A stretch of 36,724 nt of DNA, taken from the NCBI GenBank assembly GCA_013331635.1, contig DUFZ01000020.1, positions 15,790-52,513 of the forward strand, read 5' to 3'. The position numbers and the translations under genes were made by a program. Each line of letters begins with the position of its first letter. Positions within the stretch are counted from its first letter, which is position 1. This DNA is from Candidatus Woesearchaeota archaeon (GTDB lineage Archaea > Nanobdellota > Nanobdellia > Woesearchaeales > GW2011-AR9). The notes under the pieces are model-generated. The model was given only the letters and a program-made list of their open reading frames with translations. It was not told the origin of the DNA and did not search any database. This document shows positions 1-36,724 of this stretch, piece by piece.

Positions 1-32
1 ACTGTTTGCGACTGCATTTCGGAAGAGCAGGG

Positions 33-476
33 GTGATTTGCAAGACCCGCCATACCGGATTAGTAGTTCGTGATCTGGAACGTTCCTTGGCATTTTACGT
101 GGCGCTTGGATTGAGCGTTTGGCGGCGCGAGGTTGAAACAGGCCCATTTATAGAAACTGTAGTCGGCATTCCGGGTGTACGGCTTGAGTGGGCCAAACTA
201 CAGGTTCCTGATGGTTCTTTGGTAGAACTATTGCAATATCACTCCCATCCGGATATTCAGTCGCTTGTGGATGCGCCGTCGAACAGGCTGGGTTGTTCAC
301 ACATCGCCTTTACGGTTGAGGATATCGACTTGACTTGTAAAGAGATTACAAGATTGGGTGGGTCTGTCGTAAATCCTCCGGCGTTAGCGCCGAGTGGATT
401 AGTGAAAGTGGCTTACTGCCATGATTCTGCCGGCATCTTGATGGAACTTGTAGAAGAATTGGATTCCCATGACTGA
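33..476 (+). CDS. VOC (glyoxalase/bleomycin-resistance fold) family protein
   Basis: A small protein of about 147 residues with the vicinal oxygen chelate (VOC) fold: the N-terminal RHTGLVVRDLERSLAFY stretch is the typical first beta-alpha unit, and the C-terminal half repeats it (CSHIAFTVEDID, then a late MELVE metal-ligand-type glutamate). I start it at the GTG at 33 because GGAAG at 21-25 gives a well-spaced ribosome site and family members begin just before this motif. An in-frame TTG at 6 is possible, and the gene could extend further left. VOC proteins act as metal-dependent epimerases, lyases or isomerases. The substrate cannot be read from the sequence. Its stop overlaps the start of a methyltransferase stub and two SDR genes follow, so it probably belongs to a small-molecule or sugar-modifying set in the same operon. 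Confidence 0.85.
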   Translation: MICKTRHTGLVVRDLERSLAFYVALGLSVWRREVETGPFIETVVGIPGVRLEWAKLQVPDGSLVELLQYHSHPDIQSLVDAPSNRLGCSHIAFTVEDIDLTCKEITRLGGSVVNPPALAPSGLVKVAYCHDSAGILMELVEELDSHD

Positions 477-618
477 CTATCTTAAAGTTGTTTACGACGA
501 GGCATCTCATCCGCTCACGGAGTACTCTGCTAAACTTTGCAATTATCTGTTTCAGGTCTTTGGTATGAAACCCGGAATGAAAGGTAGCGCATACAAGGGT
601 TCTTACCATGAATCTTAA
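469..618 (+). pseudogene. Amputated SAM methyltransferase, 5' stub only
   Basis: An ATG at 469, overlapping the VOC stop by 8 bases, opens a frame of 49 codons. It starts MTDYLKVVYDEASHP and continues through KLCNYLFQVFGMKPGMK, then stops at TAA 616-618. The opening matches the lead-in of class I SAM-dependent methyltransferases, where the glycine-rich LDVGCG motif should follow directly after KPGMK. Here that motif is missing and nine unrelated codons lead to the stop. The stub runs 11 bases into the downstream SDR gene without harming it. The reading is a gene whose catalytic part was deleted, leaving its start. Family assignment rests on recognising the N-terminus only. Confidence 0.7.
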
Positions 619-1381
619 TCTTGACAATAAACGGGTTCTTATCACCGGCGCATCCCGTGGTATCGGCCTGTCCATTGCGGAAGGGTTCTTGATGGAGAAC
701 GCACGGGTAGTGCTTCTGGCCCGCACTCATGCAGCGCTGCTGGAAGCGGCTGAGCGACTAACTGGTAAGTATGGACAAGATCGTGTGCTCATCTTTTCTG
801 CTGACTGCGCTGACGCATCAAATTGGCCTGACGTTCTGGGGCGGATTAATGCCGACTGGGGTGGTCTGGATATTGCAATAGCTAACGTCGGCAATGGTCG
901 TAGTCTGACTGACGCCTTGCCAGATTCGGAGCATTTCAATAAAGTCTGGCGCACTAATTTTATGACTGCGGAAGGAACGGCTCGAGCCACTTTGCCCTTG
1001 TTGATTAATAGTGGTGGATGTCTACTTTTTATTTCATCTATCGCCGGCATAGAAGCCATTGGCGCTCCAACTGATTATTCTGTGGCAAAGACTGCGATAG
1101 TGTCGCTTTCAAAACAATTGGCACGCAAGTTGGCACCTCGTGTGCGGGTCAATTGTATAGCGCCCGGCAATGTCTATTTCTCAGGTGGCAGCTGGGATGC
1201 AAAAATCAAGGAGGATCCAAAACGTGTGGATGCGCTTATAAACGCTACTGTCCCGATGGGACGTTTTGGTACGCCTGAGGAGATTGCCGATGCTGTTGTT
1301 TTTCTTTGCTCTGATCGTGCCAGCTTTATTACCGGTGCTTGTCTGGTAGTGGATGGCGGTCAGACCGTGAGTTTGTTTTAA
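608..1381 (+). CDS. SDR family NAD(P)-dependent oxidoreductase
   Basis: A 257-residue classical short-chain dehydrogenase/reductase of standard length. It has the Rossmann motif TGASRGIG at residues 13-20, an ANVG version of the NNAG motif near 92-95, catalytic Ser144 in FISS, and the Tyr157-xxx-Lys161 pair in YSVAK. The C-terminal GACLVVDGGQ is the usual family ending. Such enzymes reduce or oxidise a hydroxyl or keto group with NAD(P) in the cytoplasm. The substrate is not readable, but pairing with a second SDR inside a polysaccharide locus points to a sugar or sugar-acid precursor. The start overlaps the end of the methyltransferase stub. It is followed after 16 bases by the next SDR, so both are probably cotranscribed. 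Confidence 0.9.
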   Translation: MNLNLDNKRVLITGASRGIGLSIAEGFLMENARVVLLARTHAALLEAAERLTGKYGQDRVLIFSADCADASNWPDVLGRINADWGGLDIAIANVGNGRSLTDALPDSEHFNKVWRTNFMTAEGTARATLPLLINSGGCLLFISSIAGIEAIGAPTDYSVAKTAIVSLSKQLARKLAPRVRVNCIAPGNVYFSGGSWDAKIKEDPKRVDALINATVPMGRFGTPEEIADAVVFLCSDRASFITGACLVVDGGQTVSLF

Positions 1382-1397
1382 AGGACATGTAATTATT

Positions 1398-2219
1398 ATG
1401 ATAAATGATTTGTTTTCATTGGATAATAAAGTAGTTGTCATAACTGGGGCGGCTGGTTTGCTTGGACGACAGCATGCTGATGCCGTAGCTCAGATGAGGG
1501 GCATCCCTGTACTTCTGGATATTAATGCTGATGCGGTTGAACACTTGGCTGCCGATATTATCGCTCATTTCGGCGTTCCAGCTAGCGGCTGGGCAGTGGA
1601 TATTACTAAAGAGGCGGAAATTGAAAAGAATAGTACTGCTTTACTGGCTCGTTATGGTCACATTGACGGTTTGGTCAATAATGCCGCGAACAACCCCAAG
1701 GTGGAAGGGGACGGCGCCAAAAACTTTTCACGGTTGGAGAACTTTCCCGTGGAAGTCTGGCAAGCTGACATGGCAGTGGGGTTGACCGGCTCTTTTCTGT
1801 GCGCCAAATATTACGGCTCTGCCATTGCTCGAAATCCACAAGGTGGCAGTATTGTAAATATCTCCTCGGATTTGGGACTGATTGCACCGGATCAGCGGTT
1901 ATATCGCAAAACTGGTTTGCCGGATGACATTCAACCCGTCAAACCGGTTACTTATTCTGTAGTCAAATCTGGTCTCATTGGCTTGACCCGTTATTTAGCG
2001 ACATATTGGCCAAATGTTAGGTGCAATGCACTTTGCCCGGGAGGGGTTGCGAACAATCAGGATCAGGCCTTTCTCAAAGAGGTTTGTAGCCGTATTCCCA
2101 TGGGAAGATTGGCTAGACCGGATGAATATCAGGGAGCTGTTTTATTCCTTTTATCAGAAGCGTCTTCGTATATGACTGGCGCTATATTAATTATTGATGG
2201 AGGAAGATCATGTTGGTAA
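1398..2219 (+). CDS. SDR family oxidoreductase, PtmA-like
   Basis: A 273-residue short-chain dehydrogenase/reductase. Visible motifs are TGAAGLLG at 17-24 in place of the commoner TGxxxGIG, NNAA at 94-97, Ser157 in NISSD, and Tyr186-xxx-Lys190 in YSVVK. There are about 29 residues between the serine and the tyrosine instead of about 13, so it carries a short insertion before the active site. The opening LFSLDNKVVVITGAAGLLG resembles SDRs of surface-sugar pathways such as PtmA of flagellar legionaminic acid loci. That comparison is from memory and only suggests a role in nucleotide-sugar or sialic-acid-like synthesis; no NeuB or cytidylyltransferase gene is in the window. It ends shortly before an AT-rich block begins. 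Confidence 0.88.
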   Translation: MINDLFSLDNKVVVITGAAGLLGRQHADAVAQMRGIPVLLDINADAVEHLAADIIAHFGVPASGWAVDITKEAEIEKNSTALLARYGHIDGLVNNAANNPKVEGDGAKNFSRLENFPVEVWQADMAVGLTGSFLCAKYYGSAIARNPQGGSIVNISSDLGLIAPDQRLYRKTGLPDDIQPVKPVTYSVVKSGLIGLTRYLATYWPNVRCNALCPGGVANNQDQAFLKEVCSRIPMGRLARPDEYQGAVLFLLSEASSYMTGAILIIDGGRSCW

Positions 2220-2256
2220 TAAAAATAAGAAAATCAATTTTTGAGAGGTGTTTTAA

Positions 2257-3645
2257 ATGAAAATTCTTCTTATCGCTTATGACAATGATTCCTATATTTC
2301 AGTTTTCCCCCTTGGTTTAGCATATATTGCATCAGCGTGCAGAAATGCAGGGCATGAAGTTAGAATTTATAATCAGGACGTTTATCATTGGCCAGAATCT
2401 CACCTGATCGATTTGTTAGATAGGGAATATTTTGATGTTGTTGGAGTAGGCGTTATAGGTGGATATTACCAATATAAAAAGTTACTAAAAATATCTGAAG
2501 CAATAAATTCGTCAAAAAATAGGCCTTTTTATGTTATCGGAGGTCATGGACCATCACCTGAACCTGAATATTTCCTTGAGAAAACTAAAGCAGATGCTGT
2601 TGTAATTGGTGAAGGCGAAGTTACAATGATTGAACTGTTAAAAGCTTTAGAAAATAGGAAGGAATTGGCTTCTATTGCTGGTGTTGCATTTATGGAGAAC
2701 GGTAAATGCATTCAAACCCCAAGACGAGCACTTATTCAAAATATTGATGAAATATCTTACCCAGCCTGGGATTTATTTCCAATGGAGCATTATGCATTAG
2801 CTAGAGAGCCAAATATTAGGAATAGCGAACGTCTGATGCTTGTTTTGACAGGTAGAGGCTGCACTTTTAAGTGTAATTTCTGCTATAGAATGGATGAGGG
2901 GCATCGAGCTAGATCCTCTGAAAGTATTATTGAGGAAATAAAAATTTTACAGAAAAACTATGCTATTTCTTACATTGATTTTCAGGATGAACTTTTAATG
3001 AGTTCAGCTCAGAGAACAGTTGAGCTTTGTGAAAGCTTTATTAAATCTAATCTCAAATTCAAATGGTGGTGTAATGGCAGATTGAACTATGCAAAACCCG
3101 ATCTTTTGAAATTGATGAAAGAAGCGGGTTGTGTCTTCATTAATTACGGAATTGAATCATTAGATGAAAAAGCCCTTCGTAACATGAACAAATCTCTTAC
3201 GGTCAAACAGATTGTAAGTGGTATCGAAAATACATTAGCTGCAGGCATAAGTCCTGGTTTTAATATTATATTCGGTAATATTGGTGAAACCTCAGAATCC
3301 TTACGACTTGGTGTTGAGTTCCTATTGAAATATGATGACCACTCACAGATGAGGACAATTAGGCCCGTTACCCCGTATCCAGGCTCTCCACTATATTATT
3401 ATGCGATTGAAAAAGGACTTCTAAAGGACTGTGCAGATTTCTACGAGAATAAACATCTCAATTCGGATTTACTGGCGGTCAATTTTACAGATATGACTGA
3501 TGACAAGTTTCATGAGGTGCTTTATGAGGCGAATAAAACGCTCATTGAACACTACTATTCATTCCAACTAAACAATTCCTTAAATACTGCCAGAAAACTC
3601 TACTTTGAGCGGGATTCCTCTTTTAGAGGATTCAGGCAGACCTGA
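2257..3645 (+). CDS. B12-binding-domain radical SAM protein
   Basis: A 462-residue enzyme with two domains. Residues 1 to about 140 look like a cobalamin-binding Rossmann domain (MKILLIAYDN, FPLGLAYIAS, VIGGHGPSPEPEYFL, ADAVVIGEGE). The radical SAM core follows, with the iron-sulfur cluster motif Cys202-x3-Cys206-x2-Cys209 in GCTFKCNFCYR. The region TPYPGSPLYYYA near 370 is typical of this class. GAGAGG upstream of the ATG is a clear ribosome site. Relatives do methylations, ring contractions or other radical chemistry; the cobalamin-binding His of the strict DxHxxG motif is not evident, so cofactor use is uncertain. In this locus it most likely modifies a sugar or lipid intermediate. It lies in an AT-rich block whose composition differs from the SDR genes before it. 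Confidence 0.85.
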   Translation: MKILLIAYDNDSYISVFPLGLAYIASACRNAGHEVRIYNQDVYHWPESHLIDLLDREYFDVVGVGVIGGYYQYKKLLKISEAINSSKNRPFYVIGGHGPSPEPEYFLEKTKADAVVIGEGEVTMIELLKALENRKELASIAGVAFMENGKCIQTPRRALIQNIDEISYPAWDLFPMEHYALAREPNIRNSERLMLVLTGRGCTFKCNFCYRMDEGHRARSSESIIEEIKILQKNYAISYIDFQDELLMSSAQRTVELCESFIKSNLKFKWWCNGRLNYAKPDLLKLMKEAGCVFINYGIESLDEKALRNMNKSLTVKQIVSGIENTLAAGISPGFNIIFGNIGETSESLRLGVEFLLKYDDHSQMRTIRPVTPYPGSPLYYYAIEKGLLKDCADFYENKHLNSDLLAVNFTDMTDDKFHEVLYEANKTLIEHYYSFQLNNSLNTARKLYFERDSSFRGFRQT

Positions 3646-3675
3646 ATCCTGATCCGGCAAGCCAAAGGCATTGTA

Positions 3676-4893
3676 ATGATTTCCAGAGTCATTTTTATCA
3701 TAAGTTATCCGATTCGCGATCAGGAGTACAATTTCCTGGGGATTGACCTGTTAGTAAGGAATAAATATGACGTGGAAATATGGAATCTGATGCCGGTGAT
3801 CAATCCGGAAGTATTCAGGCATCAGGGGGATGTCACAGATGCCGGCTTGGTTTCGGATAAGTATCGCCTTATTCATGTGAAAGAAGATTTCAAAAACAGG
3901 ATATCCAATCTGGGTAGTAATGATTTCCTGTTTGTACATGTGGGTTGTACCTTAAAAACATATTTTATTTACCGGGCAATCACAAAAAAAAAGTTGAGAT
4001 ACGGGAATGATCTGCTGCTGCTGGAGTTTTATTTCAAGAGTCAGGGGGGGGAAACAGCAGACCTGATAAACCGGATCAAAAGGGTCACAGTCAAAAAAAT
4101 ACTTGCAAGACTGTCGGTATTGCAATGCCAGAATGCCGTTTTCCGTTTTGTCCGGCCATATATTGTCAATCCGTCACGTCTCATTGTAAGAGGAGGCAAT
4201 AAGTCTTTGGCATTTGTCAAAATTTATGATTTACCCGTAGCCTCCAACACTAAAACTCTCCTTGCGCATAATATCGATTACGATGCTTATCTTTTGCAGA
4301 AAGATAAGCCCAAGTGGGGTCATAATAAAAATATTGCGGTTTTCCTGGATGGGTGTGTTTGTTTTCATCCCAATTATATTCGTAGTAACTGTAAGAGTGG
4401 TGCTACACCGGATATTTATTTCTCCGAATTAAGTGCTTTTTTCAGAAAAATCGAGGCCAGATGGGATGTCGAAGTCATAATAGCAAAGCATCCTCGTGGC
4501 GGCAACGAATATGAACGCAAAGATTATTTTGAAGGCAGACGGACAATGTCTTACCGGACACCTGAACTGGTTGCTAATTCGCAATTCGTCATATTGCATA
4601 GCAGCATGGCCATCGGCCATGCGGTACTGTTCAAAAAACCGGTAATATTCATTATCACGGAACAACTAAAAAAAGGACAGGATGCGGAACTTATTAATGG
4701 TCAAGCTGCTTATTTTGGGAAAAAACCTGTCAACATCAGTAATCAGAAAGAAGTATCCAAGTTTTTGAAAGAAGAGCAGTTGGGTATTGACGAAAATATT
4801 TATGACACCTATAAGGACGATGTTATAAAAACGCCAGGCACGCCGGAAATGCAGCGTTGGGAGATAATAATAGATTATCTGAAGACACTGTAA
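3676..4893 (+). CDS. Putative glycosyltransferase-like protein, GT-B-type C-terminus
   Basis: A 405-residue soluble protein that I do not recognise as a named family. The N-terminus (VIFIISYPI) and the C-terminal half read like a two-Rossmann glycosyltransferase: a beta-strand with IIAKHPRGG near 268-276, then SQFVILHSSMAIGHAVLFKKPVIFI at about 302-326. That second stretch resembles the donor-binding part of capsule and CDP-glycerol/sialyl-type transferases, where a His-Ser pair precedes a helix and a KP turn. No DxD motif or membrane segment is obvious. It follows the radical SAM gene by 30 bases and precedes a GT10 gene, so a role in repeat-unit assembly is reasonable. It could instead be a sugar-modifying protein. 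Confidence 0.6.
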   Translation: MISRVIFIISYPIRDQEYNFLGIDLLVRNKYDVEIWNLMPVINPEVFRHQGDVTDAGLVSDKYRLIHVKEDFKNRISNLGSNDFLFVHVGCTLKTYFIYRAITKKKLRYGNDLLLLEFYFKSQGGETADLINRIKRVTVKKILARLSVLQCQNAVFRFVRPYIVNPSRLIVRGGNKSLAFVKIYDLPVASNTKTLLAHNIDYDAYLLQKDKPKWGHNKNIAVFLDGCVCFHPNYIRSNCKSGATPDIYFSELSAFFRKIEARWDVEVIIAKHPRGGNEYERKDYFEGRRTMSYRTPELVANSQFVILHSSMAIGHAVLFKKPVIFIITEQLKKGQDAELINGQAAYFGKKPVNISNQKEVSKFLKEEQLGIDENIYDTYKDDVIKTPGTPEMQRWEIIIDYLKTL

Positions 4894-4995
4894 ATCTACT
4901 TTGCACATAATTATAGATTCCCGTTCGCTATTCTTTTTCATTGTGATCATTTAACTTCCCAAAACCTTAGTGAGCATGTAGGAGGCATATCCCGT

Positions 4996-6039
4996 ATGAA
5001 GACGATTTTAATTCTTAGCACATCAGGCAATACACTATTTGACCCCGATGTGCGAGATAATATTACCGATCAGTTCATTTACTTGCGTGATAGGTTGCAT
5101 GAACTCGGCTATGAGCTCAAAACGGCTGACAACAATCCTCTTGATAACTGTGAATGGGTGCTTTTCATCGATCAGAATAGTGTAAAACCTTACTCTGGTT
5201 GGCGTGGATTGGCAAGAAAAATGAAGTCAAGGATTAAAGGGAAGCGGCTATTTAGGGATTTATATAATGAATGTATACACGCCGGTATGCAACAAAGAAT
5301 GGCATTATTATTGATGGAACCTCCGTCTGTGATTCCGGAAAATTGGGACTCGAAATTTCACGAAATGTTTCCCCTTATTTTTACATGGCATGACAATTAC
5401 ATTGATGAACATAAATTTGTTAAGATTTATTTGACCCAAACACGTCTGTTCCCAGGTGTACCAGAAATTTCCTTTTCGAATAAGAAATTGTTGGTTACTA
5501 TTTCTATAAACAAATTTTCAAAACACCCGAGGGAATTATATTCAGCGAGGCGGGAATCAATACGCTATTTTGAACGTAAACAGCCAGAGGGTTTTGATTT
5601 ATATGGAGTGGGTTGGAATAAACCAATAAATATTTTAGAAAAGACAATCCCCTATCTGCGACAAAATTACCCGTCTTACCGTGGCAAGGTACAAAATAAG
5701 TGGGATGTTTTACCATACTATCGCTTCGGCTTGTGTTATGAAAATATATTGGATGAACCAGGATGGATAACCGAAAAGATTTTTGATTGTATGCGTAGCA
5801 AGTGTGTGCCTATTTATTGGGGTGCAGCTAATGTTACCAAATATGTTGATAAGGATGCCTTCATAGATCGTAGGCTATTTAAATCTAATGAAGAATTAGA
5901 AGAATATTTGATCCATATGACTGAAAAAGATTATAACAGATTTCAAGAGGCAATGCAGGATTATATCAACAGTCAAAGATTTGATCGATTCCTGCCGCCG
6001 GAGTTCTCAGATACGATAATTAAGGGACTTGGATTATAG
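4996..6039 (+). CDS. Glycosyltransferase family 10 (alpha-1,3-fucosyltransferase-like)
   Basis: A 347-residue protein whose C-terminal half carries the GT10 signature: YRFGLCYEN at 242-250, then TEKIFDCMRSKCVPIYWGA at 259-277, and an acidic FIDRRLF stretch near 289-295. GT10 enzymes transfer fucose, or a related 6-deoxy sugar, from a GDP donor to GlcNAc or glucose. The N-terminal half is acceptor-side and diverged. AGGAGG about 10 bases before the ATG supports this start. The 102-base spacer in front holds nothing I recognise. No gmd or fcl gene for GDP-fucose is in the window, so the donor must come from elsewhere or be a different sugar. Confidence 0.88.
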   Translation: MKTILILSTSGNTLFDPDVRDNITDQFIYLRDRLHELGYELKTADNNPLDNCEWVLFIDQNSVKPYSGWRGLARKMKSRIKGKRLFRDLYNECIHAGMQQRMALLLMEPPSVIPENWDSKFHEMFPLIFTWHDNYIDEHKFVKIYLTQTRLFPGVPEISFSNKKLLVTISINKFSKHPRELYSARRESIRYFERKQPEGFDLYGVGWNKPINILEKTIPYLRQNYPSYRGKVQNKWDVLPYYRFGLCYENILDEPGWITEKIFDCMRSKCVPIYWGAANVTKYVDKDAFIDRRLFKSNEELEEYLIHMTEKDYNRFQEAMQDYINSQRFDRFLPPEFSDTIIKGLGL

Positions 6040-6114
6040 TGCATCCCTGCCGGGCAACGACAAAGCAATATGCGACCCGACGGGTTATTTTGAGAAAAAC
6101 AAGGACCGTATATA

Positions 6115-7644
6115 TTGCTGAGTAAAAATAAAAAAGATATTCTAATTTTATTGATTGGCACTGCTTTTCAGTTTATTACTGGCATGCTATCAACCAGAAT
6201 AGTTACATCTGTGCTTGTCCCTCATGAGATAGGCAGAATGGCAATTGTTATGGCAATTATTTTATGGTTTAACTTTTTGACTGGTCCAGCATCTGCCTAT
6301 ACACAGCGGAATCTTCTTGAATGGGACTTGCGTGGTATGGTTCGTAAAAATATTTCATATCTCTTCCTGTACTTATCTGTTGTGTCGGTTGTCGGCAGTA
6401 TCGTCTTGATTATCATGAAACACACGATCGGCATTGGGATCAATATCGAAACTTACTGGATTATAATGCTTGTCATGGGGTTAGTTTTTACTACTGGTAT
6501 TAACAATGGATTTATGGGTTGGTTGAACATGTTTAAGAAACGTATTTGGTATGTTTTTTTTTCAAATCTTACAACTTGGTTAGGAATATGTCTTTCATTG
6601 CTATTTGTTATGTTCATATCCATGTCTGCTGAAAACTGGCTTTTAGGGCAAATTCTCAGTCACCTCCTTATACTTTTTTTCAGTGGAATAGTATTTTTAA
6701 AATTATTAAAACCGCCACAGGCCTTTAGAGCGCGTGAAAATGGAACATCTATCGAAAAACCAAAATCGTTGTTATTGGTATTTAATTTTGGATGGCCAAT
6801 AAGTGTTGCTTCTTTGATATTGTGGTTTCAACAATCAGCATATCGCTTTGTTCTTGAAAAGACCAGCAGCCTGGAAGTTGTTGGGCTATTTACTGTGGGA
6901 TTCGGCTTGGGAATGAACTTAGTGGACAGGTTTTATTCTCTGTTCAATCAGTTTTATGACCCTATTTTTTTTAAAGAAATTACTACAGGTGACATATCAA
7001 AGAAAACTGCTGCATGGAATAATTACGCGTACTATTTGATGCCAGCAGCATTAGTGATGTCTATATATATTATATGCGGGGGGCCATTTATCGCTAAAAT
7101 TATTGTGGGAGAAAAATTTTATCATATTGCAAAAAATAGTATAATATGGGGTGTAATATCTCAGTTGGCATTGATATTTTATACCGCGTATTCAATGGTG
7201 GGTATGATACAACATAATACGAAGGGCTATATTTTACCGAATATTATCGGATTAATAGTTATGATGTGTGGATTATTCTCATTATCCAGCTGGGATCCAT
7301 ATTTAGGTGCTGGTATTTCCTTGTCCGCCGGATCATTGGCTGTATTTCTGGTAGGTCGGTGGACAATGGTAAAATTGTTGCCCGTTAAACTCCCTGTTAA
7401 GCGGTTGTTTTTTTCATTTATCCTTACACTGCCTATGATTGTATTTTTGGGAATTATTAGGTCCTTATATCTCACCCCTAGTATTATTCAATCTTTAGTC
7501 GTTTTGACTTTATCGGGTGTATATGTGGTATTTATTCAATTCATTCTTGTGAAGAAAAGAATGGTGCTACCGAAACAATTGGATTTTGTTGATAAAATTG
7601 AAAATAAATGGGAATCTTATTTTTTAAAAAATCGGTGTCTCTGA
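6115..7644 (+). CDS. wzx: Wzx-type flippase (polysaccharide transport, MOP superfamily)
   Basis: A 509-residue, highly hydrophobic protein with about 12-14 predicted membrane helices spread along its length, as in the MOP-superfamily polysaccharide transporters. The opening (ILLIGTAFQFITGMLSTRIV) is the typical first helix, with the family's small-residue and arginine pattern. Its job would be to flip the undecaprenyl-linked repeat unit across the inner membrane. The start is a TTG at 6115, supported by AAGGA at 6101-6105; no ATG is well placed. A Wzy-type candidate follows directly, so this is likely a Wzx/Wzy-dependent pathway. The symbol is given by role; wzx genes are too divergent to name by sequence alone. 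Confidence 0.85.
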   Translation: MLSKNKKDILILLIGTAFQFITGMLSTRIVTSVLVPHEIGRMAIVMAIILWFNFLTGPASAYTQRNLLEWDLRGMVRKNISYLFLYLSVVSVVGSIVLIIMKHTIGIGINIETYWIIMLVMGLVFTTGINNGFMGWLNMFKKRIWYVFFSNLTTWLGICLSLLFVMFISMSAENWLLGQILSHLLILFFSGIVFLKLLKPPQAFRARENGTSIEKPKSLLLVFNFGWPISVASLILWFQQSAYRFVLEKTSSLEVVGLFTVGFGLGMNLVDRFYSLFNQFYDPIFFKEITTGDISKKTAAWNNYAYYLMPAALVMSIYIICGGPFIAKIIVGEKFYHIAKNSIIWGVISQLALIFYTAYSMVGMIQHNTKGYILPNIIGLIVMMCGLFSLSSWDPYLGAGISLSAGSLAVFLVGRWTMVKLLPVKLPVKRLFFSFILTLPMIVFLGIIRSLYLTPSIIQSLVVLTLSGVYVVFIQFILVKKRMVLPKQLDFVDKIENKWESYFLKNRCL

Positions 7645-7694
7645 TTTTGGTGCTTGTTTCGCAAGCAGTGATCTAATGGAATCCTGTAAATCAG

Positions 7695-9116
7695 ATGCAG
7701 CATATATTTAGTGATTTTATCGTGATTGAATATCTTGTCTCAAGTGTCTCCCTTCTCTTTCTGAGTATCGCTATGCTCTGTATAGCCTACTTCGCATGGC
7801 GAGTAGCGAGAAAAATATTTAATGTCCCCATTATGATAGATCTGATTTTCTTTTTTGTCTTTGTCAAGATGGGGCTCTACTATTTCTTGCCGACATTAAT
7901 GAGAATAGCCAGTAACTACAAGTTTGAACGTGAAGACAATGTTTCTATTCCTATTCTTGTTCTCCTCTATCTTATTGAAATGATATCGTGGTCAGTGTGG
8001 TTTACAGTGTTGCTGAGTGTGCTCAGTGTTGTCACGAAAAGCAAGAAAAGGATAGAGCTCAACGATTTCTTTTATTATAAGTATTTGGAATCAAAAACCC
8101 TCCTGTTTATACTGGCATCAGGATTTATAACATTCTATGCATTTGGCATTCTCGGCATATATCTTGGTCTATTTTCAGAAGTCTTTAAGTCGTTATTCGG
8201 TTATACTGGTCTTGCGGTTGGTCCTTTACTGATGATGCTTTCGTTAAGGTACTACAACAACCCCCTTTTTTTCTTAGGTGTCGGTTCTACATTGTTATCG
8301 ATTTTCAGCAGTTCTAACAATCGTGGTACTATAGTCTACTTGGTTATATTTATGCTATTTGTATCGTGGTTTATGTTGCGTGATAAATGGTCTAAAATTA
8401 TCACTTGTAGCACACTTTGTGCTTTGATGGTGATGTACTTTGCGTTGGGGGGACTGTTTGATAGGTCAATTTTCATTGATGAATCTGGAAGAGTGGCTGT
8501 TAATATTGCTGCTGACCCAGAAAAAAAAGGGGCTTTGTCTGCTTTAGACGAAATAGAATGGCGCTTTGGAGCGTCTACTCGAATAGGAACGGCCTTTATC
8601 GGTCTCTATGATCGTGGCGAAGCGGCTGGGATTAATCCAATCAAGCATTCACTTATGGGATTCTTACCTCGCTCGATTAACCCAAACAAACCTGTCCCAA
8701 GTACACTGGTTGCTGATGATATCTTTTCTATGGGAATGTATATTATCTATCGAGAAATATACGGATACGATACATACAATATGGTTGAGTTTCCGACGGG
8801 GGCTCATTTCTATTGGGAATTTGGTATGCCGGGTGTTATTGTTCTAAGTGCAGTGTCAGGCTTGTACATAGCTCTATGTGCTTACTTTTTTTCAAAGCTA
8901 GGCATGGTTGCACTTCCGCTCATAGTGTCTGTATTCAAGCCTTGGGGGTTCGTGGATCCTAAAATTTGGGTGTCTGATATTGCGATGCAGCTATATCAGA
9001 TTATATTGCCTCTTATGCTCCTTATATTTATTATTAGAGCATTTCGCTATGCGAGCAAAGGAATAAGACAATTTCTTTATTTGAGCGTTGATACACATAG
9101 TAAGATTAATAGGTGA
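7695..9116 (+). CDS. wzy: Wzy-type O-antigen polymerase candidate
   Basis: A 473-residue integral membrane protein with about 10-12 hydrophobic segments and one larger polar loop at roughly residues 255-360. That loop contains SINPNKPVPSTLVADD and later EFPTGAHFYWEFGMPGVI. A long periplasmic loop rich in charged and proline residues, followed by a G-x-x-Y/W-E-F-G motif before a helix, is what Wzy polymerases and related oligosaccharide polymerases show. It would link repeat units at the periplasmic face. The call depends on topology and on its place next to Wzx. An O-antigen ligase or an unrelated membrane protein is less likely but possible. The ribosome site is weak. Confidence 0.7.
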   Translation: MQHIFSDFIVIEYLVSSVSLLFLSIAMLCIAYFAWRVARKIFNVPIMIDLIFFFVFVKMGLYYFLPTLMRIASNYKFEREDNVSIPILVLLYLIEMISWSVWFTVLLSVLSVVTKSKKRIELNDFFYYKYLESKTLLFILASGFITFYAFGILGIYLGLFSEVFKSLFGYTGLAVGPLLMMLSLRYYNNPLFFLGVGSTLLSIFSSSNNRGTIVYLVIFMLFVSWFMLRDKWSKIITCSTLCALMVMYFALGGLFDRSIFIDESGRVAVNIAADPEKKGALSALDEIEWRFGASTRIGTAFIGLYDRGEAAGINPIKHSLMGFLPRSINPNKPVPSTLVADDIFSMGMYIIYREIYGYDTYNMVEFPTGAHFYWEFGMPGVIVLSAVSGLYIALCAYFFSKLGMVALPLIVSVFKPWGFVDPKIWVSDIAMQLYQIILPLMLLIFIIRAFRYASKGIRQFLYLSVDTHSKINR

Positions 9117-9123
9117 AAACTTT

Positions 9124-9789
9124 ATGATTTCAAAGATAATCTATAAATTATGGCATAATTTCTTTCCTTCTGAACTCGATAGGATGGTAAAAAAATGGTA
9201 TGCTGATGGAGGTGATTATGAATTTCGGTTTGCTTACAATCTGACGAAAGACTCTATGGTTTTGGATTTAGGGGGGTACCAAGGCCAATGGGCCAGTGAT
9301 ATATTCTCGAGATATTGCTGTAAAATTATTATATTTGAGCCGGTCAGTGAATATGCGAAACAGATTTCAAAGAGATTTGCATGCAATGAAAAAATCCAAG
9401 TTCTCCAGTGCGGATTAGGGGGAAGGGCCAGAGAAGATATAATCAGTATAAGTGGAGATGGAAGTTCAATGTTCGGAAACGCTAACATAAAGGAGTCCAT
9501 ACAAATCATTGATGTTGCATCTTGGATTAGAGAACAAAATATCACTTCAATTGACTTAATGAAGATAAACATTGAGGGGGGAGAGTACGAACTATTGGAT
9601 AGACTTATTGAAACCGACCTGATTGGAATCGTAAAAAATCTTCAAGTTCAGTTCCATAATATTTCGAGAAATTCAACAGTACATATGGAGCTAATACAAG
9701 AAAGATTGCATAGAACTCATAGCTTAACTTACCAATATAAATTCGTATGGGAAAATTGGGCTCGAAAAGCAATCAGAAATGCATCATGA
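9124..9789 (+). CDS. FkbM family SAM-dependent methyltransferase
   Basis: A 221-residue class I methyltransferase of the FkbM type. The SAM-binding motif is VLDLGGYQGQW at 46-56, followed by an acidic FEP turn at 71-73. The family signature KINIEGGEYELL lies at 147-158. FkbM enzymes O-methylate a hydroxyl group of a sugar or polyketide. I start it at the ATG at 9124, which has AGGTG at 9110-9114 in front and lies just after the preceding stop; an upstream TTG would force a 29-base overlap. It most likely methylates a sugar of the repeat unit. Confidence 0.88.
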   Translation: MISKIIYKLWHNFFPSELDRMVKKWYADGGDYEFRFAYNLTKDSMVLDLGGYQGQWASDIFSRYCCKIIIFEPVSEYAKQISKRFACNEKIQVLQCGLGGRAREDIISISGDGSSMFGNANIKESIQIIDVASWIREQNITSIDLMKINIEGGEYELLDRLIETDLIGIVKNLQVQFHNISRNSTVHMELIQERLHRTHSLTYQYKFVWENWARKAIRNAS

Positions 9790-9905
9790 GTCAACGATTA
9801 TCAATAATCAAAGCAGTCCAATGCTTTGTAGATAATTTCTGTCTGTAGTTTATATTTCGATTATGCTTTGGTAAATTCAAATATATCAAATATTTTGGTG
9901 AAGCA

Positions 9906-10790
9906 GTGGCAAAGGTAATCTCCCGCATCAAAGGGGGGCTTGGAAACCAGTTGTTTTGTTATGCAGCGGCTCGAAGACTGGCCATAGCAAATAATGCGGA
10001 GTTGGTAATCGATGATGTAACCGGATTTGCCCGGGATCGGCTTTATCACCGCACGTACATGCTGGATTGTTTCAACATTTCGGCACGCAAGGCGACGACA
10101 ACGGAGCGATTAGCCCCCTTTGAGCGCTATCGCCGGGGTGTTATGAAGTGGCTGTCCCGCAGGCAGCCTTTTGAGCAGCGCCGATATATCGAACAAGAGG
10201 GTCTGGATTTTGATGAACGGCTGTTGGTCATGAAGGTAAAAGGTACTCTCTATCTTGATGGGCTGTGGCAAAGCGAGGGCTATTTCAAGGATTTGGAGCA
10301 GACCATCCGCGAGGACCTCCGAATTGTCCCCCCCACGGATGCGTTGAATAAGCGAATAGCGGAGGAGATTCACAACAACCAATCCGTGGCCTTACATTTA
10401 CGCTGGTTTGATGCCCCGGGCAATACATCGATATACAACGCTTCGGTTAATTACTACGAGCGCGCTATTGCCCTGACGGAGAGTAAGATTAGATTGCCCC
10501 GTTACTTCATTTTTTCCGATGACCCGGAGAATGCCCGAACAAAACTTACCCTGCCCAAAGATCGGGTGGTGTTTGTTTCCTGCAACCGGGGAGATGAAAA
10601 GGCATATGCCGATTTGTGGCTAATGACTCAATGCAAGCACTTCATCATCGCCAACAGCACATTTAGTTGGTGGGGCGCTTGGCTGGGAGGTGAAAAGGAG
10701 AAACTGGTGATAACACCGAATATTGAATTGGATGGTAGAACCGCTTGGGGCTTTAAGGGGTTGATACCGGATGAGTGGAGCAAGCTTTAA
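9906..10790 (+). CDS. Glycosyltransferase family 11 (alpha-1,2-fucosyltransferase-like)
   Basis: A 294-residue protein with the full GT11 layout: an N-terminal GGLGNQLFCYAAARRLA at 10-26, the nucleotide-binding motif region LHLRWFDAPGN at 163-173, FIFSDDPENA near 201-210, and NSTFSWWGAWL at 250-260. GT11 enzymes move fucose from GDP-fucose in an alpha-1,2 linkage. The usual HxRRGDY motif reads HLRWFDA here, a variant that keeps the key arginine. The start is a GTG at 9906 with GGTGA just before it. This gene and the next are clearly more GC-rich than the AT-rich block before them, which suggests a different origin. The 116-base spacer before it holds no recognisable gene. Confidence 0.88.
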   Translation: MAKVISRIKGGLGNQLFCYAAARRLAIANNAELVIDDVTGFARDRLYHRTYMLDCFNISARKATTTERLAPFERYRRGVMKWLSRRQPFEQRRYIEQEGLDFDERLLVMKVKGTLYLDGLWQSEGYFKDLEQTIREDLRIVPPTDALNKRIAEEIHNNQSVALHLRWFDAPGNTSIYNASVNYYERAIALTESKIRLPRYFIFSDDPENARTKLTLPKDRVVFVSCNRGDEKAYADLWLMTQCKHFIIANSTFSWWGAWLGGEKEKLVITPNIELDGRTAWGFKGLIPDEWSKL

Positions 10791-10844
10791 TAAATTGTCA
10801 CATGTCTTTTACCCTGATTGTGAACGCTACTTGGTTAGATTGAT

Positions 10845-11852
10845 ATGATTAAAAAATCGCGTATTGAAATACCCGAAGTCTCTGTCCTGATGTCCTGCTA
10901 CAATGCCAGCCGCTGGCTGCACGATGCTATCGAAAGTGTTCTCGCCCAGACCTTCGAGAACTTCGAATTTATTCTGGTGGATGATGGCTCAACGGATGTG
11001 ACGTGGAACATCATCCAAACCTATAACGATCGGGATAAGCGCATCGTTGCTATATCCAAGAAAAATACCGGTCTGACCGACTCTCTCAATGTGGGTATCG
11101 CCCAGGCTAAAGGCAAATGGATTGCCCGGCTGGATGCCGATGATCTGTGTGAATCAACTCGACTCGAAGAACAAGTCAACTTTATACACAATCATCCGGA
11201 GGTGGTGTTGCTCGGCTCCGGGTTTGTTGAAATCGACGAGCAAGGTCGTGTCATAAAGAAACACCTGTATCCATCGCGGCATAACAAGCTGGTTCAACAC
11301 CTCATGCATTTGAGACGATTTTTCCCGCATTCATCGGCCTTTTTTCGACGTGAAATCATGCAGGACTCTGGGTGCTATAATTCATTGTTCCGAAAAACGC
11401 AGGACTGGGATTTATGGTTTCGCCTTGCGGAACGGGGAAAAATTGCGTGTCTGTCGAACTGTCTTGTAAGGGTCAGAAAGCATCCGGAACAGATATCGAG
11501 TTATGGGATGGACACATCACAACTTGCGTATGCAGCCGGAGCCTCCGTCTGCAATCTCCTACGCATCCATGGCTACTTTGATCCTTCAACCACTAATGAC
11601 GAAGCGAGATGGCTGGAGTTTTTAACATGGATAGAAAGACAAATAATTAAGGAAGGTTTTCTTGAACGGCGCAAAGCGTGGGCCGATGCTCGCGCAGTAT
11701 TCTTTGCTGCTGAGAACAGGCTGACTGGAGCCCTTCGTTTCGGTGTGCGACTCATAAAATCTGGTCACGCTATTACGCTGGTGTGGGAAAAGTTTTTTGG
11801 TACCAATCTGCCGCAACACCTTGCACGGGAATGGATGAATGTATCATCTTAG
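10845..11852 (+). CDS. Glycosyltransferase family 2
   Basis: A 335-residue GT-A enzyme. It begins with the GT2 core VSVLMSCYNASRWL at 12-25, followed by LAQTFENFEFILVDDGSTD and the metal-binding acidic cluster RLDADD at 95-100. The middle part has the expected KTQDWDLWFRLAERG (near 185-199), where the QDWDLW stretch gives the catalytic ED-type base. No membrane segment is seen, so it works at the cytoplasmic face of the inner membrane. Donor and acceptor cannot be read. The gene is followed by a leftover piece of a methyltransferase gene, so its 3' end lies at an old recombination joint. Confidence 0.9.
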   Translation: MIKKSRIEIPEVSVLMSCYNASRWLHDAIESVLAQTFENFEFILVDDGSTDVTWNIIQTYNDRDKRIVAISKKNTGLTDSLNVGIAQAKGKWIARLDADDLCESTRLEEQVNFIHNHPEVVLLGSGFVEIDEQGRVIKKHLYPSRHNKLVQHLMHLRRFFPHSSAFFRREIMQDSGCYNSLFRKTQDWDLWFRLAERGKIACLSNCLVRVRKHPEQISSYGMDTSQLAYAAGASVCNLLRIHGYFDPSTTNDEARWLEFLTWIERQIIKEGFLERRKAWADARAVFFAAENRLTGALRFGVRLIKSGHAITLVWEKFFGTNLPQHLAREWMNVSS

Positions 11853-11854
11853 TT

Positions 11855-11938
11855 ATCAATCTGACTATACAAAGTTACGGAACATGAATAAATACTTTTT
11901 TACGACCGGCGCCGATAGGTTACGCGCTGAGAATTTAA
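11855..11938 (+). pseudogene. 3' remnant of a methyltransferase gene, related to 21895-22917
   Basis: About 84 bases here align with the end of the intact methyltransferase gene at roughly 22830-22915. The match runs through CTGACTATACAAAG, AACATGAATAAATAC, GATAGGTTACGCGCTGAGAAT and the stop. If one T is removed from the run of six Ts at 11895-11900, the frame reads MNKYFLRPAPIGYALRI followed by TAA, against MEKYFLRPALIGCALRIFR in the intact gene. The remnant therefore has a one-base insertion and lacks the whole 5' part of the gene. Similarity goes on past the stop into a shared TGTGAGG. It marks where a methyltransferase gene once stood between two GT2 genes. Confidence 0.85.
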
Positions 11939-11965
11939 AGGTCTCAACTTTTAATGTGAGGTGTA

Positions 11966-12922
11966 GTGTTGCTTAAATGTATTATCCAAATACCATGCTT
12001 TAACGAGGAAGTCTCTCTACCTACAACCCTTGCGGCACTTCCACGTTCTTTACAAGGAGTTGATTGTGTTGAATGGCTAGTTATTGATGACGGAAGCTCA
12101 GATCATACCGCAGAGATAGCAAAATGGCATGGCGTTGAGCATGTGATTCGTCTAACCAAAAATCAGGGATTAGCGCGAGCTTTTATGATAGGTATTGAAG
12201 CCTGTCTTAAAAAAGGTGCCGATATAATCGTAAATACTGATGCCGACAACCAATATCACGCAGGGGATATTGAGAAATTAATAGTGCCTATAATTGAGAA
12301 AAAAGCTGATATGGTGATAGGTACACGACCGATAGATGACATTAAGCATTTTTCATTTAGCAAAAAGCTACTACAGAAAATAGGCAGTCTTGTAGTGAGA
12401 TTTATTAGTCGGGCTGATGTAAAAGATGCATCGAGCGGTTTTCGAGCCATTAGTCGGACAGCTGCTAAGAAGATTTGCGTTTTTAGTGACTATACATATA
12501 CTTTGGAAACAATTATCCAAGCTTCTCGTAATGGGACTGTAATTGCTTCTGTTCCTGTCAGGACTAATGAATACCTTAGACCATCAAGACTTGTAAAAAA
12601 TTCCTTGTCCTATGTTTTTATCTCTGCAGTAACTATTGCGAGGATGTTTGTTGTTTACAATCCCTTTAAATTTTTTTCAACCTTGGCGCTATTAAACTTC
12701 CTAGCAGGTATTCTTATTGGAGTAAGGTTCCTGATTCTCTTGACAATGGGGATGGGACAAGGACACATTCAGTCATTAATTCTTTGTACTATTCTTATCA
12801 TAGCAGCTATTTTGCTTTTTACCATTGCAATACTGGCTGATTTAATAGCTATCAACAGACAACTCCTCGAAAAAATTGATCTCCATCTAAAACTGTTAAA
12901 CGAAGAGAAGGATATTAATTGA
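11966..12922 (+). CDS. Glycosyltransferase family 2, DPM1-like with C-terminal membrane helices
   Basis: A 318-residue protein. It has a GT2 catalytic domain (IIQIPCFNEEVSLPTTL at 6-22, LVIDDGSSDHT at 38-48, TDADNQY at 91-97 as the metal-binding motif) and SSGFRAISRTAA at 156-167, typical of polyprenyl-phosphate-sugar synthases. Two hydrophobic segments follow at about 236-260 and 272-297, and the tail is charged. Such enzymes load a sugar onto undecaprenyl phosphate, and membrane GT-C transferases then use that lipid-linked donor. The next gene is such a GT-C candidate, so they may form a pair. The start is GTG 11966 or the adjacent TTG 11969; GAGGTG at 11958-11963 favours the TTG by spacing. 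Confidence 0.88.
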   Translation: MLLKCIIQIPCFNEEVSLPTTLAALPRSLQGVDCVEWLVIDDGSSDHTAEIAKWHGVEHVIRLTKNQGLARAFMIGIEACLKKGADIIVNTDADNQYHAGDIEKLIVPIIEKKADMVIGTRPIDDIKHFSFSKKLLQKIGSLVVRFISRADVKDASSGFRAISRTAAKKICVFSDYTYTLETIIQASRNGTVIASVPVRTNEYLRPSRLVKNSLSYVFISAVTIARMFVVYNPFKFFSTLALLNFLAGILIGVRFLILLTMGMGQGHIQSLILCTILIIAAILLFTIAILADLIAINRQLLEKIDLHLKLLNEEKDIN

Positions 12923-12974
12923 AGTTCAGTCATTAGTTGGATCAAAGATCAATTATCTAAAAATAATATATTTT

Positions 12975-14861
12975 ATGGAAACTTATTTATTCATTTATGC
13001 ATTATTTGCAGTCTTTATCTTTATTTCTTTATATGGATGGGGTTTGTCTCTTCTTGATTTAATTTATCAAAACAATAAAGATGCTCCTTATGGGCTTTCT
13101 CCAATTATAGGGACAGCGGTCGTTTTAACCATTGGAGGTATTCTTAATATTACTAAATGTATTGGAAAAGTATCTTTAGGCCTTATATTTATATTTGGTG
13201 TGTTCTATGTTGGTATCATACTGTTAAAGAATCATCAATCTTTTTTAGGTTTAAAGGGTATTTTCCCTAAAAAAAAATCTGCATGGCTCATATCTCTAAT
13301 GCTGATCCTTATTTTGCCTGTTTTTATCAATGGGCTGCATGTAGACGAATTTAATGCTACAGATGATTTTCAAGGTTATTTTATCATCCCTATCAAGATG
13401 CTGCAACTTGGGACTTTTGAGCCGGATCCGTTTAATGCTAGGATGAATGTTACCGGACCTGGCAGTTTTGCTTTTCTTCAGGCAGGAGTAATACAGGTTT
13501 TAGGTTACAACAGTGCATACCTTTTCGATAGGTCGGTCGGCATTTTATTAATGGTGGTAGCATTTTATTACCTGTTCCGATACAAGCCGTTACCCATACT
13601 CGCGACAATTAGCTTGATTACGTTTTTTTTGCTTGAGATTAGTTATTTATTAGTGGTGAATGCCACTCCGACTTATATAATTTTTCCTTTTTTATTTGCT
13701 CTGTTCTGTATTCTCGACAATAATGGATTAAATAAAAGGGAGAACTCAATTATAATTGGTTTGCTTCTGGGGGCTTTTTTAACCTTGAAAAATACAATGG
13801 TTCCTTTTGTTGTCTTAATGTTTCTGGCGCTTGCATTAGTTGGCATTGTTACACAGAGAGATATTCGTAGCAATGTCATTAAAAATACAGTTATTTCTGT
13901 TTTTATAGCATTCTTTATTGTATTCATTTGGTATATGCCGCAACTCACAAGTAATGTCTTTTTAAATACAGAGAAACAACCTTTTACAACTCTTGTAAAA
14001 TACCTATATTTATATTTTAAGCGGTCACATTATTTCATGTATGCGCTTATAATTAATGTATTTCTTGCTGGGGCATGCTTTATTGTTATGGGGAGACAAA
14101 AAAGAATTTGGCTTGGTGGCATTGCTCTATTTGTCTCTTCTATGCTTGGCATTGCAATATTTATATTCATCTCAGATGGAGCGGTAATAATCCGGTATGA
14201 TTATCCTATCATTTTATTTTCATCTTTTGTATTTGTGGTGTTTTTATTTAATGCAATTGAAGCGAAAAGCTATAAGAGGATTTTATTAATTGTTATGGTG
14301 GCTTTCGGACTGGCGATTACATTTAAAAACGACCTAAAGGGAAAGCATTTTCAAGATTTCATTAAAAATTATTCTGAAAGTATCAACGTGCTATTGTCAG
14401 TAAAGGAAAATTCATTTAGTTCTCAAGAAACTAAAGCTATCAAGGCGATACAGGAAAAGACCGAACTTGGCAGTAAAATATTAGTCCGCATAAACAGGCC
14501 ATTTTTGCTTGATTTTTCTCGTAATGTGTTATATGTAGCAGACTTACCTTGCATGACAAGCATAATTCCAGGAATGGTTTGTTCAAATAATGCAGATGAT
14601 ATTATTAATTATTTGAAATTATCTGGAATAAGTTATGTAATGTATGAGTATGAAACGATAAATACTATAAGTAGTTTCTACTCAACTCGCATGAGACAAC
14701 AAGAGGACCCTTTAGTTAATGCTAAAGGGCTGATTTTAATAAATAATATATATAATTTTGATAAAGCAATATTACATTTAGGAGCTTATTCTAAAAGGGT
14801 ATATGATGATGGTAATCTAGTGCTTATTGCCCTCTCAACATATCCCTCTGTTAATAAGTGA
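12975..14861 (+). CDS. Large multi-pass membrane protein, GT-C-like glycosyltransferase candidate
   Basis: A 628-residue protein with roughly 12 hydrophobic helices in the first 440 residues and a soluble C-terminal domain of about 190 residues. After the third or fourth helix there is an acidic loop, DEFNATDDFQGYFIIP at about 124-139. Its Asp-Asp lies where GT-C transferases place their catalytic acid, and a GPGSF motif follows at 161-165. GT-C enzymes use polyprenyl-phosphate sugars at the periplasmic face. The gene before it encodes a DPM1-like synthase that could make such a donor. I do not recognise a named family, and a second polymerase-like role is possible. An IS3-family element begins 11 bases after the stop. 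Confidence 0.65.
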   Translation: METYLFIYALFAVFIFISLYGWGLSLLDLIYQNNKDAPYGLSPIIGTAVVLTIGGILNITKCIGKVSLGLIFIFGVFYVGIILLKNHQSFLGLKGIFPKKKSAWLISLMLILILPVFINGLHVDEFNATDDFQGYFIIPIKMLQLGTFEPDPFNARMNVTGPGSFAFLQAGVIQVLGYNSAYLFDRSVGILLMVVAFYYLFRYKPLPILATISLITFFLLEISYLLVVNATPTYIIFPFLFALFCILDNNGLNKRENSIIIGLLLGAFLTLKNTMVPFVVLMFLALALVGIVTQRDIRSNVIKNTVISVFIAFFIVFIWYMPQLTSNVFLNTEKQPFTTLVKYLYLYFKRSHYFMYALIINVFLAGACFIVMGRQKRIWLGGIALFVSSMLGIAIFIFISDGAVIIRYDYPIILFSSFVFVVFLFNAIEAKSYKRILLIVMVAFGLAITFKNDLKGKHFQDFIKNYSESINVLLSVKENSFSSQETKAIKAIQEKTELGSKILVRINRPFLLDFSRNVLYVADLPCMTSIIPGMVCSNNADDIINYLKLSGISYVMYEYETINTISSFYSTRMRQQEDPLVNAKGLILINNIYNFDKAILHLGAYSKRVYDDGNLVLIALSTYPSVNK

Positions 14862-14951
14862 TAATATAAGTTGACGTCCCCCCGGATAACTGTGCCAATT
14901 TAAAGTTGAGCAATTTGGTGAAATTGGACAGTAGAAAAAGGGGGAAATGGT

Positions 14952-15215
14952 ATGAAGAAGCGGTATACGGATCAGCAAATTGCCTTTGCGCTCCATCAGG
15001 TAGAGACTAGTGCTTCGGTAGCAGATATCTGCCGTAAGATGGGCATCAGTGAGCAGACCTTCTATAATTGGAAGAAAAAGTATGCAGGTATGGGAGTCCC
15101 TGAGATCAGGAGATTAAAAGCGCTGGAGGAAGAAAATCGACAGCTCAAAAAGCTTGTAGCAGATTTGAGCCTCGATAAGCATATGCTTCAGGATGTGCTA
15201 TCAAAAAAATTCTAA
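14952..15215 (+). CDS. IS3-family transposase OrfA
   Basis: An 87-residue protein with a helix-turn-helix DNA-binding domain at about residues 6-45 (YTDQQIAFALHQVE, SVADICRKMGISEQTFYNWKKKYAG). A leucine-zipper-like coiled coil follows at about 54-78 (RLKALEEENRQLKKLVADLSLDKHML), used for multimerisation. It binds the IS ends. The start at 14952 has a GGGGGAAA purine-rich site ahead. The frame ends in LSKKF just after a run of seven As, where ribosomes can slip by -1 into orfB. The protein alone usually acts as a regulator of transposition. Confidence 0.92.
   Translation: MKKRYTDQQIAFALHQVETSASVADICRKMGISEQTFYNWKKKYAGMGVPEIRRLKALEEENRQLKKLVADLSLDKHMLQDVLSKKF
15203..15209 (+). promoter_or_regulatory. 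A7 slippery site for programmed -1 frameshifting, OrfA to OrfAB
   Basis: Seven As lie in the OrfA reading frame as A-AAA-AAA, the classic IS3-family slippery pattern, just before the orfA stop. A -1 slip continues as ILKPARKREIVTYLCTTYR and runs smoothly into the orfB frame, giving the OrfAB transposase. Because orfB is broken downstream, the fusion made by this copy would be truncated. Confidence 0.85.
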
Positions 15216-16071
15216 AGCCTGCAAGAAAACGGGAGATTGTTACATATTTGTGTACGACGTATAGGGTAAGTGAAAGACGTTCTTGCAGGCTGATCCGGTT
15301 AAGCCGGACAAGCAAGCAGTACAAGAGCAAAAGCAAAGATCAAAGGGCGTTGATACAGAGACTCAAAGAGTTGGCAGCATCTCGTCCACGATATGGGTGT
15401 AGAAGGTTATACATTTTGTTGAGGCGTGAAGAATGGAAAGTGAATCATAAGAGGGTGCATAGGCTATATAAGCTATTGGGATTACAGCTGCACATACGGA
15501 GAAAGAAAAAGAGGGCAAGCATTGCTCGGGTGCAGCAGGGCTTGCCCACAATGATAAATGAGCGATGGGGTTGGATTTCGTAGCGGATGCCTTAGAGAAC
15601 GGCCGCAAATTCCGTGTCCTGACCATTGTTGATCTGTTTAGCAGGGAATGTCTGATGACAGAAGCTGATTTTTCGTTCAGAGCCAACAAGGTAGTGAACT
15701 GCTTGGAGCGTTTGCGTCGGAGAGGGCATCTACCTAACGTGATTACAGTGGACAACGGAACAGAGTTTACCTCCCGAGTAATGGATGCATGGGCCTACAA
15801 GAACAAAGTGAAGCTTGATTTTATCAGGCCGGGCAGGCCGGTAGATAATGCTTTTATCGAAAGTTTTAACGGGCGGTTTAGGGACGAATGCCTGAATACG
15901 AAGGCATTTCATTCGATTGAGGATGCGAGGGAGAAACTTGAGTATTGGCTTTTAGACTATAATACCTTGAGGCCGCACAGCTCAATTGGCGATCTTACGC
16001 CATCTGAGTATGCCCAGAGGTTCAGGAACTTGGCCTTGGAAGGGGAAATCCTCAACCTACAAGTGGCATAG
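15209..16071 (+). pseudogene. IS3-family transposase OrfB, frameshifted
   Basis: The DDE integrase half of the transposase, in two pieces. The first frame runs from the slippery site through SRPRYGCRRLYILLRREEW (the HTH_21-type region) to NERWGWIS and stops at about 15581-15583. The second frame picks up at about 15565 with GLDFVADALENGRKFRVLT and runs to 16071. Family members read NERWSMDFVSDAL without interruption, so a one-base loss near 15558-15568 has broken the gene. The three catalytic acids are all in the second piece: Asp in LDF, Asp in DNGTEF and Glu in FIESFNGRFRDECL. This copy should be unable to move by itself. Confidence 0.9.
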
Positions 16072-16141
16072 TTTTCGGGGGGTAGTCAAAGTGCTGGCAT
16101 TTTCTAATTTTCAGTGGCACTATAAACGGGGATAGGTCCTA

Positions 16142-16255
16142 ATGGCTGACCAAGCTAATGGTTTGTTGTCTAACTATTTAAGAGACCAGAGAATTTATGC
16201 AGCGTATCCATATGTTATAGGTAAAGTTCTTGATATCGGTTACTGGAAAATTTAA
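16142..16255 (+). pseudogene. Amputated SAM methyltransferase, 5' stub only
   Basis: An ATG at 16142, with GGGGATAGGTCC in front, opens 37 codons. They begin MADQANGLLSNYLRDQRIYA and continue AYPYVIGKVLDIG, then change to YWKI and TAA. The sequence up to LDIG is the standard lead-in of a class I methyltransferase, whose next residues should be CGxG. The gene is cut exactly inside its SAM-binding motif. The tail overlaps the next reading frame, the radical SAM protein, so the cut is also the joint to that gene. It stands directly downstream of the IS3-family element but is not caused by its ends, since the IS has clean borders and a target duplication 50 bases earlier. Confidence 0.82.
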
Positions 16256-17300
16256 TCAAATTTTAAAAAAAGTTTATTTCATCCTTAAGCTTAGAAAGCC
16301 TTTTCTTGTTCTGAAGATGCTTATGCTAACCATTCGTACATTGCTTTATAAACAAAGGCCTCCATTCCGACAAATTGAAATACAATCAACACTTGCGTGC
16401 AACCTGAGATGCACGCACTGTTCAGCAAAGAACTTTGAGATTAATGATGAAATGCTAAGTTTTGAAGATTACAAGAAAATTTCAAAGCAAGCTAAATATC
16501 ATGATAGTCCAATGCTTTCCTTTACTGGGGGGGAGCCATTACTCGATCCAAGGTTGGAAGATATTATTAGGCTGTTTGATACGCGAAGCATGCTGGTATC
16601 AATCACTACAAACGGGACGTTGTTGACTTTTGAGCGCGCAAGAAGATTGAAGCTAATAGGAGTTGATGGTTTTATGATTTCTCTCGATGGGTCAAATTCT
16701 CAAGCAAATGATATGATTCGAGGAGATGGGGTGTTTGAGAGCGTCATTAACGCAATACAGATTGCAAAGGGATTAGGTTTTTTTGTAATGATAATACACA
16801 CGCTAACCCACTTATCTATCAAGAATAATAATTTCAACGGCATCTTAAATCTTGCGCAAAAATTAGATATTCCCCTTCATGTAAGCCTTGTATCTCCAGT
16901 GGGGAATTTAGCTAATATGGATTTATTAGATGATTATATCCTTAGTAATGAGGACATACTCTATTTGGAGGATTGCCAAAAAAAATATCCGTTTCTTAGG
17001 AGAGATCTTGATGGTAATTATTTTCAAAGAGGATGCCCGGCAGGAGTTGAGAGGTTTGTTATTTCACCTTATGGTGATGTGATGCCTTGCACAAAGATAC
17101 AGGCTTCATTTGGAAACATTAAAGATGAACCTATGATAGATATTAGAAACCGAATGATTAATACAAAAATTTTTGACAATTACCCTTTGCTTTGCCTTGC
17201 GGCGGAAGATGACAACTTCTTAAATGTTTACATGCCTCGAACATTTAACCGAAAAGATTTGCCTATAGATTACAATGATTACTTTAAGGGATCCCTGTGA
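16230..17300 (+). CDS. Radical SAM protein with SPASM-like C-terminus
   Basis: A protein of up to 356 residues. The iron-sulfur motif is Cys57-x3-Cys61-x2-Cys64 in ACNLRCTHC, with TGGEPLLDP at 99-107 and FMISLDGSN at 148-156. Further cysteines at 269, 287 and 322 (RGCPAG, VMPCTK) suggest an auxiliary-cluster SPASM-type tail. Such enzymes modify peptides or small molecules by radical chemistry; in this setting a sugar or amino-acid substituent is likely. The start is unusual. The first in-frame start is a TTG at 16230 lying inside the preceding methyltransferase stub (AGG about 8 bases ahead). The next ATG, at 16317, would give 327 residues. The natural 5' end was probably lost at the joint. 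Its stop overlaps the next ATG by one base. Confidence 0.8.
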   Translation: MISVTGKFNQILKKVYFILKLRKPFLVLKMLMLTIRTLLYKQRPPFRQIEIQSTLACNLRCTHCSAKNFEINDEMLSFEDYKKISKQAKYHDSPMLSFTGGEPLLDPRLEDIIRLFDTRSMLVSITTNGTLLTFERARRLKLIGVDGFMISLDGSNSQANDMIRGDGVFESVINAIQIAKGLGFFVMIIHTLTHLSIKNNNFNGILNLAQKLDIPLHVSLVSPVGNLANMDLLDDYILSNEDILYLEDCQKKYPFLRRDLDGNYFQRGCPAGVERFVISPYGDVMPCTKIQASFGNIKDEPMIDIRNRMINTKIFDNYPLLCLAAEDDNFLNVYMPRTFNRKDLPIDYNDYFKGSL

Positions 17301-18244
17301 TGACAGATTGCAAGAAAAAATGTCCATGTTGTGGCTCAGCAGAGTTTGTTTTACTATTCGATGAAATGTTGGATTATGAGTATCGCGTTCCTATTTGCCC
17401 ATCCCTTATAGAGTGTTGCAGTTGTGGGTTGATTAGGCATGATAAGATTCCAGATATGCGTGAGTTGAATAGGTTCTATCCAAAGGATTATCTTGTACAT
17501 ATAGAATCATTTAGGGTCGGCTCTAATATGCTTTTTGAAATGCTAAAAAAGATTCTTTATAAATTGCGTGCTAATAAAATTCATAAAATCTTGGGCTCTC
17601 AAGGCTCAGTCCTTGATGTCGGATGTGCTAATGGTGCTTTTCTAAGAAGTTTGAAGCTTTACGGACAATATGAATTGCACGGGTTGGATATAAAAAATAC
17701 TGGTATCGATTTTAAAGAATATGGGATTATTTTTAGAGAGGGGGTACTTGAAGAACTTGAATATCCTAAAAATCATTTCGATGCTGTTGTATTGGACAAT
17801 CTTCTTGAACATGTGCCAGAACCTAAAATATTTATGGATAGAGTTTTTAGCATACTAAAGCCTGGAGGATATGTATTTGGCACAACCCCTAATTTTGAAT
17901 CACTTGATAGGTATCTTTTCGGGAGATATTGGGGAGGATTCCATATGCCAAGGCATATATCTGTTTTTAATCCTCAAAATCTTAGGATTCTACTGGATGC
18001 ATCTGGTTTTGCTGATATCAGATTCCCTATTACGGCAAATGCAGGTAACTGGGCAGTGAGCATACAAAATTATCTGAGAAGAAGTAGTGATGGTAAACAA
18101 AGCTCAAGGAGAGGCCTATATTTCCCTATTATTGGAATGTTATTAGGGCCGGTGGCGTTGGTTGCCTCAATTTTCAGAATAAATGGAGTAATGGATTTTA
18201 CTTGTCGAAAGCCTAATGAATTAGCCAATATGAGTTATAAATGA
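17300..18244 (+). CDS. SAM-dependent methyltransferase with N-terminal zinc-ribbon-like domain
   Basis: A 314-residue protein. The first 45 residues hold paired cysteines, CPCC at 8-11 and CCSC at 39-42, which look like a zinc ribbon. The class I methyltransferase core follows with VLDVGCANGAFL at 104-115, then LDNLLEHVPEP and ILKPGGYVFGTTPN as motifs III-IV. Proteins of this build C- or O-methylate nucleotide-linked deoxy sugars or lipid intermediates. The substrate here is unknown. I use the ATG at 17300, which overlaps the preceding stop (TGATG); a GTG three bases earlier is possible. The stop overlaps the next start by four bases (ATGA), so the genes are translationally coupled. Confidence 0.88.
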   Translation: MTDCKKKCPCCGSAEFVLLFDEMLDYEYRVPICPSLIECCSCGLIRHDKIPDMRELNRFYPKDYLVHIESFRVGSNMLFEMLKKILYKLRANKIHKILGSQGSVLDVGCANGAFLRSLKLYGQYELHGLDIKNTGIDFKEYGIIFREGVLEELEYPKNHFDAVVLDNLLEHVPEPKIFMDRVFSILKPGGYVFGTTPNFESLDRYLFGRYWGGFHMPRHISVFNPQNLRILLDASGFADIRFPITANAGNWAVSIQNYLRRSSDGKQSSRRGLYFPIIGMLLGPVALVASIFRINGVMDFTCRKPNELANMSYK

Positions 18245-18900
18245 AAAATGAAAGTATCCAAAATTCTAATAGAGTCACATTGGATCAGGTTCATATATCT
18301 GGAGGCTATACAGGTTATTTCTCTTTTTTTCTGGAGGCTATGCGAAATAAACAGGTATGTAGACTAATAAAAGATGGCACCAGTATACTAGATCTGGGCT
18401 GCGGTAGAGCAGAGATACTGCGGTTGCTATATGCATCAGGGAAAAAAAATATTAAATACACTGGATGTGATATAACATCTGAGTGTATTGACTATAATAT
18501 AATAAGGCATCCAGAGCAAAAATTTGCTCTGATAGACATAGAGAAAGATGATCTGTCAATACTCGGCTCAAATTATGATTATATTATTCTTTTAGCTGTG
18601 TTTGAACATCTTTCCAATCCTTGTGAAACATTTAAAAAGATTGCGGATATTCTTTCAACTGATGGGACGATTGTACTAACAGTTCCTATCCCACAAGCCG
18701 AAAGTATATATAGAATAGGTGCTCGGCTGGGTTTTTTTAGCAAACGTGCCCAATCAGAGCATAGTTCTATTCGCATCGATAAAGACATGCTAAACGGACT
18801 TCCATCTTGTACTAATCTGAGATTGAATAGATATCAACGCTTTTTATTTGGCTTTAATCAGTTGGCAGTATATAGATCCCCTATTTTTAGTGATAACTGA
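18241..18900 (+). CDS. Class I SAM-dependent methyltransferase
   Basis: A 219-residue methyltransferase. The SAM-binding motif is ILDLGCGRAEIL at 49-60. It is followed by YTGCDITSECIDY with the acidic end of strand 2, ILLAVFEHLSNP as the motif after strand 4, and TDGTIVLTVPIPQ. The start overlaps the previous stop as ATGA. It lies between two other methyltransferases, so the block may place several methyl groups on one sugar, or may have gathered enzymes with different sugar targets. No membrane segment is visible. Confidence 0.88.
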   Translation: MKNESIQNSNRVTLDQVHISGGYTGYFSFFLEAMRNKQVCRLIKDGTSILDLGCGRAEILRLLYASGKKNIKYTGCDITSECIDYNIIRHPEQKFALIDIEKDDLSILGSNYDYIILLAVFEHLSNPCETFKKIADILSTDGTIVLTVPIPQAESIYRIGARLGFFSKRAQSEHSSIRIDKDMLNGLPSCTNLRLNRYQRFLFGFNQLAVYRSPIFSDN

Positions 18901-18934
18901 AGCGTATGCTTAGGGATAGATATAGGAGGCTAAG

Positions 18935-19579
18935 ATAGAACCGATTGTTGAAAAAGGCGTTATAGCCGGGAATTTATACGATAAATATGGCACGAAAAAT
19001 CCTATTGCAAAATATTTGATGTCTGGATTTTATAATTCTTTGAATTCTTTGGTTGATGAAACAGGCGCATCTGAAATTTATGAAGTAGGTTGCGGAGAGG
19101 GAAATTTGAGTATTGAATTGGCAAAGCAGAACAAAATTGTTCGTGCCTGCGATTTTTCAGAACAAATTATTAGTATAGCCAATAAGAATGCAAAGAAAAA
19201 CAATGTGAAAATAAATTTTAAGACAGTAAGCATATATGAACTTACTCCAGAAAGAGATTCAGCTGCACTGGTGGTATGTTGCGAAGTATTAGAACATCTT
19301 GAGAACCCTGAACGAGCATTGGCCATTCTCTCAGAATTATCGCCACAACTTATCATAAGTGTTCCTAACGAACCACTTTGGAGTATATTAAATATAGTCA
19401 GAGGTAAATATTTTTCTAGTTTTGGAGTTACACCGGGTCATATCCAAAAGTGGTCAAGAAAAAATTTTTTAGCATTGTTATCCTGTAATTTTGAAATTCT
19501 CAAGGTCTTAAATCCAATTCCATGGACAATGGTCCTCTGCAAATCTAAGGCAGATAGCGCCCGCCCCAATAGAGGTTAA
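18935..19579 (+). CDS. Class I SAM-dependent methyltransferase with an ATA in place of its start codon
   Basis: A complete-looking 214-residue methyltransferase: EPIVEKGVIAGNLYDKYGT opens the family N-terminus, YEVGCGEGNL at 49-58 binds SAM, and VVCCEVLEHLENPERAL and LIISVPNEPLW follow. No ATG, GTG or TTG lies in frame before 19016, and an in-frame TAG stands at 18923-18925. A strong ribosome site, GGAGG at 18925-18929, stands 5 bases before an ATA at 18935, exactly where homologues would have ATG. Either translation starts at this ATA, or a recent ATG-to-ATA change has weakened or killed the gene. Starting at the TTG at 19016 would keep the SAM motif but cut 27 conserved residues. Confidence 0.8.
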   Translation: MEPIVEKGVIAGNLYDKYGTKNPIAKYLMSGFYNSLNSLVDETGASEIYEVGCGEGNLSIELAKQNKIVRACDFSEQIISIANKNAKKNNVKINFKTVSIYELTPERDSAALVVCCEVLEHLENPERALAILSELSPQLIISVPNEPLWSILNIVRGKYFSSFGVTPGHIQKWSRKNFLALLSCNFEILKVLNPIPWTMVLCKSKADSARPNRG

Positions 19580-19599
19580 GAGGTATTTTGTATCTAAAT

Positions 19600-19771
19600 T
19601 AATTGATAGGAACGATGATCTGTTTGGTGAGATTATCAAAATATGAAGCCTTAAAATTCCTATTTCAACATTAATATTTGCAAATGTCGCGTTTTCCAGG
19701 CGCCTATTAGTTGGAAAAGATAGCAGAATAGTAAAAACCGGAAGGATAGTTGTAACCGCAATTACTGTCTA
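19600..19771 (+). pseudogene. Possible remnant of an acyltransferase gene
   Basis: In the 198-base spacer between a methyltransferase and the OafA-type gene, one frame reads VSKLIDRNDDLFGEIIKI, then TGA, then SLKIPISTLIFANVAFSRRL and LVGKDSRIVKTGRIVV, then TAG. The last part resembles the beginning of a left-handed beta-helix acyltransferase, where a VGKDSRI-type turn is usual. There is no usable start codon and no further hexapeptide repeat. I read it as a probable eroded 5' fragment, with low certainty; it may be chance. Confidence 0.3.
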
Positions 19772-19777
19772 GGGCAA

Positions 19778-21646
19778 ATGAATACTATAAATACTTTCAG
19801 GTATGATATAAATGCATTGCGAGCAATCGGTGTTTGCATAGTCACTCTATTTCACTTCCAAATAAATTTATTTCAAGGTGGTTTCGTTGGCGTGGATATA
19901 TTCTTTGTTATATCGGGTTTTTTAATGACAAAGATAGTATCTGAAAGAATAGACAACGATACCTTTTCACTGCGCAATTTCTACATAGAAAGAGCCAGAA
20001 GAATCATACCTGCATTGGTTTTCCTATGCATTTCTTTATTTATTCTAGGGTGGTTTATTCTTTTGCCGCTCGACTACAGTAGCCTATCAAAGCATGTCCT
20101 ATCCACACTTACATTTAGCTCTAATGTTATTTATTGGAAAGAGTCTGGCTATTTCGATGCAAGTTCTCTTAGGAAATGGCTTCTGCATACATGGTCTCTA
20201 TCCGTGGAGTGGCAATTCTATTTAATTTATCCAATTATTCTATATACATTAAGAAAATTCCTTCATAAATCAACAGCAAGCATCATTGTACTTATAATAA
20301 CAGCATTATCGTTAATTCTTTCCATGCTGCTTTCAAGTAAACATCAATCAGCATCATTCTATCTTCTCCCAACTAGAGCCTGGGAAATGTTTATGGGCGG
20401 CTTAGTTTATTTATTCCCATTAAAAACAACAGAGAAACTAAAACGAATTATTTTAATTACAGGTTTCTCGTTAATAGCAATAAGCATAACCATACTTAAT
20501 CGTAATGTCATTTGGCCGGGATACTTAGCTCTATTGCCCACACTTGGGTCTTCGTTTGTAATGGCATCTGGGAAAGTAAGTATTTCATTATTTAAATCAA
20601 GATTCATTACCTGGCTAGGTAAAATATCATACTCTCTTTATCTTTGGCACTGGCCAATTGTTGTTCTTATTTCAAAATACAATAAACTAAATAACGTTAG
20701 TTTTATTCTTATTGGGTTAATTTCATCTTTTTCCTTAGCATCAATATCTTATATATATATTGAAAATAAAACCAGAAAAATCAACATCAACATCTTTAAC
20801 GCAAGAGGTTTTGCATTACCTATTATAGTAACGTGCTATTTATTGTTTTTGATTCCACCATTTCTAGCCATTAAAAATATTGGGTTTGATTATAGATTTC
20901 GAGAGAATATCGTTAAAATGGAAAAATATGTAAAATATGACTTTAATGACAACATGAGGGTTGGGCAATGCCTTCTGACATCAAAGCATAACCAAATGTC
21001 TTTTTTCAACAAAGAAATATGCCTTAGATTGAGTAGCGTCAAAAAAAATATTTTATTATTCGGTGATAGCCATGCAGCTCATTTTTGGCCTGGGCTATCA
21101 TCCAACCTCCCCCAATTTAATATACTACAAGCGACAGCTTCTGGATGTCTCCCTTTATTGCATACTATGGGGGAGAGTCGTTGTACTACACTAAGAGATT
21201 ATATATTTTTTAATTTTTTACCAAAGAACAAGATAGATTTTATAGTTTTATCTGCAAGATGGCAAAAAGAAGATATCAAACACCTTCCTGAAACAATTAG
21301 GGAGCTCCGTAAATACTCAAATCATATTTACATATTTGGTCCGATTGTTGAGTATACAAGGGGTCTTCCTGAGCTTATTGCAGAAAGCATGCTGCAGAAT
21401 GATAAATTCATATTAATAAACAACAGACTTACAGAAACAGAAGGTCTTGATATGGAAATATCTAATTTAATTCGCAATACATCTGCGAAATATGTCTCAA
21501 TTTATCATGCCTTATGTAAAGATAACGATAATTGCATAACCACCACTAATCAAATACCAGTACAGTTTGATTATGGACATCTAACAAAAGAAGGTTCAAC
21601 TATAGTAATTAAGTCTATAATAAATTCAGGGGTTCTTATAAACTAA
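19778..21646 (+). CDS. OafA/YrhL-type acyltransferase with C-terminal SGNH domain
   Basis: A 622-residue fusion. Residues 1 to about 350 form an acyltransferase-3 membrane domain with about ten helices. It contains the early FRYDINALRAIGVCIVTLFH with His26, FFVISGFLMTK at 42-52 and the FYIERARRIIP motif at 68-78. The C-terminal part is an SGNH esterase/transferase domain: FGDSHAAHF with Ser431 as nucleophile, and FDYGHLTKEG with Asp598 and His601 completing the triad. These proteins O-acetylate surface sugars: the membrane part carries the acyl group across and the SGNH domain transfers it. It probably acetylates this locus's O-antigen in the periplasm. Length and motifs are complete. Confidence 0.92.
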   Translation: MNTINTFRYDINALRAIGVCIVTLFHFQINLFQGGFVGVDIFFVISGFLMTKIVSERIDNDTFSLRNFYIERARRIIPALVFLCISLFILGWFILLPLDYSSLSKHVLSTLTFSSNVIYWKESGYFDASSLRKWLLHTWSLSVEWQFYLIYPIILYTLRKFLHKSTASIIVLIITALSLILSMLLSSKHQSASFYLLPTRAWEMFMGGLVYLFPLKTTEKLKRIILITGFSLIAISITILNRNVIWPGYLALLPTLGSSFVMASGKVSISLFKSRFITWLGKISYSLYLWHWPIVVLISKYNKLNNVSFILIGLISSFSLASISYIYIENKTRKININIFNARGFALPIIVTCYLLFLIPPFLAIKNIGFDYRFRENIVKMEKYVKYDFNDNMRVGQCLLTSKHNQMSFFNKEICLRLSSVKKNILLFGDSHAAHFWPGLSSNLPQFNILQATASGCLPLLHTMGESRCTTLRDYIFFNFLPKNKIDFIVLSARWQKEDIKHLPETIRELRKYSNHIYIFGPIVEYTRGLPELIAESMLQNDKFILINNRLTETEGLDMEISNLIRNTSAKYVSIYHALCKDNDNCITTTNQIPVQFDYGHLTKEGSTIVIKSIINSGVLIN

Positions 21647-21748
21647 AACTATAGAGAATCATAATAAAGAATGCCCCACAGTTTTTTGAAAAAGTAAAGT
21701 GACTCGATTAAACTGATACTAAAAAACCTATGATTAAAGGAGCTGCTT

Positions 21749-21898
21749 ATGAATATTAATCGCAAAGTGATACAGAGAAAAGCAAATGGAAAGATCATGG
21801 AGATTGTAGAGTGGCCTGTAATATTGGGTGTAATATTGGGGCTGACGATCAAATATTTTGAAAGTCCTAAACTAAGAACGGAGGAACTTCTTTCATGA
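21749..21898 (+). CDS. Small protein of 49 residues with one hydrophobic stretch, unknown function
   Basis: An ATG at 21749 with a strong AAAGGAG ribosome site at 21736-21742 opens 49 codons. The protein starts MNINRKVIQRKANGK, has a hydrophobic segment WPVILGVILGLTI near residues 22-34, and ends in a charged tail. Its stop overlaps the start of the next methyltransferase as ATGA, which supports real, coupled translation. I recognise no family. It could be a small membrane-attached partner of the methyltransferase, or a leader that sets its translation. The hydrophobic stretch is short for a full membrane span. A short direct repeat, GTAATATTGGGTGTAATATTGG, encodes part of it. Confidence 0.6.
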   Translation: MNINRKVIQRKANGKIMEIVEWPVILGVILGLTIKYFESPKLRTEELLS

Positions 21899-22917
21899 CA
21901 CCATTCCTGCTCAACTATATATGTGAGCCTATCACTAAGTCGCCTTTGCATCTCGTCAACGCCGTGCATGATGGGGATGGTCGTATTCAAACTGGTGAAC
22001 TCGTTTCACCCTCTGGCAAACGCTACCCTATTATCAACGGCATCCCTCGCTTTGTTGATTTTGTCCCGCCGACGAGTGTTGAGTCGTTTGGTGATCAATG
22101 GAATTACTTCAACTTCACCGACTTCAAGATGAACTGGCTCTCCCACACCGTTGCCAATACCTTCGGTACGACCGCTGCGTTTTCAGGCAAGCTGATTGTG
22201 GATGCTGGGGGGGGGACCGGTGCACAGACCAAGTGGTTCGCTGAATATGGCGCAAGCCATGTGATCATGATGGACCTTTCCCATTCGGTCGATTATGTAG
22301 TGAAGCGCAATCTTGCCGGGGTCAAGAATGTGGATGTGATTCAGTGCTCCATCGATGCGCCGCCACTGCGCGACAAAAGCATCGACGGCATTGTCTATTG
22401 CCATAATGTGATTCAACATACCCCTTCGGTAGATAAGACTGCCCATGCGCTCTATGCGCTGACGGCACCCGGCGGGGAGTTCGTTTTTAATTGTTACCCG
22501 CTGAATGACCAAGGGCTTGTGCGCTGGGTACGCTTTCATCTTGTTTATAAACCAGTTCGCTGGTTTTTATCGAAAATGCCCTTTCTTTTTATATTGTTTT
22601 ATGCCCGACTCATGGGGCTGCTACGCCTTGTGCCGGCAGTAGGTGCATTTTTAGAGAAGGCGGGGTTTTGCATACAAGGTGATATGCCGGTCATTCCAAA
22701 AGAAGGCGCTATCGCAAGGCTCATTCGGCGGTTCCGTGCTACAACATTGAATACATTTGACGGATTTGGTTCGCATACTTATCAACATCATAAGTCGGAT
22801 TCGGAGATACGGGCATTGGTTTGCTCATTGCAACCTGACGATACAAAGGTAATGAACATGGAGAAATACTTTTTACGGCCTGCACTGATAGGTTGCGCAC
22901 TGAGAATATTTCGGTAG
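21895..22917 (+). CDS. SAM-dependent methyltransferase with Trm112-like N-terminal domain
   Basis: A 340-residue protein. Residues 1-55 resemble a Trm112p-like domain (ICEPITKSPLHLV, then SGKRYPIINGIPRFV). The class I core follows with LIVDAGGGTGAQTKWFAEYG at about 100-119, IVYCHNVIQHTPSVD as motif III, and APGGEFVFNCYP. Such proteins methylate sugar intermediates. The last 20 residues and the sequence just beyond the stop match the remnant at 11855-11938, so a close relative once stood between the two GT2 genes. It is more GC-rich than the OafA gene before it. Fragments of a group II intron begin about 14 bases after its stop. Confidence 0.88.
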   Translation: MTPFLLNYICEPITKSPLHLVNAVHDGDGRIQTGELVSPSGKRYPIINGIPRFVDFVPPTSVESFGDQWNYFNFTDFKMNWLSHTVANTFGTTAAFSGKLIVDAGGGTGAQTKWFAEYGASHVIMMDLSHSVDYVVKRNLAGVKNVDVIQCSIDAPPLRDKSIDGIVYCHNVIQHTPSVDKTAHALYALTAPGGEFVFNCYPLNDQGLVRWVRFHLVYKPVRWFLSKMPFLFILFYARLMGLLRLVPAVGAFLEKAGFCIQGDMPVIPKEGAIARLIRRFRATTLNTFDGFGSHTYQHHKSDSEIRALVCSLQPDDTKVMNMEKYFLRPALIGCALRIFR

Positions 22918-22933
22918 CACTATATGTGAGGCA

Positions 22934-23389
22934 TCGTACTGCAAGGATATCAACCGACAGGAGTTGTATCCCGTGACTGGATTTACATTTCTGGGATATG
23001 AGTTTCGTCCACGCAAAGCGGTGGACAAATATGGTCGGGTGTATGTGAACTTTTCCCCTGCGGTGAGTCGTGAGGCACTCTGCATGATGCGGCAAACTAT
23101 CCGAAGCTGGCATATCCAGCTCAAATGTGATAAAAGGCTGGAAGACCTCTCAAACATGTTTAACCCAGTGCTTAGAGGTTGGTTAAACTATTACAGTCGA
23201 TTTCATGCCTCGGCAATGAAACCCATTTGGCTGCACATGAACGCTTTTCTGACTCGATGGCTTATGCGTAAGTACAAGCACTTGGCATGGCATAAAACCC
23301 GTGCACGGAAGGTGCTTGGCAAGCTTGCCGCATCTACATCGAAGGCATTTGTACACTGGGAGATTGGATATGCTCCTACGGCTGAATAA
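22934..23389 (+). pseudogene. Group II intron maturase, C-terminal part
   Basis: The frame reads SYCKDINRQELYPVTGFTFL, then GYEFRPRK, then GWLNYYSRFHASAM and LTRWLMRKYKHL. These are the standard end of the reverse transcriptase thumb and the maturase X domain, ending WEIGYAPTAE. No YADD catalytic motif and no HNH endonuclease domain are present. The piece covers about 150 of some 420-600 residues. There is no real start codon; a TTG at 22964 is in frame but has no family support. It is a relic. Confidence 0.88.
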
Positions 23390-23392
23390 TGG

Positions 23393-23426
23393 GAGCCGGA
23401 TGAGCCGAGAGATTCACGTCCGGTTC
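23393..23426 (+). ncRNA. Group II intron domain V
   Basis: The 34 bases begin GAGCCGG and end CCGGTTC, so the outer stem GAGCCGG pairs with CCGGTTC allowing a G-U pair. The inner part GAGCCGAGAGATTC carries the distal stem and a GAGA tetraloop. This is the catalytic hairpin of group II introns and sits at the normal distance after the maturase stop (23389). Its sequence looks intact even though the rest of the intron is lost. Confidence 0.85.
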
Positions 23427-23465
23427 TGCGAGGGGCTGGGGGTGCAATTCCCCCGGCCTACTTAC

Positions 23466-23941
23466 CGTTATATTCCGATGCGGAAAGGCTTTCTATACTT
23501 AATGGCTGTAATGGACTGGTGCAGCCGAAAGATTTTAAGCTGGAGGCTCAGCAACTCGCTTGATACTGAGTTTTGTATAGCAGCATTACAGGAGGCATTG
23601 GCCAAATACGGCAGGCCTGCAATATTCAATACTGATCAGGGAAGTCAATTTACGAGCCTCGAGTTTACGCAGATACTTAAGGACGCTGATGTAAAAATCT
23701 CAATGGACGGCAAGGGTAGATGGAGAGACAACGTAATGATCGAGCGGCTGTGGCGCTCTCTGAATATGAGTGTGTCTATCTGAACGCATTTGAAACGGGC
23801 AGCGAGGCAAGAAATGGTATTGGAAAGTGGATCAGACTGTACAATGAAGAGCGGCCTCATTCTGGTATTGACGACAAAACGCCGCATGAGGCATACTGGA
23901 AACTGCCACGCGCAGGTTATCCAGTAAAACTGGTGGCATGA
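23466..23941 (+). pseudogene. IS3-family transposase OrfB, 5'-truncated and frameshifted
   Basis: The frame opens after the intron with YIPMRKGFLYLMAVMDWCSR, then LSWRLSNSLDTEFC and NTDQGSQFTSLEF (second catalytic Asp), then GRWRDNVMIERLWRSL with the catalytic Glu. At about 23760-23764 one A appears to be missing: the frame passes from WRSLN to the neighbouring frame, which continues SEYECVYLNAFETGSEARN and ends RPHSGIDDKTPHEAYWKL to the stop at 23941. The N-terminal half is absent. It cannot make a working enzyme. Confidence 0.88.
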
Positions 23942-24001
23942 TGACAGGTGGCTTCCACCTTAAATCAGCCATCAAACTGTCCAAACAATGGGGGCCACCT
24001 C
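23466..24001 (+). mobile_element. IS3-family element, 3' fragment
   Basis: The right half of a second IS3-family element, of a different subgroup from the one at 14872-16088. It holds the end of the OrfB transposase (to 23941) and a terminal region ending TGTCCAAACAATGGGGGCCA CCTC near 24001, which resembles the right inverted repeat of IS51/IS3-group elements. The left half is missing: a group II intron fragment takes its place and the sequence upstream of that is a methyltransferase gene. A deletion between the methyltransferase end and the intron would explain the arrangement. Confidence 0.82.
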
Positions 24002-24019
24002 TTATTGGGGGTTGATCGA

Positions 24020-24565
24020 TTGAAAACAAGAAACGAAAACGTCCTGACTATAGGGGTAGTCAGACTCTTAGATTGGCTTGAAAAAATCAAAGGAATAATA
24101 CAATTGTCAGGGGATCCGTCGGCTTTGATTTGCTTGGTTATTAATAAGTATTATCAATACAAATTTAAAAAGAAAGTCAATGTAAGTGGTATAATCAAAG
24201 TTTATGGTGAATATTCAAACATTATTATTAAGGGGAATGCTGTAAGTATAGGCGCTTTTTGTGTTTTTGCAGTAACTGAAAAATCGAAGATAATTATTCA
24301 CAATAATGTAGGAATTAGTCCGTGCGTCGTGATTGTCCCTCAAGGATTAAATATAAATATTTTGTATCCGAATGAAAGGCCACATATATTTAATGGAGAT
24401 GTCATTTTAGAAGACAACGTATGGGTGGGGTCAAACAGCACAATAGTAGGAAGCGTTAAAATCGGTAAAAATTCTGTCGTAGCTGCAGGTGCGGTGGTAA
24501 CTAAAGATGTCCCTTCTAATTGTGTTGTTGCTGGTGTTCCAGCGAAAATTATTAAAAAGTTTTGA
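24020..24565 (+). CDS. Left-handed beta-helix (hexapeptide repeat) O-acetyltransferase
   Basis: A protein of about 181 residues of the maltose-acetyltransferase/serine-acetyltransferase type. The C-terminal half has the hexapeptide ladder [24 protein letters not shown], followed by [20 protein letters not shown] and AGVPAKII, the standard family ending. It would acetylate a sugar hydroxyl or amino group using acetyl-CoA. The catalytic His normally seen before the insert loop is not clear, which leaves activity uncertain. The start is a problem: the open frame continues upstream into the IS3 remnant and contains no ATG except a GTG inside it. I choose the TTG at 24020, with GGGGG at 24007-24011 as a ribosome site. 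The IS end has probably replaced the natural 5' end. Confidence 0.75.
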
Positions 24566-24626
24566 TTTATTGTACCAATGGTTTTGTATTTTTTCAGATG
24601 TCTCATATAAATAGGTTTAAGACATT

Positions 24627-26498
24627 ATGTGCGGTATTATAGGTATTGCCTCAAAATCTCCTGTTTCTGATCGAGAATGGCTTGCTATCGGACGTGACTC
24701 CATGCGGCATCGAGGTCCCGATGATATCGGGGAATGGTGGTCCGTGGACGGGTGCGTGGGTTTGGCGCATCGGAGGCTTTCTATCATAGATTTGTCGCCT
24801 GCCGGCCATCAGCCGATGTTGGACACCACCGGTGCGATCTATATAGTCTTCAATGGGGAGATCTACAACTACCAGGATTTGAAGAAGGAATTACAGTCCT
24901 TAGGGCATGTTTTCAGTTCAACAAGCGATACGGAAGTCATGCTTGCGGCGTATCGGGAATGGGGAACCGACTCCCTCCGGCATCTCAACGGCATGTTCGC
25001 GTTCGGGATATATGATCAAAAAGCGCGGAGGCTTTTCCTGGCGCGGGACAGGGTGGGAGAAAAGCCTCTTTTTTATGCGGTTGTCGGCGACGCACTCTGT
25101 TTCGCATCGGAGCTAAAGGCTTTGATGGCATATCCGGCCTTTCCGCGGCGCATAGATCCGGAAGCGTTGGATTGCTATTTGACGTATGGATATGTGCCGG
25201 GCAACCTATGCATTATGAGTGGCGTGAACAAATTACCACCTGCGCACGCGCTCTTGTTCGATTTGGAAAGCGGTCAATCACGGTTGTGGCGTTACTGGCA
25301 GTTGCCGGAATTGGATGGCAGCGCTACAGCGGATAAGATAGATGAAGAAGCCTTGCTTAATGAGATGGAGACCCTTTTGGAAGATGCCGTCCGGCGCCAA
25401 TTGGTGGCCGATGTGCCGGTAGGGGTGCTCCTCAGCGGCGGGGTGGATTCCAGCCTGGTGACGGCAATGGCGGTGCGTGCTGAGGCGAAGGTCAGCACCT
25501 TCACCATTCGTTTCCCAGGTTATGGCGCGTACGATGAAACAGCGCACGCTCGATTGATTGCCCGGCACTTCGGTACGAAGCATATCGAATTAGATGCCGC
25601 TGATGTCAATGTTGACCTTTTGCCTATTTTGGCCCGACAGTTTGATGAGCCGATGGTGGATTCATCCATGATTCCGACATATCTCGTTAGTAAACTGGTA
25701 CGTCAACACTGCATTGTGGCTTTGGGAGGCGATGGTGGCGATGAACTATTCGGCGGTTATGGATATTACAGCCGTCTACTGTCGCTACAGAAAAGCCTGG
25801 GCTGGATTCCATGGAGTCTGCGCTTACTCGTGGCCAAATCTGCGGAAGCCTTGTTGCCGGTTGGCTTCAAGGGACGCAATTGGCTGCAAGGTCTGGATGT
25901 GGATTTACAGCGAGGACTACCGCTGATTGCTTCACATTTCGACCGTAGTACACGGCAGAATTTGATGGTATGGCGAGACTCTCGGGCATTGGTAGCCGAG
26001 AGTATTCGGAAACGACTTATTCCTCAGTCGGATAATCTGTTGCAGCGGTCGACACGCATGGATTTCGAGAACTATTTACCTGAGGACATTTTGGTCAAGG
26101 TGGATCGCACCAGCATGCTGAACTCGCTGGAAGTCCGTGCACCATTTCTAGACTACCGGATTATTGAATTTGCTTACGGCAAGGTGCCGTCGTATCTGAA
26201 GGCTACGCCGACTTCCAGTAAAGTGCTGCTGAAAAAGCTGGCGATGCGTCTTCTGCCTGTGGAATTCGATCATCAACGCAAGCAGGGGTTCTCCATTCCA
26301 CTCGGGTCATGGTTGCAAGATGGACCGTGGAAGCAATTTTTTCATGAAACGCTTTTGGGATCAAATGATATGCTTTTTAACCGCCAGTGTGTGAACGACT
26401 TGCTGGATGGTCAGACCAAAGGCCGGGCTAACAGCGAACGTTTGTTTGCCTTGGTCTTTTTTGAATTATGGCGGCGGGAATATGGTGCTAGCTTATAG
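24627..26498 (+). CDS. asnB: Asparagine synthetase (glutamine-hydrolysing), AsnB family
   Basis: A full-length 623-residue amidotransferase. Met is followed by Cys2 in MCGIIGIA, the class II glutaminase nucleophile. RHRGPDD at about 28-34 and the FNGEIYN loop near 74-80 complete the glutaminase site. The synthetase half carries the PP-loop SGGVDSS at 270-276 and a later ALGGDGGDELFGGY. The enzyme takes ammonia from glutamine and adds it to an ATP-activated carboxylate. In O-antigen loci, AsnB-type proteins (such as WbpS) are thought to amidate uronic acids, so a sugar carboxylate may be the substrate instead of aspartate. It is distinctly GC-rich next to its neighbours. A stub of a glycosyltransferase gene starts one base after its stop. 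Confidence 0.93.
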   Translation: MCGIIGIASKSPVSDREWLAIGRDSMRHRGPDDIGEWWSVDGCVGLAHRRLSIIDLSPAGHQPMLDTTGAIYIVFNGEIYNYQDLKKELQSLGHVFSSTSDTEVMLAAYREWGTDSLRHLNGMFAFGIYDQKARRLFLARDRVGEKPLFYAVVGDALCFASELKALMAYPAFPRRIDPEALDCYLTYGYVPGNLCIMSGVNKLPPAHALLFDLESGQSRLWRYWQLPELDGSATADKIDEEALLNEMETLLEDAVRRQLVADVPVGVLLSGGVDSSLVTAMAVRAEAKVSTFTIRFPGYGAYDETAHARLIARHFGTKHIELDAADVNVDLLPILARQFDEPMVDSSMIPTYLVSKLVRQHCIVALGGDGGDELFGGYGYYSRLLSLQKSLGWIPWSLRLLVAKSAEALLPVGFKGRNWLQGLDVDLQRGLPLIASHFDRSTRQNLMVWRDSRALVAESIRKRLIPQSDNLLQRSTRMDFENYLPEDILVKVDRTSMLNSLEVRAPFLDYRIIEFAYGKVPSYLKATPTSSKVLLKKLAMRLLPVEFDHQRKQGFSIPLGSWLQDGPWKQFFHETLLGSNDMLFNRQCVNDLLDGQTKGRANSERLFALVFFELWRREYGASL

Positions 26499-26546
26499 AT
26501 GATCCTTGGTATAGATGCATTCAACATACGTGGTGGTGGGGTATAG
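26499..26546 (+). pseudogene. Amputated GT4 glycosyltransferase gene, 15-codon 5' stub
   Basis: Immediately after the asnB stop, an ATG at 26499 reads MILGIDAFNIRGGGV and then TAG. This is the recognisable N-terminus of a family of GT4 glycosyltransferases (MILGIDASNIR-GGGVTHL) that commonly follows asnB. Everything after GGGV is gone, and the next gene begins with a GTG that overlaps this stop by one base. The stub is short, so the claim rests on a near-exact motif and its position. Confidence 0.7.
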
Positions 26547-27772
26547 TGGGTAAAGAGAATACGATTTTAGTGATGAGCGACTATTATCTGCCTGGTTTCA
26601 AATCAGGTGGATCTGCACGTACTATTGCAAATATTATCGATCAACTTGGCAATGAAGTTACTTTTAAAGTGGTCACTAGGGATTGTGACCTTGGTGATTC
26701 TGTTCCCTATCAGAACATACTATATAACAAATGGAATCAGGTTGGAAAAGCTCAAGTGTATTATCTTCCTCGTAATAAAATAACGAGTTCGATTATTAAA
26801 GAAATAATTGGTATAACACACCATTCTGTTTTATATTTAAATAGTTTCTTCTCTTTATACTTCACCATATATCCATTGTTATTGAGGTTTTTTCGGATAC
26901 TGTCACAAAAAACACCCATTATTATAGCACCACGTGGGGAACTTGCTACTTCTGCCCTTTCAATAAAGTCTCTTAAAAAGAAGATGTTCATAAAAGCCGT
27001 ACAAGTCCTCGGACTCTATCGATCCGTTATTTGGCAGGCATCTAGTGTGTACGAGGAAAATGATATACGTAGACTTTTTGGGCAAACGCCAATTGTGAGA
27101 GTGGTTCCAGATATGCCTCCTCAAGTGAATGTCTCGAATTTAAACACTCCACGTAAAGAAAAAATTCCCGGGAATTTAAGTATAATTTTTTTATCACGGA
27201 TAGCGCGTGTCAAGAATCTGGATGGAGCCCTTTCAATTCTCAGTTCTATAAAAGGAAATATTTCTTTTAATATATACGGCCCCATAGAAGATTCTGCATA
27301 TTGGAAGGAATGTAATAAAATTATATTAAAGATGCCTTCCAATATTAAAGTATATTACCATGGGGAAATTTCGCATGATAAGGTGTACGATACTTTAAGA
27401 CTGCATGATTTATTTTTTTCTCCTACCAATGGCGAAAATTTTGGTAATGCTATTCTGGAGGCATTGCTTGCTGGGTGCCCGGTTGTAATTAGTAATCGCA
27501 CTCCATGGAGAGAATTGCACAAAAAGGGAATAGGGTGGGACATCCCTCTGGAAAGTCCGGAATTCTTTGGTCGGATTATACAGGAAATGATCAATATGGA
27601 TAGGGTGGCTTTTGATGAACTATCGGGGAATGCTTTTCGATTTGCCCTGCAGTTTATTCAAGATACGGAGTTACTTGAAATCAATAGGCAATTATTTGCA
27701 AGGAATCTGAAGGGTCAGTATGAGCCATCACCAGTGAAGCATGATACAGTTAATCGGGAGGAAATATTCTAA
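26546..27772 (+). CDS. Glycosyltransferase family 4
   Basis: A 408-residue GT-B enzyme. The N-terminal acceptor domain has VMSDYYLPGFKSGGSARTIAN with the glycine-rich loop at about 18-23. The C-terminal donor domain has IIFLSRIARVKNLDGALSIL and the EX7E motif ENFGNAILE at Glu297 and Glu305, followed by ALLAGCPVVISNRTPW. It uses an NDP sugar at the cytoplasmic face. The start is a GTG at 26546 overlapping the stub's stop, with GGTGGTGGGG just upstream as a possible ribosome site that lies inside the stub. The stop overlaps the next ATG by one base, so the following oxidoreductase is coupled to it. Confidence 0.9.
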   Translation: MGKENTILVMSDYYLPGFKSGGSARTIANIIDQLGNEVTFKVVTRDCDLGDSVPYQNILYNKWNQVGKAQVYYLPRNKITSSIIKEIIGITHHSVLYLNSFFSLYFTIYPLLLRFFRILSQKTPIIIAPRGELATSALSIKSLKKKMFIKAVQVLGLYRSVIWQASSVYEENDIRRLFGQTPIVRVVPDMPPQVNVSNLNTPRKEKIPGNLSIIFLSRIARVKNLDGALSILSSIKGNISFNIYGPIEDSAYWKECNKIILKMPSNIKVYYHGEISHDKVYDTLRLHDLFFSPTNGENFGNAILEALLAGCPVVISNRTPWRELHKKGIGWDIPLESPEFFGRIIQEMINMDRVAFDELSGNAFRFALQFIQDTELLEINRQLFARNLKGQYEPSPVKHDTVNREEIF

Positions 27773-28917
27773 TGGATTATACAACTCAGACTTTAGGGAT
27801 TAAGATTAAAAAGGTATTAAGATACATGAGATTATTTGGGGTGAATCGTACCCTCATAAAAATATACGGACAATATCACATGAAGAAAAAATACGAATGC
27901 CTTCCTGCTCTAAAAATACCGCGCAGTGGTCGAAATGTCGGTATAATTGGATGTGGAAATTTTGCTTTTACCAATATTGCTTATTATTTAAATAAAAACT
28001 ACGGCAAAGTAATTCATGCAGCTGCGGATATAAATATTCATGCAGCAGCGTCTCTTTATGAAAAATATGATTTAAATTACTACACCGATGATGCCAATAA
28101 GCTTATTAACGACCCTGCAATTGATTTATTATATATTGCTTCCAATCATGCTTCACATGCAGAGTACGCCATTAAGGCGTTAAATGTTGGCAAGAGTGTT
28201 CATATTGAAAAACCTCATGTTGTAAGTGAGGACCAATTAATACGACTGTGTCAAGCAATGGCAGTTTCATCGGGGCGAGTTAATATTGGGTTCAATCGTA
28301 CCAGAAGCAGGTTTGGCCGGGAGATCAGAAAGGCATTGGGTTCCCAAACTGGTACGGGGATGTACAATTGGTTTGTTGCAGGACATGAGATACCTTCGGA
28401 TCACTGGTATTATGCTAAGGAGGAAGGAGGACGTGTTTTAGGTAACTTATGCCACTGGACAGATTTTATTTATAGCTTAGTTGATTCAAGAAGCCGATAC
28501 CCATTAACTATCACGCCAGTCCGAGCGGTTAAGCCAGACTGCGGGATAGCAGTCAATTATAAGTTTGGCGACGGCTCAATTGCTGTAATCACGTTCTCTG
28601 CTGGCCCTACATTTGAGGGCGTGAGAGAGCGTTTATCTGCTCAACGCGGTAATATTTTGATCTCAATGGATAATTTTAAGACTTTAATAATTGAAGAAAT
28701 GGACAAAAAGATTAAACTTTCCAATTTCTTTAATGATCACGGACATGAGCATAATATTATGGCTGGTTATTCTCTGCTTTCCTCTAATCAGGGTTACTCA
28801 GCCGAATATGTTTGGGAGACAGCGCAACTTTTTCTTAGAACTAAAGAAGCACTGGAGGAAAATATGGTAACAGTGCTCAGTGGCTATGATAGCCTTATTA
28901 CTTCAAAACCTTACTAA
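27772..28917 (+). CDS. Gfo/Idh/MocA family oxidoreductase
   Basis: A 381-residue NAD(P)-dependent oxidoreductase with an unusual N-terminal extension of about 55 residues ahead of the Rossmann motif NVGIIGCGNF at 55-64. IEKPH near 145-149 gives the catalytic lysine of the family's EKP motif. The C-terminal alpha/beta domain includes GGRVLGNLCHWTDFIYSL. Enzymes of this family oxidise or reduce sugar hydroxyls, often on nucleotide sugars. It is followed two bases later by a two-domain oxidoreductase that carries another Gfo/Idh domain, and a heparinase-family gene is close by, an association I have seen recurring in polysaccharide loci. Confidence 0.9.
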   Translation: MDYTTQTLGIKIKKVLRYMRLFGVNRTLIKIYGQYHMKKKYECLPALKIPRSGRNVGIIGCGNFAFTNIAYYLNKNYGKVIHAAADINIHAAASLYEKYDLNYYTDDANKLINDPAIDLLYIASNHASHAEYAIKALNVGKSVHIEKPHVVSEDQLIRLCQAMAVSSGRVNIGFNRTRSRFGREIRKALGSQTGTGMYNWFVAGHEIPSDHWYYAKEEGGRVLGNLCHWTDFIYSLVDSRSRYPLTITPVRAVKPDCGIAVNYKFGDGSIAVITFSAGPTFEGVRERLSAQRGNILISMDNFKTLIIEEMDKKIKLSNFFNDHGHEHNIMAGYSLLSSNQGYSAEYVWETAQLFLRTKEALEENMVTVLSGYDSLITSKPY

Positions 28918-28919
28918 TA

Positions 28920-31076
28920 ATGAAACAACTCATTCAATCCTATAAAACTGGCGAACTCGGTCTTTTTGAAGTCCCTCCCCCCGTATGCGGTAATACTGGC
29001 GTATTGATAAATACGATAGTTTCACTCGTTTCGGCTGGAACAGAGAAGATGATTGTTGATATCGCCAAAAAATCTCTTTTCGGCAAAGCAAGGGCTCGCC
29101 CTGATCTTGTAAAGCAGGTAATCAATAAGATGAAACAGGAAGGGATAAAGAATACCCTTGAGAAGGTGTTTAACAAGCTCGATACACCTATTCCTCTTGG
29201 TTATTCATGTGCGGGTACCGTGGTGAAAGTCGGTGAGAGCATTTCAGGCATATCACTTGGCGATAGGATTGCCTGCGGCGGGGCCGGATATGCAAGCCAT
29301 AGCGAGATTAATTATATCCCTAAAAATCTATTTGTAAAAATACCGGATAGTGTTGACGATCTTGATGCCTCCTTTGTCACGGTAGGGGCAATAGCGCTGC
29401 AAGGCGTTCGGCAGGCTGAGCCAACCATGGGAGAAAAGATTGCTGTCATCGGCTTGGGACTAATAGGACAGTTGACAGTGCAATTGCTCAAGGCCAACGG
29501 CTGTAAAGTCATGGGCTCTGATATTGATCCCAACAAGCTATTATTGGCAAAAAGCCTCGGGGCTGATATGGTCTGCACGCCCGACCAATTTATAGAGGCG
29601 GCGGCTGAGTTCAGCAATGGCTATGGATTGGACAAAGTAATAATAACTGCTTCAACATCAAGTAATCAGCCTGTAATCGATGCTGGTGAGACTGCTCGCC
29701 ATCGGGCAAAGGTGGTGGTGGTGGGCATGGTGGGCATGGATGTGCCTCGCAATCAGTATTACAAAAAAGAACTCGATCTTCGCCTTTCGATGGCGTATGG
29801 TCCTGGGAGATATGACCCTGATTATGAGGAGAAGGGTATCGATTATCCTTTTGCCTATGTTCGTTGGACCGAACAGAGGAACTTTGAGGCGTTTCTCGGG
29901 CTTGTTGCGGAAGGCAAAGTTACTCCCAAGTCGCTTATAACTCACCAATTCAATTTTAATGATGCGCTAAAAGCATATGATTTGATCGAAGGTAAGTCGA
30001 ATGAGAAATATCTGGGAATCATTCTGACGTATCCTGGGGAAACACGCGTCTCAAGAAAATGCATTCAAATTTCTGATAAAACCATACGATCAGACAACAT
30101 GAGAATAGGATTATTGGGTGCCGGCAATTTTACTAAAGCTGTCATATTGCCGCATTTGAAGAAGTTGGGAGGAGTTGAGCTTGTTGGGGTATGTACTGCT
30201 ACTGGCATCAGCGCCCATTCTACAGGAAAGAAATATGACTTCAAGTATATAACGACAGATGCAGATGAATTGATAAAAAACAATGATATTAATGTGGTGT
30301 TTATTACTACAAGGCACAACACGCACGCGGAGTACGTTATAAAGGCTTTAAAGGCAGGAAAACATGTTTTCACTGAGAAGCCTCTCTGTATCGGAGAGTC
30401 GGAATTAAGCGAGATCAGAGATGTATACTTTTCACTAAGAACTCAACACTTACCCCTGCCATTGCTGATGGTAGGTTTTAACAGGAGGTTTTCCCCTCTG
30501 GTTGCCAGGATGAAAGAGGTGGTCCGAGATGCACCGATGTCGATCACATATCGTGTAAACGCCGGTATTATACCGAAAGATTCATGGATACAGGACGGGG
30601 GAATCGGCGGAGGCCGAATCGTCGGGGAGGTATGCCATTTTATCGATACCTGCTCTTTTCTGACCGGTTCGGAACCTCTGTCTGTTTTTGCCTCCTGTAT
30701 CCGCAAGATGGATACTTCAGTTCCTGATGAAGACAATGTCAGCATTGTTCTTACGTTTGCTAATGGTTCGACGGCAACCATCCAGTATTTTGCCTATGGC
30801 AATCGGCAAATGCCCAAGGAGTTCATTGAACTTTTTGCCGGTAATACTGCCATGCAGATGACCGACTTTCGCGAACTGGTTATCTTCAGTGGGAACTGTA
30901 AGGAGAAAGTGAAAAGATTTAATCAAGATAAGGGTTTTAAGACAGAATTCTCCTCTTTCCGAGAGGGCATAAATAGCGGTACCCCTCCCATATCGTTCGA
31001 GTCTCTCTATACCACGACGAAGGCGACTTTTGCCATCTTGGAATCTCTCCGCACTGGTGCGGAGGTGCTGATTTGA
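28920..31076 (+). CDS. Bi-domain oxidoreductase: zinc-type alcohol dehydrogenase fused to Gfo/Idh/MocA
   Basis: A 718-residue fusion. Residues 1 to about 370 form a medium-chain alcohol dehydrogenase fold, with PLGYSCAGTVVKVGESISGI, GDRIACGGAGYA and the NAD loop GLGLIG at 178-183. The Gfo/Idh/MocA part starts at Met394 with MRIGLLGAGNFT, has the EKP motif at 486-488, and continues with GGIGGGRIVGEVCHFID. The two parts may act in turn on one substrate, for example oxidation then reduction at different carbons of a sugar. The usual zinc-binding Cys/His set of alcohol dehydrogenases is not obvious. This architecture is known as a bi-domain oxidoreductase in surface polysaccharide loci, but its reaction is, to my knowledge, not established. 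Confidence 0.9.
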   Translation: MKQLIQSYKTGELGLFEVPPPVCGNTGVLINTIVSLVSAGTEKMIVDIAKKSLFGKARARPDLVKQVINKMKQEGIKNTLEKVFNKLDTPIPLGYSCAGTVVKVGESISGISLGDRIACGGAGYASHSEINYIPKNLFVKIPDSVDDLDASFVTVGAIALQGVRQAEPTMGEKIAVIGLGLIGQLTVQLLKANGCKVMGSDIDPNKLLLAKSLGADMVCTPDQFIEAAAEFSNGYGLDKVIITASTSSNQPVIDAGETARHRAKVVVVGMVGMDVPRNQYYKKELDLRLSMAYGPGRYDPDYEEKGIDYPFAYVRWTEQRNFEAFLGLVAEGKVTPKSLITHQFNFNDALKAYDLIEGKSNEKYLGIILTYPGETRVSRKCIQISDKTIRSDNMRIGLLGAGNFTKAVILPHLKKLGGVELVGVCTATGISAHSTGKKYDFKYITTDADELIKNNDINVVFITTRHNTHAEYVIKALKAGKHVFTEKPLCIGESELSEIRDVYFSLRTQHLPLPLLMVGFNRRFSPLVARMKEVVRDAPMSITYRVNAGIIPKDSWIQDGGIGGGRIVGEVCHFIDTCSFLTGSEPLSVFASCIRKMDTSVPDEDNVSIVLTFANGSTATIQYFAYGNRQMPKEFIELFAGNTAMQMTDFRELVIFSGNCKEKVKRFNQDKGFKTEFSSFREGINSGTPPISFESLYTTTKATFAILESLRTGAEVLI

Positions 31077-32206
31077 GCGCAGCTGTTATTTTTAATGCAG
31101 GTTCGTGCTGTATTGACATTATCGCGGGCGCTCGCCCAAATTTCATGAAGATCTCCTCTATTATTAGGGCGCTTCAACTACATCAACAGCAGAGTGGTCG
31201 TCTGTCATATCGACTGGTCCATACCGGCCAGCACTATGATGCCCGTATGTCGGGAGATTTCTTTGTGCAGTTGGGCATCCCCGATCCTGATGTGAACCTA
31301 GAGGTAGGCTCCGGCACACAGGCGGAGCAGGCAGCGGCCATTATGGTGCGCTACGAAAAGCTCTTGCTTGAACAACGCAGCAATCTTTGCTTAGTGGTGG
31401 GGGATGTTACCTCGACAATGGCATGTTCCATCGCAGCCCAAAAGCTATGTATTCCGGTAGCGCATGTAGAGGCTGGTATTCGATCGGGTGATTGGACCAT
31501 GCCTGAAGAGATTAACCGTATGGTAACCGATGCCATTACTAATTACTTTTTCACTACCAGTGAATCAGCCAACCGGAATCTACGCCGTGCGGGTGTGCCG
31601 GAGGAAAGTATCTTTTTTGTTGGCAACACGATGATCGATACCTTACTGGCTAACATGGAGCGATTGAAGCCTCCAGCGTTCTGGGACGAATTTGGGTTGG
31701 AAAACGGCAGATACTTTGTGTTGACCTTGCATCGTCCGGCGAATGTGGACGTAGAGGTGCAGTTAATCGCTTTATTGGAGGCGATTGGGAAAGGTAGTCG
31801 TGGGTTGCCTGTGGTGTTTCCGTGCCATCCGCGCACTGCAAAGACATTGAACCCCATAAAGAAGCTTCCGGAAAATCTGCGTTTAGTCGATCCCCAGCCA
31901 TATCTGGAGTTCAACTATCTGGTGAAGCATGCGAAGGCGGTGATTACCGATTCAGGAGGAATCACGGAAGAAACGACGGTTATGGGCGTTCCCTGCATGA
32001 CACTGCGCGATACAACGGAGCGGCCCGAGACTGTGACTATCGGCACCAATGAACTGCTGGGAATTGATCCTAAGAGTATTCGTCCCGCAATGGACCGGCT
32101 CTTTGCTGGAGCTTGGAAGACCGGCGCCATCCCTGAGAAATGGGACGGCAAGACCGGCGAAAGGATTGTCGAAGTTCTGGATCGATTGCTGTGCGGAGTC
32201 CGATGA
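31073..32206 (+). CDS. wecB: UDP-N-acetylglucosamine 2-epimerase (non-hydrolysing)
   Basis: A 377-residue enzyme of standard length. It has GARPNFMKIS at 19-28, HTGQHYDARMSGDFF, VVGDVTSTMACS, VAHVEAGIRSGD and the C-terminal TDSGGITEET substrate loop, all diagnostic of the WecB/MnaA family. It converts UDP-GlcNAc to UDP-ManNAc, or a similar 2-acetamido sugar nucleotide (the WbpI/FnlC type act on 2,3- or 6-deoxy relatives). The first residues are diverged. The start is a TTG at 31073 overlapping the previous stop, with GGAGGTG at 31063-31069 in front; no better codon is available. Its stop overlaps the next start by four bases. Confidence 0.93.
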   Translation: MSAAVIFNAGSCCIDIIAGARPNFMKISSIIRALQLHQQQSGRLSYRLVHTGQHYDARMSGDFFVQLGIPDPDVNLEVGSGTQAEQAAAIMVRYEKLLLEQRSNLCLVVGDVTSTMACSIAAQKLCIPVAHVEAGIRSGDWTMPEEINRMVTDAITNYFFTTSESANRNLRRAGVPEESIFFVGNTMIDTLLANMERLKPPAFWDEFGLENGRYFVLTLHRPANVDVEVQLIALLEAIGKGSRGLPVVFPCHPRTAKTLNPIKKLPENLRLVDPQPYLEFNYLVKHAKAVITDSGGITEETTVMGVPCMTLRDTTERPETVTIGTNELLGIDPKSIRPAMDRLFAGAWKTGAIPEKWDGKTGERIVEVLDRLLCGVR

Positions 32207-33843
32207 CGGTTTCAAATGTCTTGAGATGGTTTCATACCATACGGCATCTTCGCCCTGTTCAGATATACGGACGTTTGTGGTTTAGATTACATCATCCCTT
32301 GATTGATCTCTCCCCCGCGCCTCCAGCACGTATTCTCAATGCAAAAGCAGTGCTGACTGGATGGCGAGGATCCTCTCTTCTGTTCCCTATGGTTTTTCGA
32401 TTTTTAAATGAAGAACATGAGCTTGCAGGTGTTGATGATTGGGACAATCCATCAGTCGGCAAGCTCTGGCGCTATAATCTTCATTATTTTGATGACTTGA
32501 CGGCGGAGGGGGCGGAAACTCGCACTAAGTGTCATCATGAATTAATGCTACGATGGGTTGATGAAAATCCGCCTGGTCACGGTATGGGTTGGGAGCCTTA
32601 CCCGACTTCCCTGCGAATGGTGAATTGGATCAGGTGGTCCTTGGCCGGGGGTATCCTTTCGCCTGAATGCATGCAGAGTCTTGCTGTGCAAGCGCGCTGG
32701 CTGTCAGAAAAGCTGGAACACCATCTTCTCGGCAACCATCTTTGGGCCAATGCAAAAGCGCTGGTGTTCGCAGGCATGTTCTTTGATGGATCAGAAGCTG
32801 TTAGATGGTTAACCGTGGGTCTGAAGTTGCTGCGTCGCGAGTTGCAGGAGCAGGTGCTGGAGGACGGGGGGCATTTTGAGCGCAGCCCGATGTATCATGC
32901 TATCGTGCTGTCTGACTTGTTGGACTTAGTGGAATTGTCTGTAATCTATCCTGATGCACTTCCGATGAATGATGTGTCTGCTTGGCGTGAGATCATACCG
33001 CGCATGCTGTATTGGCTGGCGGTAATGACCAATCCTGACGGTAAGATTGCACTATTTAATGACGCTGCATTCGGCATTGCGCCACGGCTTAGGGACTTGG
33101 AAGACGGCGCTAAAGCGTTGGGGATTGTTTTTGACAATTACCTGGAAGGTCCTATGCATAATTTACCAGAGACTGGTTATGTTCGATTGCAAAAAGGGCC
33201 TGCAGTTGTGATCGCCGACCTCGGCGAAATCGGTCCGGATTATATGCCCGGTCATGCTCACGCTGATACATTAAGCTTTGAAATGTCATTGTATGGACAG
33301 CGGGTGATTGTGGATACCGGCACTTCGCGCTATGACGTATCCGACGAGCGCATGATGCAGCGGGGAACCAGTGCGCACAATACAGTGCAGGTGGATGAAG
33401 AGGATTCGTCAGAGGTATGGAGCAGTTTCCGCGTTGCGCGACGTGCCCGGCCTTTTGACCTGACGGTCCGGCAGGACCATAACTTATTGATAATTGACGC
33501 TTCCCATGATGGGTATAAACGCTTAAACGGTAGCCCTGTACATCGAAGACACTGGAGTCTTAGTGACAGAAGTCTCCTGATACAGGACATCATTGATGGG
33601 AGCTTTACAAATGCAGTGTCGCGCTTTCATTTTCATCCTGATCTGATGGTGGTAGCTGAGGACAATTGTGAAGCTGGTACATTACGGCTTTTACACGGAG
33701 AAAAAATTATATGGCATGCTAAGGGGGGGGGCAAGAGTTTGGTGACAAGTACATATCATCCTGAATTTGGCCTGTCCATTCCCAATCGCTGCCTGAATGT
33801 AGAGTTTGAAGGGAACATCTGTGAAGTAAAATTTACATGGTAA
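32203..33843 (+). CDS. Heparinase II/III family protein
   Basis: A 546-residue protein. The first half is an alpha-helical toroid-like domain (KLWRYNLHYFDDL, GWEPYPTSLRMVNWIRW, LLGNHLWANAKAL, and SPMYHAIVLSDLLDL with Tyr231-His232). The second half is a beta-sandwich of the heparinase II/III type with GHAHADTLSFEM holding His351, His353 and Asp355. Relatives are polysaccharide lyases, but no signal peptide is visible, so this one is probably cytoplasmic. That makes a biosynthetic role, or a role on lipid-linked intermediates, more likely than degradation. I use the ATG at 32203 (ATGA overlap with wecB) over longer upstream options that overlap wecB by 67 bases. Confidence 0.88.
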   Translation: MTVSNVLRWFHTIRHLRPVQIYGRLWFRLHHPLIDLSPAPPARILNAKAVLTGWRGSSLLFPMVFRFLNEEHELAGVDDWDNPSVGKLWRYNLHYFDDLTAEGAETRTKCHHELMLRWVDENPPGHGMGWEPYPTSLRMVNWIRWSLAGGILSPECMQSLAVQARWLSEKLEHHLLGNHLWANAKALVFAGMFFDGSEAVRWLTVGLKLLRRELQEQVLEDGGHFERSPMYHAIVLSDLLDLVELSVIYPDALPMNDVSAWREIIPRMLYWLAVMTNPDGKIALFNDAAFGIAPRLRDLEDGAKALGIVFDNYLEGPMHNLPETGYVRLQKGPAVVIADLGEIGPDYMPGHAHADTLSFEMSLYGQRVIVDTGTSRYDVSDERMMQRGTSAHNTVQVDEEDSSEVWSSFRVARRARPFDLTVRQDHNLLIIDASHDGYKRLNGSPVHRRHWSLSDRSLLIQDIIDGSFTNAVSRFHFHPDLMVVAEDNCEAGTLRLLHGEKIIWHAKGGGKSLVTSTYHPEFGLSIPNRCLNVEFEGNICEVKFTW

Positions 33844-33976
33844 TGAAGTGTGTGTTCTGTTTTTGATAGGTAGGGCACGAAAATTTATTATGGAATTCCT
33901 TGTCATATGCGTTATTTTAAAAAAGTAATGCGTTCAAGTTGTTTTCTGGCAAGAGGATAGAATATTTATTTGCCAA

Positions 33977-35182
33977 ATGAGAATACTCGTTATTTCATTT
34001 TATTTTGAGCCTGATTTGTGCGCTGGCTCTTTCAGGACATCATCATTTGTTAAGGCTCTGAGGAACGCTATCACTGCCGAGGATACAGTTGATGTTATTA
34101 CTACCCTGCCCAACCGCTATGGTTCCTATCGCGTGGAAACCTCGGAACTAGAAATAGACTCGAACATAACAATCAGGAGAATCAGAGTTCCTTTTCATAA
34201 AAGCGGTTTTTATGATCAGGCAAAATCTTTTTTTGTATATTTTTTTAATTCATTGCGATTTGTTAGGAGTAGGGAGTATGATGTTGTTTTTGCAACATCA
34301 AGTCGTCTGTTTAGTGCTTTTCTCGGAGCGGTGATTTCGAAATGTAAGCGTAAGCCGCTGTATCTTGATATAAGGGACATATTCACTGATACGCTGCAAT
34401 CAATTCTGGGGAAAACAAAACTTAAATACATTATCCCGGTTTTTCTTCTTGTCGAGAAGTTTGTAATGGAAAGCGCAGGTAAGATTAATCTAGTCTCAAA
34501 AGGTTTTGATGGTTACTTTTTGAAGAAGTATAAGAAGAATTACTCTTATTTTACCAATGGGATAGATGATGAATTTATAGAAGACAGTTTAATTGCGGTT
34601 GCCGTTGCTCCTATAGCCACTGGGAAAATTATATTTACATATACGGGCAATATAGGAGAGGGGCAGGGCCTTGAGAAGATAGTCCCTTACATTGCTGCGA
34701 GATATAAAAATATTGAATTTATTATTATAGGTGATGGAGGTCGAAAAGGTACTTTAGAAAAAAGTATAACTCATTTGCATAATGTAAAGATCATAGCACC
34801 GATAAATAGAAAAGATTTAATAGCTTTTTACAAAAAAAGTGATATTCTTTTCTTGCATTTAAATAGTTATGAGGCCTTTAAAAAAGTGCTTCCCTCAAAG
34901 ATTTTTGAGTATGCAGCTATGTATAAGCCGATTATCGCGGGAGTCGATGGATATTCAAAGGAATTTTTAGAGGAGAATCTTCCTGATAGTCTAATCTTCC
35001 GGCCATGTGATATTGACGATTTTTGCATGAAATATGAGAACTATTCTGGCATCGTAGATGTGAAAAGCAGGAAAAGGTTCATTGCTAAATTTTCACGGCA
35101 GAATATTATGAATGAAATGGCAGGAGACTTTCTGGACTTTTCCCGTAAAACCGTGAAGGCAGTGCCTAAAAAGACGCAATGA
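33977..35182 (+). CDS. Glycosyltransferase family 4 (WbuB-like)
   Basis: A 401-residue GT-B enzyme. The N-terminus MRILVISFYFEPDLCAGSFR is typical of WbuB-type GT4 proteins that have a PPD/EPD-GS-xR loop. The middle has FTYTGNIGEGQGLEKIV and FIIIGDGGRKGTLEK; the donor site has LPSKIFEYAAMYKPIIAG, the family's version of the EX7E helix. WbuB-like enzymes add amino-deoxy sugars to a lipid-linked GlcNAc-type acceptor. The 133-base spacer before it is AT-rich and contains only a weak hairpin (about 33908-33934), so a promoter or internal terminator there is possible but not supported. The stop overlaps the next ATG. Confidence 0.9.
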   Translation: MRILVISFYFEPDLCAGSFRTSSFVKALRNAITAEDTVDVITTLPNRYGSYRVETSELEIDSNITIRRIRVPFHKSGFYDQAKSFFVYFFNSLRFVRSREYDVVFATSSRLFSAFLGAVISKCKRKPLYLDIRDIFTDTLQSILGKTKLKYIIPVFLLVEKFVMESAGKINLVSKGFDGYFLKKYKKNYSYFTNGIDDEFIEDSLIAVAVAPIATGKIIFTYTGNIGEGQGLEKIVPYIAARYKNIEFIIIGDGGRKGTLEKSITHLHNVKIIAPINRKDLIAFYKKSDILFLHLNSYEAFKKVLPSKIFEYAAMYKPIIAGVDGYSKEFLEENLPDSLIFRPCDIDDFCMKYENYSGIVDVKSRKRFIAKFSRQNIMNEMAGDFLDFSRKTVKAVPKKTQ

Positions 35183-36156
35183 GAGTTTTGGTCACAGGAG
35201 CTAACGGCTTTGTGGGAAGCTCACTATGTAAGACATTATCTGGGAGGGGATATTTTGTAAGGGCAGCAGTAAGATCTATGGAGAAGTCTTTCTCTCCCGC
35301 TGATGCTATGGAATGTATTCAGGTCGGTGAAATTGGTCCCAACACTGATTGGGCTGTTGCGCTGCGCGGCATTGATGTTGTTGCTCACCTCGCCTCACGA
35401 GTGCATATAATGCGAGATGCCTCCACCAATCCGTCTGATGACTACCGGAGAGTCAATATTGAGGGGACAAGGACGCTTGCAGAAGCTGCAGTGAAAGCGG
35501 GGGTGAGTCGTTGTATTTTTTTAAGTACTATAAAAGTAAGCGGAGAACAAACAACTGATCGGGCCTTTGTTGAAACTGATATATCTCCTAAGATGGATCC
35601 TTATTCCATATCAAAAAATGAGGCTGAGTTAGCATTAAATAGTATTGCTGATAAATTAGGCTTGGAAGTTGTTATTATACGCCCACCGCTTGTTTACGGA
35701 CCGGGGGTGAAAGCTAATTTTTTGCGATTGATTGATATGGTAAACAAGAATATTCCGTTGCCACTGTCCTTAGTGAGGAATAAACGAAGCATGATTTATG
35801 TTGGCAATCTTACTGACGCAATCATAAAGTGCATTGAACACAAAAGTGCAGCTAATAAAACTTTTTTAATTAGTGATGGACAGGATATTTCTACTTCTGA
35901 ATTAATAAAGATGATAGCAAAGGCAATGGGTAAAAAGCCAAGTCTATTACCGTTACCACCCTCCTTAATAAAGGCCCTTGGTAAACTTGCAGGGAAAAGC
36001 TTGGAAGTGGATCGCCTGGTCGGTTCTCTGCGTGTTGACAGCACCAAAATCAGAAAAATGCTTGGATGGAAGCCGCCTTTTACTATAGAAGAAGGGATAT
36101 CTGAAACAGTTAGATGGTATATGGACATGAATAAAGACGCAACAAAAAGAGGTTAA
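35179..36156 (+). CDS. NAD-dependent epimerase/dehydratase, WbpV/FnlB-like 4-keto reductase
   Basis: A 325-residue extended SDR with the NAD loop VTGANGFVG at 5-13, HLASRVHIM at 70-78, a FLST strand with Ser116, and the YSISK catalytic pair Tyr142-Lys146. PPLVYGPGVKANF and KPPFTIEEGISETVRWY are typical of the group that reduces UDP-4-keto-6-deoxy sugars to QuiNAc- or FucNAc-type products. It starts in an ATGA overlap with the GT4 gene. The next gene is a 4,6-dehydratase that would make the 4-keto substrate, which supports the role. Which epimer is made cannot be told. Confidence 0.85.
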   Translation: MRVLVTGANGFVGSSLCKTLSGRGYFVRAAVRSMEKSFSPADAMECIQVGEIGPNTDWAVALRGIDVVAHLASRVHIMRDASTNPSDDYRRVNIEGTRTLAEAAVKAGVSRCIFLSTIKVSGEQTTDRAFVETDISPKMDPYSISKNEAELALNSIADKLGLEVVIIRPPLVYGPGVKANFLRLIDMVNKNIPLPLSLVRNKRSMIYVGNLTDAIIKCIEHKSAANKTFLISDGQDISTSELIKMIAKAMGKKPSLLPLPPSLIKALGKLAGKSLEVDRLVGSLRVDSTKIRKMLGWKPPFTIEEGISETVRWYMDMNKDATKRG

Positions 36157-36157
36157 T

Positions 36158-36724
36158 ATGGATTCTGTATTGAAATTAATAGGCAGAGATGCTGAGTTAT
36201 TTGATGAAGACATTAAGTTGCATGATAAGAAAATTCGTGAACTTGTTAAGGGTAGCCATTTTCTTGTGATCGGAGGCGCTGGGTCGATTGGTCAGGCGGT
36301 TGTCAAAGAAATATTCAAGAGAGACCCCAAAGTTCTTCATGTTGTTGATATCAGTGAAAATAATTTGGTTGAGCTTGTTCGTGATATTCGGAGCTCGGTG
36401 GGCTATATTAAGGGGGATTTTCAGACCCTCCCTCTCGATTGCGGTTCGGTAGAGTATGAGGCCTTTATTGGTAGTCAAAGGCCTTATGATTATGTCCTCA
36501 ACCTCTCAGCTTTGAAGCATGTTCGAAGTGAGAAAGACCCATATACTCTTATGCGTCTTATTGATGTCAATATATTTAATACGGATAAGCTTGCTGGCCA
36601 GGTAGCTCAAGGAAATAGTAAAAAGTATTTTTGTGTTTCAACGGATAAGGCGACAAACCCGGTGAATATGATGGGAGCTTCTAAAAGAATAATGGAAATG
36701 TTTTTGATGCGGCGAAGTCTTGAA
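36158..36724 (+). CDS. UDP-sugar 4,6-dehydratase (FlaA1/WbpM type, without membrane domain), partial
   Basis: The first 189 codons of a gene that runs off the window. AGAGG at 36148-36152 sets the ATG at 36158. About 33 leading residues precede the nucleotide loop FLVIGGAGSIG at 35-45. Further on are DYVLNLSALKHV, the SDR-type strand with Ser161 in VSTDKA, and NPVNMMGASKR, where a Met-x3-Lys pair (Met172, Lys176) replaces the usual Tyr-x3-Lys, as in FlaA1, PglF and WbpM. These enzymes turn UDP-GlcNAc into a 4-keto-6-deoxy sugar nucleotide. No transmembrane N-terminus is present, so this is the short soluble form. Confidence 0.9.
   Translation, partial: MDSVLKLIGRDAELFDEDIKLHDKKIRELVKGSHFLVIGGAGSIGQAVVKEIFKRDPKVLHVVDISENNLVELVRDIRSSVGYIKGDFQTLPLDCGSVEYEAFIGSQRPYDYVLNLSALKHVRSEKDPYTLMRLIDVNIFNTDKLAGQVAQGNSKKYFCVSTDKATNPVNMMGASKRIMEMFLMRRSLE

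Follow-up and report, generated by a model that had tools for sequence, protein, structure and literature searches.

The closest described counterpart of the locus analysed here is the gene pair zbdP and hepP (PA14_23420/23430) of Pseudomonas aeruginosa PA14. These genes code for a 78 kDa protein with an MDR and a Gfo/Idh domain and for a 61.9 kDa protein; they are 8 bp apart, and HepP has no export signal according to PSORTb (PMC5732420). The pair was labelled O-antigen biosynthesis (PMC1794565) and is located in a cluster of the O10/O19 type, together with a UDP-GlcNAc 2-epimerase (PA14_23370) and a UDP-ManNAcA dehydrogenase (PA14_23380; PMC9611778), wzy (PA14_23400; PMC12654532) and wbpK (PA14_23450), wbpL (PA14_23460) and wbpM (PMC2658670). 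The O-polysaccharide of this strain has the structure ->4)-a-L-GalNAcA-(1->3)-a-D-QuiNAc-(1->3)-a-L-Rha (PMC2997053). D-ManNAcA, which WecB and WecC produce, and L-GalNAcA are epimers at C3 and C5, and King et al. described the L-galacto uronic acid as differing from the D-manno one by a change at C3 and C5 (PMC2279256). With PA14_23390, 23410 and 23440 left out of the comparison, no other gene for an inversion at C3 or C5 was identified in the PA14 cluster, and because of the C3 and C5 difference between the D-manno and L-galacto forms ZbdP and HepP are the remaining candidates.

The same pair is present in the window, by which we mean the whole analysed stretch of 36,724 nucleotides from an assembly assigned to Candidatus Woesearchaeota archaeon. 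Its bi-domain oxidoreductase (BID) and its heparinase-fold protein (HEP) agree with ZbdP and HepP in domains and order, and the published PA14 primers encode motifs of both families (GWEPY, PLSLRI and LSPMYH for HEP; RVLAID and KRGRIV for BID). The window shows the arrangement that defines a zbdP-hepP module: neighbouring genes for an MDR+Gfo/Idh protein and for a heparinase-fold protein with no signal, within a polysaccharide locus. On balance we consider it probable that the BID-HEP module supplies a Wzy-type surface polysaccharide with a 2-acetamido uronic acid of L configuration, L-GalNAcA being the most likely one, with HEP as the putative C5 epimerase and BID as the putative C3 epimerase.

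The original prediction had listed a Gfo/Idh oxidoreductase, a bi-domain oxidoreductase, WecB and a heparinase-fold protein, and all four genes are open on the plus strand at the coordinates of Table 1 and are recognised by their Pfam or TIGR00236 scores. The ORF caller places the start of HEP at 32140, inside wecB; the true start is likely the ATG at 32203, which overlaps the wecB stop codon by 4 bp (ATGA). As the spacing from the upstream GT4 gene through Gfo/Idh, BID and wecB to HEP ranges from -4 to +2 bases, these genes look like a single coupled operon. The predicted span of 27772 to 33843 is correct for the four genes but not for the end of the unit, which reaches further because the GT4 gene downstream of HEP belongs to the recurrent module. 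The following SDR gene occupies the WbpV/WbpK position, with an equivalent placement in three of the surveyed loci and for wbpK (PA14_23450) in PA14 (PMC2658670). The gene for the WbpM-like dehydratase is cut by the end of the contig at 52513, which is also the end of the window.

Table 1. Features of the BID-HEP locus; positions refer to the window.
Feature	Position	Strand	Basis
AsnB-like amidotransferase, operon context	24627..26498	+	TIGR01536, 462 bits, over cut-off
Upstream GT4 glycosyltransferase, overlaps the Gfo/Idh start; operon context	26546..27772	+	PF00534, 60 bits
Stand-alone Gfo/Idh/MocA oxidoreductase (GFO1)	27772..28917	+	PF01408, 65 bits; EKP motif
BID, bi-domain MDR + Gfo/Idh oxidoreductase, ZbdP-like	28920..31076	+	Pfam domains, 30-member alignment
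wecB, non-hydrolysing UDP-GlcNAc 2-epimerase (C2 inversion)	31073..32206	+	TIGR00236
HEP, heparinase II/III-fold, HepP-like, 546 aa, predicted cytoplasmic	32203..33843	+	PF16889 + PF07940
HEP Asn178	32734..32736	+	aligned with Asn240 of Pedobacter heparinase III
HEP Tyr231	32893..32895	+	aligned to Tyr294, a catalytic residue of heparinase III
HEP His351	33253..33255	+	aligned to His424, a catalytic residue of heparinase III
GT4 glycosyltransferase, WcaI/WbuB-like	33977..35182	+	NCBIfam PRK10307, 58.8 bits
SDR reductase/epimerase, WbpV/WbpK position (QuiNAc/FucNAc first sugar)	35179..36156	+	PF01370
WbpM/CapD-like 4,6-dehydratase, N-terminal part	36158..36724	+	PF02719, 87.7 bits

HEP contains both domains of the heparinase II/III family, an N-terminal alpha/alpha toroid and a C-terminal beta-sandwich, with scores over the cut-offs (PF16889, 58.3 bits, cut-off 22; PF07940, 184.5 bits, cut-off 24). 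A profile comparison with the PDB identified heparinase III (5jmd, E=5e-38) and 4mmh (E=5e-35); an AlphaFold2 model calculated from four sequences reached a pLDDT of 43 and was too poor for a fold search. Asn178, Tyr231 and His351 of HEP align with the catalytic residues Asn240, Tyr294 and His424 of heparinase III. Among the HEP homologues Asn178 and Tyr231 are conserved in 37/37 and His351 in 33/37 sequences. The equivalent of His351 was lost in one divergent clade which adjoins BID, an observation that counts against the L-GalNAcA pathway.

No export signal was detected in HEP: within the first 45 aa the highest Kyte-Doolittle mean over 11 residues is 0.54, compared with 1.9-2.6 for the signals of OmpA, MalE and DsbA, and the N-terminal motif HTxRxLxxxQ is kept in relatives that also have no signal. 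The absence of a signal peptide, as originally predicted, is in line with these values, and the cleavable signal that would have refuted the original reading was not found. HEP therefore lacks the export signal of a secreted glycosaminoglycan lyase, that is, a heparinase proper. Cleavage of host glycosaminoglycans is the function published for PA14 HepP, as the recombinant protein cleared heparin-agarose and a hepP mutant was weaker in C. elegans and in biofilm formation (PMC5732420). The HEP of the window and PA14 HepP are nevertheless both signal-less, HEP sits in polysaccharide-synthesis loci, its relatives occur in environmental Acidobacteriota, Elusimicrobia and haloarchaea, and the biofilm and virulence phenotypes are explicable by loss of the O-antigen, so that we regard a true heparinase-type lyase as very improbable. 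The clearing of heparin-agarose (PMC5732420) suggests lyase activity and counts against the L-GalNAcA pathway, although a plate assay with one purified preparation is weak evidence. Transposon mutants of zbdP and hepP in PA14 differ in their biofilm and nematode phenotypes, which is not expected of two steps in one pathway.

BID consists of an MDR domain (aa 1 to ~380; PF00107/PF08240) and a Gfo/Idh domain (aa ~393-712; PF01408 and PF22725) with EKP and GExCHF motifs. S38-G40-T41-E42, G94-Y95, E486-K487-P488 and H573 are invariant in an alignment of 30 BID proteins; the latter two correspond to the EKP motif and the second catalytic His of the Gfo/Idh/MocA family. The zinc ligands (Cys, His-Glu) of zinc-dependent MDR alcohol dehydrogenases are missing from the 30 homologues, which carry SAGTE where those dehydrogenases have C-G-T/D, and GY where they have GHE. 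Enoyl reductases likewise contain an MDR domain without zinc ligands, and the lyase residues of HEP are conserved, which would suit a cytoplasmic eliminating or editing lyase. HEP would then remove a uronic acid by beta-elimination and BID would reduce the C4=C5 bond to yield a 4-deoxy uronic acid, or faulty lipid-linked chains would be trimmed. The 4-OH on the terminal residue of a growing lipid-linked chain, however, is free and would leave poorly, and O4 is retained on the 4-substituted L-GalNAcA of PA14; we give such a lyase hardly any chance. The stand-alone GFO1 shows 29% identity to the C-terminal domain of BID, adjoins BID in only a part of the loci (L058, L066, L067 and L078) and is auxiliary to the module. 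WecB scores 301.6 bits against the equivalog cut-off of 210.15 (TIGR00236), and its closest PDB entry is the UDP-GlcNAc 2-epimerase 4neq (275 bits; WbpI-type 8sxv, 230).

The neighbourhood survey proposed with the original prediction revealed a strong linkage of the two proteins. Among 369 gammaproteobacterial genomes HEP is present in 21 and BID in 31, and 16 contain both, compared with 1.8 expected (Fisher p=1.2e-15). For 38 HEP genes from loci selected by HEP or BID matches, BID lies at most two genes upstream in 21 cases and a GT4 gene at most two genes downstream in 21. BID-HEP-GT4 recurs as a unit in Gammaproteobacteria, Acidobacteriota (Bryobacteraceae) and Elusimicrobia (Elusimicrobiaceae); wecB is inserted between BID and HEP in the window and in two further loci, and AsnB is frequent near BID in the loci surveyed. 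The genes wecB/wecC recur beside HEP, including BID-less HEP on E. coli plasmids and chromosomes. This synteny in polysaccharide loci, the conserved catalytic residues, the missing signal and the recurrent wecB/wecC support the earlier suggestion that a cytoplasmic lyase fold may act in synthesis on a uronic-acid intermediate. A pattern-based search for HEP loci found 3 genome loci, and the same pattern had no matches in viral contigs.

Both proteins also occur singly, which counts against the L-GalNAcA pathway. In Sulfitobacter and in E. coli, on plasmids as well as chromosomes, HEP is found with wecB/wecC and GT4 but no BID; BID occurs near AsnB and further sugar genes in loci that lack HEP (L118, L124, L126 and L127). 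In the HEP tree BID-linked and BID-free members are not separated, which suggests repeated gain or loss of BID. These single occurrences favour a uronate C5 epimerase with a product other than L-GalNAcA: L-GulNAcA, or some other L-uronic acid, would result from HEP alone; BID would act on a different sugar or carbon, for example via a transient 4-keto group like the one in the proposal for Bordetella WbmG/WbmH, in which case HEP would be the 3,5-epimerase. For WbmF/G/H, synthesis of an L-galacto uronic acid by a 4-keto route has been proposed (PMC2279256). Neither the strong BID-HEP linkage nor the L-GalNAcA of PA14 is explained by such a product alone, and we consider it rather unlikely. The L-AltNAcA genes of S. 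sonnei and Plesiomonas were rejected as a candidate; no Shigella was among the plasmid matches listed, and published work assigns other genes.

HEP was detected in no other genome of the host phylum (278 searched); the host bin looks archaeal, and the contig of the window is probably foreign to it. There is no UDP-sugar dehydrogenase on this contig and the only one of the bin is on a different contig, which counts against the L-GalNAcA pathway. The contig, which ends with the window, also lacks wbpL.

For L-GalNAcA synthesis we propose that WecB would invert C2 of UDP-GlcNAc to give UDP-ManNAc, which a WecC-type dehydrogenase would oxidise at C6 to UDP-ManNAcA. In the cytoplasm the Asn/Tyr/His set of HEP would take the C5 proton adjacent to the carboxylate, and the carbanion would be reprotonated from the opposite face (D-manno to L-gulo) instead of undergoing cleavage, as no C4-linked sugar is there to be expelled. 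BID would invert C3 (L-gulo to L-galacto) by oxidising one ring hydroxyl with its two NAD(P) domains and then reducing it again, and the GT4 enzyme encoded downstream of HEP would transfer the finished uronic acid to undecaprenyl-linked QuiNAc/FucNAc, the first sugar. We infer the reactions, their order, the choice between a UDP-sugar and a lipid-linked substrate, and the identity of the window's product with that of PA14. More tentatively, bacteria, and perhaps archaea as well, may have widely recruited a polysaccharide-lyase fold for cytoplasmic C5 epimerisation of nucleotide- or lipid-linked amino-uronic acids during synthesis, and paired it with a two-domain oxidoreductase that is a self-contained C3 epimerase. 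The two together would lead to L-GalNAcA by a route not assigned before, and the lyase-fold protein without its partner would lead to L-GulNAcA. The literature search found no paper that assigns zbdP/hepP-type steps to L-GalNAcA synthesis, and nothing relevant on a bi-domain oxidoreductase or heparinase in O-antigen synthesis. The claim that the product was not established thus holds for the published steps, but the structure of the O-antigen specified by the cluster of the PA14 counterpart is solved and suggests L-GalNAcA.

Taken together, the sequence comparisons indicate that the widespread bacterial BID-HEP pair most likely builds L-GalNAcA for cell-surface polysaccharides and does not cut host heparin. 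If so, it would supply the missing steps to a sugar that PA14, a widely used strain, carries in its O-antigen, and the reading of HepP as a virulence heparinase that is secreted would be corrected. Re-annotation as sugar-building would extend to many genes now listed under 'heparinase/alginate lyase family', without a signal, or under 'zinc-binding dehydrogenase', and HEP would be a clear example of a degradative lyase fold serving synthesis. Surface-sugar structures would become predictable from genes: L-GalNAcA from BID and HEP, L-GulNAcA from HEP alone and acetamidino forms with additional WbuXYZ.

With the Hepar_II_III lyases, including heparinase III (PDB 5jmd, 4mmh, 4fnv), HEP shares the fold by profile and the aligned Asn/Tyr/His, but these enzymes are secreted and degradative, whereas HEP is signal-less and encoded in biosynthetic operons. 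Dermatan sulfate epimerase has a heparinase-like fold and catalyses C5 epimerisation of uronic acid rather than cleavage; it is eukaryotic, acts at the polymer level and is absent from the PDB profile matches of HEP, and serves as an analogy only. In UDP-L-FucNAc synthesis by FnlA/FnlB/FnlC the C2, C3 and C5 inversions are split over several enzymes, including a WecB-family 2-epimerase, but the product is a 6-deoxy sugar, formed by SDR 4-keto chemistry in another order. Bordetella WbmF/WbmG/WbmH (UDP-L-GalNAc3NAcA) share the task of 3,5-epimerisation from a D-manno to an L-galacto uronic acid (PMC2279256). They are three extended SDR enzymes, whereas BID and HEP are unrelated and not SDRs, and the lone SDR of the window occupies the WbpV/K position. 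The PA14 cluster shares with the window the same pair in the same order, the subsequent wbpK/V-wbpM genes and a wecB gene. In PA14 no wecB separates zbdP and hepP, wecB/wecC are at the 5' end of the cluster and wbpL is within the wbpK/V-wbpL-wbpM block; the window has an additional stand-alone Gfo/Idh gene, and its contig lacks wecC and wbpL. PA14 HepP was published as a 'heparinase', whereas for the HEP of the window we propose a biosynthetic role.

The four-gene set of the original prediction was present as described (Table). The genes for a Gfo/Idh oxidoreductase, for BID (a ZbdP-like bi-domain oxidoreductase with an MDR and a Gfo/Idh half), for WecB and for HEP (a HepP-like protein with heparinase II/III fold) are translationally coupled. 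The start proposed for HEP by the ORF caller (32140) is internal to wecB.

Genes of the BID-HEP operon and its downstream region
Feature	Position	Strand	Arrangement
Gfo/Idh gene	27772-28917	+	stop 2 bases ahead of BID
BID gene	28920-31076	+	3' end overlapped by wecB
wecB	31073-32206	+	stop overlaps HEP start (ATGA)
HEP gene	32203-33843	+	start within ATGA overlap with wecB stop
GT4 glycosyltransferase	33977-35182	+	downstream of HEP
SDR	35179-36156	+	after GT4
WbpM/CapD-like dehydratase, 5' part	36158-window end	+	after SDR; window end coincides with contig end

HEP matched both heparinase II/III Pfam domains, and a profile of 27 homologues matched heparinase III structures with E values of 5e-38 to 1e-32. 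In the profile alignment N178, Y231 and H351 of HEP are located at the positions of Asn240, Tyr294 and His424 of Pedobacter heparinase III, which we take to be its catalytic residues in this numbering. Both N178 and Y231 were conserved in 37/37 homologues and H351 in 33/37; the remaining four form a single divergent clade. This clade (L117, L119, L120, L123) lacks the His351/His353 pair and may perform a different chemistry due to this loss; its loci still contain BID and GT4. The absence of a signal peptide, claimed from the sequence, was borne out by the N-terminal hydrophobicity of HEP. The N-terminus carries a conserved basic stretch, with a net charge of +5 over residues 1-33 in the window protein; such a stretch could favor contact with membrane lipid-linked substrates. 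BID is strongly conserved (mean column identity 54%, n=30 members); its MDR half is devoid of the usual zinc ligands, and in its Gfo/Idh half the EKP motif and second histidine are retained. WecB is a bona fide TIGR00236 equivalog and is nearer to the UDP-GlcNAc 2-epimerase 4neq than to WbpI-type enzymes.

The co-occurrence survey suggested with the original prediction, performed with 369 gammaproteobacterial genomes, revealed HEP in 21, BID in 31 and both in 16 (expected 1.8; p = 1.2e-15). The locus flanks contain the recurring unit [Gfo/Idh]-BID-HEP-GT4, often with WbpV/K-WbpL-WbpM downstream (L060, L062, L065; QuiNAc/FucNAc as first sugar). In L117, L119 and L123 the downstream block consists of a small sugar transferase, an acetyltransferase, an aminotransferase and a dehydratase, read by size and order only as PglC/D/E/F. 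A profile scan located WbuX-HisH-HisF upstream of the BID-HEP-GT4 unit in L062, and gene clustering of L060 and L065 agrees with this arrangement. Many BID/HEP loci contain wecB and/or wecC. Some BID genes have no strong HEP match but an adjoining diverged HEP (L114-L117, L119, L123). HEP without BID was found in Sulfitobacter, on E. coli plasmids as wecB-wecC-...-HEP-GT4, and in four E. coli chromosomes (L130, L131) in the O-antigen region adjoining gnd. The wecB-wecC-...-HEP-GT4 arrangement is shared by the L130/L131 chromosomes and E. coli/Enterobacter plasmids (H2-H8), one of the clusters being on an IncY conjugative plasmid. These BID-less clusters (L130, L131, H2-H8) are predicted to make an L-GulNAcA-type residue. 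A haloarchaeal relative adjoins GT4s and wecB.

The bin (1.3 Mb, 91 contigs) encodes a type II methionyl aminopeptidase over the cut-off and therefore looks archaeal. By tetranucleotide signature the window contig (C63) stands apart from the remaining contigs of the bin (mean correlation 0.42 versus 0.67), and HEP was found in none of the others of 278 same-phylum genomes; the contig is therefore probably either bacterial and wrongly binned, or an island that was acquired. Its gene load consists mainly of polysaccharide genes and mobile-element remnants. The function of the module is independent of this origin. The only UDP-sugar dehydrogenase of the bin is on contig C86, and the bin is unreliable for tracing the wecC missing from the module.

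IS3-family transposase fragments are located at window positions 15248-16071 and 22964-23783, the second adjoining a maturase-domain fragment of a group II intron (GIIM, PF08388); the history of the island is mosaic. The island also contains a family 11 glycosyltransferase (alpha-1,2-fucosyltransferase type; window 9906-10790, PF01531, 75 bits) and two radical-SAM enzymes (window 2257-3645 and 16230-17300); one of them has a family match to a B12-binding domain, and the other is MoaA/SPASM-like. NeuB-, CMP-sugar synthetase- and PtmA-like genes (10918-14426 of locus L012 and window 608-2219) make up a pathway to a nonulosonic (sialic-like) acid, also carried by this contig. Within the sugar island, 6399-8405 of L012 (G000:C63) encodes an E1 alpha/beta pair (PF00676, PF02779/PF02780), with no E2 nearby. 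On another contig (L026, G000:C80; 7331-8479, minus strand) lipoyl and E3-binding domains are fused to a PglD/NeuD-type sugar N-acyltransferase replacing the E2 core. Its surroundings (4372-14669) comprise E1 alpha/beta, lipoate and LPD genes, wecB, an aminotransferase and a Gfo/Idh gene; this looks like a 2-oxoacid dehydrogenase complex whose acyl groups go straight to an amino sugar.

The most likely product of the module is L-GalNAcA. Conversion from D-gluco to L-galacto requires inversions at C2, C3 and C5; with C2 inverted by WecB and the carboxylate introduced by WecC, C3 and C5 are left over. For the 3-amino analogue, King et al. state C3 and C5 as the remaining inversions (PMC2279256). 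HEP is equipped to deprotonate a uronic acid at C5; a sugar whose 4-OH is free offers no good leaving group, so that reprotonation from the opposite face, i.e. epimerisation, is expected. Dermatan sulfate epimerase is a precedent for epimerisation by this fold. With its two NAD(P)-binding domains BID could oxidise and then re-reduce C3 and so serve as a C3 epimerase; a close alternative is a transient 4-keto route like that proposed for WbmF/G/H. Loci containing only one of the two genes fit separate steps for BID and HEP. The substrate could be either a UDP-sugar or a lipid-linked sugar. In the openly licensed literature searched, we came across no publication that assigns enzymes to the steps leading to L-GalNAcA.

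The O-antigen of P. aeruginosa PA14 is ->4)-alpha-L-GalNAcA-(1->3)-alpha-D-QuiNAc-(1->3)-alpha-L-Rha-(1-> (PMC2997053). If GT4 acts after BID-HEP, the product would be joined to QuiNAc as second sugar, in agreement with this linkage. In the PA14 cluster, 23370 is a UDP-GlcNAc 2-epimerase and 23380 a UDP-ManNAcA dehydrogenase (PMC9611778), although 23370 is called a 6-dehydrogenase in PMC12654532; 23400 is the O-antigen polymerase (PMC12654532), and 23450 (wbpK-like), 23460 (wbpL) and 23470 (wbpM) follow (PMC2658670). The trisaccharide requires two glycosyltransferases, presumably encoded by PA14_23410 and 23440. Since QuiNAc is accounted for by wbpM/K/L and Rha by housekeeping rml genes, L-GalNAcA remains to be explained; the enzymes left as candidates for the C3/C5 inversions are ZbdP and HepP.

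Dzvova et al. observed clearing of heparin by recombinant HepP and named it a virulence heparinase; no export signal was found and its localisation was stated as unknown (PMC5732420). The biofilm and nematode phenotypes of the PA14 mutants would be explained by an O-antigen defect, but this does not account for the difference between the zbdP and hepP mutant phenotypes (PMC5732420). Lee et al. classed both genes as O-antigen biosynthesis (PMC1794565). PA14_23420 (zbdP) and PA14_23430 (hepP) are 8 bp apart (PMC5732420), and the translated primers for both genes from the same paper correspond to conserved motifs of the family, including the active-site LSPMYH. In domain architecture and gene order, the zbdP-hepP pair of PA14 and the BID-HEP pair of the window are alike (PMC5732420).
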